Source: Aquimarina muelleri DSM 19832 | GTDB taxonomy: Bacteria; Bacteroidota; Bacteroidia; Flavobacteriales; Flavobacteriaceae | Assembly: GCF_000430665.1 (NCBI RefSeq) | Contig: NZ_AUML01000024.1 | Location: 1 to 64,000, forward strand | Reading direction: 5' to 3' | DNA length: 64,000 nt | In this document: piece by piece, positions 1 through 64,000 of the stretch | Numbering within the stretch: position 1 is the stretch's first letter | How the letters are laid out: every line of letters begins with the position of its first letter | Notes under the pieces: model-generated | Databases searched by the model: none | The model's input: the letters and a program-made list of their open reading frames with translations, nothing else | What the model was told of the DNA's origin: nothing | Translations under genes and position numbers: made by a program

Positions 1-2
1 TG

Positions 3-248
3 CATTTAGAGTATCGTCCATCTCAAAAAGTAAGTGATTTAGTTAAGAAATTAAAAGGCAGAAGTTCTAGAAAGCTTCAAGAGGAATTTCCTGAATTGAA
101 GCATAAATATTGGGGCAGACATTTTTGGGGTATTGGATATGGTTGTTGGAGTACTGGTAATATTACTGATGAAATGGTAAATGAGTATTTGGAGCATCAT
201 CGAAGACCAGATGATGGTAATGCAACGAATTTCATAATCGAGAAATGA
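3..248 (+). CDS. IS200/IS605-family transposase TnpA, C-terminal part (cut by window edge)
   Basis: The reading frame enters from the left edge and ends at the TGA at 246-248, giving the last 81 residues of a small transposase. The segment KLKGRSSRKLQEEFPEL followed by YWGRHFWGIGYG and a tyrosine in NEYLEHH matches the C-terminal half of IS200-type TnpA, where that tyrosine is the DNA-cutting nucleophile of the HUH/Y1 mechanism. The HUH histidines would lie upstream, outside the window. Such enzymes move single-stranded DNA and recognise hairpins at the element ends; a hairpin pair follows directly. Whether the copy is intact cannot be seen here. Confidence 0.85.
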   Translation, partial: HLEYRPSQKVSDLVKKLKGRSSRKLQEEFPELKHKYWGRHFWGIGYGCWSTGNITDEMVNEYLEHHRRPDDGNATNFIIEK

Positions 249-255
249 CCATTGG

Positions 256-313
256 GTGACTTTAAGTCACGAGCCCGAACCTATGGACTTTAAGTCCATA
301 GTGGTTCAGTTTT
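256..313 (+). repeat. Tandem hairpins at the likely right end of the IS200/IS605 element
   Basis: Two inverted repeats follow the transposase stop. The first is GTGACTT-T-AAGTCAC (256-270). The second is CTATGGACTT-T-AAGTCCATAG (281-301), extended by GAAC/GTTC on the outside and followed by a run of six T (309-314). Both share the core GACTTTAAGTC. IS200/IS605 elements carry a subterminal hairpin at the right end that TnpA binds. The T run would also let the second hairpin act as a terminator. The exact element end and target site cannot be fixed without an empty-site copy. Confidence 0.55.
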
Positions 314-470
314 TTGAAACTTCGGCCATAAAGAAATTTACGTAATAAAACCAGAATTTATTTACGCAAAAACCATAAAATTAATATTATTGTTGATTTA
401 TTGATAATATTTTATTAAAATTTTAGATAATATATCTACTTTTACTCCCTAACTCAAACTCAACTATAAT

Positions 471-3400
471 ATGAAAACGCGATTATCATTATTCGTGGGC
501 TTATTTATAATAAGCCATGTTTTTGGTCAAGGTAGTAATCCTTGGCAAAGAACCAGTTCTGTAAAAAGTCTTAACATCATTGAGACAAAAAAAGATCTAC
601 CAAATAATAATCTCTTTACATTAGATATTCAAGCGATGAAAGCAGCGCTTAATAATACTCCGTTAAGAGGAAAATCATCTGTATCTGCTACTATCATGAA
701 TTTTCCGAATGCTGAAGGGAATATGGAATCCTTTACTGTATTTGAAGCTCCTGTAATGCATCCGGATTTAGCTATTAAATATCCAAATATTAAATCTTAT
801 GCTGGTCAAGGCATAGAAGACCCTAGTGCAACTATTAGATTTAGTATTGCTCCTTCTGGATTACAAAGTATACGAATCTCTGGGGTTTCTAAAACTGTAT
901 TTATAGAGCCATACACTACGAACGAATCTATTTATACGATATACTCTAGAGATCAAAGATCAGGAGCTGTAGATAGGATAAGCTGTTCTGTAGATGAAAA
1001 AACTCCTGATTTTTCAGATACACATACTGTTTCGCAAAAAAATGCAGATGATGGTGTTTTAAGATCCTATAGATTAGCTGTTTCTACGACGGGAGAATAC
1101 ACACAATTTCATGGAGGAACAAAAGCAGGAGCTATGGCTGCAATTAATGCTACTATGACCCGCGTTAATGGGATTTATGAAACTGATTTTGGTGTTACTA
1201 TGGTTTTAATTGCTAATAATGATGCTGTAGTGTATACCAATGCTAATACAGACCCTTATACTGGTAGCTACAATAGTCAATTACAGTCTACATTAACAAG
1301 CGTTATAGGAGAATCTAATTATGATATTGGTCACGTATTTGTTCTTGCTCCAAAAAATGGTAATGCAGGATGCATAGGGTGCGTATGTGTAAATGGAAAA
1401 AAAGGAAGTGGATTTTCTTCTAGAAACAATCCTCAAGGAGATATTTATGATGTGGATTATGTAGCTCATGAAATGGGACATCAATTTGGAGGTAATCACA
1501 CATACACATTTAGAAGTGAAGGGACAAGCGTTCAAATGGAACCAGGAAGTGGTACTACTATAATGGGATATGCAGGAATAACTGGTGCTACGGATGTACA
1601 ACCAAATAGTGATCCTTATTTTCATGCTGCAACTATTCAACAAATTACAAATTATGTAAAATCTACAAGTTGTCAAACCAATACAAATACAGGTAATGCA
1701 ATACCTACTGCAAACGCAGGAGCTGATTACACCATTCCAAAAGGAACTCCTTTTGTATTAACTGGCCAAGGTTCTGATACAAATAGCGCTGATGCTTTAA
1801 CCTATTGTTGGGAACAAATGGATAATCGTGTAGGAACCTACCCTGGTCCTAATGTAACTTCAGGTGTTGCTTTTAGGTCTTATACTCCAACCGTCTCTAA
1901 TCAAAGATATTTTCCGAGATTAGAAACTATCAAAACCGGGGCAACTTCTTGGAAATGGGAAGCTGTTCCTGATGTAACAAGAGCATTAAACTTTAGATTA
2001 ACGGTTAGAGATAATAAAGTTGGTGGTGGTGCAAACAATAGTGATAACATGAAAGTTAATGTTACAGCTTCTGCAGGGCCATTTGTAGTTAATTCTCCTA
2101 ATACCAATGTTAGCTGGCCAGCTGGTTCTACACAAACTGTAACCTGGAATGTTGCTGGCACAACAGGAAATGGGATTAATGCAGCAAACGTAGATATTTT
2201 ATTATCTACAGATGGAGGAAATACATATCCTGTTACTATTGCTACAGCTGTACCAAATGATGGTTCTCATAGCATAACAGTACCAAGTTCTCAAGGAACG
2301 CAAAACAGAATTATGGTAAAAGGATCAGGAAATATATTCTTTGATATCTCTAACGCAAATTTTGAAATCACTGGTGGAGGCGGAACAGATACACAAGCTC
2401 CTTCTACCCCTGCAAATCTAACTACGTCTAATGTAACGCAAAATACTATAAACCTTTCTTGGGGAGCCGCAACAGATAATGTTGGAGTTAGTGGATATGA
2501 TGTCTATCAAGGTAATACTGTTATTGGTTCTGTAGCAACCACAACATATCAAGCAACAGGATTATCTCCTGATACAGCCTACACTTTTAGAGTAAAAGCG
2601 AAAGACGCAGCTGGAAATCAATCTGGTTTTAGTAATACTACTAGTGCCACTACTCTACCAGGAAACACTGGTGGTGGATGTTCTGGTGGTATTAGTTCTT
2701 TTCCTTATACTGAAGGACTAGAAAACACAGTTGGTGCATGGACACAAGCAACTAATGATGATATTAACTGGACTTTAAAATCTAGCGGAACTCCTTCAAA
2801 CAACACAGGACCATCTAATGCTGCTCAAGGTACTTATTATGCTTATATTGAAGCTTCTGGAAACGGATCTGGTTTTCCAAATAAAAGAGCTATACTAAAC
2901 TCTCCTTGTATTGATCTTACTGCTGCATCACAAGCAACTTTTTCTTTCCAATATCATATGTATGGAACCAGTATGGGAACATTAATTTTAGAAGCAAGTA
3001 CAGATAATGGAACTAATTGGACTTCGCTTTGGACAAAGTCTGGTAATCAAGGAAACTCATGGGCATCTGCCAATATAGATTTAGCTGCTTATACAGGGGC
3101 ATCACTTACATTAAGATTTAATGGTATTACAAACACATCTTGGAGTGGAGATATGGCTATTGATGACATTAACTTAACTACAGGAACTGTAAATCCTCCT
3201 AATTGTACAGATGTAAACCTATCTATTACTTTTGACAAATACCCAGAAGAAACAAGCTGGGAGATTACAAATAGTAATAATGTAGTAGTAGCATCTGGAG
3301 GTACTTATGATTCTCAAACTAATGGTTCTACAATCAATATTACAGAGTGCTTAAATCCTGACACCTATACATTTACAATTAAAGATGGTTACGGTGATGG

Positions 3401-3794
3401 TATTTGCTGTCAATATGGTAATGGAGCTTACACACTAACCTCTGGTGGTACCTCTCTTGCTTCTGGCGGATCTTTTGGTAGCTCTGAAGCTACCCAGTTT
3501 ACTATTGGTGGTAGTACATCAAGAGGTGCCGTTGTTAACAGTTTTAATACTACAAAAGCCCCTTTAATATCTATATATCCAAATCCTGTAAATGGTGCTA
3601 ATGCTTTGCTTAAGATTACAGCTCCTTCAAATAATACTTCTGTAATCATTTACGACTTATTCGGAAGAAGTGTTTATAAAAACGATAATATAAATAACAA
3701 ATCTTTTAGTCCTGGTAATCTTGCTAAAGGAACTTACCTTATAAAACTCAAAATAGATACCAAGACATTAATTAGCAAACTAATTGTTAATTAA
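471..3794 (+). CDS. Secreted reprolysin-like (metzincin) metalloprotease with T9SS sorting domain
   Basis: A 1107-residue exported zinc protease. Residues 1-19 form a signal peptide ending near VFGQ. The catalytic motif HEMGHQFGGNH (HExxHxxGxxH) starts at residue 333 and is followed by a Met-turn, TIMGYAG, about 30 residues later, as in M12B-type metzincins. Ig/PKD-like sequence follows, then a fibronectin type III domain (about 640-730) and a MAM/lectin-like domain (about 735-915). The last 75 residues (SIYPNPVNG... to KLIVN) are a type A sorting domain that directs secretion by the type IX system and is removed at the surface. The gene stands alone, between the IS remnant and a strong palindromic terminator. 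The substrate is unknown; extracellular protein digestion is likely. Confidence 0.93.
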   Translation: MKTRLSLFVGLFIISHVFGQGSNPWQRTSSVKSLNIIETKKDLPNNNLFTLDIQAMKAALNNTPLRGKSSVSATIMNFPNAEGNMESFTVFEAPVMHPDLAIKYPNIKSYAGQGIEDPSATIRFSIAPSGLQSIRISGVSKTVFIEPYTTNESIYTIYSRDQRSGAVDRISCSVDEKTPDFSDTHTVSQKNADDGVLRSYRLAVSTTGEYTQFHGGTKAGAMAAINATMTRVNGIYETDFGVTMVLIANNDAVVYTNANTDPYTGSYNSQLQSTLTSVIGESNYDIGHVFVLAPKNGNAGCIGCVCVNGKKGSGFSSRNNPQGDIYDVDYVAHEMGHQFGGNHTYTFRSEGTSVQMEPGSGTTIMGYAGITGATDVQPNSDPYFHAATIQQITNYVKSTSCQTNTNTGNAIPTANAGADYTIPKGTPFVLTGQGSDTNSADALTYCWEQMDNRVGTYPGPNVTSGVAFRSYTPTVSNQRYFPRLETIKTGATSWKWEAVPDVTRALNFRLTVRDNKVGGGANNSDNMKVNVTASAGPFVVNSPNTNVSWPAGSTQTVTWNVAGTTGNGINAANVDILLSTDGGNTYPVTIATAVPNDGSHSITVPSSQGTQNRIMVKGSGNIFFDISNANFEITGGGGTDTQAPSTPANLTTSNVTQNTINLSWGAATDNVGVSGYDVYQGNTVIGSVATTTYQATGLSPDTAYTFRVKAKDAAGNQSGFSNTTSATTLPGNTGGGCSGGISSFPYTEGLENTVGAWTQATNDDINWTLKSSGTPSNNTGPSNAAQGTYYAYIEASGNGSGFPNKRAILNSPCIDLTAASQATFSFQYHMYGTSMGTLILEASTDNGTNWTSLWTKSGNQGNSWASANIDLAAYTGASLTLRFNGITNTSWSGDMAIDDINLTTGTVNPPNCTDVNLSITFDKYPEETSWEITNSNNVVVASGGTYDSQTNGSTINITECLNPDTYTFTIKDGYGDGICCQYGNGAYTLTSGGTSLASGGSFGSSEATQFTIGGSTSRGAVVNSFNTTKAPLISIYPNPVNGANALLKITAPSNNTSVIIYDLFGRSVYKNDNINNKSFSPGNLAKGTYLIKLKIDTKTLISKLIVN

Positions 3795-3827
3795 TTAATT
3801 GTTCTAACATTTTAATAAAAATCAATA

Positions 3828-3863
3828 ACAAAAGCCATTAAAAATATTTTTAATGGCTTTTGT
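3828..3863 (+). terminator. Perfect palindromic terminator after the metalloprotease gene
   Basis: Two perfect 18-base arms, ACAAAAGCCATTAAAAAT and its exact complement, lie 34 bases past the protease stop. The T-rich 3' arm continues into TGTCTTATTG. The hairpin is symmetric and could stop transcription from either side. Confidence 0.8.
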
Positions 3864-3992
3864 CTTATTGCTAATTGTCAAACAACCTACAAACGTTACT
3901 TTTCATCGAAAAACCCATGGTATTATCAATGAAGCCGTTAATAAATTATGGTTTTAACGTATTTTTACACCTTCAATTTATACCATACTTTC

Positions 3993-4358
3993 ATGAAAAA
4001 ATTACTACCATTACTTTTTCTTTTTTTCTCATTACAGAATTACGCTCAAACTTTATCTAAAACAAGAATTTTATATGAACGTAAAAATAAAATTGTAATG
4101 AATGATGGAAAACATTATGAAATCATAGTAAACAAACCTTTTTATTCTGTCTCTGATTCTACCATCCAAAAACACAAGCAAATCACCGATCATGTTTTTC
4201 GTTTAAATCGGGTTCTTATTTTAAAAAATGAAAATACCTATATTGAACTGATCGAATGGGTAAAAGAGAACATGAAAATATACCAATCCAGAAAACCTAT
4301 AAATTATAACTTTATGGAGAACCCCATGTATGATTCTTTAGTTTCCCCTAGTAATTAA
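3993..4358 (+). CDS. Small exported protein of unknown function
   Basis: Starting at the ATG at 3993, the protein is 121 residues and opens with a clean signal peptide (MKKLLPLLFLFFSLQNYAQ) cut after Ala-Gln, as is common in this phylum. The frame stays open 15 codons further upstream, but that extension would bury the signal peptide, so the later start is preferred. The mature part is small and basic (TRILYERKNKIVMNDGKHY) with no family recognised. The last four bases overlap the end of cmk on the other strand, so the two genes converge. A periplasmic or surface location is inferred only from the signal peptide. Confidence 0.6.
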   Translation: MKKLLPLLFLFFSLQNYAQTLSKTRILYERKNKIVMNDGKHYEIIVNKPFYSVSDSTIQKHKQITDHVFRLNRVLILKNENTYIELIEWVKENMKIYQSRKPINYNFMENPMYDSLVSPSN

Positions 4359-5053
4359 CTAGCTATAATAGTAGCTTTTGCTAGTTTTAAAATTTGTTTA
4401 AATTGTTCATCTAAGGTAAGATTAGAATTATCTATTTTAATAGCATCTTTTGCTTTTTTGAGAGGTGAGTCTTTTCTTGTACTATCTATATGATCTCTGT
4501 TTACTACATTTTTCAAAACATCTTCATATGTTACGTTTTCTCCTTTTTCTTTAAGCTCTATATATCTTCGTTCAGCTCGATCTTTAGCCGTAGCCGTCAT
4601 AAATAATTTAAGTTCTGCATTAGGAAAAACCACAGTACCAATATCTCTACCATCCATTACAACACCTTTCTCTACACCCATTTTTTGTTGTTGTTCTACT
4701 AGTTTTTTTCGAACCTTAGAAACTGCAGCAATTTTACTAACATGTTTAGACACTCTTAATGTTCTTATCTCTTGCTCTATATTTTCGTCATTAAGTAAAA
4801 CTTCTGCTAACCCTGTTTTAGGATTAATTTCAAACTGAAGATCTATCCCAGGAAGACTTTTTTCTAGTGCTTCTTCATCAAAATGAGATTCATCTATATA
4901 TCCATTTCTCATAGCATAAAGTGAAACAGCACGATACATTGCACCTGTATCTACATAAATATACCCTAATGCTTTAGCTAATTGTTTTGCTACTGTACTT
5001 TTTCCTGTTGAAGAGTGTCCATCAATAGCTATAATAATTTTTTTATCTTCCAA
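4355..5053 (-). CDS. cmk: Cytidylate kinase
   Basis: A 232-residue (d)CMP kinase that transfers phosphate from ATP to CMP or dCMP for nucleotide supply. The P-loop IAIDGHSSTGKSTVAKQL lies at residues 8-25 and is followed by YVDTGAMYRA, the usual CMP-binding start. VVMDGRDIGTVVFP and the lid segment with RRYIELKEKG fit the family. Length is normal. A TAnnTTTG-type element lies about 30 bases upstream. In other Bacteroidota cmk often neighbours porQ of the type IX secretion system; here the downstream neighbour is an unrelated convergent gene. Confidence 0.97.
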   Translation of the reverse strand: MEDKKIIIAIDGHSSTGKSTVAKQLAKALGYIYVDTGAMYRAVSLYAMRNGYIDESHFDEEALEKSLPGIDLQFEINPKTGLAEVLLNDENIEQEIRTLRVSKHVSKIAAVSKVRKKLVEQQQKMGVEKGVVMDGRDIGTVVFPNAELKLFMTATAKDRAERRYIELKEKGENVTYEDVLKNVVNRDHIDSTRKDSPLKKAKDAIKIDNSNLTLDEQFKQILKLAKATIIAS

Positions 5054-5378
5054 ATTTTAAAATACTAATATGTTTATTAAAAATCAAAAATAAAGTAAAG
5101 ATCTGGAATATCTCAGATAGTCAAAAAAATAAAACAGAATAAATATATTTACTCTAACTAGCAAGATTATACTAATTGACAATAGGCCTAAGTCGCTTCC
5201 TACAAACAAATTTTAAATCAAAACATAACATAACATCAAATAATACTAGTATAAAGCATCAAAACACAATAATTATTATTAAACCGAGTTATCCTACCAT
5301 TAATCCCCTATTTTATTACATGGCAATAAAGTACTCTTATACATCTTGAATCACTTTTACTAACCAAAACAAGCAGTT
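5054..5378. other. Intergenic region between divergent cmk and mreB-like genes
   Basis: These 325 bases are AT-rich and show no convincing open frame, tRNA or hairpin. They hold the possible cmk promoter and, at 5302-5315, TAATCCCCTATTTTA, one of five similar CCCCTA sites found in intergenic regions of this window. That site lies about 70 bases before the mreB-like start on its coding strand. No clear TAnnTTTG element was found for the mreB-like gene. Confidence 0.5.
5085..5092 (-). promoter_or_regulatory. Possible Bacteroidota -7 element for cmk
   Basis: On the minus strand the sequence reads TATTTTTG, a match to TAnnTTTG, 32 bases upstream of the cmk ATG. No TTG -33 element is seen at the expected spacing, so support is moderate at best. 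Confidence 0.35.
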
Positions 5379-6425
5379 ATGAGCTTTTTTGATTTTTTAA
5401 ACGAAAAAATTGCAATAGATTTAGGCACTTCAAACACGCTTATTACTTACAAAGGAAAAATAGTAATAGACAATCCCTCTATAATTAGCATACATCAAAT
5501 TACTGGGAAAATTATTGCAGTAGGTACAGAGGCTGGTATGATGCGGGGAAAAATTAATAAAAACATAAAAACGATTTCTCCTTTTAAAAATGGTGTCATT
5601 TCTAATTTTGATGCTGGAGAAAAAATGCTCACTACTTATATTAAAAGATTATCTACATTTAATTCTAGCATATTTTCTTCTTCATATAATATGATAATAT
5701 CTATTCCTTGTGGCAGTACTGAAGTAGAAATGAGAGCTGTAAAAGAGTCTGCAAAACGCTTGAATGCAAAAAAAATATTTTTAATTCATGAGCCCATAGC
5801 AGCTGCAATTGGTGGTGGAATAGATATATTAAAGCCTAAAGGAAATATGGTTATCGATATTGGTGGGGGAACCACAGAAATTGCAGTTATATCTTTAGGT
5901 AGGATAATAAGTGGACAATCTGTAAAAATAGCAGGTAATGTTTTTAATGAAGATATTATTTATTATGTTCGAGAATCACACAATCTTCATATAGGCGAAT
6001 CGATGGCTGAAAAAATAAAAATAAAAATTGGAGCAGCTGTAGACAAGTTAGAGTTTCCGCCTGATAATATGTATGCTGAAGGAAGAGATCTTCTTACAGG
6101 AAAACCTAAACAAATACAATTATCTTATACCGAAATTGAAAAATGCTTAGACAAGTCTATTACTCAAATAGAAAATGCTATTATGGAAACTCTATCTGAA
6201 ATCCCTCCTGAGATTTCGGCAGACATATATAATTCGGGTATTTTTTTGACTGGTGGAGGATCTTTATTAAGAGGGCTTGACGAAAGATTATCTAAAAGTA
6301 CAGAATTACCAGTTCATCTTGGTGACCAACCATTAAAAACAGTAGTTAAAGGGAGTGAAATTGTTTTAAAAAACCTAAACTTATATACAACTGTTCTAGT
6401 ACAAAAAGAAAATAATTTTTGTTAA
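5379..6425 (+). CDS. MreB/Mbl-type actin-like protein, stand-alone paralogue
   Basis: A 348-residue bacterial actin homologue. The phosphate-1 motif IAIDLGTSNTLI follows the short N-terminus MSFFDFLNEK. The EPIAAAIGGGID segment, the phosphate-2 motif MVIDIGGGTTEIAV and the adenosine motif GIFLTGGGSLLRG are all present, so ATP binding and filament formation are likely. The usual partners mreC, mreD, pbp2 and rodA do not follow; the gene is alone and ends at a strong terminator shared with convergent lon. This suggests an accessory MreB copy, with the main mre operon elsewhere, but that cannot be seen here. A role in cell shape or in organising wall or envelope synthesis is inferred. Confidence 0.88.
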   Translation: MSFFDFLNEKIAIDLGTSNTLITYKGKIVIDNPSIISIHQITGKIIAVGTEAGMMRGKINKNIKTISPFKNGVISNFDAGEKMLTTYIKRLSTFNSSIFSSSYNMIISIPCGSTEVEMRAVKESAKRLNAKKIFLIHEPIAAAIGGGIDILKPKGNMVIDIGGGTTEIAVISLGRIISGQSVKIAGNVFNEDIIYYVRESHNLHIGESMAEKIKIKIGAAVDKLEFPPDNMYAEGRDLLTGKPKQIQLSYTEIEKCLDKSITQIENAIMETLSEIPPEISADIYNSGIFLTGGGSLLRGLDERLSKSTELPVHLGDQPLKTVVKGSEIVLKNLNLYTTVLVQKENNFC

Positions 6426-6430
6426 AATAA

Positions 6431-6479
6431 AAAATAACTTTTCTGTAAAATAAGTTTTTTTTTACAGAAAAGTTATTTT
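6431..6479. terminator. Bidirectional terminator between mreB-like gene and lon
   Basis: Perfect 19-base arms, AAAATAACTTTTCTGTAAA (6431-6449) and its complement (6461-6479), enclose an 11-base loop containing a T run. The arm ends supply U-tracts in both directions, and the hairpin lies between the two convergent stop codons. Confidence 0.85.
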
Positions 6480-6540
6480 GTCAACCTTATTATTTTAATC
6501 TACACTGTGGAGTTTAATTCTCCGAGGTTATTAATTCTAT

Positions 6541-8991
6541 TTATAATTTTTTAGCATTTTTAACTTTAGTACTTGTTAAAGCTAATTTAAGAACATCACT
6601 CATTTCCTTAACATAATGAAATGTGAGTCCTTTTAAATAATCAGATTTAATTTCTTGAATATCTCGCTTATTATCTTCACAAAGTAAAATTTCTTTAATA
6701 TGCGCTCTCTTTGCTGCTAGGATTTTTTCTTTAATTCCTCCCACTGGTAATACTTTTCCTCTTAAAGTAATTTCTCCTGTCATTGCTAGACTTTTCTTTA
6801 CTTTACGTTGTGTAAATAACGATACAAGTGAAGTAAGCATTGTTATTCCTGCACTAGGTCCATCTTTTGGTGTTGCTCCTTCTGGAACATGTATATGCAC
6901 ATTATAAGTATCGAAAATATCTGGATTAATCCCTAAATCTGTCGCATTTGCCTTAATATATTCCATAGCTATGGTAGCAGATTCTTTCATTACTTTACCT
7001 AGATTTCCTGTAATGGTAAGAGTTCCTTTACCCTTAGAAAGGATCGATTCTATAAATAATATGTCTCCTCCTACGCTAGTCCAGGCTAATCCAGTTACTA
7101 CCCCAGCTACATCATTATTTTCGTACTTATCTCTTTCTAATCTTGGTGCTCCTAAAACCTCTATAACATCTTCATTACTAATTTTCACATTATACTTCTC
7201 CTCCATTGCTATATTCTTGGCTGCATAACGAACCATTTTAGCTATTTGTTTTTCCAGACCTCTTACTCCGGACTCTCTGGTATAACCTTCAATTATTTTT
7301 TCTAATTGTGCTTTTCCTATTTTGATATGAGATTTATCTAACCCATGCTCCTCTAATTGTTTTGGCAATAGGTGTTGTTTTGCAATCTCTACCTTTTCTT
7401 CAATAGTATATCCAGTTACATTAATGATTTCCATACGATCACGAAGTGCTGGTTGAATTGTTCCTAAACTATTAGATGTGGCTATAAACATTACTTTAGA
7501 AAGATCAAATCCCATTTCTAGAAAGTTGTCATGAAATTCAGAATTTTGTTCTGGATCCAAAACTTCTAAAAGCGCAGAGGATGGGTCTCCTTGATTACCT
7601 ACAGATAATTTATCTATTTCATCTAAAACAAAAACTGGATTACTAGTACCTGCTTTTTTAAGACTTTGTATTATTCTACCAGGCATAGCTCCAATATATG
7701 TTTTTCTATGCCCCCGTATTTCTGCTTCATCACGAAGTCCTCCCAATGATATCCTAACATACTCTCTACCAAGCGCTTCTGCTATAGACTTTCCTAAAGA
7801 TGTTTTCCCTACTCCTGGAGGTCCATATAAACATAATATAGGGGACTTCATATCATTACGGAGTTTTAACACCGCGAGATATTCTATGATACGACGTTTT
7901 ACTTCATCTAAACCATAGTGATCTTTATCTAAAACTTTCATAGCTCGTTTTAGATCAAATTTATCGATGCTAAACTCATTCCATGGCAGGTCTAAAAATA
8001 AATCTAAATAATTACGCTGTATAGAATATTCTGCTACCTGTGGATTCATACGCTGCATTTTGGCAAGTTCCTTGTCAAAATGTTTTTTCACCTTTTCATC
8101 CCACTTTTTATCTTTACTCCGCACACGCATTTCTTCAATTTCATCTTCATGAGAAACCCCTCCTAGTTCTTCTTGGATAGTTTTCATTTGTTGATGTAAA
8201 AAATACTCTCGTTGTTGCTGGCTCATATCATGTTGAACCTTATTTTGAATATCATTTTTGAGCTCTAATTTCTGAAACTCAACATTCATATACTTAAGAG
8301 TAGCTAATGCTCTTTCTTTAAGGTCATTTACCTCTAAAAGTTTTTGTTTTTCTTCTACCGGAAGGTTTAGATTTGAAGAAACAAAATTTATCAGAAAAGA
8401 ATTACTTTCAATATTTTTAATAGCAAAAGAAGCCTCAGACGGAATTGTAGGACTCTCTTTTATTATTTCTAAAGCTAGATCTTTTATAGAATCAATTATA
8501 GCGCTAAATTCTTTATTTTCTTTTGCCGGCCTAGCTTCTGGAACATCTTTTACCTTTGCCTTAATATATGGTATCTCTTCTACAACTTCATCTATATGAA
8601 AACGTTTTTTTCCTTGTAGAATCACTGTAGTATTACCGTCTGGCATTTTTAATACTCTTAAAATACGAGCAACTACTCCTACAGTATTAATGTCTTTTAA
8701 AGAAGGGTTTTCTATTCCTTCTTCTTTCTGCGAAACAACGCCTATTGTTTTACTTCCATTATTTGCATCGTTGAGAAGCTGAATGGATTTGTCCCTTCCT
8801 GCAGTAATTGGTATTACTACCCCCGGAAACAATACCGTATTTCTTAATGGTAAGATAGATAATATTTCAGGTAAATCTTCTTTATCTATTTCTTCTTCAT
8901 CCTCTGGTGTCATTAAAGGGATTAATTCTGCATCTTCTTCTATTCCCTGAAATGACAAACTGTCAAGTGTTGTAAATTTGGTTTTTGCCAT
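6541..8991 (-). CDS. lon: ATP-dependent protease Lon
   Basis: An 816-residue cytoplasmic AAA+ protease that degrades misfolded and regulatory proteins. The N-terminal substrate-binding LAN domain (about 40-240) is followed by the ATPase with Walker [10 protein letters not shown], Walker [11 protein letters not shown] and the arginine-rich sensor segments. The C-terminal protease domain has the catalytic serine in [11 protein letters not shown] and the lysine in [13 protein letters not shown]. Length is normal for LonA. The first 40 residues are an acidic extension often seen in this phylum. It converges on the mreB-like gene with a terminator between them and has a TAnnTTTG site 33 bases upstream. 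Confidence 0.98.
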
Positions 8992-9023
8992 ATGTATATA
9001 TCAAAGTCATTTTGTCATTACAA

Positions 9024-9031
9024 CAAAACTA
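9024..9031 (-). promoter_or_regulatory. Possible Bacteroidota -7 element for lon
   Basis: The minus strand reads TAGTTTTG, an exact TAnnTTTG match, 33 bases upstream of the lon start codon, which is a normal distance. No clear -33 TTG is present. Confidence 0.45.
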
Positions 9032-9212
9032 TATTCTTTTTTAAAATTAGTTTTAACGGATTAAACTACCTATAACATCTTATAAAACAAGGTATTTATT
9101 ATAGATTTTTCATATATAATTCAATTGTTGTGCCATAAGTTTTTAAAAATAAAATTAAAAAACTGTAACAAAGCACTTCGTTATATATCTTTATGTTAAA
9201 GTAAATTATTTT

Positions 9213-9761
9213 TTGTCACTAACCCAACTAAATACAGAGCAATTAATTGCAAAATGTCGAGAGCAAGATCAAAATGCGCAGCTCGAAACTTATAATCGTT
9301 ATTATAAAGCGATGTATAATACGGCATATAGAATTTTAAAGAATACTGCAGAAGCTGAAGATATCATGCAAGAATCTTTTTTGACTGCTTTTACTAAACT
9401 TTCTATGTTAGAGAACAATGCTTTGTTTGGAGCTTGGTTAAAAAGAATAGTTATTAATATGTGTTTGACAGCCTCTCGCAAAAAAAATACACATAACGAA
9501 GTTGCTTTTGAAACTGTAGAATATACTCTTATAGATAATGATGGGATTCCTGAAGAAAATTTAACATCTATAAAAACAGATACTATCTTAAATACACTTA
9601 TGCAACTTAAAGATAGTTATAGCACTGCTTTATCCTTACACTTAATAGAAGGATATGATTATGAAGAAATCTGTATAATTATGAATATATCCTATTCTAA
9701 TTGCCGTACGCTTATTTCACGCGCCAAAGAAAGCTTACGAAAAAAATTACAATTTATATGA
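9213..9761 (+). CDS. ECF-type RNA polymerase sigma factor
   Basis: A 182-residue group 4 sigma factor. Region 2 (about 15-85) has the typical RILKNTAEAEDIMQESFLTAF segment that contacts core polymerase and the -10 element. Region 4 (about 125-180) has a helix-turn-helix with YDYEEICIIMNIS and NCRTLISRAKESLRKKL. No in-frame ATG precedes region 2, so the likely start is the TTG at 9213. The stop overlaps the next gene's start in an ATGA arrangement (9758-9761), which points to translational coupling with a probable anti-sigma partner. It probably controls the four-gene operon it heads; the inducing signal is unknown but likely comes from the envelope. Confidence 0.93.
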   Translation: MSLTQLNTEQLIAKCREQDQNAQLETYNRYYKAMYNTAYRILKNTAEAEDIMQESFLTAFTKLSMLENNALFGAWLKRIVINMCLTASRKKNTHNEVAFETVEYTLIDNDGIPEENLTSIKTDTILNTLMQLKDSYSTALSLHLIEGYDYEEICIIMNISYSNCRTLISRAKESLRKKLQFI

Positions 9762-10318
9762 AGAATAATGAAATAGAAAAGTTATTTGAAGGTGTAAAAG
9801 AAAAATTAGATATCCATGAACCTTCTACGAATCATAAAGTAAAGTTTTTAGAAAAATTAATGCAACAAAACAAAGTTGTACAATTGCATCCTAAAAAAAC
9901 ATCTTGGCATAAACCTTTGATGATAGCTGCTTCTTTAACTATAATATTTGGAATTACAGCAACGGCATTTATTACTAATCCTAAACAAGAAATAGATTTG
10001 GCTTACGTGTCTCCACAAATGAAAGAAACACAAAGCTTTTTTACTTCTGCTATTCAAGTACAACTTGACGAGATTAATAAAGTCTCTTCTAAAGAAAACA
10101 GAATATTAGTTATAGATGCAATGAAACAGCTAAAAAAATTAGAAACTGATTATAATTTCTTAAAAAAAGATCTTTTTCAAAGCGGAAATGATAAACGTGT
10201 TATTAGTGCTATGATAAAAAACTTTCAAAAACGTGCAAATTTATTAGAAGAGGTGCTTCAAAAAATTAATGACATTAACGAATTTAAAAAAATAAACAAT
10301 GAAAACTCTATACTATAA
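9758..10318 (+). CDS. Single-pass membrane protein, probable anti-sigma factor
   Basis: Starting at the ATG of the ATGA overlap with the sigma gene, the protein has 186 residues. About 50 hydrophilic cytoplasmic residues come first, then one membrane segment (PLMIAASLTIIFGITATAFI), then a charged, helix-rich outer part with likely coiled-coil character (MKQLKKLETDYNFLKKDLFQ). This is the layout of membrane anti-sigma factors, and its position behind an ECF sigma gene supports that role. No zinc-binding HxxxCxxC motif is visible, so it is not a classical ZAS protein. Its end overlaps the next gene by 20 bases. The function is inferred from context. Confidence 0.65.
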   Translation: MKNNEIEKLFEGVKEKLDIHEPSTNHKVKFLEKLMQQNKVVQLHPKKTSWHKPLMIAASLTIIFGITATAFITNPKQEIDLAYVSPQMKETQSFFTSAIQVQLDEINKVSSKENRILVIDAMKQLKKLETDYNFLKKDLFQSGNDKRVISAMIKNFQKRANLLEEVLQKINDINEFKKINNENSIL

Positions 10319-11390
10319 TATATTATTTTTGTTACTAACTCCAACATTGGTTCTAGCAAACAATGGAGATCTAAAAGGAAAATACTCTAAAGAAAAAACA
10401 TTAAAAAAAGATTTTACTGTTAACGCTAATGCTTTATTGAAAATTAGTAACGATTACGGCAATTTGGATATAACTTCATGGAACGAAAATCGAATTGTTA
10501 TGGAGATAAGTATTAAAGTTAGCGGAAACGACGAAGAAAAAGTTATTAAAAAACTACAATCTATCGATGTAGAGTTTGATTCATCCTCACGAATAGTAAG
10601 CGCTAAAACCACTTTTAACAAGCAAGATAACTCTTGGTGGGATAAATGGACTAGCGGTTGGAATAATAATTTGAATATGAAAATCAACTACACCATAAAA
10701 GTCCCAATGACAAATAGTGTTGACCTTGATAATGATTATGGAAGTATTACTTTAGATAAAATAAAAGGGGATACAAAAATTAATTGTGATTATGGGCAAA
10801 TTATTCTTGGAGAATTACTTGGAGAAAATAATGATATTAATATAGACTATACAAACAACAGCTCTATAGGGTACATAAAAAATGGTACAATAAATGCAGA
10901 TTACTCTGATTTTGAAATAGAAAAAGGCGGTTATATCAACTTAAATGCCGATTATACCCAATCCAAGTTTAAATCTATTAAAAACTTAACTTACGACTGT
11001 GATTATGGAGGGATTCGTATAGAAAATGGAAGCAAGATCGTTGGAGACTCTGATTATGTTAGTACTAAAATTGGTACAATATCAACAGAATTACGTATTA
11101 ATTCTGATTATGGATCTATCGAAGTTCGTTCTCTACAACCATCCTTTAAAAATGTAAAAATAACAACAGATTATACCAGTGTCTCTATCGGTTATGAAAA
11201 TCAATGTACCTATGATTTTTCAATCCATACCTCTTATGGAGGTGTTAAACTAGATGAAAGTATACAAGTACAAAAAAAATATATTAAAGATTCTAAAAAA
11301 GAGTACCAAGGACATTACGGCACATCTAATAGCGGAAATATCATAGATGTAACCTCTAGTTATGGCGGAATTAAACTTATACGAAACTAA
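10299..11390 (+). CDS. Exported DUF4097-like beta-strand repeat protein
   Basis: A 363-residue protein with a signal peptide (about 1-20, ending VLANN). The mature part has a repeating pattern in which a hydrophobic strand is followed by D/S-Y-G: NDYGNL, NDYGSI, CDYGQI, ADYSDF, ADYTQS, CDYGGI, SDYGSI, TDYTSV, TSYGGV and SSYGGI, spaced about 16-25 residues apart. This indicates a regular beta-solenoid like DUF4097/DUF4098 adhesin-like proteins. A tryptophan-rich stretch (NSWWDKWTSGWNNN) interrupts it near residues 110-125. It is translated with little or no gap after the probable anti-sigma gene, so an envelope-stress target or sensor role is plausible. The molecular role is unknown. Confidence 0.75.
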   Translation: MKTLYYNILFLLLTPTLVLANNGDLKGKYSKEKTLKKDFTVNANALLKISNDYGNLDITSWNENRIVMEISIKVSGNDEEKVIKKLQSIDVEFDSSSRIVSAKTTFNKQDNSWWDKWTSGWNNNLNMKINYTIKVPMTNSVDLDNDYGSITLDKIKGDTKINCDYGQIILGELLGENNDINIDYTNNSSIGYIKNGTINADYSDFEIEKGGYINLNADYTQSKFKSIKNLTYDCDYGGIRIENGSKIVGDSDYVSTKIGTISTELRINSDYGSIEVRSLQPSFKNVKITTDYTSVSIGYENQCTYDFSIHTSYGGVKLDESIQVQKKYIKDSKKEYQGHYGTSNSGNIIDVTSSYGGIKLIRN

Positions 11391-11423
11391 AAACGTACAA
11401 ATTCAATAAATCAATCTATAAAA

Positions 11424-12158
11424 ATGAAAACAGTATTATTTATTCTAGGTCTTACTATTTGCAGTATAAATTCGTTACAAGCACAATGGTGGGGAAATGG
11501 CAAAAAGATAAAAGGAGATGGTAATATAGTTACCAAAAACAGAACGACATCTGACTATGATCAAATAAAAGTAAAAGGAAGTCTAGATGTATCCTTAATA
11601 TTAGGAACTGAAGGACAAATTATTATTGAAGGAGAAAGCAATTTGATAGAATATATTGTGACTGAAGTAGAAAGTGATATATTGAGAGTTTATGTAAAAA
11701 AGGGGTATAATATAGAACTATCCCGAAATAAGAAATTAATCATTACAGTTCCTTTTAAAGATATTTCTCAAGTTACTTTATCAGGATCTGGGGATATTTA
11801 TAGTTCTGATATCATTACTACTACCGATTTCAAAACTGGCGTTTCTGGATCTGGAGATGTTAGATTAGCTATTTCTGCAAAAAATGTGTGGGGACAAGTT
11901 ACAGGTAGTGGGGATTTAGATCTAAAAGGTTCTACAGAAAACTTTAACGGAAGCGTATCTGGTTCTGGAGATCTTGCCGCTTTTGATCTTACCGCAAAAA
12001 ATGTAACGGCTACTGTTACTGGATCTGGAGATATTGAAGTTATGGCTACCTCTTTTTTAAAAGCTAGGGTATCTGGATCTGGAGATATATTTTATAAAGG
12101 AAATCCTCTAAAAGAGGATAAAAAAATATCTGGATCCGGAGATATTACGAAAAGATAA
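11424..12158 (+). CDS. Exported GIN-domain (DUF2807) protein
   Basis: A 244-residue protein with a signal peptide (1-20, ending LQAQ) and a head GIN domain of the DUF2807 type (RTTSDYDQIKVKGSLDVSLI). The second half has seven near-identical turns built on SGSGDI/TGSGDL, one every 15-22 residues, which predicts a right-handed beta-helix with a Ser-Gly-Asp edge. The last gene of the sigma operon, it starts 33 bases after the DUF4097-like gene and is closed by a terminator. GIN/DUF4097 proteins commonly travel with ECF sigma genes in Bacteroidota; their function is not established. Confidence 0.85.
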   Translation: MKTVLFILGLTICSINSLQAQWWGNGKKIKGDGNIVTKNRTTSDYDQIKVKGSLDVSLILGTEGQIIIEGESNLIEYIVTEVESDILRVYVKKGYNIELSRNKKLIITVPFKDISQVTLSGSGDIYSSDIITTTDFKTGVSGSGDVRLAISAKNVWGQVTGSGDLDLKGSTENFNGSVSGSGDLAAFDLTAKNVTATVTGSGDIEVMATSFLKARVSGSGDIFYKGNPLKEDKKISGSGDITKR

Positions 12159-12183
12159 CATTTATATTTATCATAAATACATG

Positions 12184-12218
12184 ACTGTTTGAGATTAGAT
12201 AATCTTAAACAGTTTTTT
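12184..12218 (+). terminator. Rho-independent terminator of the sigma operon
   Basis: Arms ACTGTTTGAGATT (12184-12196) and AATCTTAAACAGT (12201-12213) pair over 13 positions with one G-U, enclose the loop AGAT and run into T6. It lies 26 bases after the GIN-domain gene and overlaps a possible TTG start of the next gene, arguing that the next gene starts further downstream. Confidence 0.85.
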
Positions 12219-12287
12219 ACATATAATAAACTTCTATTTTTACGTTATAATTCACTATTTTACAAATCACCCCAAAACAAATTTATA

Positions 12288-13025
12288 TTGTTATTATTAT
12301 CAAATAAAGATGTTCCTTTTCATCAAATCATCCCACAAGGATATGTAGATATACATTCTCATTTACTACCTGGTATTGATGATGGTACAAAAACCATATA
12401 TCAATCTACTTATATTTTAGAGCAATTTGAAAAATTAGGTATGCGAAAAGTAATTACGACTCCTCATGTTTTAAAAGATATTTGGCCTAATTCATCAGAA
12501 ACTATACTAAAAAATCTTAAAGAACTTAAAGCCGTTCTTTCTCCATTAGGGGTTTCTAAAATTAAATTACATGCTAGTGCAGAATATATGATGGATGATT
12601 TATTTTTTACAAGATTAAAAAACAATGATATTTTACCTTTACACCAAGACTATATTCTTGTAGAAATGTCAACATTTAGTCCTCCTATAAATCTTAAAGA
12701 AATAGTATTTGAAATTAAACTGGCTGGATATATTCCTATTTTAGCACATCCTGAAAGATATTCTTTTTATGAAAATAATTTAGAGGAATACGATGAATTA
12801 AAAAATTTAGGTTTTTTATTTCAACTCAATCTTTTATCCTTATCTGGATATTATGGAGGAAAAATTAAATCTTTTTCTAAAAAATTAATAAACCTTAATT
12901 ATTTTGACTTTGCTGGCACAGATGTACATAACTATCATCAATTAGAGATTTTAAAGAAAGGGTTTAATAGTAAGATTGCAAAAAAAATTACGCCAATTAT
13001 GAAAAATAATTTAATTTTCTCTTAA
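12288..13025 (+). CDS. CpsB/CapC-type protein tyrosine phosphatase (PHP domain)
   Basis: A manganese-dependent phosphatase that removes phosphate from the tyrosine tail of the Wzc-like kinase, resetting polymer export. Metal-binding motifs are visible: DIHSHLLPGIDDG near the N-terminus, TTPH, an ASAEYM segment, ILAHPERY and the late GTDVHNYH. The frame has no early ATG. A TTG at 12189 would lie inside the terminator hairpin of the previous operon, so the TTG at 12288 is preferred; it gives 245 residues, the usual length, and starts about 20 residues before DIHSH. The gene converges on the kinase gene with a 4-base overlap, which is unusual because the two are often co-directional. Confidence 0.88.
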   Translation: MLLLSNKDVPFHQIIPQGYVDIHSHLLPGIDDGTKTIYQSTYILEQFEKLGMRKVITTPHVLKDIWPNSSETILKNLKELKAVLSPLGVSKIKLHASAEYMMDDLFFTRLKNNDILPLHQDYILVEMSTFSPPINLKEIVFEIKLAGYIPILAHPERYSFYENNLEEYDELKNLGFLFQLNLLSLSGYYGGKIKSFSKKLINLNYFDFAGTDVHNYHQLEILKKGFNSKIAKKITPIMKNNLIFS

Positions 13026-15370
13026 TTCTTTTTATTATACCCATACCCATAATTATAACCAGCTTTAGTATTTGTTGCATTTAGTAGTACAGCTATGTTT
13101 GGCAAACGTTTTTCTGCATAAAAATTTTCAGGAACCTGTAATACTCTTTTATCAGAAAAATTTTCTCGTACAATATAGATACTCAAATCTGCATATTTTG
13201 CAATTAATAACGTATCTGTAACTAAACTAACAGGAGCAGTGTCTACAATTAGATAATCATAATTTGTTTGAAGATATTTAAATATAGTTTCTACTCTATC
13301 TTGCATCAAAAGCTCTGCTGGGTTAGGAGGAATTGCTCCAGAAGGTATAATATCAAAAGAATCTTCTTCTTTATCTTTAAAAATAATATCTTCGGGGTTC
13401 AGCTCTTTATTCATGATATAATTAGTAAGCCCCTTAGTATTTTTTCCATACGGAAGATCAAAAAATTTATGCACCTTAGGATCTCTTAAATCTGTTCCTA
13501 AATATGCTACCTTTTTACCAGAAATAGCTAATGTTTTAGCTAAGTTTGAAGACACCAAAGTTTTTCCCTCTCCAGAAATAGTAGATGTCACAAAAATAAC
13601 TTTCCCTTCGGTTTTATCTATTCCTGCCATGAGGAAATCTAGATTTGTTCTTAAAATTCTAAACGCTTCTGCTACAGAAGATCTGTCATTTTGTGAAATC
13701 ATGATTTTCTCTTTAGATTTCACTTTTGGAATAGATCCAATTATAGGCATAGAAAGTGCTTTTTCTAAATCTTCACGAGAACTTACCTTAACATTTAATA
13801 AATCAGATGTATAAATAATTAAAAAAGGTAGTATCAAACCAAGAAAAAAAGCTCCTGCATAAATTGTTTTTTTATTGGGTGATATTGGATAAGAGTTTAA
13901 AGTAGAGGCTCTGTCTATTACTCGGGCATTAGAAAGAGTAATGTGACTCTTTATCTCTGCCTCTTCTCTTTTTTGTAATAAATAAAGATATAATTGTTCC
14001 TTAATTGATTGCTCTCGCTCAATCACTCTAAGGTCTTTTTGTCGAATAGGGGCATTATACAACTTACCACTAAAATACTGATCCTGTGTTTTTAGACTTT
14101 TCAAACGAATATCTATAGAGTTTTTTAAACTATTTAAACTTCCAATTAATACTTGTCGTAATCCATCAATTTGCTGATCTATATTTACAACAACAGGGTT
14201 TTGCTCACTAGAGGATTTAAGTAAACGCTGTCTTTGAAGTATTAATACATTGTACCTAGATACTGTAGTAGTAATTGTCGGGTCTTCAAATCCTAAATTT
14301 GCTGGAACAAGATCATATTTACCTTCTTGACTTAATACAAATCTACGCATAGACTCTATAAGTCTATTTTGTGTATTTAACGATTCTATTTCTTGTACAT
14401 TTCTTGAATCTATATCAGCTACTCTTTGTGTTTGAGCTCCTATATCATTAGTTAATCCATATTTTGAAAGATATCCTGCAGCTTCATCATCTACTTCTGT
14501 CAAATCTCCAGAAATAAGATTTAAGCGATCATTTATAAAGTCTGCAGTTCTGGCAGATGCTTGTTTTTTATTTTCTATAGTCGCTTTATTATACTCATCT
14601 ACAAGGTTATTAATAATATCTTGTGCTTTTGTTTTTACAGGATCATTTAAAGAAATTCTAACAATAGATGAATTCTTCATGGGTAGAACAGATAATTTTC
14701 CTCTGTAGGATTCTGCTACTAATTTTACAGGAGATATTACTATTTTTATCTTTTTACCTGTATGCGACTCTATAGTATCTACACTTGGTGTAATTACTAT
14801 ATCTCCAATACTACTACTGATTGTTTTACCAAAAGAATGGCTACTTGACTTGTTTCCTTTTTTATCCAAAAAAGAAAAAGAAGTTCCAGAATCAATCTGT
14901 ACATGAAATATTTTTGATTTTGTTTTTACAACTGTATCATGGGATAAAAAATTAATCTCGATTAATGATTTTGGATAATTTTCTGCTTCTAAAATTCTTC
15001 CTTCGCTAAAATACCGAACATTTAATTTTAAATTATTAACTACATTAGTTAATAATGTTCTGGATTTTATTATTTGAATCTCATTTTCGATTGAGTTTTT
15101 CGTATCATCGAGTAAACCAAGGTCTTTAAAAGCAGATAGCTCAGATTCACTAATATTTTGATCTTGAGATATCATTATGGAAGAAAACACATTATACTGT
15201 GGAATTGTATATCTTACTTTAAGGTACGCTCCTGTCATAAAAACAAAAACACTTAAGGCAAACCAATACCACCGCTTAATATATTTTATTATCTGGTCTC
15301 TAAGGTTTATACTAAATCCAGAAGAATCAATTGCTGCTTTTTTTGCAGGTGAATTATTATTAGAAATCAT
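13022..15370 (-). CDS. Wzc-like polysaccharide co-polymerase/tyrosine autokinase
   Basis: A 782-residue inner-membrane protein controlling chain length and export. Residues 30-52 and about 502-524 are membrane spans bracketing a periplasmic Wzz/GNVR region with long helices (about 260-470). The cytoplasmic BY-kinase domain has Walker A SGEGKT at 599-604, an A' motif LGTDLRDP near 624-631 in which the first aspartate of the usual IDxDLRRP is glycine, and Walker B YLIVDTAP at 706-713. The tail has four tyrosines (772, 774, 776, 778), the expected autophosphorylation cluster. It follows the Wza-like gene by 15 bases and converges on the phosphatase gene. Confidence 0.96.
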   Translation of the reverse strand: MISNNNSPAKKAAIDSSGFSINLRDQIIKYIKRWYWFALSVFVFMTGAYLKVRYTIPQYNVFSSIMISQDQNISESELSAFKDLGLLDDTKNSIENEIQIIKSRTLLTNVVNNLKLNVRYFSEGRILEAENYPKSLIEINFLSHDTVVKTKSKIFHVQIDSGTSFSFLDKKGNKSSSHSFGKTISSSIGDIVITPSVDTIESHTGKKIKIVISPVKLVAESYRGKLSVLPMKNSSIVRISLNDPVKTKAQDIINNLVDEYNKATIENKKQASARTADFINDRLNLISGDLTEVDDEAAGYLSKYGLTNDIGAQTQRVADIDSRNVQEIESLNTQNRLIESMRRFVLSQEGKYDLVPANLGFEDPTITTTVSRYNVLILQRQRLLKSSSEQNPVVVNIDQQIDGLRQVLIGSLNSLKNSIDIRLKSLKTQDQYFSGKLYNAPIRQKDLRVIEREQSIKEQLYLYLLQKREEAEIKSHITLSNARVIDRASTLNSYPISPNKKTIYAGAFFLGLILPFLIIYTSDLLNVKVSSREDLEKALSMPIIGSIPKVKSKEKIMISQNDRSSVAEAFRILRTNLDFLMAGIDKTEGKVIFVTSTISGEGKTLVSSNLAKTLAISGKKVAYLGTDLRDPKVHKFFDLPYGKNTKGLTNYIMNKELNPEDIIFKDKEEDSFDIIPSGAIPPNPAELLMQDRVETIFKYLQTNYDYLIVDTAPVSLVTDTLLIAKYADLSIYIVRENFSDKRVLQVPENFYAEKRLPNIAVLLNATNTKAGYNYGYGYNKKN

Positions 15371-15385
15371 ACCTTATATTATCTA

Positions 15386-16165
15386 TTATCTTACAATCAA
15401 AGTTACCACAGATAAAATGACACCCACTATACTTATAATAATACCTACAGTGTTATTACGAGATTTAGATTCTTTTATTCTAGACACATTTGGCTCTACA
15501 TATAGCACATCATTTTGAGCTAAATAATAAACAGGTGATTCAAAAATAGTTTTGGATGTAAGATCTAAACGATGATAAGTATTCTCGCCATCATTTTCTC
15601 TTATTACCATTACATTTTCTCTTTTTCCTTTAATTGTCATATCTCCTGCTAAACCTAGAGCTTCTATGATAGTAACTCTCTCATTAGGTATACTATATGA
15701 CCCTGGTCTTTCAACCTCTCCCAATACAGTAATCTTAAAATTTTTAAGTCTTACATTTACTATAGGGTCATTAATATAGATTTTTAGTTTTTCTTTAATC
15801 ATATCTTTTACCTGAACCCTAGTTAACCCAGCTATTTTTAAACTCCCTAAGATAGGAAAATCTATATTTCCTTCTTCATCTATTAAATAAGTAGGTTCTG
15901 GTGGATTATTAGAATTCACTCCTCCTCCTAGACCATCATTTATAGAGGTTCCTTGCATAAGATTAAAAGGTATAGTTGCATCCATGTCTGCTGCAGATAT
16001 AAAAATAGTAACTATATCATCTACTTTAAAAACTGGTGTAAATGCATTTGTAGAAGAAATTTTTTCCAAATTCGAAGAATCTTGAAAATACACAACCTTT
16101 TTAGGCGTTTTACAAGAAAAAATAAAAATCAATCCTAAAAACAAAAACAAAATTCTACTCCCCAT
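15386..16165 (-). CDS. Wza-like polysaccharide export lipoprotein
   Basis: A 259-residue outer-membrane export protein. From the ATG at 16165 the signal peptide runs to the lipobox FIFSC, with the acylated cysteine at residue 18. A longer frame from 16201 would push the lipobox to residue 30 and is less likely. A Poly_export domain (about 45-145, with PTYLIDEEGNIDFPILGSLK) is followed by one SLBB domain (VTVLGEVERPGSYSIPNERV). A C-terminal hydrophobic helix (GIIISIVGVILSVVTLIV) fits a short Wza that inserts in the outer membrane. It sits 15 bases before the kinase gene, its normal partner. Confidence 0.94.
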   Translation of the reverse strand: MGSRILFLFLGLIFIFSCKTPKKVVYFQDSSNLEKISSTNAFTPVFKVDDIVTIFISAADMDATIPFNLMQGTSINDGLGGGVNSNNPPEPTYLIDEEGNIDFPILGSLKIAGLTRVQVKDMIKEKLKIYINDPIVNVRLKNFKITVLGEVERPGSYSIPNERVTIIEALGLAGDMTIKGKRENVMVIRENDGENTYHRLDLTSKTIFESPVYYLAQNDVLYVEPNVSRIKESKSRNNTVGIIISIVGVILSVVTLIVR

Positions 16166-16415
16166 ATTTTTAATACTTTGAATACCCCTATAATGAATCA
16201 CAAAAATATAACTTTATTTAATTCAGCAATGAGATTTTATCCCATCTATTATTTTACGGATTCTTTTTTTAAGATTTTTCAGAAATGTTATGAAAAACAT
16301 TAGGCAAGTTTGTATCCCAAAAACAAACTAGTTTTTATTTTAAAAAGTAATTCTTCTAGTATACTTTTCCCAAATTATATACTCTTTTACTTACTTTTTA
16401 ATTTTATAAAAACAA

Positions 16416-18347
16416 TTAAACGAAAACCTCTTGTTTATTTTTAATTTTTTTTTCGTTAACTTTATCTATACTTTCAAAAGTAGAGTTCTTAGAAATAAAT
16501 TCTGGAACAATCTCTTTTAATTTACTAACAATTTGATGATCTTGACTAAGTAAATTCATTATGCAAAGATCGTCTATCTTATCTTTTATCATAACACAAT
16601 TATTATCATCGAATTTACTTATCATAATTTTTTTATGATATGTAGGTAAAGTATTTTCTGTATCCGCCAGAAGTTCTTCATATAATTTTTCACCAGGTCT
16701 AAGTCCTGTGATTTTTATATCTATATCGTCTGGGTATTTTAATCCTGATAATCTTATCATTTTTTTAGCAAGATCAAAAATCTTTACAGATTCTCCCATA
16801 TCGAAAATAAAAATTTCTCCACCATTCCCCATTGTTCCTGCTTCAATTACTAATTGAGAAGCTTCTGGTATAGTCATAAAAAAACGAGTTACATCTTTAT
16901 CTGTCACTGTTAATGGACCTCCTTTTTGAATTTGTTTTTTAAATAAAGGTATTACAGATCCATTAGACCCAAGTACATTACCAAATCTAGTAGTTATAAA
17001 TTTTGTATTACTAGTCCCATTAATACACTTTATATACATTTCTGCTGCTCTTTTGGTTGCTCCCATTACATTAGTAGGATTAACAGCTTTATCTGTAGAT
17101 ACAAAAACAAATTTATCTACACCAAAATCAGAGGATAAATCCGCTAATCTCCTAGTACCTAGTACATTAATTTTAATAGCTTCACATGGGTTATTTTCCA
17201 TAAGAGGAACATGCTTATAAGCCGCTGCATGAAAAACCATATTTGGTCTATATTTGCGAAAAATAGTCTCAATTCTTTGATGATCTCTTATATCTGCAAT
17301 TATAGGTGTAAAATTAATTACATCTTTACTTAAAAGCTCTTGTTGTAAATCATATAAAGGAGATTCTGCTTGATCTACTAAAACAAGATGTTTATAATTA
17401 TAATAAGATGCTTGCCTTACTATTTCACTTCCAATAGAACCTGCTGCTCCTGTAATCATAATAACCTTATCATTAAGCTCTTTGGTAATGTTTTGGTTAT
17501 CCATGCAAATAGGAGCTCTTTCTAACAAGTCTTCAATTTGAATTTCTTTAATCTGCGAAACGTTTAACTTTCCATCAATCCAATCATTAACAGCTGGTAC
17601 TATTTTCACAGTAACTGGTAACTTAAGAAGATTATCTGAAATTTCAGATAATCTTTTTTTACTAATATGTGGTATAGAAACTACGATTTCTTTTATATTA
17701 TTTTTTATAATAAATTTTTTGTCAATAGAGATCGAAGCATATACCTTGATGCCATTAATAGTTTTACCTATTTTTTGAGAATTATCATCTACAAATCCTA
17801 CAACAGATAAAGAGGATCTGTTAGAATCGTTAGTTATAGCTGCCAGAGTTATTAAACCAGAATCCCCTGCTCCATAAATTAATACTCTTGAAGTTTCTCC
17901 TATTTGAGATTTGATATAATAATAACAGTACTTAAATATTAAACGACTTGTAGTAAGTGTAATAATATTTAACAAATAATGTATACTAATTATAGAAACT
18001 GGAATATTTAAAAGTTCAGGAATCAAGGATAATCTGCTAGAAGCCATTAAAAACCCTGTTAAACTTATTAAAACGGTTACTGCTAGAAATAGATTATAAG
18101 CATCTCTCATTCCTGTGTGCCTAACCACTCCTTTATAAGAACCTATCAACAAAAAGCTCAACGTAGCCAAAACTGCTACTATTGGCAATTGATATACTAA
18201 ATTAGTACTTTCAAAATTTAATCCAATTCCAAATCTAATTATATATGCTAAAAGAAAATTAAAAATAGTAATCAGTACATCGATAAATAAAATAAGCCAT
18301 TTTGAAGCGTGCTTATGCGAATTATTGATTAGGTAGTTTTTTATCAT
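16416..18347 (-). CDS. PglF/WbpM/CapD-like UDP-GlcNAc 4,6-dehydratase, membrane-bound
   Basis: A 643-residue enzyme expected to convert UDP-GlcNAc to the 4-keto-6-deoxy sugar, the first step toward bacillosamine-type or other 4-amino sugars. Four membrane spans lie in residues 17-115, followed by a degenerate nucleotide-binding domain (VLIYGAGDSG) and the active SDR domain with MITGAAGSIGSEIV near 295. The catalytic segment FVSTDKAVNPTNVMGATKR shows the Ser/Thr-Met-Lys form typical of this group, in which methionine replaces the usual tyrosine. It overlaps the preceding aminotransferase gene by 4 bases, supporting consecutive steps. Confidence 0.94.
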   Translation of the reverse strand: MIKNYLINNSHKHASKWLILFIDVLITIFNFLLAYIIRFGIGLNFESTNLVYQLPIVAVLATLSFLLIGSYKGVVRHTGMRDAYNLFLAVTVLISLTGFLMASSRLSLIPELLNIPVSIISIHYLLNIITLTTSRLIFKYCYYYIKSQIGETSRVLIYGAGDSGLITLAAITNDSNRSSLSVVGFVDDNSQKIGKTINGIKVYASISIDKKFIIKNNIKEIVVSIPHISKKRLSEISDNLLKLPVTVKIVPAVNDWIDGKLNVSQIKEIQIEDLLERAPICMDNQNITKELNDKVIMITGAAGSIGSEIVRQASYYNYKHLVLVDQAESPLYDLQQELLSKDVINFTPIIADIRDHQRIETIFRKYRPNMVFHAAAYKHVPLMENNPCEAIKINVLGTRRLADLSSDFGVDKFVFVSTDKAVNPTNVMGATKRAAEMYIKCINGTSNTKFITTRFGNVLGSNGSVIPLFKKQIQKGGPLTVTDKDVTRFFMTIPEASQLVIEAGTMGNGGEIFIFDMGESVKIFDLAKKMIRLSGLKYPDDIDIKITGLRPGEKLYEELLADTENTLPTYHKKIMISKFDDNNCVMIKDKIDDLCIMNLLSQDHQIVSKLKEIVPEFISKNSTFESIDKVNEKKIKNKQEVFV

Positions 18348-19501
18348 CTCAATACATTTTTAATTACGGACACTATTCTATGTAAATCTTCTTCTTCCAA
18401 ATTAGATCCACTGGGTAAACAAAGACCTCTATCAAATAAATCATCAGAAACTCCATTTAGATAAGCATCACAATCTGCAAAAACGGCCTGTTGGTGCATC
18501 GGTTTCCATAATGGTCTTGATTCTATATTTTCTTCTGCTAATGATAATCTTATTTTTTCTCTCAATTCATAAGAAGTAGTTTCTATACAGGTTAACCACC
18601 TATTAGACACATACCCGATAGGTTCTTCTAAAAAATTTATTTCTAAAAAACCTTGCAAGTTTTTTTTATAAAATTCAAAATTACTACGTCTTTTATTTAC
18701 ATGGTCTTCCAGAACTTCCATTTGGCCTCTTCCAATCCCTGCTATGATATTACTCATCCTATAATTATAACCTACTTCAGAATGTTCATAGTGAGGAGCT
18801 TGATCTCTGGACTGAGTCGCCCAAAAAATAGCTTTCTCTTTATGCTCTTGTTTTTTAGAAACTAGAGCTCCTCCTCCTGATGTTGTGATAATTTTATTTC
18901 CATTAAAAGAGAGAATTGCAATATCTCCAAAAGTCCCGCATTTAATTCCTTGGTAAGAGCTTCCCAAAGCTTCTGCACTATCTTCAAGTATAGGGATTTT
19001 ATACTTTTCTGAAATTTGATGGATTGCTTCTATATTATATGGCATGCCATATAAATGAACTGCTATAATAGCTTTTGGTTTTTTGCCTTTAGATATTTTA
19101 TCTTTTATTGCGATCTCTAGCTGTTTTGGACAGATATTCCAAGTAGATCTTTCACTATCTATAAACACTGGTTTTGCACCAAGGTATACTATTGGATTAG
19201 CAGAAGCTGCAAATGTCATACTTTGGCATAACACCTCATCTCCCACTGTAACACCTAGTAATTTCAAGCCTAGATGCAACGATGCTGTTCCTGAACTTAA
19301 AGCAGCTACATGAACATTTTTATGAAGATATGCTTGAATGTCTTTTTCGAATCCATTAACATTTGGACCAAGTGGTGCTACCCAATTAGTATCAAATGCT
19401 TCTTTTACAAATTTCTGCTCTGTTCCACCCATGTGTGGTGAAGAAAGCCATATTTTTTTTGAATCAATTATATTCATAATTTTCCCATTAATAATGAACA
19501 A
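18344..19501 (-). CDS. DegT/DnrJ/EryC1-family sugar 4-aminotransferase (PglE-like)
   Basis: A 385-residue PLP enzyme predicted to aminate the 4-keto sugar made by the overlapping dehydratase gene. The PLP lysine is K203 in SFNGNKIITTSGGG; EDSAEALGSSY supplies the cofactor-binding aspartate. KIWLSSPHMGGTEQKFV and TNWVAPLGPNV are characteristic of the PglE-like branch. Relatives usually begin a few residues before IWLSSPHMGG, so the ATG at 19477 (residue 9) may be the true start. A long imperfect palindrome lies just upstream (19509-19550). It heads the four-gene run aminotransferase, dehydratase, wza-like, wzc-like. Confidence 0.94.
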   Translation of the reverse strand: MFIINGKIMNIIDSKKIWLSSPHMGGTEQKFVKEAFDTNWVAPLGPNVNGFEKDIQAYLHKNVHVAALSSGTASLHLGLKLLGVTVGDEVLCQSMTFAASANPIVYLGAKPVFIDSERSTWNICPKQLEIAIKDKISKGKKPKAIIAVHLYGMPYNIEAIHQISEKYKIPILEDSAEALGSSYQGIKCGTFGDIAILSFNGNKIITTSGGGALVSKKQEHKEKAIFWATQSRDQAPHYEHSEVGYNYRMSNIIAGIGRGQMEVLEDHVNKRRSNFEFYKKNLQGFLEINFLEEPIGYVSNRWLTCIETTSYELREKIRLSLAEENIESRPLWKPMHQQAVFADCDAYLNGVSDDLFDRGLCLPSGSNLEEEDLHRIVSVIKNVLR

Positions 19502-20141
19502 TAATATCTTATCGATTAAATCATAACGGCATGTTATGGATAATCGATAATCTTTTTCATGACAATCTAATAAACAATGGAAGAAAGGGGGGTAGAACTT
19601 CCTTTTTTTGAATTTACTTTTTAATTATTTTTCCGAAGCTAAAATAACTCAGTTAAATCAATTAACAATCTAAATCCTAGTTTTTTAGACAGGATACTAA
19701 AAAAAACGTTCAATGAACAACCTTAAACTAGATATCACTTTGCTTTACAGAAATACCGTAAGAAAAGTATTATAACTTTTAAAACAAAATTACTTGTATA
19801 AACAAATATGATTACTAAAACTCGATACAAAATTAACCATTATTAATATTAAAGTCATTGTTTTATATTAATTATGTGTAAATTTTTTAGTCATACAATT
19901 ATACTATTATAACCTTAAAAAGAGGAAGGAAAAAACCTATTTACAAAGGGGTTTTTATCCCCTAAATTTTCTATTCTTCTTTAGTAACAGATTCTGTATT
20001 CTCGAAAAAATCAATAAATAATTTGATTTATATAAAAAATAAACAAAATTTATAATGTTTTAAAAAGATTTAGAGTTTTTTTGTATAAAATTTTAATTAC
20101 AAATTCCTTTCCCAAAAACCTTAATAACTGTAATATTGTAG
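19502..20141. other. 640-base divergent regulatory region between capsule operons
   Basis: No gene is seen. Besides the palindrome at 19509-19550 it holds GGAAG...CTTCC around a G6 run (19579-19602). It also holds AAAGGGG-TTTTTAT-CCCC followed by TAAATTT (19945-19969), a short GC-stem hairpin of the CCCCTA class found elsewhere in the window. Minus-strand matches to TAnnTTTG at 19785-19792 and 19828-19835 would give leaders of about 300 bases, but they lack -33 elements and lie in very AT-rich sequence. The plus-strand promoter for the MBOAT gene was not identified. Confidence 0.5.
19509..19550. repeat. Long imperfect palindrome in front of the aminotransferase/wza/wzc operon
   Basis: Arms TTATCGATTA-AAT-CATAAC and GTTATG-GA-TAATCGATAA pair over 16 bases with a small internal loop, around GGCAT. 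It is 8 bases from the ATG at 19501, or 32 bases from the alternative ATG at 19477, so it lies in or at the edge of the leader. On the minus strand no T run follows, so it is not a simple terminator for an incoming transcript. A protein-binding operator (ATCGAT half-sites) or a leader hairpin affecting translation are both possible. Confidence 0.5.
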
Positions 20142-21593
<1,452 letters not shown>

Positions 21594-21629
21594 TCTGGTT
21601 AGGTTTAAATAATAATACTTTAAAACAAA

Positions 21630-22601
21630 ATGAAAAAACTTATTCTAAAAAGTATATTGTATGTTTTCTTAATAATCATATTATTAGAAGGTTTAGTTCG
21701 TGTGTTTTATTTAGGAAAAGACACTCCTACTCGATTTCTAGATACCTACGAAGTAGAAAAATGGAAGCCTAATCAAAATGGATATTCTGTTACAGGAAAT
21801 CGAAGGCAAAACTTTTCTGAATATCATATTAATGCATCTGGCTATAATTCGTACCGAGAATTTACACCCACAAAAAAGAAAATAGAAATTGCACTTGTGG
21901 GAGATTCTTTTATCGAAGGGTTCCATCAAAATTATTATAATTCTATCGGTAAAAAAATAGAACAAAAAATACCTAATATAGAAGTATATGAATACGGCTA
22001 CGCTGGATATGATTTTGCAGATCAACTACATCTAGTATATTCGTATAAAGAACAATTTGATTTAATCGATCATGTTGTTTTAGGGATAAAATTTTCTAAT
22101 GATCTAACCCGAGGAGAATATAAGGTTGTTAAAAGCAGACTGGCTTTAGAGTCTCCTATACATAAAATATTAAAAAAAAGTAAGCTTTTGGTTTACTGCA
22201 AAAGCATAGGAGTTCTAGATCCCCCTCAAGAGTTAATCTATCGTATAACCAACATCCTTAAACCTAAGAAAAAAATAATTCCAAAAAATGATATTGAAAT
22301 ACAGAAATTAAAAGAAGAAAAGGATAAAATGTATTTAACAAATTTTAAAAATCTGGTTTCAAAATACGGGTATGATAAAGAACGTTTTACTCTTTTGTTG
22401 GATTCTCAGATAACAAGCTCTGCATTTATATCTTATTTAGAAGAAAATAAGTACAATTATATTGATTTTTCTTCTTTATTTAAAAGCTCTGATCACCCTA
22501 CAACTCTTATTTACGATAGACATTGGAACAATAATGGTAGAAATCTTATAGCGAAAAGCATAACCGATTATTTAATAAACAAGGGCTTTATTAAAAAATA
22601 G
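21630..22601 (+). CDS. Membrane-anchored SGNH-hydrolase-like protein, MBOAT partner
   Basis: A 323-residue protein with one N-terminal membrane anchor (about 4-24) and a periplasmic SGNH/GDSL-like domain. The nucleophile serine is S93 in ALVGDSFIEG; a late DRHWNNNG (about residues 294-301) supplies the Asp-His pair. An asparagine is followed by YGYAGYDFADQ in the block III region. Proteins of this type (AlgJ/AlgX, DltD, PatB-like) take the acyl group delivered by the MBOAT and place it on sugar hydroxyls. It follows the MBOAT gene by 36 bases and converges on a FemAB-like gene. Confidence 0.85.
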   Translation: MKKLILKSILYVFLIIILLEGLVRVFYLGKDTPTRFLDTYEVEKWKPNQNGYSVTGNRRQNFSEYHINASGYNSYREFTPTKKKIEIALVGDSFIEGFHQNYYNSIGKKIEQKIPNIEVYEYGYAGYDFADQLHLVYSYKEQFDLIDHVVLGIKFSNDLTRGEYKVVKSRLALESPIHKILKKSKLLVYCKSIGVLDPPQELIYRITNILKPKKKIIPKNDIEIQKLKEEKDKMYLTNFKNLVSKYGYDKERFTLLLDSQITSSAFISYLEENKYNYIDFSSLFKSSDHPTTLIYDRHWNNNGRNLIAKSITDYLINKGFIKK

Positions 22602-22606
22602 AGCGC

Positions 22607-22628
22607 TTTTTATGTATTTACATAAAAA
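22607..22628. terminator. Short AT-rich hairpin between convergent genes
   Basis: Perfect 10-base arms TTTTTATGTA and TACATAAAAA with a two-base loop lie between the SGNH-like stop and the end of the minus-strand gene, overlapping the latter's last codons. The stem is AT-rich, so it is a weak but well-placed bidirectional terminator candidate. Confidence 0.45.
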
Positions 22629-23772
22629 CAATTTTTTGCATTTTAGATTTTCCTGCTATTATATATGTTTTTTGCTTTTCAGAAACCTCCAAAACTTTTA
22701 CATCTGAGACATTTTCTATACTACTATATAAAAAATCAAAAACTATATTCCTTAAAAAAACATAATCATCATTATTAAAATCTACAACAGGGTGTTCTTT
22801 ACTGTAGTGTACTTTTTCTATAGGAAACGCTTCATACTTTACATCTATAGTATTATCATTTTTTTTGCGCTTTGTTTTGTACTCTTTATATCTAACATAA
22901 GCTATTTTAAAAATCATTTCTTTCGCAAAAGCTTTCATATACTCTAAGTTCGCGTAAAGTGTTGCTATACTGTTATTTTTTGGATACATAATTTGATGTT
23001 CAAAATTATATATATGATTACTCCATTCTCTCTTATACGTAAGATCCCCCATTCCCATCTCATAAGATTTATAATCATTAGTAATACACCAATCTAGTTT
23101 TTTATAAATTTCTAAACTTCCTAAACTAAATTTAGAATAATCTATATCATAAGAAGATATCGCACTAAAAAGCCGCTTATAAAAATGATGATTAAGAGAT
23201 ACTACAATTGGTTTATTCCTATCGTAAACAACAAACATAGAAGCTCTTTTTTCATTTATTAAAGAAAAATATATATTTTTATAATGATCCCAACTCAAAA
23301 GACTTTGACTTACATCATTGCGTTGTTCAAATCTTTTCACAAGCATCTCTTCTAGAGTATTCATTAAAAAATTATATTCCTCTTGCTTTATTTCTCCATA
23401 ATATGTTTTATAAGATATATTAAAGCACGACTCTAGTCTATTAATTTTTCTTCTTATTCCTTTGGCGTTACTTCTAAAACGATATTTTATATACGCATTG
23501 GCAGAAACAAATCCTTCTAAAAAAATAGCATACCCTTTAAAAAACTGTGTTATTTTTTTTATTTTAAAGGTATCCTTACCAAAAATTGGTTTCAAATAAT
23601 TTGGTATAAAAAAGACCGAATAAATAGTATTAGATGCGTTATCAAAATCGTCTTTATAATCTGGATTAACTATAGATTCTTCTTTTTCAAAACACTCTAC
23701 TCTTGAAAATATTTTTGGAATTACACTTTTCTCAAAAAGTTCAAAAAAATAATCTATTCGAACTTTTTTCAT
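22618..23772 (-). CDS. FemAB/GNAT-fold acyltransferase-like protein
   Basis: A 384-residue protein whose middle and C-terminal halves resemble the GNAT domain of BioF2/FemAB-type transferases: KGIRRKINRLESCFNISYKT, then VVYDRNKPIVVSLNHHF, then SLGSLEIYKKLDWCITNDYKSYEMGMGD. Such enzymes transfer aminoacyl or acyl groups to amino sugars, lipids or peptides. No signal peptide or membrane span is evident, so it likely acts in the cytoplasm on nucleotide- or lipid-linked sugars. It overlaps the next upstream gene (also FemAB-like) by 4 bases. The acyl donor is unknown; the nearby adenylation/carrier pair is a candidate source. Confidence 0.65.
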   Translation of the reverse strand: MKKVRIDYFFELFEKSVIPKIFSRVECFEKEESIVNPDYKDDFDNASNTIYSVFFIPNYLKPIFGKDTFKIKKITQFFKGYAIFLEGFVSANAYIKYRFRSNAKGIRRKINRLESCFNISYKTYYGEIKQEEYNFLMNTLEEMLVKRFEQRNDVSQSLLSWDHYKNIYFSLINEKRASMFVVYDRNKPIVVSLNHHFYKRLFSAISSYDIDYSKFSLGSLEIYKKLDWCITNDYKSYEMGMGDLTYKREWSNHIYNFEHQIMYPKNNSIATLYANLEYMKAFAKEMIFKIAYVRYKEYKTKRKKNDNTIDVKYEAFPIEKVHYSKEHPVVDFNNDDYVFLRNIVFDFLYSSIENVSDVKVLEVSEKQKTYIIAGKSKMQKIVFM

Positions 23773-24857
23773 ACGCTAAATCTATAAAATGGAAAAAAAT
23801 AATCTTTTACATTTTGTTTATGAGTACATGAATATTCTGCATTAGAAAACTTACACAATTCATCATAAACTTGTTCATTAACTATTTTTCTACCAGTGTA
23901 AAAAACAACATCTTTATCTTTTGGAAAAAGAGATTTCTTATGCTTATATAAACCGTCTCCATCTTTCATTCCTCCTCCCAAAACATAATATTCAATTCCT
24001 TTTTCAATTGCCCATTCTATAATTTTTACTCTTAGAAAATCATTAGGCCTATAACTAAAGTATTCGGCATTAGTACCACCCAAAAATGCAAAAATTGTAC
24101 TTTTATACCCTATTATAAGTTCAATTGAAATTGGTATATTCTCATAATATGCAATTGCTATAGAAAAATTATTTATGTTAGAAAATATTAGGTTTTCAAA
24201 ATAAGAACTGGAAAAGAAATAGACACTATCTGCGTTATTTCGATTCATAGTATCTACATATATATCATTAAATATTTTAATGGTATCTTTTGTTATTTCT
24301 TTTTTATGAAAAATTTTAAATCTCAAATTATAATTAACTGCTTTTCTATAATTATTTCTAACTTTTGGCAAAAATCCTTTCCACTGTTCTTCAAAACTAT
24401 CCATAAAATGTCCTCTTACATTTGAAAGTGTTTTGGTAAGACAACCTGAGTATTTATTATGATTATCATTTAAACTAAAACGAATAAACTCTGCAACTAC
24501 ATTATTTTCTTTATACCACTGATCTACATGACTCCAAAAAGAAACAATATCTTCTTCTAATATATCATTATTAAATAATGGACCGCTATATCCATAAGGA
24601 CTTATTACATCAAAATATGGAAATTTATGCCCTTTAAGATTTATTTCTCTAAACACAAAGGGCATTAGAATAACTGGTTTATCATTTTTTGTAAACAAAA
24701 AATACTTCAGTTTTTCAAAATTCTTCTCAAAATGCTGCAAGTGTTCCGCTGAATAATATACGTTATTATCCCATTCACTATGAAGAAGCGTCTTATATTC
24801 TATAACATCTGAGTTATCATCAAGGTTTTTAGTAAATAGTTTGTAGTTTTGCTTCAA
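23769..24857 (-). CDS. FemAB-like GNAT-fold acyltransferase
   Basis: A 362-residue protein more typical of the FemAB/lipid II aminoacyl-like family than its neighbour. Visible blocks are PVILMPFVFREINLKGHKF with FDVISPYGYSGPLF, the basic VRNNYRKAVNYNLRF segment, IPISIELIIGYKSTIFAFLGG and the acceptor-side YVLGGGMKDGDGLYKHKKSL. The SPYGYSGP block and the GGGM..DGLYKHKKSLFP block recur in FemAB-type proteins of polysaccharide and exosortase-associated gene clusters. It is co-transcribed with the downstream FemAB-like gene (4-base overlap) and follows the PglD fusion by 42 bases. Substrate unknown; N-acylation of an amino sugar is an inference. Confidence 0.75.
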   Translation of the reverse strand: MKQNYKLFTKNLDDNSDVIEYKTLLHSEWDNNVYYSAEHLQHFEKNFEKLKYFLFTKNDKPVILMPFVFREINLKGHKFPYFDVISPYGYSGPLFNNDILEEDIVSFWSHVDQWYKENNVVAEFIRFSLNDNHNKYSGCLTKTLSNVRGHFMDSFEEQWKGFLPKVRNNYRKAVNYNLRFKIFHKKEITKDTIKIFNDIYVDTMNRNNADSVYFFSSSYFENLIFSNINNFSIAIAYYENIPISIELIIGYKSTIFAFLGGTNAEYFSYRPNDFLRVKIIEWAIEKGIEYYVLGGGMKDGDGLYKHKKSLFPKDKDVVFYTGRKIVNEQVYDELCKFSNAEYSCTHKQNVKDYFFPFYRFSV

Positions 24858-24899
24858 TTGTTAAAAGATTAGTTGGGTGTGGTTGTTTATTAGTCTGCT

Positions 24900-27140
24900 T
24901 TATTGGTGTTCTTTTAATTCACTGCTTTTAAAAAAGTAATTTTTAATTTTTTCAGATAATACCTGGGATAACCAAATAATTCTTCCGCAATGTTCTACAT
25001 GCCAAACGGCTTTACCGTCAAATACATTTCCAGCAAGTAGTGGCCCTACAACATGTAAATTTTCGGAAGTCTCTAAATCATTATTTACTTCAAAGCCAAT
25101 TTTAGAATCATTAGGTTTACAATATTCTTTTTTTATTGCATTTCTTAATAGTTCTGGGATATTTTGATTATCAAAATTTATACCACCAATACAGTTTATT
25201 ATTATATGTACTGGAGTTTCATAGATTTTATTTATTCCAGACTCTGTATCTAAATATTCTAAAGAATATTCTCCAGAACTATTTTTTTCGATATTCGTAA
25301 ATCTTCCCGCAATATGCTCAAATCGATTTTCTTCTTTTAATTGATCTACTGTTTTTGAATAATGAAAACCTGCACATCTTTGTCGTCGTCCTATTTCATT
25401 ACCATAATGACAAGCAAATTTTTCTAATTCTTTTGGATTAAGCTTACTTAATAAATTTCCAAAAGCTCTAGATATAATATCAACGGTAGAAGCTGCTCCA
25501 AGATCCATTTGATCTGCATGATCTAAATCCTTAAATGTAGCTTCAGCTATTATTTTTGCTGTAATATTTTTTTCTTTTGTTAATGCCTGTAAATTAAAAG
25601 GAATATATTCTTTTTGGCGTTTTTCATCTACTACTGCATCCGGTAACAGACCTTGTGTAGAAAGAATTGTGAATTTATTTATTTGATTGCCTATATCTTC
25701 TATATCATTTAGTTTATAAAGCATTTCAAGACCACTTGCATTAGCTCCTACAATAAGAACATTTACTTTTTTATTTGGGGTTTTCTTTAAAAATAACTTT
25801 ATTTTTTCTAATATTTTTGTTAATTCAGGCTTATAAGGATTATTTATAAAGAATAGATTTTCTTTTTCAATCAAACTTTCATTTTTCCACAACGTATTAA
25901 CTGGTAAAGATCCTACAGACAATATCACTTTTTCTGAAGATACTGTTGTTTTATTTTCTAATATTAATGTATAATTATTTTCTTTTTTATCTATATCAAT
26001 AACTTCTGTATTGATATAATTAATATCTATTAATCCTTTTATCTTAAAAAATTCTAATCTGTTTTTTACTTTTTCATTAATATACCATCCAAAAAAACGA
26101 CGAGGAATGAAAAGGTCTTCCCATTCATTATTTTCTATTTCCTTAGCATGTGTTGCAATCCAATCTAAAGACAATACTCCCCCATCCTTTTTCAATTCAT
26201 CTAATAACCAATTTTTGTTGTTATTCAGCCATTTTATAAATTTGCCAAGTTCTGGCTCTGGCAAAAAGTTTTTTAGCGATGTTATTAAATGTACTGAAAA
26301 ACCAGATCTTGATCCGTATGGGATTCCTGAATGAAATTCTTGATATTTATCTATTATACTTATATGTATTTTTTTTCTTGTATTTGTCTTTTCAAGAAGA
26401 TCTAGAAAATGTAAGATGGTGAAAGAAGAAGAAATACCAGAGCCTACAAAGGTAATATCTGATTGTTTTGGTTTAGTATTAAGTTGTTCTTCTGGAGTTT
26501 TTATTTTTATTACTTTACCAGGGTTACCAACTACCGTAGAGTAATCTGGAACATCGTTTAAAACTACAGTTCCCGCACCAATAGTACACCATTTACCTAT
26601 CTTTACCTTTGGTATTACCACAGCTCCTACTCCTACATGTGATCCTTCTCCTACTTCTACATGACCACATAAAGCTGCTTTGGGCGAAATATGGGCGAAA
26701 TCTCCTATTATATTATCATGATCAATACTTGCTCCTGTATTAATAATAACGTGCTCTCCTATAACAGTATTAGGTTGAATTATAGCTCCTGCAAAAACAA
26801 CTGTACCATCCCCTATTTTTGCAGTAGGAGCAATAATAGCAGACGGATGTATAGCTTTGTCAAAATCACTTTTTAAAAAACCTGCAATCTCTGCTCTTTC
26901 TGCATTTATTCCTACAGCAATTATTACTGGATATCCATCATGGGGAAAGTCTTTTAAATTGTCTCTAGCACCTGTAGTTACATTTTTAGAAGCATAATGA
27001 CGACCAGAGGGCTTATCATCAAAAGTTTCAGTTACTTCATAACCAATATTTTCTAATACTTCTCGTATAACTTGAGAATGTCCTCCAGCTCCATAAATCC
27101 TTATTTTTTTAGATGCTTTATTTATTTCCATTTTTCTCAT
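24900..27140 (-). CDS. Fusion of PglD-like sugar N-acetyltransferase and FAD/NAD(P)-binding protein
   Basis: A 746-residue two-part protein. Residues 12-215 are a PglD/NeuD-type acetyltransferase: IRIYGAGGHSQVI, then hexapeptide repeats with ASIDHDNIIGDFAHISP, where H141 matches the PglD catalytic histidine, ending VVGNPGKVIK. A short linker leads at residue 227 into a COG4529/NAD_binding_9-type domain with FAD-binding ITFVGSGISSSF, a second dinucleotide site VNVLIVGANASGLEML and FENNxxVVGPL-like ending LHVVGPLLAGNVFDG. The first part would acetylate the 4-amino group made by the PglF/PglE-like pair. The second could oxidise or hydroxylate the sugar or an amino-acid substituent. No stop or frameshift separates the two, so the fusion looks genuine. 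Confidence 0.88.
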   Translation of the reverse strand: MRKMEINKASKKIRIYGAGGHSQVIREVLENIGYEVTETFDDKPSGRHYASKNVTTGARDNLKDFPHDGYPVIIAVGINAERAEIAGFLKSDFDKAIHPSAIIAPTAKIGDGTVVFAGAIIQPNTVIGEHVIINTGASIDHDNIIGDFAHISPKAALCGHVEVGEGSHVGVGAVVIPKVKIGKWCTIGAGTVVLNDVPDYSTVVGNPGKVIKIKTPEEQLNTKPKQSDITFVGSGISSSFTILHFLDLLEKTNTRKKIHISIIDKYQEFHSGIPYGSRSGFSVHLITSLKNFLPEPELGKFIKWLNNNKNWLLDELKKDGGVLSLDWIATHAKEIENNEWEDLFIPRRFFGWYINEKVKNRLEFFKIKGLIDINYINTEVIDIDKKENNYTLILENKTTVSSEKVILSVGSLPVNTLWKNESLIEKENLFFINNPYKPELTKILEKIKLFLKKTPNKKVNVLIVGANASGLEMLYKLNDIEDIGNQINKFTILSTQGLLPDAVVDEKRQKEYIPFNLQALTKEKNITAKIIAEATFKDLDHADQMDLGAASTVDIISRAFGNLLSKLNPKELEKFACHYGNEIGRRQRCAGFHYSKTVDQLKEENRFEHIAGRFTNIEKNSSGEYSLEYLDTESGINKIYETPVHIIINCIGGINFDNQNIPELLRNAIKKEYCKPNDSKIGFEVNNDLETSENLHVVGPLLAGNVFDGKAVWHVEHCGRIIWLSQVLSEKIKNYFFKSSELKEHQ

Positions 27141-27216
27141 TACAATATTTAGGTTGACTTGTGTGGTTACGTAAATTATAATTGGTTTCTATTAACCTAT
27201 ATAAAGACTTTCAGTT

Positions 27217-27822
27217 TTAATTATTTCCTTTCCAAGCGGACATTGTTATATTCTGATCTACATTTACCCCTTCTTTTCGGATTACTTTCTTTATGGTTAA
27301 TAATAATATTTTAATGTCTAAGGAGAAACTTACATTTTTCACATACCACACATCGTACTCAAATTTCTGACTCCAGGATATTGTATTTCTTCCTTTTACT
27401 TGCGCCCACCCTGTTATACCTGGTCTAACATTATGTCGTTTTTGCTGTTCTTTATTATACAATGGCAAGTACTCCACTAAAAGCGGTCTGGGTCCTATCA
27501 GACTCATATCTCCTTTTAGGACATTAATTAGTTGTAAAATTTCATCCAAGGAATATTTTCTAATAAAAGCACCAGCTTTGGTTATACGAGAAACATTATG
27601 CACATTATCTTTATCTTCTGATTTTAAATCAGACATGGTTTTAAATTTAATGATTTTAAAAAGTTCCCCATTTTTTCCTGGTCTTGATTGAAAAAAGAAA
27701 GGCTTTCCTTTATTTACTACAAGCAATAGGACAACTAATACTATTATAATTGGTCCTAGTAGTAATATACCAAAAAATGAAAGTATAAAATCTAAGATTC
27801 GTTTTATAAATGGATTATACAT
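27217..27822 (-). CDS. PglC-like initiating phosphoglycosyl transferase
   Basis: A 201-residue monotopic sugar-phosphate transferase that starts a glycan by moving HexNAc-type sugar-1-phosphate onto undecaprenyl phosphate. The N-terminal re-entrant hydrophobic helix (about 10-35), basic FFFQSRPGKNGELFKIIKFKTM, the catalytic Asp-Glu in SLDEILQLINVL and GDMSLIGPRPL fit PglC, which has the same minimal length. It lies 76 bases after the start of the PglD fusion gene, consistent with a bacillosamine-type first sugar. A second, closely similar enzyme is encoded at 30834-31439. Confidence 0.93.
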   Translation of the reverse strand: MYNPFIKRILDFILSFFGILLLGPIIIVLVVLLLVVNKGKPFFFQSRPGKNGELFKIIKFKTMSDLKSEDKDNVHNVSRITKAGAFIRKYSLDEILQLINVLKGDMSLIGPRPLLVEYLPLYNKEQQKRHNVRPGITGWAQVKGRNTISWSQKFEYDVWYVKNVSFSLDIKILLLTIKKVIRKEGVNVDQNITMSAWKGNN

Positions 27823-27958
27823 ACTTTAAAAATATCACTTATTTTAATTACTTATTTATAGTAAACTTCTATTTCCTTCACTTTTAGCAATCCACAGTAA
27901 GCTCCTAAAAAACATTTTCAAAAGCTCTTCTAAATTATTAAAAAATGAATTTTATAAT

Positions 27959-28198
27959 CTACAATTCAGCTTCTATAGTTCTAACCAAATCCCCCACATT
28001 ATTCATGTTCATTAAATCCATTAGTTTAAATTTTATTCCAAAAGATTTCTCTATTTCTGTAATAATCATCATATGTGTAATAGACTCCCATCCATCAACA
28101 TCTTCAGCTGTGGTTTCTTCTTTAAGTTGAAAATTATCATGTTCTAATACCGTAATAAAGGCTTCTTTTATTTTTGAAAAAATTTCTTCTTTATTCAT
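27959..28198 (-). CDS. Acyl/peptidyl carrier protein (DltC-like), module 1
   Basis: A 79-residue carrier protein. S39 in DVDGWESITHMMII is the expected phosphopantetheine attachment site; the usual DSL is here ESI. The four-helix pattern and acidic composition fit. Its gene starts 6 bases after the adenylation enzyme gene (28205-29707), which should load it. It is similar over its whole length to the second carrier protein at 47607-47846, sharing DVDGW, HMMIIT and the IxFKLxDLxxxxNxG stretch. Confidence 0.9.
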   Translation of the reverse strand: MNKEEIFSKIKEAFITVLEHDNFQLKEETTAEDVDGWESITHMMIITEIEKSFGIKFKLMDLMNMNNVGDLVRTIEAEL

Positions 28199-28204
28199 TT
28201 TTAA

Positions 28205-29707
28205 TTATTTAATCTCAAAATATGTTCTTAATTCTTTTCTATCTATTTTTCCGTTTATACTATGCGGAAATTCTTTTATAAACCTGACATGCATTGGGAT
28301 CATATACCCTGGCATTTTAGTTTTCATATAATTAAATATTTCTTCGGTATCAAAAACTTCGGATTCAATAGCTAAACCTAATTCTGCGTTTCCTAATGAA
28401 TTGGTGATATCCAAAGCTACCATATTTACTTTTTTTTCTGATTTTGTTTTGGCATGAAACTCTATTTCAGCCAACTCTACTCGATACCCTCTAATTTTTA
28501 CTTGAAAATCTGCTCTACCAACGTACAAAAAATCTCCTTCTTCATCTTTAAAACAAAGATCTCCTGTTTTATAAAATCGTATCTTTTTACCATTTTTATC
28601 TGTTTGGGTAAAAAAACTTTGGGCATTACGTTTAATATTTTTCCAGTATCCGGGAGTGATTTGGGGACCTCCAAGGCATAATTCGCCTGTTACATTTTTA
28701 TCAACTTCTTCATTATTTTCATTTACAATAAGATATACTGTATCTTTTTGCGGAGTTCCTATAGCTACTATTCCGTTATGGTTTTTTACATGAGTTTTTT
28801 TATTATAGGGATAAAACCCGCTATACACAGTAAACTCTGTTGGGCCATAGTAATTAAATATCTTACAATTTGGTAAACAATCGCTCCATTCTTTTGCTAT
28901 ATCACTATGCAAAGCTCCTCCTCCAAAACTACAATAGCGTACATCTGGAGCATTAATTTCGGAAAAATAAGGGCGTAAATAATTTATAATAGATGGCACC
29001 ATAGTAAGTACGGTAAGCTTTTGTTCTTTAATAAGTTTAAAGATATAAAAGTACTTTATCGCTCCTTTGGGTATGGTGTAAATGCATGATCCTGATAAAA
29101 ATGGGAATAGATACGTTACTACAGAGAAATCGAAAGTAAGTTCAAACATCTGTAAACACCTGTCTGAAGGGACTAAATTAAACTCTGGTTCCTCATCAAT
29201 TGCGTTTACCAATGCATTTATATTATTAAAAGTAATAGGAACCCCTTTTGGAAGTCCAGTTGTACCAGATGTAAATAAAATATATGCTATTTGATCTCCT
29301 TTTACAAATTTTGGAGTAAGACTCACTTCTGTTTCTGATAATGATGCAGAATTTAATACTTTATAATCCTTTTTATAAATAGAATCTTCTGATGAATCTA
29401 TTATATACTTAGTCTCTGTTAACTCAAAAATTTTAATATTTCGTTCTAAAGGTGTTGTGGGATTTACTGGCACATAAGCTTTTCCTTCTAACCAAAGTGC
29501 CAAAATACTTGCATATGTTTGTAGATCATCATTTGTTACTAAACCTACTAGTTTTTCTGAATCTTTTATATTATTAGCTATTTCTAATCTTATCTTAGAT
29601 ATTTCTATAGCAAATTGCTTGTAAGTATACAATTCATTATTTATACATAAAGCATTATGATCTGTATGTTTCTCTATTGATTCTTGTAGTTTTTTTACAA
29701 ATTCCAT
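28205..29707 (-). CDS. Amino-acid adenylation enzyme (DltA-like), module 1
   Basis: A 500-residue AMP-forming enzyme expected to activate an amino acid with ATP and load it on the adjacent carrier protein. Core motifs are complete: AYILFTSGTTGLPKG (A3), FDFSVV with D193 at the position that binds the substrate alpha-amino group (A4), NYYGPTEFTVY (A5), YKTGDLC (A7), GRADFQVKIRGYRVELAEIE (A8) and NGKIDRKEL (A10). Where DltA has FCGE, this protein has FGGGAL (G262), so D-alanine specificity is not supported. The length matches DltA (about 500) with no condensation or thioesterase domain. Confidence 0.88.
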   Translation of the reverse strand: MEFVKKLQESIEKHTDHNALCINNELYTYKQFAIEISKIRLEIANNIKDSEKLVGLVTNDDLQTYASILALWLEGKAYVPVNPTTPLERNIKIFELTETKYIIDSSEDSIYKKDYKVLNSASLSETEVSLTPKFVKGDQIAYILFTSGTTGLPKGVPITFNNINALVNAIDEEPEFNLVPSDRCLQMFELTFDFSVVTYLFPFLSGSCIYTIPKGAIKYFYIFKLIKEQKLTVLTMVPSIINYLRPYFSEINAPDVRYCSFGGGALHSDIAKEWSDCLPNCKIFNYYGPTEFTVYSGFYPYNKKTHVKNHNGIVAIGTPQKDTVYLIVNENNEEVDKNVTGELCLGGPQITPGYWKNIKRNAQSFFTQTDKNGKKIRFYKTGDLCFKDEEGDFLYVGRADFQVKIRGYRVELAEIEFHAKTKSEKKVNMVALDITNSLGNAELGLAIESEVFDTEEIFNYMKTKMPGYMIPMHVRFIKEFPHSINGKIDRKELRTYFEIK

Positions 29708-29716
29708 CTACTTTTT

Positions 29717-30814
29717 TTAATAAAAATGACCATCTCTATTTAACATTTCTAATTTTTCAGAACCTAATTTAGTCTCTTTATGCGCTAATCCTTTTTTGGT
29801 TACTCTGTGCGTAAAAATAGTCTTGTATCTTTTTGTAATAGTATCCGATAGCTTTGTATCGTCTGTAAAAATAAATTTAGCTTTCTTTTGAATTAAGTTT
29901 TCTATTAACGCATCTACGCATAAATTATAATTAGACTCTTCTCCTACCAAAAAGTATTTAATGTTTAATTCGTTATAATTAATTACATAAGATAAAAAGC
30001 CAATAATTGTATCTTGTTTCATAATCTTAAGATTATGGATATAAATATTATTGCTAGTTCCTGTCTGTAAGGATTTATAAGGATGTTTTTTTGATATGGG
30101 AGTTTGAGTGTATTGCATATTATATAATTGCCAATTCACATAATCTTTTGTTTTATATATTAAATCATTTTTACATAAAGGTTCTATAAAATCCCAAGTT
30201 ATATCTTCTAATTGATTTATATATTCATATGATAATTCTCTCGTTTTATTTTTAGCTTTAGGTTTGTTTAATAATCTTATAATTGCAGCAGTAGTAGCGT
30301 CGATTTTATCTAAAATAAATTTAAACTTTTTTAAGAATTTAAATTTCCCAATAAGCATAGACGCATCCAGACTAAAAAAAATGGTATGTCTTAGTCTTGA
30401 TACAATTACTGTAAAAGGCTGTTTTTCATAAAAACTATTTACATTTTCTGCATACGATTTAATTAAAATTTGTTTTCCTGTAAGGTTTACTGCTTCATTA
30501 TATATATAAGTTCCTAAAACGGTATTTTTAAATTGTTTATCTACCCACCAAGATATCATCCAATACACTTTGGTTGGCTCCAAATCCTTATTATTAAGCA
30601 GGTCTGGAAACATAAAAATAAAAGAAATCATTTTTTCTCCTTCATAACCGATAACTCCGCAATAATCTTTTTCTTCTATCCTAGAGTTGGATAATAACCA
30701 TAATGCTTTACTTTTAGGTAATGGGGTAAGGTTACCATTCCAATAAGAATTTTTGGCAACCGCATCTCTAAGCATTTTTTTGGTTATACCAATTACCTGT
30801 AAATCTTTACTCAT
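29717..30814 (-). CDS. GNAT-like acyltransferase of unknown substrate
   Basis: A 365-residue protein without signal peptide. The N-terminal part resembles a GNAT fold: KDYCGVIGYEGEKMISFIFMFPDL, then VYWMISWWVDKQFKNTVLGTYIYNEAV, then SYAENVNSFYEKQPF. The C-terminal half (about 210-350) looks like a second, weaker GNAT unit (TIIGFLSYVINYNELNIKYF). Similar proteins occur in capsule clusters as sugar acyltransferases, but no close family was recognised. It lies 9 bases upstream of the adenylation enzyme gene, so it may use the carrier-bound aminoacyl group. That link is inference. Confidence 0.55.
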   Translation of the reverse strand: MSKDLQVIGITKKMLRDAVAKNSYWNGNLTPLPKSKALWLLSNSRIEEKDYCGVIGYEGEKMISFIFMFPDLLNNKDLEPTKVYWMISWWVDKQFKNTVLGTYIYNEAVNLTGKQILIKSYAENVNSFYEKQPFTVIVSRLRHTIFFSLDASMLIGKFKFLKKFKFILDKIDATTAAIIRLLNKPKAKNKTRELSYEYINQLEDITWDFIEPLCKNDLIYKTKDYVNWQLYNMQYTQTPISKKHPYKSLQTGTSNNIYIHNLKIMKQDTIIGFLSYVINYNELNIKYFLVGEESNYNLCVDALIENLIQKKAKFIFTDDTKLSDTITKRYKTIFTHRVTKKGLAHKETKLGSEKLEMLNRDGHFY

Positions 30815-30833
30815 CTATTTTTACTTCTATAAA

Positions 30834-31439
30834 CTAGTTGCTTCCATTAAAATATTCCGATGTTTGTTCTTCAGATAGGTTTACATCTTTTTTCTGAATT
30901 ACTTTTTTAAACGTTAGACCAAGTATTTTTACATCTAGTAAAAAACTCATATTTTCTACATACCAGACATCGTATTCAAACTTTTTTTTCCATGTTATAG
31001 AATTTCTTCCATTAACTTGTGCCCATCCGGTTATTCCTGGTTTAGTGTCATGGCGTTTTTTCTGGATTTCATTATATATTGGCAAATATTCAATAATTAA
31101 TGGTCTAGGACCAATTAAAGACATTTCTCCTTTAATAACATTTATTAATTGTGGTATTTCATCTAAAGAAGTTTTTCTTATAAATGTTCCTACTCTGGTT
31201 ATCCTATCCTTATCTGGTAATAAATTTCCTTCTGAATCCTTTTTATCATTCATCGTTTTAAACTTAAGAATGCTAAAAATCCTTTCTTTTTTACCAGGTC
31301 GTTTTTGCACAAAAAATGGTTTACCATTATTTGTTATTACTAAAAAAACAATTAAAAATAAAAATAAAGGCGAAATGAATAGTAATAGAATTAACGATAT
31401 GCAAAAATCTAAGACTCTTTTTATAAAAATTTTGTACAC
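30834..31439 (-). CDS. Second PglC-like initiating phosphoglycosyl transferase
   Basis: A 201-residue monotopic enzyme of the same kind and length as the one at 27217-27822, with the same landmarks: hydrophobic hairpin (about 10-35), KPFFVQKRPGKKERIFSILK, the Asp-Glu in SLDEIPQLINVI, GEMSLIGPRPLIIEYLPIY and GITGWAQVNGRNSI. The two are similar almost throughout and may be a duplication, or starters for two glycans. A TAnnTTTG site lies about 50 bases upstream. A PglA-like glycosyltransferase gene lies 328 bases further upstream on the same strand. Confidence 0.93.
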   Translation of the reverse strand: MYKIFIKRVLDFCISLILLLFISPLFLFLIVFLVITNNGKPFFVQKRPGKKERIFSILKFKTMNDKKDSEGNLLPDKDRITRVGTFIRKTSLDEIPQLINVIKGEMSLIGPRPLIIEYLPIYNEIQKKRHDTKPGITGWAQVNGRNSITWKKKFEYDVWYVENMSFLLDVKILGLTFKKVIQKKDVNLSEEQTSEYFNGSN

Positions 31440-31767
31440 CTTATTTTAAAAGTTTGGATTGTAATAAAAGAATCTATTATTTTACACAACAAATGTATAA
31501 ACGATTTATTGAATAGTAAAATAAAAGAATTATAACCTTCTTTACAATCATTAATATTAAAAAACATTAAATAGCCCTAAAGATATAACAACGATAACTT
31601 TAGTCTCAAAAAAATAGGGGATAAATAGACAAATATCGTTTATGCTATTAGGGAATATAGCTAATATATTATCTATAATTCTGCACTTAGAATTGAGTGT
31701 AAATATACAACCTATAATTGAGTTTTTAATTCTATAATCTAACTTTTTTGATAAAAAATTACCTTGA
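31440..31767. other. Intergenic region upstream of the second PglC-like gene
   Basis: These 328 AT-rich bases show no gene. They hold the possible promoter at 31490-31497 and, on the minus strand at about 31611-31624, TTATCCCCTATTTT, one of the recurring CCCCTA sites, about 175 bases upstream of the gene on its coding strand. Only a weak A/T hairpin (about 31740-31760) could end the upstream glycosyltransferase transcript. Confidence 0.45.
31490..31497 (-). promoter_or_regulatory. Possible -7 element for the sugar transferase operon
   Basis: The minus strand reads TACATTTG, an exact TAnnTTTG match, about 50 bases before the start of the second PglC-like gene. No -33 TTG at proper spacing, so moderate support only. 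Confidence 0.4.
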
Positions 31768-32913
31768 TTATAAACTACAATATTCCTCTAAAATCGATTT
31801 CCACACTACTTTTCTCTCATACCTACTCGTTATAGAATCTCTGGCTTTAGAAGCCATTACAATTCTTAAATCATCATCTTCGACTAATATTTTTATGTTT
31901 TCAAATAATTTCTCTGTATCCTTCACAGGAATTATTTTACCATTTACCCCATCTGTTATAATTTCATTACATCCATTAATATCTGTAACAATACTAGCTA
32001 CTCCCATAGATGCCGCTTGCATAACTACATTAGGAAACCCCTCTCGATAACTCGGAAAAGCCAAAACATCTGATATTGCAAAATAAGGTCTTACATCATC
32101 CCTCCAACCTACTGTAATAATATTTGGATTAGTATTAATTTCTTCTTCTGTTTCTTTAGATAATGGATCTAGCTCTTTTTCATAAGTTCCTACTAAAAGA
32201 AGTTTAACATCATTTCTAATATCACTAATCTTTTTAAAAGCATTTATAAGTTCTTCTATACCTTTATCTTTTACTAACCTACCCACATATACTATTACTT
32301 TATCAGCATTAGTAATACCTAAACTATTTGATAATTTCAAATTATCGGATTCAGAATATAACTCTGGATCAAAAAAAGAGGTATCTATTCCGTTAGAGCT
32401 TCCATTTGCTAAAACTTTTAGTTTTTGTGGTGATGTGTATTTATTTTTAAGGATTATTTGATAAAGACCAGATGAATTTGGATAAATTTTGGTAGCACAC
32501 CTGTAGGTAGCTTTTTCTACAGTATCTAATAATTTTCTTTTTGCTCCTGTAGCTTCTAATAAAGGAAGACCCGCAATAGTATGTAATCTATGTGGGACAC
32601 CCGCCAATTTTGCAGCTAACATAGAAAGTGTTCCTGCCTTTGGAGTATGACTATGCACTATATCTGGCTTTTCTTTTTTAAAAACTTTATATAAAGCATA
32701 CACTGCTTTTAGATCTTTAACAGGAGTGATTTTGCGAGTCATCTCTATTGGTATAACACGAATTTCTTCTTGTTTTGACACTTGATCTAATGTTTCTCCT
32801 TCTCTACCCGATATTCCGATAACATCGTAATATTGTGACATGAATTTTAATTGTCCCTGTAACAATTTCCCTAAAGAAATAGGTACTGTAGTAACCCTAA
32901 TTATTTTTTGCAT
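31768..32913 (-). CDS. GT4-family glycosyltransferase (PglA-like)
   Basis: A 381-residue GT-B fold enzyme. The N-terminal half has IVHSHTPKAGTLSMLAAKLAG and RLHTIAGLPLLEATG. The C-terminal donor site has VIVYVGRLVKDKGIEELI and SYREGFPNVVMQAAS, where the glutamate of the EGFPNV motif contacts the nucleotide sugar. The HTPKAGTL block and position near PglC-type genes resemble PglA, which adds GalNAc to lipid-linked bacillosamine. It acts on the cytoplasmic face. The gene is divergent from the beta-helix lipoprotein gene. Confidence 0.9.
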   Translation of the reverse strand: MQKIIRVTTVPISLGKLLQGQLKFMSQYYDVIGISGREGETLDQVSKQEEIRVIPIEMTRKITPVKDLKAVYALYKVFKKEKPDIVHSHTPKAGTLSMLAAKLAGVPHRLHTIAGLPLLEATGAKRKLLDTVEKATYRCATKIYPNSSGLYQIILKNKYTSPQKLKVLANGSSNGIDTSFFDPELYSESDNLKLSNSLGITNADKVIVYVGRLVKDKGIEELINAFKKISDIRNDVKLLLVGTYEKELDPLSKETEEEINTNPNIITVGWRDDVRPYFAISDVLAFPSYREGFPNVVMQAASMGVASIVTDINGCNEIITDGVNGKIIPVKDTEKLFENIKILVEDDDLRIVMASKARDSITSRYERKVVWKSILEEYCSL

Positions 32914-32954
32914 TCTCCCAAACTTAAAAATATATTCTATAAATACTTTTCATA

Positions 32955-32962
32955 CAAATATA
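32955..32962 (-). promoter_or_regulatory. Possible -7 element for the PglA-like gene
   Basis: The minus strand reads TATATTTG (TAnnTTTG), 42 bases upstream of the start codon, a normal promoter distance. The -33 TTG is not evident. Confidence 0.42.
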
Positions 32963-33151
32963 AGTATAACCTGTTTTTAGATACTTTAAAATAGCTTTCT
33001 TTTTATTACCTATATTAGCAAATATAAAGAGAAAACAAAATTGCTTACATCTTTATTGTTATCCCTTAAAAAAAGTAAGGTTCAAATTAAAAAAACCACA
33101 TATTTACAACGGTTAAGTAAAATTTAACATTTTTATGAAAAATTTAAGCAA

Positions 33152-33159
33152 TAAATTTG
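33152..33159 (+). promoter_or_regulatory. Possible -7 element for the beta-helix lipoprotein gene
   Basis: TAAATTTG matches TAnnTTTG exactly and lies 43 bases before the ATG at 33203. A proper -33 element is not seen. With the opposite-strand site at 32955 it makes this a divergent promoter region. Confidence 0.42.
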
Positions 33160-33202
33160 ATAATTTTTCGTTAAATAATTTTAAAAAATAATCCCTCCCA
33201 AA

Positions 33203-35170
33203 ATGAAAAAAATATTTCACTACCTACTTATTTTCATGACCTGTATTACTACTTCTTGTAGTAAAGAAGATGTTGCTGATAATGATCCAGAAGCTGGAGT
33301 AGAAATTCCACCTGAAGAAATCATACCCGACTTACCACCAAATATAATTACAACGCCTTGCGATTTTGATCTATCGAGTGTTGTTGCTAACGCTACAATT
33401 ATATTAAACTGTGTTTTAGATCTAAAAGGAGAAACTATTACTTTACCCTCTAACGTAAGATTCGAATTTGAAGGAGGTGATATTAAAAATGGTAAATTAA
33501 TATTTACTGGCGGAACTATAGCCGGAGAACTTTTGAGTTCTAATTTAGAAATCGAAGGAGATGTACAGCTGGAAAAGCCTACTTTTCAATTCTTTGCATC
33601 TAGATGGGATGGTATTGTTGAAGGATCCACTACCTCTGACATTGCCCAAAACAATAATGATGAATTAGAACGATTAATGGAGTATACTAAAGAATTAGGA
33701 GCTAAAACATTTCAAATCGGAAAGCTTGATGCTTATTTTCAAGTTCACAATCCTACTCCACCATTTAGTTTTGTTTTTCATCCATCTATTGAAGCTGTAA
33801 ACGTTCCTTCTAATTTTAATCTGATAATGTCTGATAATACTCATTTGAGAATTTTTCCAGGCAAAGTTGATCAAGTTAACGGTACGATTTTAGCTATTCA
33901 TGATGCCGAAAATGTAACTATAAAAGGTGGAAATCTACATGGAGATAGAGACGTTCGTGTATATTCTTCTAATGACGAACAAGAAGGAAGCCATCTAACG
34001 CAAATACGTTCAGGTAGAAATATTGTTATTGATGGTGTTAAATATTTTGAAGGATCAAAAGGTGGTATTGCAATAAGTTCTATTGGATTTTCTTTTAATC
34101 CTGATACATATAACCCAACAACAGGAATTACTATAAAAAACTGTACGTTTAAGGACATTAGACGAATGAGCATTGCTCTTACTGATGGTAGAGATGTTAT
34201 TATTGAAAATAATACTTTTATTAATAGCGGAAATGCATCTACAAACTCTAATGGTGGAGGCGTTGGATATGCTATCAATATTGAAGCAACCAGAAGAAGA
34301 CATCCTGATACAAATGAAATCCAAGAATATGAAAAAGCTTTTGATATTACTATTAGAGGTAATACAGAAATGGGTAGTAGAGGTGGATGTGTTGCTGTAA
34401 CTATTGGACAAAAAGTGACTATAGAAAATAATAATTTTGAAACACAGCTTGTATTGGCATATACTAACGGCACAAAGGTTATTAATAACACTTTTAAAGC
34501 TTTAACACCCGAAGCAGCAGATCGCTTCGCTATTTTTGCTTCAGATGGTGGGGAGACAGCTTTTAATAATGAAATATCCGGAAACACTATATCAGGTTAT
34601 GACCTTGCTATTGGTACAAATGGAAACGATACTGATGTAACAGGAAATATTATTACAGATTGTAGTATTGGTATACAAATTGGAAAATCTGCTAATTCTC
34701 AGATCAATAACAATAAAATAACAACTACTGGTAATGCAATTAGTGCGACAAATTCATTTGTTAAGAACGTATCTCTAAAAGGTAATGAAATTAATGGAGG
34801 TCGTTTTCATGTATATTTTGCTCAATTAAATGACAAACCTGAATATGCTGATTACAGAGTAACCTTACAAAACAACACTTTTATTACTTCAAAAACTATT
34901 AGTTTTTCTAAAGCAAATGGTATTATATTTAAAAATAATATTGTTACTGGGGGTATAGAAATTGGAGATGCTTCTAATATAGAAGTTTTGGGAAATACTA
35001 AAATTAGTCCTACGGATAGTGATGGTATTAGATTGTATGGTGATAATACAGCCGTATCTTTAGTTAATAATACAATTTATGAGCCAACGGGTGCTTCTAG
35101 ATATGTTTGCATTAATAATAATTCAAATAACCCAAGTGCTATTACTGATACAAATAATACCTGTAACTAA
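33203..35170 (+). CDS. Right-handed parallel beta-helix lipoprotein
   Basis: A 655-residue exported lipoprotein. The signal peptide ends in a lipobox, ITTSC, with the acylated cysteine at residue 19. A Pro/Glu-rich linker follows, then a cap-like region (about 60-110) with LPSNVRFEFEGG. From about residue 225 to the end there are many beta-helix turns with asparagine ladders (IKNCTFKDI, IIENNTFINSG, VTGNIITDCSIGIQIG, INNNKI, LKGNEI, FKNNIV). This fold is common in polysaccharide lyases, epimerases and hydrolases, and the gene sits alone on the plus strand inside the polysaccharide locus. No catalytic residues can be assigned with confidence. Trimming or modifying the locus's own polymer at the surface is a reasonable guess. 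Confidence 0.85.
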   Translation: MKKIFHYLLIFMTCITTSCSKEDVADNDPEAGVEIPPEEIIPDLPPNIITTPCDFDLSSVVANATIILNCVLDLKGETITLPSNVRFEFEGGDIKNGKLIFTGGTIAGELLSSNLEIEGDVQLEKPTFQFFASRWDGIVEGSTTSDIAQNNNDELERLMEYTKELGAKTFQIGKLDAYFQVHNPTPPFSFVFHPSIEAVNVPSNFNLIMSDNTHLRIFPGKVDQVNGTILAIHDAENVTIKGGNLHGDRDVRVYSSNDEQEGSHLTQIRSGRNIVIDGVKYFEGSKGGIAISSIGFSFNPDTYNPTTGITIKNCTFKDIRRMSIALTDGRDVIIENNTFINSGNASTNSNGGGVGYAINIEATRRRHPDTNEIQEYEKAFDITIRGNTEMGSRGGCVAVTIGQKVTIENNNFETQLVLAYTNGTKVINNTFKALTPEAADRFAIFASDGGETAFNNEISGNTISGYDLAIGTNGNDTDVTGNIITDCSIGIQIGKSANSQINNNKITTTGNAISATNSFVKNVSLKGNEINGGRFHVYFAQLNDKPEYADYRVTLQNNTFITSKTISFSKANGIIFKNNIVTGGIEIGDASNIEVLGNTKISPTDSDGIRLYGDNTAVSLVNNTIYEPTGASRYVCINNNSNNPSAITDTNNTCN

Positions 35171-35197
35171 TAACATTTGATTTTTATAATATTTTTT

Positions 35198-35235
35198 AAA
35201 AGGTCAGAACTTTATTTCTGACCTTTTATCTTTTT
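35198..35235 (+). terminator. Rho-independent terminator after the beta-helix gene
   Basis: Arms AAAAGGTCAGAA (35198-35209) and TTCTGACCTTTT (35216-35227) pair perfectly over 12 bases with a 6-base loop, followed by ATCTTTTT. It lies 28 bases after the stop codon and faces the convergent SGNH-like gene. Confidence 0.85.
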
Positions 35236-35299
35236 AATACCATTTCCAATTTGAATTTACCGTAATAAAATGTTCTTTTTTCGCCTAAATGGTATTACC

Positions 35300-36232
35300 T
35301 CAATTTTCTCTAATTTGATCTATTAAATTTTTCATAAATAATCGTGCCCCATCATCGTTTAAGTGAGAAGGATCATGAAATAACTCAGGTTTATTGATAA
35401 ACTTTGATGAATTAAAGTAATCGTAAAAAAGAATATTCTCCTTTTCTGCAATACTTTTTATGGTAGTAAAAGATGTATTCCTAGAATTGTCTACTCTATT
35501 AAAAGTTGGTGAGGTAACAAATATCAACTTAATATCATTTTTCTTGGCAGTGTCGATAAACGTTTGTAGCGCAATCACAAAATTTTGATCTATATCCTCA
35601 GTACTGTTAATTTTACTCTCTTTTTCATTTATTACCATCTTAGATGGGTTTATTTTACCAAATAATGGTCTATACCCTTTATAGTCTATCTGGGGAGCTA
35701 TATAATATCGAATAGCATGCATGATAGTAGAATTGGTTTGATAAGCATTAAAAAACATTTTTATATCTATTAACTCAGATTCTAAACCTAAAATAGGTTT
35801 CAGTATATCCTTATGGTTTGTATAATAAGGATGTAAATCACTCAATCTATCATAGGCTTCTTTCGAATAATAAAGAAAATCTTGATCAATATTTAAAATT
35901 ACTAATTCTGGCTTTGTTCGATTTACAATCATGCTTTGTAATGCGGTGTGATATAGTAATTGCTGCCCTTCTGCCCCTGCATTATAGCATGTTTTTCCTA
36001 ATTCTTTTTCAAAAACTTCTGGTATATAATGTCTATGTGCATGAGAGCTTCCAAATATCAATATTTTTGCCTCCGTATTTTTTATTGCGCGTGTAGATCT
36101 AGCATATTTACCTGTTTGTTGGCTAAAAAATATCTGCTTTGAAACCATGCCTAATGTAAAATCTACAATGCAGAAGATTATCATAAATTTTACTAGCTTG
36201 ATTATCGATATCTTATATTCTTTTATAATCAT
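35300..36232 (-). CDS. SGNH-like acyl-transfer/esterase protein, MBOAT partner
   Basis: A 310-residue protein with one N-terminal membrane segment (about 12-30) and a periplasmic SGNH-type domain: ILIFGSSHAHRHYIPE with likely nucleophile S63, then YNAGAEGQQL and a late FHDPSHLNDDGARLF with the Asp-His pair. Asp in the usual GDS is serine here. It ends the run of 21 closely spaced minus-strand genes and begins 3 bases after its MBOAT partner's stop, so the pair is surely co-expressed. Probably transfers the acyl group to the exported glycan. Confidence 0.82.
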   Translation of the reverse strand: MIIKEYKISIIKLVKFMIIFCIVDFTLGMVSKQIFFSQQTGKYARSTRAIKNTEAKILIFGSSHAHRHYIPEVFEKELGKTCYNAGAEGQQLLYHTALQSMIVNRTKPELVILNIDQDFLYYSKEAYDRLSDLHPYYTNHKDILKPILGLESELIDIKMFFNAYQTNSTIMHAIRYYIAPQIDYKGYRPLFGKINPSKMVINEKESKINSTEDIDQNFVIALQTFIDTAKKNDIKLIFVTSPTFNRVDNSRNTSFTTIKSIAEKENILFYDYFNSSKFINKPELFHDPSHLNDDGARLFMKNLIDQIREN

Positions 36233-36235
36233 GCT

Positions 36236-37648
36236 TTAAAACTGAAAATAAATAAATTGACTTTTACCAAACACTCCAAAATATAGAATCATATAGATTA
36301 AAACCGCGTACCCTATTAATCTAATAAGTTCAGACTTATTATTTGATATAGAAAAAATGGTGTTAAAATATTCTTTTTTCATTTCTACTACTAGTAAAAT
36401 CGCTATTGCCAAAGTGGCATATAACGAGGCTGTAATATCATCTCCACTACCAATATACAAGTGTCCTGGAGAAGTAAAAACTTTTTTAATAATATAAAAT
36501 GCATTCTCTATTGAGTTTGCTCTAAAAAATATCCATGAAAAATTAATTAAAACAAAGGTAAATAATACATTAATTAATCCTTTTCTCTTTTTCTTAAATA
36601 CTAAAATTTCAAGAGTCAAATACAATCCGTTTAAAGCTCCCCATACTACAAAGGTCCAATTAGATCCATGCCATAATCCACTTATTAAAAAAGTAATGAA
36701 AAGATTAAATAACCAACGAAACTTCCCTACTCGATTACCTCCTAATGGAATATATAAATAATCTCGAAACCATGTGGATAATGAAATATGCCATCTGGTC
36801 CAAAATTCGCTTACCGACGCTGAAAAATAAGGGCGCTTAAAATTTGTCATCAATTCAAAACCAAATAGCTTTGAAACACCTATTGCTATTAAAGAGTAGC
36901 CTGCAAAATCTCCATATATTTGAAAAGCAAATAAAATTGTTGCAGCAATAAAAGTTAATCCATCGTGATTATCTACATTATTATATACAGCATTCACATA
37001 AATTGCCGCTCTATCCGCTACTACCAACTTGAGAAAGAATCCCCAAATCATTAATTTGATACCATAAGAAAACGTTTTATATGTAAATGTTCTCTTATGC
37101 AAAAACTGAGGCACCAAATTGGTCGCTCTTTCTATAGGCCCTGCAACTAATTGTGGAAAAAAAGAAACAAATGCTGCGAATGCAATAAAATCTCTCGTTG
37201 GTTTAAGTTTACCCCTATAAATGTCTATAGAATACGATAACGTCTGAAAAGTATAAAATGAGATTCCTACAGGTAAGATAACCTGCAACGTCCGTGTACT
37301 CTGAAATTCATATCCAACTGAAGAAAATAAATCAACCCAAGATTCTATAAAAAAGTTATAATATTTAAAAAAACCTAGTAAACCAAGATTAAACACAATA
37401 CTTACCCAAAGCCATCTTTTTTTAAAGAGCAAATTCCTGGTTTCATAAACTCGAAATCCAACGATATAATCAACAATGGTACTTAACGCAATTAAAGATA
37501 AAAACCTCCAATCCCACCAACCATAAAAGATATAACTTGCAATTACTATGAGTACATTTTGAAATTTTAAATTTTTATATACTACTAACCAATAGAGTAA
37601 AAAAACTATCAGAAGAAATATAAAAAAATCTATAGAATTAAAAAACAT
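36236..37648 (-). CDS. MBOAT-family O-acyltransferase
   Basis: A 470-residue polytopic membrane enzyme with LPVGISFYTFQTLSYSID, FFPQLVAGPIERATN, YGDFAGYSLIAIGVSKL, EFWTRWHISLSTWFRDYLYIPLGG in two blocks, and catalytic histidine in SGLWHGSNWTFVVWG. The C-terminus is QFIYFQF. It lies between two SGNH-like genes (18 bases after one, 3 bases before the other), so two MBOAT/SGNH pairs are tandem here. The acyl group, commonly acetyl for this branch, cannot be read from sequence. Confidence 0.95.
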   Translation of the reverse strand: MFFNSIDFFIFLLIVFLLYWLVVYKNLKFQNVLIVIASYIFYGWWDWRFLSLIALSTIVDYIVGFRVYETRNLLFKKRWLWVSIVFNLGLLGFFKYYNFFIESWVDLFSSVGYEFQSTRTLQVILPVGISFYTFQTLSYSIDIYRGKLKPTRDFIAFAAFVSFFPQLVAGPIERATNLVPQFLHKRTFTYKTFSYGIKLMIWGFFLKLVVADRAAIYVNAVYNNVDNHDGLTFIAATILFAFQIYGDFAGYSLIAIGVSKLFGFELMTNFKRPYFSASVSEFWTRWHISLSTWFRDYLYIPLGGNRVGKFRWLFNLFITFLISGLWHGSNWTFVVWGALNGLYLTLEILVFKKKRKGLINVLFTFVLINFSWIFFRANSIENAFYIIKKVFTSPGHLYIGSGDDITASLYATLAIAILLVVEMKKEYFNTIFSISNNKSELIRLIGYAVLIYMILYFGVFGKSQFIYFQF

Positions 37649-37666
37649 ATATTGTGTTTACTAGTT

Positions 37667-38605
37667 TTAAAGGGGGGTAACTAAAAGTTCTTGTAATGTA
37701 TCTGAAAATACCTCTGCACCTTCATTAGATAAATGAATTTCGTCTTTCCAATATTTCATTAAATTATTTTCAATAAATAGGTCAGAATAATCATAGTATT
37801 CTATATCTATTTCTTTAAGTATTTTAGTGAATTTTGAATTATCTTCTTTACATGAATCTCTATAAAGAGGAGCTGTAATTAGTATCAGCTTCTTTTTATT
37901 TTCTTCACAAAAAACCTTCATTTCTTTAAGGTAATATCTATAAAGAGAGTTCATAGTATAGCTATCCAAACAATCTACTTCTGGATCCGAATACTTTAAA
38001 TAATTTTGGAATATCTGTTTTTGGGTATCATTTACATAAATAGGATCATATCCATAATACGTTCTATAATCATATTTAGGTATAAAAACATTTTTAAGTA
38101 TTCCTAAAACTTTTCCATTATACCCTTTACTCCAATAGAATTTTTGTATATAATCATCTAAATTAACATTATCAATTTCTCTTTTGATTATCTTATCTCT
38201 ATGATACCTTACATTTAATCTATTGACATCATCTCCAGAATAACTATCTTTAAATGCATTTTTAGTATCTACATTAACTATTATTATTTGTTCTTTATTT
38301 TTTGGTAACATTTTAATTAAAGTAGCACTATAAGCAATCGATGTACCATCGACTCCCATATTAAAACCAGATGAAGATATTTTTTGTGTATTTATATGTC
38401 GATTTGTTCTTGAATTACCAAAAGCAACTACATCTATAGTATCTTTAGTTATAATATAATGATTCAACTTACCTATTGCTTGACCAGATAAAACCTTATC
38501 ACTAAGAAAGTTGAATGTAAAATATATAACTTTATCTAGAATAAATGTTGCTAAAAGTATACATACGATAAGCTTTAATGTCGTTTTAAGATTAGTTTTA
38601 TCCAT
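37667..38605 (-). CDS. SGNH-like acyl-transfer/esterase protein, MBOAT partner
   Basis: A 312-residue protein with an N-terminal membrane anchor (about 8-33) and an SGNH-type domain. The nucleophile block is VVAFGNSRTNRHI with S65; an NMGVDG block follows, and a late WKDEIHLSNEGAEVF supplies the Asp-His pair. The order of motifs matches the other SGNH proteins in the locus, although sequence similarity is low outside them. It starts 8 bases after the upstream MBOAT gene. Confidence 0.82.
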   Translation of the reverse strand: MDKTNLKTTLKLIVCILLATFILDKVIYFTFNFLSDKVLSGQAIGKLNHYIITKDTIDVVAFGNSRTNRHINTQKISSSGFNMGVDGTSIAYSATLIKMLPKNKEQIIIVNVDTKNAFKDSYSGDDVNRLNVRYHRDKIIKREIDNVNLDDYIQKFYWSKGYNGKVLGILKNVFIPKYDYRTYYGYDPIYVNDTQKQIFQNYLKYSDPEVDCLDSYTMNSLYRYYLKEMKVFCEENKKKLILITAPLYRDSCKEDNSKFTKILKEIDIEYYDYSDLFIENNLMKYWKDEIHLSNEGAEVFSDTLQELLVTPL

Positions 38606-38613
38606 AATTTTTA

Positions 38614-40026
38614 TTAAAATTGGAAGTATATAAAATTGTTTGAAGTGGAATAAAACAAGATCAATAATACTATAATTAATGTACTAAGTGAAACAAATTT
38701 AAACTCTCCAAATGTACTTCCTAAGTCTTCTAAATTGTATTTATTCTTGTAAAGGAAAAAATCAAAAAAAATTCCTATCATTAACATTACAATCGATATT
38801 GTAACATTATTTGCATCACCAATAAATGGCATTAAAAAATCAAAATGGATTATCTTTTTAATAATTAAAATAGAAGTATTTAAATCTTTTGCCCTAAAAA
38901 ATACCCAAGATAGCAGGACAATCAAAAATGTTGTTATATATCCTATAAAACCAAATGTTGAAGTCTTTTTATAGGAAAATATAAATTTTTCACAACTTAA
39001 TACAACTCCATGAATTGCTCCCCAAACAACAAAATTCCATGAACTCCCATGCCATAGTCCTCCTAATAACATTGTAATCATTAAGTTTCTATAGGTAATT
39101 ATAATACCTTTTCTGTTCCCTCCTAAGGAAATATACAAATAATCTCTAAGCCAAAAAGATAAAGACATATGCCATCGCCTCCAAAACTCTGTTATGCTTT
39201 TAGAAAAATATGGTAGATTAAAGTTTTGATTAAATTTAAACCCTAATAATTTAGCACTACCGATAGCTATATCTGAATATCCTGCAAAATCGTAATATAT
39301 CTGAAAAGCATAAAATATCGTAGCAATTATTAAAGAGCTTGAATTGTGTATTTCTGAATTATTATAGATAGTATCTACATACGCTCCTAGGTTATCAGCA
39401 ATTACAATTTTTCTAAAAAGGCCTATTAGTATTTGAAAAGCCCCTTCATTAAACCATTTCTGTTTAAATACCCTCTTTACTTCCATTTGAGGTAGTAGAT
39501 TAGAAGCTCTTTCTATCGGACCAGCAACTAACTGAGGAAAAAAACTAATATATGTAAAAAAGGATATTATATCCTTAGTTGGTTTAAACTCTTTACGATA
39601 TATATCAATTGTATAACTAAGAGTTTGAAAGGTATAAAAACTAATTCCTACAGGAAGAATTATGTGTAAAGTTAAATCATCAACTTGCCATCCAAAACCT
39701 AACATTAGATCATAAAATGAAGATGCAAAAAAATTATAATACTTAAATACTCCCAAAAGCCCTAAGTTAGAGAACAAGCTTAAAATAAGCCACCTCTTTC
39801 TTACTTTTTTGTTTTCTGAAGAGTGTATTTTTAATCCTGTAAAGTAATCTACAAAAGAACTAAACAGTATCAAAGATAAAAACCTCCAATCCCACCAACC
39901 ATAAAATATATAACTAGCTAATAATAAAAGTATATTTTGATACTTTAGCCTTTTATTAAATACAAACCAATACAACAAAAAGACTATTGGAAAAAAAAGT
40001 AAAAATTCGATTGAGTTAAAAAGCAT
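38614..40026 (-). CDS. MBOAT-family O-acyltransferase
   Basis: A 470-residue polytopic enzyme with LPVGISFYTFQTLSYTID, FFPQLVAGPIERASN, YYDFAGYSDIAIGSAKL, EFWRRWHMSLSFWLRDYLY and catalytic histidine in GGLWHGSSWNFVVWG; C-terminus NNFIYFQF. Start and end of the protein are strongly alike in all four MBOATs here (MLFNSIEFLLFFP at the start). It follows the CapK-like gene by 9 bases and precedes its SGNH partner by 8. Confidence 0.95.
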   Translation of the reverse strand: MLFNSIEFLLFFPIVFLLYWFVFNKRLKYQNILLLLASYIFYGWWDWRFLSLILFSSFVDYFTGLKIHSSENKKVRKRWLILSLFSNLGLLGVFKYYNFFASSFYDLMLGFGWQVDDLTLHIILPVGISFYTFQTLSYTIDIYRKEFKPTKDIISFFTYISFFPQLVAGPIERASNLLPQMEVKRVFKQKWFNEGAFQILIGLFRKIVIADNLGAYVDTIYNNSEIHNSSSLIIATIFYAFQIYYDFAGYSDIAIGSAKLLGFKFNQNFNLPYFSKSITEFWRRWHMSLSFWLRDYLYISLGGNRKGIIITYRNLMITMLLGGLWHGSSWNFVVWGAIHGVVLSCEKFIFSYKKTSTFGFIGYITTFLIVLLSWVFFRAKDLNTSILIIKKIIHFDFLMPFIGDANNVTISIVMLMIGIFFDFFLYKNKYNLEDLGSTFGEFKFVSLSTLIIVLLILFYSTSNNFIYFQF

Positions 40027-40035
40027 ACACTAATA

Positions 40036-41436
40036 TTATTTTTCGATTTTATCTTTAATATTATTCTTAATCAATCTAAACTTACCGCTTTTTTCAACTG
40101 GTATTTCTTCAACATATTGTATCTCAATTTCTATAGTACCTCCTACTCTATCCCTTAAATTTTTCAAGAAAGTTTCTTCGTCTTTTAGCTTAAACACATT
40201 TTCATCTTTTTCTACAAATATTAACAGATGTTCTAATGAGTCTTGTTGAATCTGAAATTTTATAATTCCCTTTACCCCTTTAAGTGCGTTTGAAATATTT
40301 CCGAGGTTTATTTTACCAATTTCTTCAGAATAAATATAATCGGATATTCGCCCTAAAACCTCCTTAACAAGAGGGTTATTATTACCACAAGAACACGTCC
40401 CTTGATTATCTAACTCTATTTGATCTCCTATATCATACCGAATAAGTGGTGTGCCATGAGTTGTAAAAGAAGTTACCACAAGCCTTCCTGCTGAGCTAGG
40501 TTGATTATTACCGTCTAAAACTTCAAATACTCCACTTTGTAGTTCTAAATGTAATTTTTTGTTTTCACATTCTATTATAAACGGTGCTCCTTCAGATGAA
40601 GCATACTGATTATATAAGTCAGTTTTAAAATAACTTTCCAAAACCTTACGAATATCTTCCGTTATTGTTTCTGCAGTAGGAAATATTGCTTTTATTATAT
40701 TTGCAGGAAAGTCTATATTATTAGCTATACCATATTTAGCTATTTCGTACATTGTAGAAGGAAAACCAACCATGTAAGGAGGTTTAAATGTTATTAGATC
40801 TTCTAAGTAATATTTTAAATACTTGCCGTGAATATGAAAAGTTGAATAGTATCTAACTTTATAGAAATAATCTGTTTTCCAAAATCTTTTCTTTTTAATA
40901 TCTGTAGAAGTTAGTAAGTTTTTACCACTAAACCAAGCAGTTCTTTCTCCTAATCGATATCCAAAATTATTTCTAAAATTATCTAACATGGCAAATCGTT
41001 CCTGAACATCATCATAAGTATAAACAACCTCTAAAGATTTACCAGTTGTTCCTCCTGTTTTAGAAATTACTCCTTTGTTTTTATCAATAGTATAAATAGA
41101 AGAAAGATTATTTCTTAAAACTTCTTTAGTAATTATCGGAAGCTTTTTTATATTGGTCAAATCATCTGAATCTTCTATATTTTCAAATATTTTATTATAA
41201 TATTCAGAATTATTTTTAGTATAAATAATAAACTCTCTATATTTTTGTTTTTGAAGTTCTTTTAATTCCTCTGTAGATAGTGTTTTATTGTTTTTATAGT
41301 ACTCTAAAAACTGCTTATACTTTTTAGAATACCTTTTTTTATATGCTAAAATATTAAATACAGATACTATACAATTTTGAATAAAATGAGGGGATTTTTC
41401 GTAAATTTTTTCTTGTAAACTACTCATATTATTCAA
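40036..41436 (-). CDS. CapK/PaaK-like adenylate-forming enzyme
   Basis: A 466-residue protein of the phenylacetate-CoA ligase/CapK branch. SKTGGTTGKSLEVVYT is the ATP-binding loop, YNQYASSEGAPFIIEC the second core motif and TPLIRYDIGDQIEL the hinge region; CSCGNNNPLVKEVLGR is the Cys-containing segment usual for CapK. Such proteins are common in capsule loci and are thought to activate a carboxylic acid or sugar acid as an adenylate, but the substrate is not established. It overlaps the upstream glycosyltransferase gene by 8 bases. Here it is a third adenylate-forming enzyme beside two amino-acid activators. Confidence 0.88.
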   Translation of the reverse strand: MNNMSSLQEKIYEKSPHFIQNCIVSVFNILAYKKRYSKKYKQFLEYYKNNKTLSTEELKELQKQKYREFIIYTKNNSEYYNKIFENIEDSDDLTNIKKLPIITKEVLRNNLSSIYTIDKNKGVISKTGGTTGKSLEVVYTYDDVQERFAMLDNFRNNFGYRLGERTAWFSGKNLLTSTDIKKKRFWKTDYFYKVRYYSTFHIHGKYLKYYLEDLITFKPPYMVGFPSTMYEIAKYGIANNIDFPANIIKAIFPTAETITEDIRKVLESYFKTDLYNQYASSEGAPFIIECENKKLHLELQSGVFEVLDGNNQPSSAGRLVVTSFTTHGTPLIRYDIGDQIELDNQGTCSCGNNNPLVKEVLGRISDYIYSEEIGKINLGNISNALKGVKGIIKFQIQQDSLEHLLIFVEKDENVFKLKDEETFLKNLRDRVGGTIEIEIQYVEEIPVEKSGKFRLIKNNIKDKIEK

Positions 41437-42571
41437 ACTTTTTTGTTAGATAAAATTCTTGAAAAACCTTTATATTTTCTTCAATATCGTATCCCTTATT
41501 TTTAATACAATCAAAATTATCTGCTTTTTCTTTTGCTATTTTTTCCAAAATCTTATCCGCCCAAATATCTGGAGATTCTTCGATAGATAAAAACTCTATA
41601 TCCTCTGTTAGGTATACTTCTTCAGTTATTTTATCAGACGCAAAAACACTAAGTCCGGCAGATTGTGCTTCAATTAATGTAACAGGCAAACCTTCATAAA
41701 AAGATGGGAAAATAAATGCATCCAACATTTGATATAATTCGGGAATATCACTTCTTACTCCTAAAAAAAGTATCTTATCATAGATAGATAATTTTTTCGC
41801 TTCATTCTCTATTTTCTCTCTTAGCGGGCCATCTCCGATAAATACCAAACTACAATTTTCTTTCTTTTCTAATATACTATTAAAAACATTCAATATATAT
41901 AAATGATTCTTTTGGCTAGTAAATCTACCTACGTGCCCAATAACAAATTTATCCTCTAATTTATACTTTTCTTTATATTGAATGCTAATAGCTGGGTTAT
42001 AAATAAAAGCTTTAGCGTCTATAGCATTATTCATTATCGTAAAAGGAGTATTTTTTGGAAATAACCAATTTCCTGCTTTTTCTCCACAAGAAAAATGATG
42101 CGTTGCATATTTATTAATTCTCTTTTTTAATTGAAACTTGATTAATTTCTTAAAGGTTTCTTTAAGACCCTCGCCACCTGTAAATAACTCTGCTATTTTT
42201 ATTTTTTCTATTGCAATATGTGCATGTGCTATTCTACATGGAATATTAAATTCTTTTGCTATTTTTAAAGGAAAACAACTAAATGTGTTTAGATGTGAAT
42301 GCACAATTTCATATTCTTGATGCTCTTTAAAAAACCCTCTTAATTGTCTATAATAGGAATTTGGAGATAATGGATTGATAGGATCTAATCTATATATTTT
42401 ACCTCCCATTTCTTGTATTTCATCATCAAAAGCGGCTTTTTCTTTTCTATGCACCAAAAAATCAAACTGAACTTTACTTCTATCTATATTGCGGTAATAA
42501 TTCATAATCATGGATTCTGCTCCTCCTCGATTCATGATAGTAAAAATCTGTAAAACTCTAATTGCAGCCAT
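41429..42571 (-). CDS. GT4-family glycosyltransferase
   Basis: A 380-residue GT-B enzyme. The N-terminus IMNRGGAESMIMNYYRNID is the glycine-rich start typical of EpsF/CapM-like transferases. The donor site has FVIGHVGRFTSQKNHLYIL and FYEGLPVTLIEAQSAG with the EX7E glutamates. It shares one base with the preceding GT2 gene and overlaps the next gene by 8 bases, so it is firmly in the operon. Sugar specificity unknown. Confidence 0.92.
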   Translation of the reverse strand: MAAIRVLQIFTIMNRGGAESMIMNYYRNIDRSKVQFDFLVHRKEKAAFDDEIQEMGGKIYRLDPINPLSPNSYYRQLRGFFKEHQEYEIVHSHLNTFSCFPLKIAKEFNIPCRIAHAHIAIEKIKIAELFTGGEGLKETFKKLIKFQLKKRINKYATHHFSCGEKAGNWLFPKNTPFTIMNNAIDAKAFIYNPAISIQYKEKYKLEDKFVIGHVGRFTSQKNHLYILNVFNSILEKKENCSLVFIGDGPLREKIENEAKKLSIYDKILFLGVRSDIPELYQMLDAFIFPSFYEGLPVTLIEAQSAGLSVFASDKITEEVYLTEDIEFLSIEESPDIWADKILEKIAKEKADNFDCIKNKGYDIEENIKVFQEFYLTKKFE

Positions 42572-43461
42572 TAAATTCCTTCTTTAGTTTTATATCGTAT
42601 ATAGAGGTTTAACAATATTCCAAAGGGAATTGCTAAAATCGTAGTTATTTTCTTGGGAGATTCCTTTAAAAACGCACTGTTTTTTATAAACATAGAACTA
42701 GAAACATAATGTATTGCATTTTTAAATTGATCTTTAAAATTTTTTGCCATTTTCATTCTGCTTTTTCTAGAAAAAGCAAATCCTCTTGGATGTCTTCTGT
42801 ATTGCTTTAGTATATTCATACTCGAACCATCTGCCATATATTCTACAATACAAAAAACTTCGTTTATAGGTAATAATTTATAATCTTGATCTATTAACTG
42901 ATATAGATACCCAAGCGGCACAAAACGTTCCTCTTCAAAAATTGGATATGGTGGGTATTTTTTTACTATCTCGGTTCTATATACCAATTTTTTATCCCCT
43001 TTTACACCATGAACATTGTATAGATCATATAATGTAGTTTCCTTTATATGTTCTGGAATTTTTGTTCCAATAATTTTTCCTGTTTCATCTGCATCTAACC
43101 CTACTATTCCAGCAAATTCAGGATTGTTTTTTATAGGTTCCCATGTTCGTAGAATATTTTCAATTGCATTTTCACCAATACAATCATCGCTATCAATACA
43201 AATATTAAGCGTTGTGTTAATAAGCCTATATGCCGCGTTATGTCCCCCGTGCATTCCCAGGTTTTTTTGGTAATGATATTGTATATCGATCTTATTTTCT
43301 GTAATCCAAGACTCTACTAATTCTTTGGTGTCATCTGTAGAACCATCATCTATAATTAGCCATACAAAATCTTGATTAGATTGCCTTATTAAACTTTCAT
43401 AGCACTTATGTAAGCAATAAGCTCTGTTATAAGTAGGAGTAAATACTGTAATCGTTTTCAT
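42571..43461 (-). CDS. GT2-family glycosyltransferase
   Basis: A 296-residue GT-A enzyme. VFTPTYNRAYCLHKCYESL begins the fold, VWLIIDDGSTDDTKELV binds the nucleotide and ICIDSDDCIGENAI carries the DxD-type metal site. The C-terminal 100 residues are basic and may sit on the membrane. It adds one sugar to the lipid-linked repeat unit; donor unknown. The gene starts 20 bases after the EpsG-like polymerase gene. Confidence 0.93.
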   Translation of the reverse strand: MKTITVFTPTYNRAYCLHKCYESLIRQSNQDFVWLIIDDGSTDDTKELVESWITENKIDIQYHYQKNLGMHGGHNAAYRLINTTLNICIDSDDCIGENAIENILRTWEPIKNNPEFAGIVGLDADETGKIIGTKIPEHIKETTLYDLYNVHGVKGDKKLVYRTEIVKKYPPYPIFEEERFVPLGYLYQLIDQDYKLLPINEVFCIVEYMADGSSMNILKQYRRHPRGFAFSRKSRMKMAKNFKDQFKNAIHYVSSSMFIKNSAFLKESPKKITTILAIPFGILLNLYIRYKTKEGI

Positions 43462-43481
43462 ACTTTTTTTGTTGTTAATCT

Positions 43482-44576
43482 TTATCCTGAATATAAATAA
43501 TACATGGCATAGGTAAACATAAAGTAAATAAGTACAATTTTACCTATCATAAAATGATTGTCTTTAAAAAACTGTTGTTTAAGGAAAGGATAAATAACCA
43601 CCAACCCCATCATGAACCAAGATAAATAGGCAAATCTATTAGAATAATTTGCTTTAATAACTAATATCCAAAACCCATTACAAATTAAGTAGGTGTTTAA
43701 AAGCTGGTAATAAAATTTATCTTTAAAATCTTTTTTATAAATAGCATACCACCCTGCAAAAACAGCAAATGCACTATGAAATAAAAAATCCCAGCGAAAC
43801 CCTGTGCTAGCAAATGTACCTTCTTCAGCTTCTGTTGTTAAATAACCCGATAGCCTGTCATCAAACCCTAAACTACTAAAAATTGAAACCCACAAACCTC
43901 CTAGCGCCAATGATAATGGTATACAAGCTAACCATCCTTTTAAATACACTTTTGGGTTATTATAAAAATGAGTAGCTGTAAATGCCATAATAGGCAACGA
44001 CATTGTTTTATGAAAAGAAATAGAGCAGAAAAAGCAAAGAATCATTAATGCTTTATTTCTATGGTAGCTTACTCCTAATAAAAACAGAGAAGTAGCAGCT
44101 CCATTTCTTATACCATTGGTTCCATAAGTATAAAAAGAAAAGGAAACTACAAACATTAAAAAAGCATAATACCAATATTCTTTAAATAAAACTTTAGAAA
44201 TTCTATATAAAGGCAATACATATATTGCTGCGGTAACGGTAAAAAACATACGTGAAGAAACAAAATAAGATAGGGTTTTCATATACATATGAAATAGTAC
44301 ATCTGTATCTGATATTACTTCTCCTCCTGTACTATAATAATCAAAATATCTTGTATACGTTCTCATATCGCCAAAGTATCTTCCACTTACTTGTCTTTGA
44401 CCCATATATAAAATTACAAATGTCATTAATAAATAACCTGCAATATTAATAAACATAATATTCTTAGAATCTTCCATTACTAATACTCTTGTATGTAATA
44501 ATGTAAATAACACCAGACAAAAAAAGGTGTTTATATATACTGGAAAATATTGCTCTACAGGAATAAAATCAAACAT
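43482..44576 (-). CDS. EpsG-family polysaccharide polymerase (Wzy-like)
   Basis: A 364-residue membrane protein with about ten hydrophobic spans. The segment GIRNGAATSLFLLGVSYHRN, the FHKTMSLPIMAF histidine block and NRFAYLSWFMMGLVVIYPF are typical of EpsG/Wzy-type proteins that join lipid-linked repeat units outside the inner membrane. It is the only polymerase candidate in the window. The flippase gene is ten genes upstream in the same run. Confidence 0.88.
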   Translation of the reverse strand: MFDFIPVEQYFPVYINTFFCLVLFTLLHTRVLVMEDSKNIMFINIAGYLLMTFVILYMGQRQVSGRYFGDMRTYTRYFDYYSTGGEVISDTDVLFHMYMKTLSYFVSSRMFFTVTAAIYVLPLYRISKVLFKEYWYYAFLMFVVSFSFYTYGTNGIRNGAATSLFLLGVSYHRNKALMILCFFCSISFHKTMSLPIMAFTATHFYNNPKVYLKGWLACIPLSLALGGLWVSIFSSLGFDDRLSGYLTTEAEEGTFASTGFRWDFLFHSAFAVFAGWYAIYKKDFKDKFYYQLLNTYLICNGFWILVIKANYSNRFAYLSWFMMGLVVIYPFLKQQFFKDNHFMIGKIVLIYFMFTYAMYYLYSG

Positions 44577-44610
44577 ATTATCTTATCTATTTCAAACCTT
44601 GTTTCATTAC

Positions 44611-45171
44611 TTATTTTTTATCTAGTATTCTTGCTGGATTACCTACTGCAATACAATTATCAGGTATACTTTTTGTTACTACACTACCCGCACCAATAAC
44701 ACAATTATCTCCTATAGTAATACCTCCTATAACAATTGCTCCGGTATAAATGGATACGTTATTACCTATTGTTGGTCTTTTACCTTTCTCTTCTCCTACA
44801 GTAACTAAATGATTAACATAAAAATTATCTCCTATAGTATCTGCATTTAAAATTGTGCAATATGGATGCCCCGTAAGAACCCCTCCTCCTAGTTTAGTAC
44901 TTATATCTATCGTAAAATTAGCTTGCTTTTTACAATATAAGTTAAGAATATGAGAAAAAACACTTCTTGTTCTAAAGTAAAATAAAGTTCGGAAATCGGG
45001 TGAATTTGCCAAAAACTCTAACAATAGGATGTTATTTCCTTTATTCATTCCTTTTGCTACTGCCCAACGCTCTATATCCATATCGATTTTGTCCTTGTTT
45101 TTGCTCAGTTTATACAAAATTAAATGTGGAATAAGGAATATTTTATAAATTGTTAGGAGTAAAAATTTCAT
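44611..45171 (-). CDS. Serine-acetyltransferase-like hexapeptide O-acetyltransferase
   Basis: A 186-residue protein with an N-terminal helical part and C-terminal left-handed beta-helix of hexapeptide repeats (about 95-180): IDISTKLGGGVLTGHPYCTIL, then ITIGDNCVIGAGSVVTKSIPDN and a closing AVGNPARIL. The layout resembles CysE-like acetyltransferases used in capsule synthesis (WcaB/colanic type), which acetylate sugars in the cytoplasm with acetyl-CoA. The first 20 residues are hydrophobic and could anchor it at the membrane. It lies between an SGNH-like gene and the polymerase gene. Confidence 0.88.
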   Translation of the reverse strand: MKFLLLTIYKIFLIPHLILYKLSKNKDKIDMDIERWAVAKGMNKGNNILLLEFLANSPDFRTLFYFRTRSVFSHILNLYCKKQANFTIDISTKLGGGVLTGHPYCTILNADTIGDNFYVNHLVTVGEEKGKRPTIGNNVSIYTGAIVIGGITIGDNCVIGAGSVVTKSIPDNCIAVGNPARILDKK

Positions 45172-45219
45172 TTGTATCTTACTATTATTAATAGATTAAA
45201 TCTAGGATTCTATTATGCT

Positions 45220-46146
45220 TTATAAATTCTTTGCTGTTTTTTTTAGTATCGAATCACAAAGCGTATTTGTAAAATCAAAACCACCATACTTATCTAAATG
45301 ATGTCCGTCGTATGTTTTAAAACTAGTATGCGTACTAGAAACATTAAAATTAAAATAGTTAACATTGTTAGATACAGCAATCCTATTTATGTCTTTATCA
45401 AAATCTTTATAAAATGAGTTTTCTACTGCAACAAAATCCAGATCAATAGGCATACGTACTAAATATACTTTACCATGTTTTTGTAAATTTTTAATTAAAA
45501 CATCTAAACTTTCTAGTCTTTCAGAAGAAACCTCGTAACTTTTGATCATTTTATCAAACATTTTTCTTTGCCTCTTTTTCCACTCATCAAATATTTTTGG
45601 ATTTGTTGGCAGATTGTTCTCTTCTAACCAACCATTTTTGTGCATGGTAGAGGTTCTTCTAAATGCCGATTTAAAATGAAAATATTTTAAGTTTCTAAAA
45701 AGATATTCATAATTAGGGTTTGTGTTTACAAACTTCATGTTATGTGGCGGTCTATCTGCTTCTCTATACTCTCCTATAGAATTATCCTTATCTGATCCAA
45801 ACATCCAGGGAGTAAGAGATATAATAAAAATTCCGTTTTTAGAGTTTTTATCTAATTTTGAATCAATACTTTTATTGTATAAAGGCCCAATCGGAGCCTC
45901 GGCTATTGTAAAGCTATAATTAAATATGGGTAATTCATAGTTTAACTCTTTTAACCTTTCATTTATTACTTCTGGCTGCATCCCTTGCATACTTCTAGAA
46001 TCTCCTATAATCATAGAGGTTGCTCGTGGAGTAGTGAATTTTTGATAGAAATAATCAATATTACCGCCATATTTTATTAATACAAAAGTTGTTATTGTTA
46101 AACATATCGCAAAAAACAGACTCAATTTTAAAATTAATAATCTCAT
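45220..46146 (-). CDS. SGNH-like protein, MBOAT partner (DltD-like position)
   Basis: A 308-residue protein with one N-terminal membrane span (about 5-25) and a periplasmic domain. MIIGDSRSMQGMQPEV has the nucleophile serine S50; NYSFTIAEAP lies in the place of block II, and YDGHHLDKYGG near residue 283 gives the Asp-His pair. It begins 3 bases after the MBOAT stop and closes the contiguous order adenylation enzyme, carrier protein, MBOAT, SGNH protein, matching the roles of dltA, dltC, dltB and dltD. It is not obviously a true DltD by sequence, so the parallel rests on fold and order. Confidence 0.8.
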   Translation of the reverse strand: MRLLILKLSLFFAICLTITTFVLIKYGGNIDYFYQKFTTPRATSMIIGDSRSMQGMQPEVINERLKELNYELPIFNYSFTIAEAPIGPLYNKSIDSKLDKNSKNGIFIISLTPWMFGSDKDNSIGEYREADRPPHNMKFVNTNPNYEYLFRNLKYFHFKSAFRRTSTMHKNGWLEENNLPTNPKIFDEWKKRQRKMFDKMIKSYEVSSERLESLDVLIKNLQKHGKVYLVRMPIDLDFVAVENSFYKDFDKDINRIAVSNNVNYFNFNVSSTHTSFKTYDGHHLDKYGGFDFTNTLCDSILKKTAKNL

Positions 46147-46149
46147 AGC

Positions 46150-47595
46150 CTAAAATTGGAAGTATATAAATGTTTCAGAGCTTTTTCCGAAAAATAATAT
46201 CAATGAAAAAATAAATATATAAAAACCCCATCTAAGGTAAATATTATAATTATGTATCTCAAAATCATGTTTCTTTTCTCGATTACACCACTCTATTAAA
46301 ATAAAGAAACCTATCAATATAATAGTAATTATAGTTGTAGAGGCTATAATTATAGAAGGAAAATTTATAATACTTAAAGAAAAAACCCTTTTAAGATAAT
46401 CTAAACCCATAGCTACATTATCTACTCTAAAAAAGACATCGGTAAGCATAATTAAAAGAAATAGAGATATCATTTTAAATACTTCTTTAATAGAAGGTAA
46501 GAGTTTTCCTTTTGCTACAATTTCTGAAGAATTCATTTTACCAGAAAAGACTAAGGGTATAAAATATATTCCGTGTAAAAGCCCATATACAACAAATGTC
46601 CAATTAGCTCCATGCCAAAAACCTACCAAAACAAAAGTGGTTATAATAGAAAAAATCAATCCTTTTTTTTGATGCCTTCTTAACGTAAATGACAATGGGG
46701 TAAAAACATAATCCATCATCCATGTAGTTAATGAAATATGCCATTTTCGCCAAAAATCACTGATATTTGTTGAAAAAAACGGTGTCGAAAAATTACGCAT
46801 TAACTGTATTCCAAATAGTTTGGATACTCCTATTGCCATATTTGAATATCCTGAAAAATCTGCATATAACTGTATTGCATAAAAGAAAGCTCCTACTAAT
46901 AAAGTACTTCCTGGCTCATTTTCATAATTATTAAAAATAGGATTAACAATAATCGCACAATTTTCTGCGATAACTATTTTTGCGAATAATCCCCATAAAA
47001 TTTGTCGTAATCCATCTACCGAAACACTATAAGAGAGGTTCCTTTTTTCTTGAATTTGAGGTATAAAGCTGGCTGCCCTTTCTATTGGTCCAGAAAGTAT
47101 TTTTGGAAAAAATGTTATAAAAATAGAAAACTCTAAAAGATTTTCACTAGGATCTATTTCTTCATTATAAACATCTGTAAGGTATCCCAGAGTCTGAAAT
47201 GTAAAGAAACTTATTCCTAATGGTAGTAATATTTCTAATGTACTGTAACTTGATTCTGCTCCAAAAACATTTAATATTTCGAAAAAACCTTCGTAGAAAA
47301 AATTAAAATATTTAAAATATAGTAATAATCCTATATTAAATATCAATCCTATATAGAGGAAAATATTTTTTTTACGATCTTCTGGAGTTCTATGTATTTT
47401 TAATCCTAAATAAAAATTAATTAGTGTACTTGCAACTAATAATATTAAAAATCGCCAATCTGCCCACGCATAAAAAAATAGACTAACTAGTAGTAAAAAA
47501 AAGTTTTGGTAAACACTAGATTTACTAAAAATTAGCCAGTATAATAAAAATACTGGGATGATAAAAACGACAAAATCTAATGAATTGAATACCAC
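46150..47595 (-). CDS. MBOAT-family O-acyltransferase (DltB-like position)
   Basis: A 481-residue polytopic enzyme. Landmarks: LPLGISFFTFQTLGY, FFPKILSGPIERAASFIP (slightly divergent from the LVAGPIERA of its relatives), YADFSGYSNMAIGVSKL, DFWRKWHISLTTWMMDYVFTPL and catalytic histidine in VGFWHGANWTFVVYG; C-terminus TFIYFQF. It lies 11 bases after the carrier protein gene, so it is the most likely acceptor of the carrier-bound aminoacyl group, as DltB is for D-Ala-DltC. It is the most divergent of the four MBOATs here. Confidence 0.94.
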   Translation of the reverse strand: MVFNSLDFVVFIIPVFLLYWLIFSKSSVYQNFFLLLVSLFFYAWADWRFLILLVASTLINFYLGLKIHRTPEDRKKNIFLYIGLIFNIGLLLYFKYFNFFYEGFFEILNVFGAESSYSTLEILLPLGISFFTFQTLGYLTDVYNEEIDPSENLLEFSIFITFFPKILSGPIERAASFIPQIQEKRNLSYSVSVDGLRQILWGLFAKIVIAENCAIIVNPIFNNYENEPGSTLLVGAFFYAIQLYADFSGYSNMAIGVSKLFGIQLMRNFSTPFFSTNISDFWRKWHISLTTWMMDYVFTPLSFTLRRHQKKGLIFSIITTFVLVGFWHGANWTFVVYGLLHGIYFIPLVFSGKMNSSEIVAKGKLLPSIKEVFKMISLFLLIMLTDVFFRVDNVAMGLDYLKRVFSLSIINFPSIIIASTTIITIILIGFFILIEWCNREKKHDFEIHNYNIYLRWGFYIFIFSLILFFGKSSETFIYFQF

Positions 47596-47606
47596 GTCTT
47601 AATAAA

Positions 47607-47846
47607 TTAAATTTTAGACTGAATTACAGAAACAAGAGATCCCATATTTTTTAATTTATTCAAATCTCTAAGTTTAAAACGAATATTCAATTCTTCTTCA
47701 ATCTTAGTAATTATCATCATGTGTGATAAAGAATCCCATCCATCAACATCCTTGGCTGTTAATTCGTCGTGCATTTCAAAATTATTATGTCCTAATATGG
47801 ATACTAATGCGTTACTAATCTTTTCTTTTATAACATCTATTTCCAT
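47607..47846 (-). CDS. Acyl/peptidyl carrier protein (DltC-like), module 2
   Basis: A 79-residue carrier protein with phosphopantetheine serine S39 in DVDGWDSLSHMMII. Like its counterpart at 27959-28198 it is acidic and four-helical. It lies 24 bases after the adenylation enzyme gene and 11 bases before the MBOAT gene. It should carry the activated amino acid to the membrane enzyme. Confidence 0.92.
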   Translation of the reverse strand: MEIDVIKEKISNALVSILGHNNFEMHDELTAKDVDGWDSLSHMMIITKIEEELNIRFKLRDLNKLKNMGSLVSVIQSKI

Positions 47847-47870
47847 TATAATATGTAATTAATTATAGTA

Positions 47871-49355
47871 TTAACTAAATAGTTCTTTTAATTTTTTTCT
47901 ATCTATTTTCCCATTGGTATTAAGAGGGAAATTTTCTGCAAATTTGATTTGAGTGGGAATCATATACTGTGGAAGCTTAGTTTTTAAATCATCTAACAGT
48001 TCTTTGGTTTCAAATATAGGGGATTCTACTACTAATCCAATTTCTGTATTATGAATACTATTGGTAAAAGCAATTGCAACCACATTTATTTTATTGAGGG
48101 CGGTTTTAGCATGAAATTCAATCTCAGATAACTCTACTCTAAATCCTTGGACTTTTGCTTGAAAATCAACTCTTCCTAAATACAAGATATCTCCTTCTTT
48201 ATCTACTGTACATAAATCTCCTGTCCTATAAAATCTTATGTTTTTTCCATTATATTCTTTATAAAAAAAGGTTTCTTTATTTTTCTCTTCATTTTTCCAA
48301 TATCCTGGAGTAAGTTGTTCTCCGCTTAGGCATAACTCACCACTTTGTCCATGTATTACCTCATTGTTTTCTTCATCTACAATTATAGTAAGTGTGTTTT
48401 GCATATCCTTTCCTATGGTTAAAACACCATTATGTGTTTTATTATGCTCTCCTCTTTTGTAGGTATAATCTGTGCAAAAAATTGTACACTCTGTTGGTCC
48501 ATATACATTTGCTATAGTAGCATTAGGTACACAAGCACTCCACTCTTCTGTAACGTCTAGCGGTAATGCTTCTCCACAAAAAAGACTGTATTTCATTGCA
48601 GGGCAATCAATTTCATCAAAATATGGTCGTAAATAATGAAGGATGGATGGAACCATTAATGCAAAAGTTAAATTATAATCTTCCATCAGCTCAAATATAT
48701 AACTATACTTGATTTCATCTTTCGGAATGGTATATACACATGCTCCTTTAAGTATAGGTGCTAAATAGGATACTACTGATAAATCAAAAGTTAGTTCAAA
48801 CATTTGTAAGCACCTATCTGTATTATCTATTGTATAATCCAGTTTCCAAAAGGCGTCTATAAAGCTTGATAAATTACCAAAAGTAATGGGTACTCCTTTT
48901 GGAGTTCCTGTTGTTCCTGAAGTAAAAAATATGTATCCAAGATCATCTTCGGATATAGGATTAGGATTTAAATTAATTTCTGAAATTTTACATTGTTTTG
49001 TTAAAATAGTATTGTATTCTGAAAAAATCATATCTACAGAAGAATCCAAAATAGTACTAATATCTGCTTGTTTAATTACCATTGCATTTCTACTGGCAGG
49101 AAAATCAGGATGTATTGGCACATAGGCTTTTCCTTCCATCCATAATGCTATAATAGATGCATAGGTATGAATATCATCATTAGTTATTAGCCCTACATTG
49201 ATTTCACTACTTTTTACAGAAGTTTGGATTACTAATCTTATATTGGATATAATTTGTGCAAAATCTTTATAAGTATAATATGTGTTACTAATGCAAAAGG
49301 CATTACCATCATAATTATCCTGAATAGATTTTTGTATATTATAAATTAAGTCCAT
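47871..49355 (-). CDS. Amino-acid adenylation enzyme (DltA-like), module 2
   Basis: A 494-residue enzyme with complete core motifs: IFFTSGTTGTPKG (A3), TFDLSVV with D191 at the alpha-amino-binding position, VYGPTECTIF (A5), YRTGDLC (A7), VDFQAKVQGFRVELSEIE (A8) and NGKIDRKKL with K483 (A10). The stretch FCGEALP (C260) matches the FCGE of DltA, whose cysteine is linked to D-alanine choice; module 1 has glycine there. It heads a contiguous set with a carrier protein, MBOAT and SGNH protein. D-alanine is the best substrate guess; other small amino acids are possible. Confidence 0.9.
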   Translation of the reverse strand: MDLIYNIQKSIQDNYDGNAFCISNTYYTYKDFAQIISNIRLVIQTSVKSSEINVGLITNDDIHTYASIIALWMEGKAYVPIHPDFPASRNAMVIKQADISTILDSSVDMIFSEYNTILTKQCKISEINLNPNPISEDDLGYIFFTSGTTGTPKGVPITFGNLSSFIDAFWKLDYTIDNTDRCLQMFELTFDLSVVSYLAPILKGACVYTIPKDEIKYSYIFELMEDYNLTFALMVPSILHYLRPYFDEIDCPAMKYSLFCGEALPLDVTEEWSACVPNATIANVYGPTECTIFCTDYTYKRGEHNKTHNGVLTIGKDMQNTLTIIVDEENNEVIHGQSGELCLSGEQLTPGYWKNEEKNKETFFYKEYNGKNIRFYRTGDLCTVDKEGDILYLGRVDFQAKVQGFRVELSEIEFHAKTALNKINVVAIAFTNSIHNTEIGLVVESPIFETKELLDDLKTKLPQYMIPTQIKFAENFPLNTNGKIDRKKLKELFS

Positions 49356-49393
49356 TTTATTATTAATTAGATTCTTTGTATTGCTTTACTATA

Positions 49394-50596
49394 TTATTTT
49401 AAATATTCGTTTGCTACTTTTTCTAAATCAAATTTTCTTAACAGAGCATCTTTATTGATCTCTAGATTTTGTTTATATTCTTTAGATTTCAGTGCTAACT
49501 CTATAGCTTCTGCCAAAACATATTCTTCTTCTATAAAATCATTGGTTTCAGGTATACCTAAACGATTTTTATATAAATTAGGGGTAATAATTCCTGCTTC
49601 TACCGTAACCATTTTATCTTCAATTACATGATTTTTTAGGCTCATTAATTCAACAACTCCATACGTACAGCAGGATGAAACTATTGGTGTTCCTAAACAC
49701 ATTGCCTCGACTATAACATTAGGTGTTCCTTCATAATGTGAAGCTAGTGCCAGTATCTTTGCTTTAGCTAAATATTTATAAGGATTTTTTCTTCTTCCTA
49801 AAAAATGGATTTTTCCTTTAATTTTTAATTCTTCAATTAAGTCTTCTAAATGATTAAGTACTCTTCCGTCTCCATCTCCTATAAAAATAAGTTTAGCTTC
49901 TGGAATATTTTTAAGAACTAAAGAAAAGGCTTTAATCAAATGCCATGGAGATTTTTGTGTAGAAAGTCTTCCTATAAATAAAATAGAATTATCCTCTAAT
50001 AAATCCATCTCTTCTGATAAAGTAATATCCTCTAAAGAACGTTTTTGTATTTCTTCCACATCATGTGGGTTGTATATTACTTCTAATTTATTAACAAATC
50101 TAAAATTGCATTTCTCTATAAGATCTTCTTTAATTGCATTACTAATACAAACAACTTTATCTAATTTTTTATAGGTGTATTTATACCCAAATCTAGTCAT
50201 TTTACTAAGTAAAGAATCATTACTCAGTTCCACACTTTTTAATGCATGAATGCTTGCTACTTTGTAATCTTTTGTAAATGTTAGCGAACTATATACATTA
50301 GGCATTGCTCCAAAAGAAATAGAATGCGTGATTTTATGTTTTTTAATTACTTTTCTAAGCTTATAAGGAATCGAAAAATAGAACTTTAATCTTTCAGTTT
50401 TTGACATATCACTAAAATCATGATCTGAAAAAAACAATTCGTCTTCCCCAAAATTTATGATATCATTTTCGAGTTTTATAAATTTCAAAGCTTTTATAAA
50501 ATACCCTTCTTTTTTATAATAATTATAAAAAGAAAAAGCTAACCTTTCCATACCTCCAACTCCACCATATGGTATAATTAGTAAAATATTTTTCAT
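49394..50596 (-). CDS. GT4-family glycosyltransferase
   Basis: A 400-residue GT-B enzyme. IIPYGGVGGMERLAFSFYNYY is the N-terminal glycine-rich motif; SILFIGRLSTQKSPWHLIKA and HYEGTPNVIVEAMCLGTP form the donor site with the EX7E pair. It lies 38 bases upstream of the module 2 adenylation gene and 100 bases downstream of another GT4 gene. The sugar is unknown; relatives often add GalNAc or glucose. Confidence 0.92.
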   Translation of the reverse strand: MKNILLIIPYGGVGGMERLAFSFYNYYKKEGYFIKALKFIKLENDIINFGEDELFFSDHDFSDMSKTERLKFYFSIPYKLRKVIKKHKITHSISFGAMPNVYSSLTFTKDYKVASIHALKSVELSNDSLLSKMTRFGYKYTYKKLDKVVCISNAIKEDLIEKCNFRFVNKLEVIYNPHDVEEIQKRSLEDITLSEEMDLLEDNSILFIGRLSTQKSPWHLIKAFSLVLKNIPEAKLIFIGDGDGRVLNHLEDLIEELKIKGKIHFLGRRKNPYKYLAKAKILALASHYEGTPNVIVEAMCLGTPIVSSCCTYGVVELMSLKNHVIEDKMVTVEAGIITPNLYKNRLGIPETNDFIEEEYVLAEAIELALKSKEYKQNLEINKDALLRKFDLEKVANEYLK

Positions 50597-50696
50597 CCGT
50601 TTATATGTGTTTTTTTAGAGGTCATACAAAATCATATACAATTAAAATAATCATTGCTTTATGCTTTTAACTATTTCTTTAATCGCACTGGTTTCA

Positions 50697-51803
50697 TTAA
50701 TTTTTATGAATTAAGTCAACAAATAATTGATCCCATTCTTTTATAATTGTTTCTGGAAGATATCTTTTTACCGATTTTTTTGCTCTATCCCCCATTTCTT
50801 TTCTTTCTTCTTCATTTTCAATCAAAAAATTAATTCTATCTGCGAACTTTACTATATCATTATTCTGAATAAGCAATCCGTCTTTTTTATCTGTAATAAT
50901 ATCTGAAGGTCCATGAGGGCAATCAAAAGAAACGCATGGCACACCATACGCCATTGCCTCTGTTAGTACCATCCCAAATCCTTCGTATCTGGAAGACATT
51001 ACATAAATAGAAGCTTCCTTGTATTTATCTGCAATATTCCTAACTGGTTCATAAAAATGTATTGTTTCTGAAATTTTTAAACTATTTGCTAAATCGGTTA
51101 ATCCTTCTTTTTCATTTATAGTTCCGTAAATATCCAAACTCCAATCTGGGTGTTTTTCTATAACTAATTTCCAGCTTTGTAATAATCTGTCATAGCCTTT
51201 TTGAAAGCTCTGCTTACCAACTGCCAATACTTTTTTATTATCTAAAGAACTTGATACATTTGGGTAAAAAGAAAGTGGATTAGGTATTACTTTTAAGTTT
51301 TTAAAACTCCATTCCTTCAAATTTCCATTAGTTAATACTACAAAGTGATCATATAATTTTCCTCCAAAATTCATAATTCCAAACTTGAAACTTGTAATCA
51401 ATCTGTTTTTTAGGGAAGGAATTGCGCTTTTAACCTCTATGTTTTTGGAAACATGCCTTTCATAAATCATAGGACATGGTTTACCTATCCAAAAAGGAAC
51501 CAAAAACCCTTTAAGACCATCATCGCAAACTGAAATTACATCGGGTTTAATTTTTGCTACTATTTTTCTAAGTCCTCTTATATAGGTAAATAAAAATTGG
51601 ATAGGGTTACTACCTGTAATTATATCATGATGAATTATTTTAGGGCTAAAATCATAAAACATTTTACTATCTCCTTGATCTAGTGTTACGATATGAACCT
51701 CATAATCTAAATTTTCTGCCAGCAAACTGGCTTTAATAGAAAGTACACGTTCTAAACCTCCTGGTCCAAATGTTTTATTAGTTATGTAGAGTATTTTTTT
51801 CAT
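50697..51803 (-). CDS. GT4-family glycosyltransferase
   Basis: A 368-residue GT-B enzyme with KTFGPGGLERVLSIKASLLA at the N-terminus and VLAVGKQSFQKGYDRLLQSW plus RYEGFGMVLTEAMAYGVP in the donor site. The DCPHGPSDII segment is typical of galactose/GalNAc-type WbnK/PglH-like transferases, but specificity cannot be assigned. It directly follows the acyltransferase gene with no spacer. Confidence 0.92.
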   Translation of the reverse strand: MKKILYITNKTFGPGGLERVLSIKASLLAENLDYEVHIVTLDQGDSKMFYDFSPKIIHHDIITGSNPIQFLFTYIRGLRKIVAKIKPDVISVCDDGLKGFLVPFWIGKPCPMIYERHVSKNIEVKSAIPSLKNRLITSFKFGIMNFGGKLYDHFVVLTNGNLKEWSFKNLKVIPNPLSFYPNVSSSLDNKKVLAVGKQSFQKGYDRLLQSWKLVIEKHPDWSLDIYGTINEKEGLTDLANSLKISETIHFYEPVRNIADKYKEASIYVMSSRYEGFGMVLTEAMAYGVPCVSFDCPHGPSDIITDKKDGLLIQNNDIVKFADRINFLIENEEERKEMGDRAKKSVKRYLPETIIKEWDQLFVDLIHKN

Positions 51804-52868
51804 TTATCTACTTCCTGTTAAAAGCGAATATACTTTTGGTGTTGTTTTTTGAAGCAATCTGGCGCAGGCAACACATGCCAATGTTGCCAAGATAGAGCTT
51901 ATAAAAAATAATAATAAAAGAAGAATATCATTTTCTCCTATATATTTTACATAAATCTTAGTAAAATAGGTTAGCGCTACACCATGCGCTGCGTATATAA
52001 AAAAACGATATCCATAAAGAGGTTTATTCGTAAATTCATATTTTCTGTTTATAAAATCGTAGATAGTCCAGACTGTAAAAAAACCTATAAACATGGTGAG
52101 TCTTTTACAGATTATAGAGATAATATGAGTTTCTTCGTATGCGTCACGAACATAAAAGTTTAAAAAGATACCAATTCCCCATACTACCACAGATAATAAA
52201 TATGTAGATGTTTTAAAATTAGATACAATATTAAGCTTTGTTATAGAAGTATATGCTCCACATGTAAATGAAAACAAACCAAGATATTGTAATAAATGTA
52301 CATTGTTTACATAAAACAAACTTGGTTGTTGTAAAAATAATAAAGCACATAGGAAAATTAAAAAATAAAACTTCAAGTATCTGATTGCCAAGTAAATTAA
52401 AGGTGTTAACCAAACATAAAATATTAACTCTCTAATAAACCAAAATGTATAATTTATAGGATCTACAAAAGCTAACCATGCCTGTCTCCATAAAGGCATA
52501 TCATGCAATGGTTCTTCAAAAAAATGAGACAGCATTGGGATAAACTGAATAGCATAAACAATCAAAAACCATAATCCACACCACAAAAAATATGGTATTA
52601 CAAGTGTTTTAAATCTGTTTTTAATTTTTCTTTTAAAGGTAAATACCGATAAATCATGGTTCTTAAAAAACAGAAAACCCGAAATAAAAAAGAACATCGG
52701 TATAAAGATATTAGATAACTCTAATGCAAACAAATACTCTATATAATATACTACTTCTCTGTTTGTTTCAATATTTAGATTTGTCAAATTATATGCGTGG
52801 CAAACTACCACCATAAAAATGGAATAAAAAGAAAGAATACGTATTTTATTACTAACACTTTTGTCCAT
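51804..52868 (-). CDS. Acyltransferase family 3 (OatA/WecH-type) membrane protein
   Basis: A 354-residue protein with about ten membrane spans. The N-terminal RILSFYSIFMVVVCHAYN holds the family histidine, and FIPMFFFISGFLFFKN follows as usual. Such proteins O-acetylate capsule or O-antigen sugars with acetyl-CoA. It abuts the next glycosyltransferase gene and follows the pyruvyltransferase gene by 19 bases. The first-third charged loop (FKRKIKNRFKTLVIPYFLW) fits the R/K-rich motif of the family. Confidence 0.9.
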   Translation of the reverse strand: MDKSVSNKIRILSFYSIFMVVVCHAYNLTNLNIETNREVVYYIEYLFALELSNIFIPMFFFISGFLFFKNHDLSVFTFKRKIKNRFKTLVIPYFLWCGLWFLIVYAIQFIPMLSHFFEEPLHDMPLWRQAWLAFVDPINYTFWFIRELIFYVWLTPLIYLAIRYLKFYFLIFLCALLFLQQPSLFYVNNVHLLQYLGLFSFTCGAYTSITKLNIVSNFKTSTYLLSVVVWGIGIFLNFYVRDAYEETHIISIICKRLTMFIGFFTVWTIYDFINRKYEFTNKPLYGYRFFIYAAHGVALTYFTKIYVKYIGENDILLLLLFFISSILATLACVACARLLQKTTPKVYSLLTGSR

Positions 52869-52887
52869 AATCCCCGTAGAAAATTTA

Positions 52888-53856
52888 TTAGTTTAATTTA
52901 CTTCTTACTTTTTCTTTTAATGCATTGGCTAAATCATGATGTTTTTCTAAATTTTTTACCATAGTATTTTTACTAATTTTTCCTTCTAACGGAAAATTAG
53001 CTGTGAATGCCCCTGTTTTACTATCTATATCTATACGATTAAATAATTCTAAAATCCCGTCGAATCTGCAAGAATCTACAAAACTATCAAAACCATTTAC
53101 AAAAATTACTGGAGTTCCTAGAGCTAAACAGGGTAATGCGCAATGAATTCTGGATGTAATTACTAATTTTGCTTTTGCATATTTATGTAATAATGCCTCT
53201 GCCATCTCAAACTTTTGTTCATCGTTAAGTTGGTTAGAAGGTGGTTCTTGATTTATAAACTCTGCAGAGTTTAAAACGTCCTCGCTTATGAAATTTTTAA
53301 GATGTTTATTTTTTTTACCCAATTGAAATGCAGTACCATTAAGAATATTTTTTACAGTATACTTAGTGTTATAAAATATTTTTTCTGGTCTTGGGTAACT
53401 ATATAATGGATCTACAATATATATATCTTCTCCTCTTTCTTCATCTGCTACTTTATAAGAATCTAATGTTAAAGTTAAACAGCCTGTAAAATATGCATCA
53501 ATACCTTTAGCTTTTAAGGTATCTGCTGTAAATTGATCTCTACATCCAATAGGTTGGTGTTTTTTAAGATACGCTATTCCCTTTTCGCTTAGCATTGCTG
53601 GAGCAGCAGTATTATTCATATGAAAAGAAACAAACACTGGATCTATATCTTCCGAAGGTACCCAATTATGAATATTATGGGTAAACCAACCGTTCATTAT
53701 GAGTTTAACTGGATCCCCTTTATACTCTCCTAATTTTTCTCTATTTAAAAAAGTATCTACTCTGGGTAGAAACTGTTTTGCTGCAAGGCTTTGAATATTA
53801 TCTCCGACATTAAAAAACTTCTTATTCTCAACATAGGTAAGTAATCCGTATTTCAT
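52888..53856 (-). CDS. Polysaccharide pyruvyl transferase
   Basis: A 322-residue PS_pyruv_trans-family protein. GLLTYVENKKFFNVGDNIQSL starts the fold; KLIMNGWFTHN, HQPIGCRDQFTADTL and AKLVITSRIHCALPCLALGTPVIF are the recognised family blocks, with the RIHC/ALP histidine region. It would add a pyruvate ketal from phosphoenolpyruvate to a sugar, giving the polymer a negative charge. It is 22 bases after the PP-loop-like gene and 19 bases before the acyltransferase gene. Confidence 0.9.
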   Translation of the reverse strand: MKYGLLTYVENKKFFNVGDNIQSLAAKQFLPRVDTFLNREKLGEYKGDPVKLIMNGWFTHNIHNWVPSEDIDPVFVSFHMNNTAAPAMLSEKGIAYLKKHQPIGCRDQFTADTLKAKGIDAYFTGCLTLTLDSYKVADEERGEDIYIVDPLYSYPRPEKIFYNTKYTVKNILNGTAFQLGKKNKHLKNFISEDVLNSAEFINQEPPSNQLNDEQKFEMAEALLHKYAKAKLVITSRIHCALPCLALGTPVIFVNGFDSFVDSCRFDGILELFNRIDIDSKTGAFTANFPLEGKISKNTMVKNLEKHHDLANALKEKVRSKLN

Positions 53857-53878
53857 CTCCTTATTATATTTATTTTAT

Positions 53879-55162
53879 TTAGTATCTAATTTTTCTATAT
53901 AATTGTTGTAACCAAGGAAATTTATTTCTAATAATAAACCGAATCCTTTGTTTTCCTTTATTAGGTTTTTTTAATTTTTGATCTAAAAGTTGATCTATCT
54001 TTCCGTTTCTAATTTCATTAATTTGCAATGTTTCTGCTTCTTCATCATTAAAAACATAAAACTTATTACTGCTCTTTGCTTTTTCCATTAATTCCCACCA
54101 GAAATATTTTACACCTTTACTAGCGGCTCCTATTTCTAGCACTTCATAAAACTTCTTATAGACTTTTTCATCTACATTAAACCCGTAATCATTTGGATCT
54201 TTATCGTTTAAAATTAGTCCGAGAATTGTTCTAAAACATTTTTCGCAATTGCTACAATTAAATTCTGTTCTTAGTTCAGAATAACAAACTCTTAGTTTAA
54301 ATTTATTATTTGTATTTGATGCAAATTTTGCTATTAAATCTACCTTATCTTGTCTTTTAAGATCATATCCATCATGATAAACTTTTACTCCAGATGCCCA
54401 TGTAATCTTTTCGTCTATTTCTGGAGTAGATCCCCAATCAATATCTATATGATCGGTGTATGATGATGCAATATAAATTGAAGTATATTTATGGATAAAT
54501 GATAAAGGGGCTAATGCTCCAATTAAAGCCAAGCCATGTTGTACTTTACCCCACCATCCAATATCTTTAAGTAAAAGTTCGACTTGATATGTGTAAAATT
54601 CTCTAAGATTTGTTTCTATATACTCTTGATTATTATTTTCTAATAATTTTTCTGTTTCTATAAAATTGGTAAAATCATCCCACTGTTTATGATCTTCAAT
54701 TGCTATATCTGCCCCTAAAATAGTTGCCAAATCTGGTTTTTTTTCAAAAATTCTGATATAGGTAGCATAAGCATCTACTCCTCCGCTAAATAACATAGAT
54801 GATTTATCTCCCTCAATGTTATTTTTTACAAGTTTTTTAGCAATTAATTTACTATCTGTAACAGAAACAGATTCTCTTTTTTGAAATTCTTTCTGTATTA
54901 GTAATAAGGCATCATAAAAATCCTCATCAACTTGATCTACTTCTACCGTAAATCCTGCATACCAAGCTATAGGCATCATATTAGATAAAAACGGAACTAT
55001 CGCAATACTCTCTGGTATAGTACTTACATCAACATCATATTTAGAATATAAAGACTTATTTTTATCAAAAAATTTTTCGATTTGAGAACTCGCAGAATAC
55101 TCATAAATAATTTTTTTACCGTTATCTGTATATGAAATATTGTGAAGTATTAATTTTTCCAT
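53879..55162 (-). CDS. PP-loop (ATP-pyrophosphatase-like) protein of unknown role
   Basis: A 427-residue cytoplasmic protein. SSMLFSGGVDAYATYIR near residue 120 looks like the SGGxD nucleotide-binding loop of PP-loop enzymes, which adenylate a substrate before amidation, thiolation or similar attack; the usual final Ser/Thr is alanine. A cysteine cluster, FNCSNCEKCFRTILGL, near residues 310-325 resembles the zinc site of QueC-type members. The C-terminal 30 residues are very basic. It lies between the flippase and pyruvyltransferase genes. No known family was recognised beyond the PP-loop; a role in making an amidated or otherwise unusual sugar is inference. Confidence 0.65.
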   Translation of the reverse strand: MEKLILHNISYTDNGKKIIYEYSASSQIEKFFDKNKSLYSKYDVDVSTIPESIAIVPFLSNMMPIAWYAGFTVEVDQVDEDFYDALLLIQKEFQKRESVSVTDSKLIAKKLVKNNIEGDKSSMLFSGGVDAYATYIRIFEKKPDLATILGADIAIEDHKQWDDFTNFIETEKLLENNNQEYIETNLREFYTYQVELLLKDIGWWGKVQHGLALIGALAPLSFIHKYTSIYIASSYTDHIDIDWGSTPEIDEKITWASGVKVYHDGYDLKRQDKVDLIAKFASNTNNKFKLRVCYSELRTEFNCSNCEKCFRTILGLILNDKDPNDYGFNVDEKVYKKFYEVLEIGAASKGVKYFWWELMEKAKSSNKFYVFNDEEAETLQINEIRNGKIDQLLDQKLKKPNKGKQRIRFIIRNKFPWLQQLYRKIRY

Positions 55163-55168
55163 TACAAT

Positions 55169-56710
55169 TTATTTTCGTTTCCACAGAGAAACAATTGGTT
55201 TTGCAAATAATTTTCTTTCGTATTCTAACATTCCTAAAAAGTACATTAGTACCACAAAAACAGTTGTATATATACTTCCTTTAAAAATAAAATTTAACCA
55301 TCCTTCTCCTGGTATATAATTAATAGCATAACCTATTGCTACAACAATGATAACGATGAAAAAAGATTTGTGAAGTAGTTCTTTAAAAAACCGTATAATA
55401 TTTACACCTATTTTTTTATGATAATAAAAATTCATCACATTTTGTACTACTAACCATCCTAGTACTAAACCAGAAATCATTCCTATCGCTCCATAATCTA
55501 TCGCTAATATACCTCCTGCAATAGCCCCAAAAATCATAACTACTAGATAAAGAATTGCTTTAAAAGCTAATTTATTTTTAGCCTCAAGAATAGAATTTCC
55601 AAATGCTTGTAATAAGGGGATTGTATATGCTATCATTATCATTAATGCTATTATATAAATCTCATTACACTCTTTTGAATTATATCGTGTATCTTTTGCT
55701 GAATCTCCCCCGCCTACCCATAAATTAACAAACTGTTCTCCGTACAGTATAAAAGCTCCTAATACGTACATTAGAACAATAAATGACAACCTTCCTAATT
55801 TAATCATCATGTTTGTTAATTCCTCTCCAGTAGCATTATTGACAGCCATTTGTGTTGCTCTTGGTAAAAATACACTAGAAATTGCGGTTGAAAAAGTACC
55901 ATAATATGTACCTAATGCTATTCCTATACCATAAATCCCTAAAACTTTTGGAAAACTCATTGACCCAAGAATCCAACTTCCTGATTTCCACTGTAGCATA
56001 CCTACCAAAGAAAAAACAAAAATCCAACTTGAATATTTGAAAATCTGAAGGATATACTTTTTAGACAACTCATGTAGTTTGAATTTAACTTTAAGTTTAA
56101 CCAACACATAATAAGCTGATACTGAAATAGTAAATATATTAAATATTGTATCTATGATAACAAGTGAGATTGCTTTACCACCAAATAAAAGTACAGCTAC
56201 AACTGTTATTGACCTTAAAATATATCGTATTATACCTACTGACTCTGGAAAAACAAACTCTTCATATCCTTTACAAATTCCTGTAAAGATCATTCCAGGG
56301 AGTTGTATTGCCAGATTGAAAATTAAAATAACAAACATAATTTTTGCTATTTCAAGTTCCTGTGCATTAAACTTTGTAAAATAGGAGTCTATAAAAAAAT
56401 AGAAAATAACTCCAAGAATAATGACTAACAACGAAATGACAAAATATAATAATCGTATCGTCGCAAGAAAATTTTCTTCGCCCTCTTTATCTTTTTCTGC
56501 TTTATATTTAGCTACAAAACGAACAACTGTATTGGTTAATCCAAAATCCAATAGTGCTATTGTACCTATTAACGCACCAATTGCGTTAAATATTCCGTAT
56601 TCGTCTTTACCAATATTACTAACAATAAATGGTGTCATTACAATTCCAATAATATTGGTAAGTATAATCTTTAAATACGTTAGTAACGCACCTTTTTTTA
56701 ATTGGTTCAA
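55169..56710 (-). CDS. Wzx-type polysaccharide flippase
   Basis: A 513-residue MATE/MVF-fold membrane protein with about 14 spans. It begins GALLTYLKIILTNIIGIVMT and FGLTNTVVRFVAKYKAEKD and resembles RfbX/Wzx and Polysacc_synt proteins that flip lipid-linked repeat units across the inner membrane. The C-terminus is basic. It lies 49 bases after the start of the downstream side of the UDP-sugar dehydrogenase gene and 6 bases before the PP-loop gene. It is the only flippase in the window. Confidence 0.92.
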   Translation of the reverse strand: MNQLKKGALLTYLKIILTNIIGIVMTPFIVSNIGKDEYGIFNAIGALIGTIALLDFGLTNTVVRFVAKYKAEKDKEGEENFLATIRLLYFVISLLVIILGVIFYFFIDSYFTKFNAQELEIAKIMFVILIFNLAIQLPGMIFTGICKGYEEFVFPESVGIIRYILRSITVVAVLLFGGKAISLVIIDTIFNIFTISVSAYYVLVKLKVKFKLHELSKKYILQIFKYSSWIFVFSLVGMLQWKSGSWILGSMSFPKVLGIYGIGIALGTYYGTFSTAISSVFLPRATQMAVNNATGEELTNMMIKLGRLSFIVLMYVLGAFILYGEQFVNLWVGGGDSAKDTRYNSKECNEIYIIALMIMIAYTIPLLQAFGNSILEAKNKLAFKAILYLVVMIFGAIAGGILAIDYGAIGMISGLVLGWLVVQNVMNFYYHKKIGVNIIRFFKELLHKSFFIVIIVVAIGYAINYIPGEGWLNFIFKGSIYTTVFVVLMYFLGMLEYERKLFAKPIVSLWKRK

Positions 56711-56759
56711 GTTAGTTGGTTTATTGGTTCTTTAAGCGTAAAAATTAAAGATACTTTTA

Positions 56760-58043
56760 CTATAATCTACCGTGTACTTTTTCTTTCAAAATTCCTTTAA
56801 CATCATAAAGGATTCCATTAGGTAAAAGCATCGATTTAAGATCAATATCTAAAAATTCGTTATGTGCTACAGTTAAAACTATTGCTTGATATTTTTGTTT
56901 AGGCAAATCTGTAGTTATTTTAAGGTTATATTCATGCATTACCTCTGATGGGTTTGCCCATGGATCATACACAGTTACATTTGTTCCAAAATCATTTAAT
57001 TGTTTTATGACATCTATCGCTTTTGTATTACGAACATCTGGGCAATTTTCTTTAAAAGTTACCCCAAGCACTAATACATTAGCTCCTTTTATATGTATAT
57101 CATGTTTTACCATAAGTTTAATTACTTCTGATGCCACATATTGTCCCATACTATCATTTAGCCTTCGTCCTGCAAGAATAATTTCTGGATGGTATCCAAA
57201 TTCTTGAGCCCGTTGTGCTAGATAATAAGGATCTACACCTATACAATGCCCCCCTACTAATCCAGGTTTAAAAGGAAGAAAATTCCATTTGGTTCCTGCC
57301 GCTTCTAATACATCACCAGTATCGATCCCCATAAGATTAAAAATCTTTGCTAATTCATTAACAAAAGCTATATTAATATCTCTTTGTGAATTTTCTATAA
57401 CTTTAGCTGCTTCTGCTACTTTTATAGTGGGAGCAAGATGCGTTCCTGCGGTAATAATAGAACGATATAGATCATCTACTTTTTTTCCTATTTCTGGAGT
57501 AGATCCAGCTGTTACCTTAAGTATTTTTTCTACAGTATGTTTTTTATCTCCTGGATTAATCCTCTCCGGAGAGTATCCTGCATAAAAATCTTTATTAAAT
57601 CTCAACCCACTAACTTTTTCTAAAACTGGGATACACTCTTCCTCCGTAACTCCAGGATAAACGGTAGACTCGTATATTACGATATCCTCTTTTTTTAACA
57701 CCTTACCAACTGTCTCACTAGATTTATAAAGTGGAGTAAGGTCTGGTCTATTATTTTTATCTACAGGAGTAGGAACTGTAATAATATAATAATTACAATT
57801 CTTAATATCTTCTATATTTGAAGAACAATAAAGACCATTTTCATCTAAATTAACATCTGTTTTAAGTACGGATTGTAATAAATCGTCTTCTAACTCTAAA
57901 GTAGAGTCTGTTCCTGAAACTAATTCATTAATCCTATTTTGGTTAATATCAAAACCAATTACTGGGTATTTAGTGGCAAACAGCCTTGCTAAAGGTAATC
58001 CAACATATCCTAATCCAATGATGGCAATTCTAATATCTTTCAT
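56760..58043 (-). CDS. UDP-HexNAc 6-dehydrogenase (TviB/WbpA/VipA-like)
   Basis: A 427-residue nucleotide sugar dehydrogenase. [18 protein letters not shown] is the NAD-binding start; [20 protein letters not shown] and the catalytic cysteine in [15 protein letters not shown] are typical. The [19 protein letters not shown] block closes the UDP-binding domain. Next to a WbpP-type 4-epimerase gene it would make UDP-GalNAcA (or UDP-GlcNAcA) for an acidic polymer. It is 34 bases from the epimerase gene. Confidence 0.95.
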
Positions 58044-58077
58044 AAGTATTTTTAATATATTTTTTGGTATTCTGGGT

Positions 58078-59076
58078 TTACCTTAGATTCTCCCAGTACC
58101 ATTTTACTGCTTCTTTTAATCCTAATTTTATATCAAATTTAGGGTCATACCCTAAAAGTGTTTTAGCTTTATCAACAGATGCTAATGAATGAGGGATATC
58201 TCCTTTACGTTCTGGTCCATATTTTACATCTACATCTGCAATAGAACTGTCAAATTCTGCTAAATATTGTTTTAACAAAGTAGTTAATTCCTTTAAAGTT
58301 GTTCTCTCTCCAAAAGCTGTGTTATATACATTGTTTAGTGCTTCTTGATTACTAGAGACTAATGCCAGTAAATTCATTTGTACAACATTATCTATATATG
58401 TAAAATCTCTAGAAAATAATCCATCTCCATTAATTATCGGAGATTCGTATTTCATAAATTGCATTACAAATTTTGGGATTACAGCTGCATAGGCACCGTT
58501 TGGATCTTGTTTACGACCAAATACATTAAAGTATCGTAGTCCTACCGTATCCAAATCATAAGTTCTTTTAAAATTATCCGCATACAATTCGTTAACATAC
58601 TTAGTAATTGCATAAGGAGATAGTGGCTTTCCTATTTCACCTTCTACTTTAGGTAATGCTATAGAATCTCCATATGTAGAAGAGCTTGCCGCGTATATAA
58701 ATCGTTTTACTCCTGCATCTCTAGAAGCTACTAACATATTAAGAAATCCTCCCACATTAACATCGTTAGAAGTAATAGGATCGTTGATAGAACGAGGAAC
58801 AGAACCTAATGCTGCTTGATGTAATACAAAATCAACATCTTTGCAGGCTTTATTACAATCCTCTAGATTTCTTATATCTCCTTCTATAAATATAAATTTT
58901 GAACTTTGTTTAAGCGTAGATAAATTTTCTTTATGACCTGTCGCAAAGTTATCTAATCCAACTACTGTACTTCCTATTTTTATAAGTTCTTCACAAAGAT
59001 TAGAGCCTATAAATCCAGCTGCGCCAGTTACAAGTATTTTTGAAGAGCGAAGAAGCTCCAACTGATTTGTGTTCAT
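58078..59076 (-). CDS. UDP-GlcNAc(A) 4-epimerase (WbpP/TviC-like)
   Basis: A 332-residue extended SDR enzyme. [19 protein letters not shown] binds [13 protein letters not shown] and [15 protein letters not shown] supply the Ser-Tyr-Lys triad, and [20 protein letters not shown] is the WbpP-type signature for N-acetylated substrates. It is the first gene of the 21-gene minus-strand run ending at 35300. With the following dehydrogenase it forms the Vi/O-antigen type route to UDP-GalNAcA. Confidence 0.95.
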
Positions 59077-59510
59077 GAATTATATTTTAACCCCTTGTTT
59101 TTTAATTCAAAAGCATATAAATTTTTATAGCCAGCGCGAAATTAAGATTTACTTATATAACATACAACATAACTTAAAGGGGATTTCACCCCTATTTATA
59201 ATAAATAATACTGAGTTAACTTTTAAACTTAATTTTAATTACCAAAAATTAAATTAAAAAAACTAAAAAATAAATAGTTAACTATAAATAATCATTTATT
59301 AACCACAAGGTTTTCAATAGAAATATTAGAATTTTTAAAAAGGACTGATCTATAAAATGATATTTTATTTACAATTCAAAATACCCAAGCCCAAAATAGG
59401 ATTACAAATTAAGCTATACTAATTGAAACCTAGTTGTTACAAAAGGTTATTTGCTATTGCAATAAATAACAGTTTGGTATAACTTAAACTTAAAAAAAGA
59501 GCTTATCTCT
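59077..59510. other. Upstream region of the 21-gene polysaccharide run
   Basis: These 434 AT-rich bases show no gene. AAGGGG-ATTTCA-CCCCTATTTA at 59177-59198 forms a short GC stem and contains one of the recurring CCCCTA sites, about 100 bases before the epimerase start. No exact TAnnTTTG element was found for the minus strand. Near 59498-59510 a weak AGAG/CTCT hairpin followed (minus strand) by T7 may end the hydroxylase-like transcript. Confidence 0.45.
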
Positions 59511-60113
59511 CTAAGAAGATTGACTATTCGCTATCATTTTTCGCATCCAATCATTAGGTATCATATCAATAGTTAGATTTACACGTTCTGTATCTCCTAA
59601 ATTGTTTATTTTATGTGGATCTGTTAATCTTAAATACCAACACTCTCCAGGCTGCATTGGTACTGGAGTATCATTTAAAAAAAACTCTACTTTATCATTT
59701 TTAAAAATGGGTATAGTAAGCCTGATTACAGATTTATCAATTTCTAGAGCAAGGGTAGGATCGGTATGTTCTTTTACAATCGAATTAGGAGCTAAGCACA
59801 ACAATCTAACTAAAGTAACTTTTGTATGTTCGCGAAAAGTATTAACGACACTCATAAGATATGGAGATTGTTTTAACTCATTTGTATCCAACCAATCTGT
59901 CCATGAACCATCTGCATAATCCTCTGCTGGTGGCGGAAAAGGTAATGATGGATCCACAATATGTGCGGGAGCTGTTAATGGAATAACATTATAATACTCG
60001 AAACTATCTACTTTTAAACATTCAAATTCTGAAAACATTTTACTCGCATCAAAGGAAAAAGGCAATTTAATACGGTCAGAACTCTGTTTTTTTGTCTCTA
60101 TATCTTGTGTCAC
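59511..60113 (-). CDS. Aspartyl/asparaginyl beta-hydroxylase-like Fe(II)/2-oxoglutarate oxygenase
   Basis: A 200-residue double-stranded beta-helix oxygenase. IVKEHTDPTLALE carries the HxD iron ligands (about residues 113-115); the second histidine is in RLTDPHKINNLGDTERVNLT, with the arginine that binds 2-oxoglutarate. Family members hydroxylate Asp/Asn side chains or free amino acids. The N-terminal QSSDRIKLPFSFDASKM segment fits cupin-like relatives. It stands alone after the polysaccharide locus, so its substrate is unknown. Confidence 0.85.
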   Translation of the reverse strand: MTQDIETKKQSSDRIKLPFSFDASKMFSEFECLKVDSFEYYNVIPLTAPAHIVDPSLPFPPPAEDYADGSWTDWLDTNELKQSPYLMSVVNTFREHTKVTLVRLLCLAPNSIVKEHTDPTLALEIDKSVIRLTIPIFKNDKVEFFLNDTPVPMQPGECWYLRLTDPHKINNLGDTERVNLTIDMIPNDWMRKMIANSQSS

Positions 60114-60269
60114 TATCTACTTATTTTATCCTTTGTCAAAAGTTTATTTTTTATATGCCTATAAAAATAAAAAAAACATTTATATTCATAATCAACACTT
60201 TACTCTATAATATAAACTATATTCCTTTTTTCTAATTCTACAGATAATCTTCTGAAATTAATGTAATAA

Positions 60270-62276
60270 CTAAAATTCTAATATAGCCAGCAGTTCTTTT
60301 TCAAACCTATTTTTGCCTAAATATTGAGTTTCTAAATTAGTGTCAAATGGAATTGGTGTTTCTAAACTTGCTACTCTTTTTACAGGTGCATCAAGAAATT
60401 TAAAACAGTTTTCCATAATTAACGCTGAAATATCAGATGCTACACCTCCGAAAAGAGAATCTTCTTGTAAAATAATAACTTTGCCTGTTTTTTTAACTGA
60501 TTGATATATAGTCTCTGTATCCATAGGTTGCAATGTTCTTAAATCAATAAGATCCGCAGCTATATATGGATACTTATCTAATATCTCTATAGCCCAATGA
60601 ACTCCTGCTCCATAACTTATTATAGTAACATCATTTCCTTCCTTTAACAAAGAAGCTTTTCCAAATGGTAAATTATAATACCCTTCAGGAACTTCTTGCC
60701 TAACACTTCTATATAGCCCTTTATGTTCAAAAAACAATACTGGATTTGGGTCTTCTATAGCCGTAGCTAGAAGCCCTTTTGCATCATATGGAAAAGCTGG
60801 GTATACCACTTTAAGTCCTGGAGTTTTAGTAAACCAAGCTTCATTAGTCTGGCTGTGAAAAGGTCCTGCTCCTACTCCTGCCCCGCAAGGCATTCTTATT
60901 ACAACATCCGCAGATTGATTCCATCTATAGTTTGATTTTGCTAACAAATTAACAATTGGATTAAACCCTGAAGACACAAAATCTGCAAATTGCATCTCTA
61001 TAACTGCTTTAAAACCATTTACAGATAAGCCATACCCTGCAGATACAATTCCTGATTCACAAATTGGAGTATTCCGAACCCGAGTTTTTCCAAACTCCTC
61101 TAAAAAACCTTCTGTTATTTTAAAAACACCTCCATATTCTGCTACATCTTGCCCCATAATCACAAGATTATCATGCCGACGCATACCCTCTCTTAAACCA
61201 TCTGATATTGAATCAATTAACCTGATTTCTTTCGTTTTAGAGAGTAATGTAATTGCTTTATAATCAAAAGCAGTATAAACATCTCTTAATTCCTGATCAA
61301 GATTTATCGTAATAGCCTCCTCTGTATTTGCTTTTTTCCAATGAGAATCTATTTCAGCCTTTAAAATAGATTGTTGTTTGACATTATCTTCAACAGACAT
61401 TAAACCGTTATCGATAAGATATTCCTTATAATTTGTTATTGGATCTTTAGCACTCCAATATTCCATCAATTCTTGAGGAACATATTTAGTACCACTAGCC
61501 TCTTCATGTCCTCGCATCCTGAAGGTTTTAAATTCTAATAAAACTGGTCGAGGGGTTTCTCTTATACTCTTAGCCAGTTCATAAACTTTATCATAAACTT
61601 CTAGCACATTATTTCCATCAATTACATAAGACTCCATTCCATAACCCAAACCACGATCTGCTAGATTTTTGCAATTATATTGTTCTTTAGTAGGAGTAGA
61701 TAACCCATAACCATTATTTTCTATACAAAACAACACAGGTAATCCCCATACCGAAGCAATATTAAGAGCCTCATGAAAATCTCCTTCACTAGTACCCCCT
61801 TCTCCTGTAAATACAGTAGTAACTTTATGGTTCTTTTTTAATAAATTTCCCATAGCTATACCACAAGCTATCCCCATTTGAGGACCTAAATGTGAAATCA
61901 TACCTACTATATTATATTCTTGCGTTCCGAAATGAAAAGAACGATCCCTTCCTTTTGTAAACCCACTGGCTTTTCCTTGCCACTGACTAAATAATCTATA
62001 TAAAGGAATCTCTCTAGTTGTAAATACTCCTAAGTTTCTATGCATTGGCAATATATATTCTTCTTTATCTAAGGCAGCCGTTATACCTACAGATATTGCT
62101 TCTTGTCCAATTCCTCCGAACCACTTAGAAATTTTTCCTTGTCTAAGTAAGACTAGCATTTTTTCCTCTATAAGCCTAGGCTTAAGCATCTTTAAATACA
62201 AGGAAACAAGGAGATTATCGTTATATTCTTTTCGATCAAAATTTAATTTTGATTTTTCTTTAAAAATATGTTCCAT
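60270..62276 (-). CDS. 2-oxo acid dehydrogenase E1, alpha-beta fusion (branched-chain type)
   Basis: A 668-residue thiamine pyrophosphate enzyme decarboxylating branched-chain or related 2-oxo acids and passing the acyl group to lipoyl-E2. The alpha half (about 15-330) has [19 protein letters not shown], a GEG variant of the TPP motif, and the [10 protein letters not shown] segment. The beta half (about 340-668) has [23 protein letters not shown] in blocks and FEHKGLYRS. Such fusions are common in Flavobacteriia. Its gene is divergent from the IPNS-like oxygenase gene across 256 bases. E2 and E3 are not in the window. Confidence 0.94.
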
Positions 62277-62491
62277 AAAAGAAAATTTGTTAAGTAAATG
62301 TACTTATTTTTCTTTCAGAATAGACGTCTACTATATAATATTACATAAGTACTTGTTAAATTATATCAAACAATTCTACAAATTAGTTAAATTTACTTTG
62401 AATTAAGGATTACCTGTTTAAAATTAACAAATTTGACAGATTACATATATCTATAAATAAATTTAATAAGCTATTAGGAGTTTTCACTGAA

Positions 62492-62506
62492 ATACCCCTA
62501 TTTTAG
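62492..62506 (+). promoter_or_regulatory. CCCCTA site upstream of the IPNS-like gene
   Basis: ATACCCCTATTTTAG lies 27 bases before the ATG at 62533. Related sequences occur at 5302-5315, about 19957-19969, about 31611-31624 (minus strand) and 59187-59200, all between genes. In an AT-rich genome this is suggestive of a shared regulatory element, though CCCCTA also occurs inside some coding regions here. Confidence 0.3.
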
Positions 62507-62532
62507 TTGTTGAATACACAAAGATTAAATTA

Positions 62533-63483
62533 ATGAATAACATACCAAGTGTAGATTTAGCAGACTTTTTATCTGATGACATATCAAAAAAGCAAAAATT
62601 TGTCAATGAAATAGGAAAAGCCTATGAAGAAATAGGATTCGTTGCATTAAAAAATCATTTTTTAAGTGACAAACTTGTAGACAATCTATATAAAGAAATC
62701 AAAGCTTTTTTTGCACTACCTCTTGCTACAAAAGAAAAATATGAAATCGAAGGATTAGGAGGGCAACGAGGCTATACATCATTTGGTAAAGAACATGCCA
62801 AAGGAAAAAAAGAAGGTGATCTTAAAGAGTTTTGGCATTTTGGACAAGAACCCGATCCTAATGCTAATTTAATAGAGCAATATCCGCCTAATGTAATTAT
62901 CGAAGAATTAAAAGATTTTAACCCTACAGGAATGGAAGCATACAAAATGCTTGAAAAAACAGGTATCCATGTGCTTAGAGCATTAGCATTGTATATAGGT
63001 CTTGATGAATATTATTTTGACTATTGGGCAAGTAATGGTAATAGTATTTTACGCCCAATTCATTACCCTCCTATCCAAGAAGAACCTAAAGGAGCTGTTA
63101 GAGCTGGAGCACATGGAGATATAAACCTTATCACTTTATTAATGGGAGCCTCAACAGGAGGATTGCAAGTACAACGTAAAGATGGAGAATGGATAGATGC
63201 AATACCACAAGAAGATGAATTGGTTATTAATGTTGGGGATATGCTGGAAAGACATACCAACAATAAATTACGATCCACTATACATCGGGTTATAAATCCT
63301 CCAAAAGAGCAATGGGAAAAACCAAGATATTCTATTCCATTTTTTATGCATCCCAGAAGTGACATGAAATTAAATTGTTTAGAAGAGTGTATCACAGAAG
63401 ATAATCCAAAACAGTATGAAGACATTACTGCAGGGGATTTCTTACATCAAAGACTTATTGAAATTGGTTTAATCAAAAAATAA
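62533..63483 (+). CDS. Isopenicillin N synthase-like Fe(II)/2-oxoglutarate oxygenase
   Basis: A 316-residue non-heme iron oxygenase. The N-terminal DIOX_N domain (about 4-110, IPSVDLADFLSDD... EEIGFVALKNHF) is followed by the catalytic domain with GAHGDINLITLL (HxD ligands), a distal histidine in RSTIHRVINPP and the 2-oxoglutarate motif RYSIPFF. Members oxidise small molecules; the bacterial housekeeping substrate is unknown. Its gene heads a plus-strand run with the SUI1-like and DUF1835 genes. Confidence 0.9.
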   Translation: MNNIPSVDLADFLSDDISKKQKFVNEIGKAYEEIGFVALKNHFLSDKLVDNLYKEIKAFFALPLATKEKYEIEGLGGQRGYTSFGKEHAKGKKEGDLKEFWHFGQEPDPNANLIEQYPPNVIIEELKDFNPTGMEAYKMLEKTGIHVLRALALYIGLDEYYFDYWASNGNSILRPIHYPPIQEEPKGAVRAGAHGDINLITLLMGASTGGLQVQRKDGEWIDAIPQEDELVINVGDMLERHTNNKLRSTIHRVINPPKEQWEKPRYSIPFFMHPRSDMKLNCLEECITEDNPKQYEDITAGDFLHQRLIEIGLIKK

Positions 63484-63494
63484 ATCCCTAAAAA

Positions 63495-63824
63495 ATGGAT
63501 TTACAAGAACAATTAAAAAATTTATTTCCTGACCATCAACCTTTGGAAGAGGAAATAAAAAAAGATCCAAAAAATCAAATATGGATGCAGGAAGATCCTA
63601 TAATTTGTAAATATGAAAAGCGAAAAGGAAAACCTATAACTATATTAGAGGGATATACTGGTGCTGATGAAGATTTTAAAAAATTAGCTAAAGAATTAAA
63701 AACTCGTTTAAGCGTTGGCGGAAGTTTTAAAAATGATTCTATAATCATACAAGGAGATTATAGAAATCAAATAATGGAAATACTTGAAGAAAAAGGTTTT
63801 AAAGTAAAACGTGTTGGAGGATAA
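63495..63824 (+). CDS. eIF1/SUI1 (YciH)-like translation factor
   Basis: A 109-residue protein whose C-terminal 80 residues match the SUI1 fold: CKYEKRKGKPITILEGYTG, DFKKLAKELKTRLSVGGS and NDSIIIQGDYRNQIMEILEE with KGFKVKRVGG at the end. Bacterial YciH is thought to act at initiation under stress. The first 25 residues are a short acidic extension. It starts 11 bases after the oxygenase gene, so the two are probably co-transcribed. Confidence 0.93.
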   Translation: MDLQEQLKNLFPDHQPLEEEIKKDPKNQIWMQEDPIICKYEKRKGKPITILEGYTGADEDFKKLAKELKTRLSVGGSFKNDSIIIQGDYRNQIMEILEEKGFKVKRVGG

Positions 63825-63838
63825 TTTAAACTAATATT

Positions 63839-64000
63839 TTGAAGAAAACCACTTTACATATTACCAACGGAGACAGTCTTACTCAAAGAATACAAGAATT
63901 AAACTTTGTATCTGGAGAATTTATGGTCTGGCGTGAAATGCTTTGTGAAGGTCCAACAGAAATTAAAATAGAGGAAGAAAGCTCTATTAAAAAACGGGCA
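63839..64000 (+). CDS. DUF1835-domain protein, N-terminal part (cut by window edge)
   Basis: The frame runs from a TTG at 63839 to the window end, 54 codons. KKTTLHITNGDSLTQRIQEL and EFMVWREMLCEGPTEI match the start of DUF1835 proteins, whose GDS motif follows the first strand. No ATG is available before this motif, so TTG is the likely start. It lies 14 bases after the SUI1-like gene. Function unknown. Confidence 0.75.
   Translation, partial: MKKTTLHITNGDSLTQRIQELNFVSGEFMVWREMLCEGPTEIKIEEESSIKKRA

Follow-up and report, generated by a model that had tools for sequence, protein, structure and literature searches.

Teichoic acids of Gram-positive bacteria are D-alanylated by the Dlt system (DltX-A-B-C-D), in which one operon encodes a stand-alone adenylation (A) enzyme, a small carrier protein, a membrane O-acyltransferase (MBOAT), and a membrane-anchored SGNH protein. 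Dlt-like loci occur in Bordetella and Photorhabdus. The HC residues Met302, Val305, Ile306, and Met309 of DltB contact DltC (PMC11035591). PatA/AlgI-type systems are described in PMC12148441 as using acyl-CoA with no carrier protein; a tyrosine shuttle is described there for PatA and DltX. In AlmEFG from Vibrio cholerae, a Gram-negative A enzyme and carrier serve lipid A glycinylation, placing glycine on an envelope glycolipid (PMC3783018, PMC12930378). A 2025 paper says that other MBOAT pathways are without the combination of a carrier and a PatA/AlgI-type MBOAT. Our literature search gave, among the matches listed, no title or abstract start describing an adenylation enzyme, carrier, and MBOAT in a capsule or O-antigen context.

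Organization and conservation of the cassette

A sequence-only reading of the window, that is, the whole 64,000-nucleotide stretch of Aquimarina muelleri DSM 19832 analyzed here, had assigned four minus-strand genes at 45220-49355 to an adenylation enzyme, a carrier, an MBOAT, and an SGNH protein with the roles of DltA, DltC, DltB, and DltD. The four genes were confirmed and the roles are supported. A1 (47871-49355), a stand-alone amino-acid-type adenylation enzyme in the DltA-like role, matched Pfam AMP-binding at 1.4e-57. The 79-residue carrier CP1 (47607-47846), with a predicted phosphopantetheine site at Ser39 (47730-47732), scored 22.2 bits against Pfam PP-binding (cut-off 20.8); its best PDB match was 2lml, a putative acyl carrier protein (2.3e-11), and the four NCBIfam models matched were all of acyl carrier proteins, DltC not being among them. 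MBOAT1 (46150-47595) matched Pfam MBOAT (1e-21) and the DltB structures 8jem/6bug (about 7e-31).

SGNH1 (45220-46146) consists of an N-terminal helix (residues 2-30) and an SGNH domain, as judged from residue conservation and fold. Ser50 (45997-45999) and His283 were invariant in 26/26 rows and Asp280 in at least 90% (Asp280/His283, 45298-45309). The fold is like that of PatB (8tlb). No Pfam or NCBIfam match was obtained at E 1e-3, DltD included, and DltD was not among the structural matches listed.

The surrounding gene families (flippase-like, EpsG, Wzc-like, UDP-sugar dehydrogenase, and pyruvyltransferase) point to a Wzx/Wzy-type polysaccharide locus, in line with the exported-polysaccharide locus that had been proposed. 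The order A1-CP1-MBOAT1-SGNH1 was kept in 22/22 other loci in which identity of the A gene reached 72% or more; intergenic gaps there were at most 44 bases, tandem A genes excepted. The CP1 gene lies 11 bases upstream of MBOAT1, and this placement of the carrier was likewise conserved (22/22). A hexapeptide acyltransferase gene (44611-45171), found a few genes from the cassette in 20/22 loci, is at most a candidate fifth part; it showed only Hexapep repeats and was missing near the other two cassettes.

Substrate of the adenylation enzyme

The best NCBIfam model for A1 was AA-adenyl-dom (299.1 bits, below its cut-off). DltA was the closest stand-alone named family (NF003417, 291.9 bits), with the DltA equivalog TIGR01734 at 279.7 bits against a cut-off of 559.85. 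Specificity codes were compared solely through alignment to DltA (3e7w), which gave the pocket code DLVLLCVIFK for A1. Asp191 (48783-48785), the predicted alpha-amino-binding aspartate, aligned to DltA D196, and Cys260 (48576-48578) to DltA C268; both residues had been noted in the earlier reading. Among the aligned homologues (selected at >40% identity), 71/71 had the A10 lysine as well as an aspartate at the alpha-amino site, so the substrate is likely an alpha-amino acid. It would be a small neutral one, most likely glycine or alanine. Two other pocket codes, DATKIGHVCK and DVQAITF[IV]YK, presumably have an Asp-like and a Pro-like look, respectively.

D-alanine esters, which the earlier reading proposed alongside esters of a similar amino acid, have become doubtful, and with them a true D-Ala system of A1 and CP1. 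DltA is indeed the nearest stand-alone family, and Cys260 and Leu192 are the same as in DltA. However, only 4/10 pocket positions are shared with it, the six at 239, 278, 299, 322, 330, and 331 all differing, and F293 stands where DltA has Ala301. Furthermore, the second adenylation domain of LgrA (LgrA-A2), which we take to be glycine-activating, is equally close, with 5/10 positions shared. Cys260 was dropped as a D-Ala marker because LgrA-A2 carries the same CGE.

The window also contains a second stand-alone adenylation enzyme, A2 (28205-29707, minus strand; aligned pocket DFVTSGYVYK), and a second carrier, CP2 (27959-28198, minus strand; Ser39). This pair (27959-29707) adjoins GNAT2 (29717-30814, minus strand), a tandem-GNAT-fold protein and putative amino-acyl N-transferase, and no MBOAT. 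GNAT2 precedes A2-CP2 here and in 11/11 loci with an A2-like gene. It had no Pfam match; its model (pLDDT 82.9) retrieved VipF (2.2e-11), a Kribbella GNAT, and N-myristoyltransferase in Foldseek.

Charge of the substituent

The ester would plausibly add positive charge to the polysaccharide. Distant relatives with this class of pocket carry, between the A and carrier genes, a gene for a formyltransferase (assigned by Pfam in L039, by eye in L049) or a GNAT (by Pfam in L040 and L086, by eye in L060), and therefore the amine may be blocked there. An N-formyl- or N-acetyl-aminoacyl ester, which adds no positive charge, is a possible but unlikely final substituent in the present cassette as well. 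Besides these relatives, the hexapeptide acyltransferase gene near 20/22 cassettes speaks for it; against it, neither a formyltransferase nor a GNAT was found inside the cassette, here or in the other 22 loci, and the hexapeptide gene has the limits given above.

The HC loop and carrier linkage

MBOAT1 scored 178.2 bits against the DltB equivalog TIGR04091 (cut-off 375), and its His286 and His328 align to His289/His336 of DltB. Residues 295-311, DYVFTPLSFTLRRHQKK (46663-46713), are the counterpart of the DltC-binding HC helix of DltB, and no PLGG loop is present in MBOAT1. Elsewhere in the window, three further MBOATs have PLGG(N/S)R or SLGGNR (GG type) and no carrier: MBOAT2 (36236-37648, minus strand; DYLYIPLGGNR; Pfam MBOAT) with SGNH2 (35300-36232), MBOAT3 (38614-40026, minus strand; DYLYISLGGNR; Pfam MBOAT) with SGNH3 (37667-38605), and MBOAT4 (20142-21593, plus strand; HYVYIPLGGSR) with SGNH4 (21630-22601). 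Three carrier-free MBOAT/SGNH pairs thus stand beside one carrier-linked cassette. Scores against the DltB model for six MBOATs were 178, 188, and 165 bits for carrier-linked and 143, 157, and 146 bits for GG-type members.

All four MBOATs end in FIYFQF, the predicted acyl-shuttle motif, which in MBOAT1 lies at 46153-46170 and contains Tyr478. A search of the window for frames ending in F.Y..[FY] gave no plausible separate DltX near the cassette: the long frames were the four MBOATs alone, and three more had 20, 7, and 12 codons, the 20-codon frame being antisense (49577-49636).

The association between loop and carrier was surveyed more widely, with loop types assigned by alignment and by eye. 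In the A-loci, the first phylum sample, and the plasmid rows, the GG was absent from 38/38 carrier-linked MBOATs and kept in 71/80 without a linked carrier. In the second phylum sample it was absent from 6/6 carrier-linked and kept in 55/58 others (two-sided Fisher 1.1e-6); Fisher values overstate independence here because of kinship, the carrier-linked cases sitting in only three or four lineages. With the two phylum samples pooled, the loop was absent from 10/10 carrier-linked MBOATs and kept in 81/85 others, or 80/85 if L123 (offset PLLRSGGRR; GG by the alignment rule) is scored non-GG by eye. L213 and L219, with an insertion ahead of LGG, were scored non-GG, and L203 and L205 GG. Exceptions were the 9/80 and, in the second sample, 3/58 non-GG MBOATs without a linked carrier; for 8 of the 9, the locus has an A enzyme and carrier elsewhere, but the same is true of GG-type MBOATs there. 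The PLGG(N/S)R loop is thus missing from carrier-linked MBOATs at the place where DltC docks on DltB, which is a new observation.

Carrier-linked meant a carrier on the same strand, the allowed distance being -120 to 400 bases upstream for the A-loci and up to 3 kb for the plasmids and the first phylum sample; in the second sample it meant any carrier within about 5 kb on each side, all six lying within 50 bases. In L149, carrier and MBOAT are separated by an AMP-ligase gene. A carrier was called absent if BLAST to CP1/CP2 (A-loci) or an HMM built from 70 A-loci carriers (other sets) gave no match; divergent carriers may escape either search. Three of 34 non-own MBOAT genes were left out of the first sample (G041:C28, G011:C88, G001:C12) and three of 67 new genes, as partial frames, out of the second (G173:C1, G179, G157). 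The 18 plasmid loci are a non-random set: of 136 records, 40 were listed, and the loci were hand-picked from these to spread widely. Tree and loop counts cover the 65 of 77 A-loci MBOAT ORFs within the length limits; one of the 12 dropped (L041) was carrier-linked, its loop unreadable at a contig end.

In a tree of 76 MBOATs, carrier-linked members fell into three or four groups, and the carrier label needs six changes, at least five of them forced by well-supported branches. The loop change therefore accompanies several separate recruitments or losses of the carrier. SGNH proteins are no marker of an aminoacyl system, because SGNH1-like proteins also partner GG-type MBOATs (L019, L021, L023, L024, L033).

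These results bear on whether MBOAT1 and SGNH1 form an ordinary acetyl-CoA O-acetyltransferase pair, with the aminoacyl thioester made by A1/CP1 going to some other enzyme, for instance an N-acyltransferase of the cytoplasm. The pairing of A2 and CP2 with a tandem-GNAT protein instead of an MBOAT lends this some color; the gene order held in 22/22 loci and the altered HC loop that MBOAT1 has in common with 38/38 carrier-linked MBOATs make it improbable.

Loader type varies among the carrier/MBOAT cassettes, being of the amino-acid or the fatty-acyl-AMP-ligase (FAAL) type; in the wider survey it was read for L135, L137, L140, L141, and L149, all of them outside the second phylum sample. Activation of a fatty or hydroxy acid by A1 itself, for which the FAAL-like loader of L137 (310.9 bits to NF006624; cut-off 600) could be cited, is highly improbable given the alpha-amino aspartate of A1 and 71/71 homologues and the AA-adenyl-dom match.

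Proposed mechanism and implications

The four genes probably encode a trans-membrane machine for aminoacyl-ester transfer to a Wzx/Wzy-type polysaccharide, in which MBOAT and shuttle are one protein. The cassette would work like Dlt without being Dlt, as a carrier-fed MBOAT of the PatA/AlgI type. We infer the following direction of transfer. A1 would adenylate a small neutral alpha-amino acid and load it onto the phosphopantetheine of CP1. Aminoacyl-CP1 would dock on the cytoplasmic side of MBOAT1, at the HC element. MBOAT1 would then move the aminoacyl group along its tunnel and on to Tyr478 in the FIYFQF shuttle at its own C-terminus, fused as in PatA/AlgI and replacing a separate DltX. From there the group would reach Ser50 of membrane-anchored SGNH1, which would esterify a hydroxyl of the periplasmic polysaccharide on a presumed acceptor sugar.

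More broadly, we lean toward a wide and partly convergent class, outside Gram-positive Dlt, of carrier-fed MBOAT-SGNH machines by which amino acids or other unusual acids are ester-linked to exported polysaccharides. The donor would be readable from the MBOAT loop, loss of PLGG(N/S)R indicating a carrier rather than acyl-CoA, and the acid from the loader; on the acceptor side, the SGNH protein would pair with either MBOAT type. If so, amino-acid ester decoration of surface glycans reaches beyond teichoic acids and lipid A, the split between carrier-using Dlt and acyl-CoA-using MBOAT-SGNH systems breaks down, and donor choice becomes predictable from sequence in many uncharacterized envelope loci. 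The window, where a single locus combines three GG-type MBOATs with one of the carrier type, is a natural experiment for donor choice. Since ester-linked amino acids are alkali-labile, they could vanish during alkaline polysaccharide work-up and be overlooked.

Comparison with known systems

The cassette resembles Dlt in its set of a stand-alone A enzyme, small carrier, MBOAT, and membrane-anchored SGNH protein in one operon, in the alpha-amino aspartate of the A enzyme, and in an MBOAT whose carrier-docking element has no PLGG. The match to Dlt asserted by the sequence-only reading therefore holds for the roles but not for identity: A1 and MBOAT1 fall below the DltA and DltB equivalog cut-offs, and no plausible DltX was found in the window, the shuttle motif being fused to the MBOAT. 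In addition, SGNH1 has no DltD Pfam match, the A1 pocket is unlike that of DltA at 6/10 positions, and the locus is Gram-negative and of the Wzx/Wzy type.

With AlmEFG, which places its amino acid on an envelope glycolipid, the cassette shares the pairing of a carrier with an A enzyme, here predicted to use an amino acid, in a Gram-negative bacterium. The target of AlmEFG is lipid A, and AlmG is of the lysophospholipid-acyltransferase type (LPLAT), whereas the transferase here is an MBOAT with an SGNH partner.

In the FAAL-loader cassettes (L135, L137, L140, L141), too, an AMP ligase and a carrier are lined up with an MBOAT that has an altered HC loop and FIYFQF, and SGNH/GDSL-like genes lie near at least L135, L137, and L140 (L137 alone tested by Pfam). 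They differ in that the loader is FAAL-like, as tested in L137, instead of an amino-acid A enzyme, and in that their MBOATs form a separate lineage on the tree.

PatA/PatB and AlgI/AlgX-type systems agree with the cassette in an MBOAT with two histidines and a C-terminal FxYxxF and in a separate SGNH protein with Ser-Asp-His, whose fold in SGNH1 is that of PatB. Unlike in the PatA/AlgI subtype, A1 and CP1 precede MBOAT1 here, and MBOAT1 has a different sequence in place of the PLGG(N/S)R loop.

Conservation of the A1 cassette

The A1 cassette is a real, conserved, Dlt-like machine. It encodes, on the minus strand, an adenylation enzyme (A1, 47871–49355), a 79-residue carrier protein (CP1, 47607–47846), a membrane O-acyltransferase (MBOAT1, 46150–47595), and its membrane-anchored SGNH partner (SGNH1, 45220–46146). 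Among 68 loci from a scan of genome contigs, 22 carry an A gene ≥72% identical to A1 (18 Aquimarina, three Flavivirga, one Bacteroidia MAG). The gene order was kept in all 22, which bears out the four-gene cassette proposed in the sequence-only reading. In distant loci with an A homologue, the order was often interrupted by additional genes, or the MBOAT was missing. A second, tandem A gene was present in 3/22 close loci. Near 9001–11985 in L021, L023, and L024, two A genes stand in tandem ahead of one carrier; the second copy is 58–59% identical to A1 (pocket DVMLLCVMLK), and both loaders may serve that carrier.

MBOAT donor loop and carrier linkage

The most useful product of the analysis is the rule connecting the MBOAT donor loop with the carrier. 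Helix HC of DltB is described in PMC11035591 as contacting the carrier through Met302, Val305, Ile306, and Met309. The aligned stretch is DYVFTPLSFTLRR in MBOAT1, DYLYIPLGGNR in MBOAT2, DYLYISLGGNR in MBOAT3, and HYVYIPLGGSR in MBOAT4. The association between the PLGG(N/S)R (GG) loop and a linked carrier gene was tested on four sets: loci with an A homologue, two phylum samples, and plasmid loci. In the first set (65/77 MBOAT ORFs readable), all 32 carrier-linked MBOATs lacked GG, while those without a linked carrier kept it in 25 of 33 cases and lacked it in eight. The first phylum sample (61 genomes including the source genome, 24 with an MBOAT; 31/34 MBOATs from the other genomes read) gave 4/4 carrier-linked MBOATs without GG and GG in 26/27 others by alignment (25/27 by eye). 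The second (178 genomes; 64/67 MBOATs taken, from genomes absent from the first) gave 6/6 and 55/58, respectively. Fisher values were 4.8e-4 (first sample, by-eye table), 1.1e-6 (second), and 9.9e-11 pooled (3.0e-10 by eye), all overstating independence because carrier-linked cases are confined to few lineages. Of 18 plasmid loci picked by hand from several phyla, 17 were GG and carrier-free; the remaining one, L149 (Metabacillus), has a carrier, an AMP ligase and, as expected, a non-GG MBOAT.

On a tree of 76 MBOATs, the carrier label takes six changes (mean 15.6 with shuffled labels), at least five of them forced by well-supported branches; some may be carrier losses. Carrier-linked MBOATs group as the MBOAT1 clade, as L039/L052/L057/L060/L084, as L135/L137/L140/L141, and as L149, for which a separate position has weak support. 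As GG-type MBOATs are interposed between these groups, loss of the GG loop together with carrier use looks convergent.

Varying loaders and apparent exchange of the SGNH partner

The gene ahead of the carrier encodes an AMP ligase (572–586 aa) in L135, L137, L140, and L141; the only one scanned, that of L137, resembles fatty-acyl-AMP ligases (NF006624, 310.9 bits, below the cut-off of 600). Before the ligase, L135, L137, and L140 encode a GDSL-type protein (464–470 aa); that of L137, the only one tested, scored 32.5 bits in Pfam, just below the cut-off of 32.9. L149 has the order carrier, AMP ligase, MBOAT, SGNH-like. Given these differing loaders, the carrier/MBOAT chassis apparently accepts more than one kind of acid. 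In L019, L021, L023, L024, and L033 (near 5990–8400), an SGNH1-like protein (52–62% identical) is paired with a GG-type MBOAT directly upstream of the A1 cassette. The SGNH side thus looks exchangeable; in these loci the donor side is swapped and the acceptor side retained.

Predicted amino acid pocket of A1

In alignment with DltA (3e7w), the alpha-amino position is Asp, as had been claimed for A1, and the A10 position is Lys in all 71 homologues compared (>40% identity, >450 aa), in A1, and in the companion enzyme A2, so amino acids are likely substrates of the family. The earlier proposal of D-alanine or a similar amino acid holds for the type of pocket, but D-alanine is not singled out: the A1 code (DLVLLCVIFK) agrees with DltA (DLMTMCTVAK) at 4/10 positions and with LgrA-A2 (DIANLCIIYK) at 5/10. 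The DltA-type Cys is likewise present in A1, but LgrA-A2 shares it. Phe293 stands where DltA has Ala301, which suggests a pocket no wider than the alanine pocket; we estimate the substrate to be glycine or alanine, with no firm choice between them. Pockets differ among relatives (DFVTSGYVYK in the A2 class; DVQAITF[IV]YK, mostly Bacteroidales; DATKIGHVCK, Algibacter/Tenacibaculum), which suggests that amino acid choice has diversified within the A family.

Some relatives have genes between A and carrier. A formyltransferase (L039 and L084, Pfam Formyl_trans_N; L049, by eye) suggests N-formyl-aminoacyl groups. A GNAT gene occurs in L040 and L086 (Pfam) and, by eye, in others such as L060. FabH-/FabG-like genes occur in L053 (FabH-like, Pfam) and in L055 and L064 (by eye). 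In these last three loci, FabH-like, FabG-like, and GNAT genes separate the A enzyme from the carrier, and chain extension of the aminoacyl unit is possible. From such insertions, N-blocked or extended products are likely in some relatives.

Companion system and other acylation genes

The GNAT2-A2-CP2 triad (27959–30814, minus strand), a stand-alone A enzyme and carrier with a tandem-GNAT protein first, lacks an MBOAT. A2 shares 52% identity with A1, and CP2 shares 49% with CP1. The triad was complete in 11/11 loci with an A2-like gene (Aquimarina, Flavivirga, Algibacter, Tenacibaculum, a Flavobacteriaceae). The GNAT2 model is a predicted tandem GNAT with structural matches to VipF, a Kribbella GNAT, and N-myristoyltransferase. 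Sugar transferase genes flank the triad (27217–27822, Pfam; 30834–31439, by similarity), and a PglD-like gene lies nearby. As a lead, the triad is a suggested candidate for cytoplasmic N-aminoacylation of an amino sugar.

Three extra MBOAT/SGNH pairs (MBOAT4/SGNH4, 20142–22601, plus strand, PLGGSR; MBOAT2/SGNH2, 35300–37648, minus, PLGG; MBOAT3/SGNH3, 37667–40026, minus, SLGG), an AT3 acyltransferase (51804–52868), and a hexapeptide acyltransferase (44611–45171) make up a large acylation set. A 746-aa fusion of a PglD-like acetyltransferase and an FAD/NAD(P)-binding (NAD_binding_9) domain (24900–27140, minus) is matched by two neighboring ORFs in some relatives (L043, L045), where its parts may be separate genes. 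A PaaK/flexirubin-ligase-like adenylate-forming protein (40036–41436, minus; NCBIfam, below cut-offs) is encoded among glycosyltransferases with no carrier adjoining. In a six-frame search of the source genome, carrier domains were matched 67 times, mostly within large frames of NRPS/PKS size; at E 0.001, CP2 is among the rows and CP1 is not.

Proposed mechanism and comparison with known systems

From family knowledge of DltA/DltC, DltB, and PatA/PatB, we infer the loading and transfer steps: A1 would form aminoacyl-AMP and load Ser39 of CP1; after docking, the aminoacyl group would move to Tyr478 of MBOAT1, assisted by His328, then to Ser50 of SGNH1 and, in the periplasm, to a hydroxyl of the polysaccharide. 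The putative docking site for aminoacyl-CP1, MBOAT1 295–311, is supported by the loop-carrier association. The product would be an ester-linked amino acid, its amine probably free in Aquimarina. Such an amine would counterbalance the charge of uronates and pyruvates, whose presence is suggested by the genes for a UDP-sugar dehydrogenase and a pyruvyltransferase.

All four MBOATs of the window end in a C-terminal FIYFQF motif, and no plausible DltX frame was found near the cassette among the window frames. According to PMC12148441, the shuttle-motif Tyr is located on DltX in Dlt, and in PatA on the MBOAT itself, where it is acetylated. The Dlt motif Tyr thus lies on a separate protein, whereas that of MBOAT1 is fused to the MBOAT, as in PatA; MBOAT1 combines this fused motif with a carrier. 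The match to Dlt drawn in the sequence-only reading stands as a likeness of machinery: the cassette is Dlt-like, yet falls outside Dlt in the membership tests, and possession of a carrier sets it apart from described MBOAT-SGNH systems.
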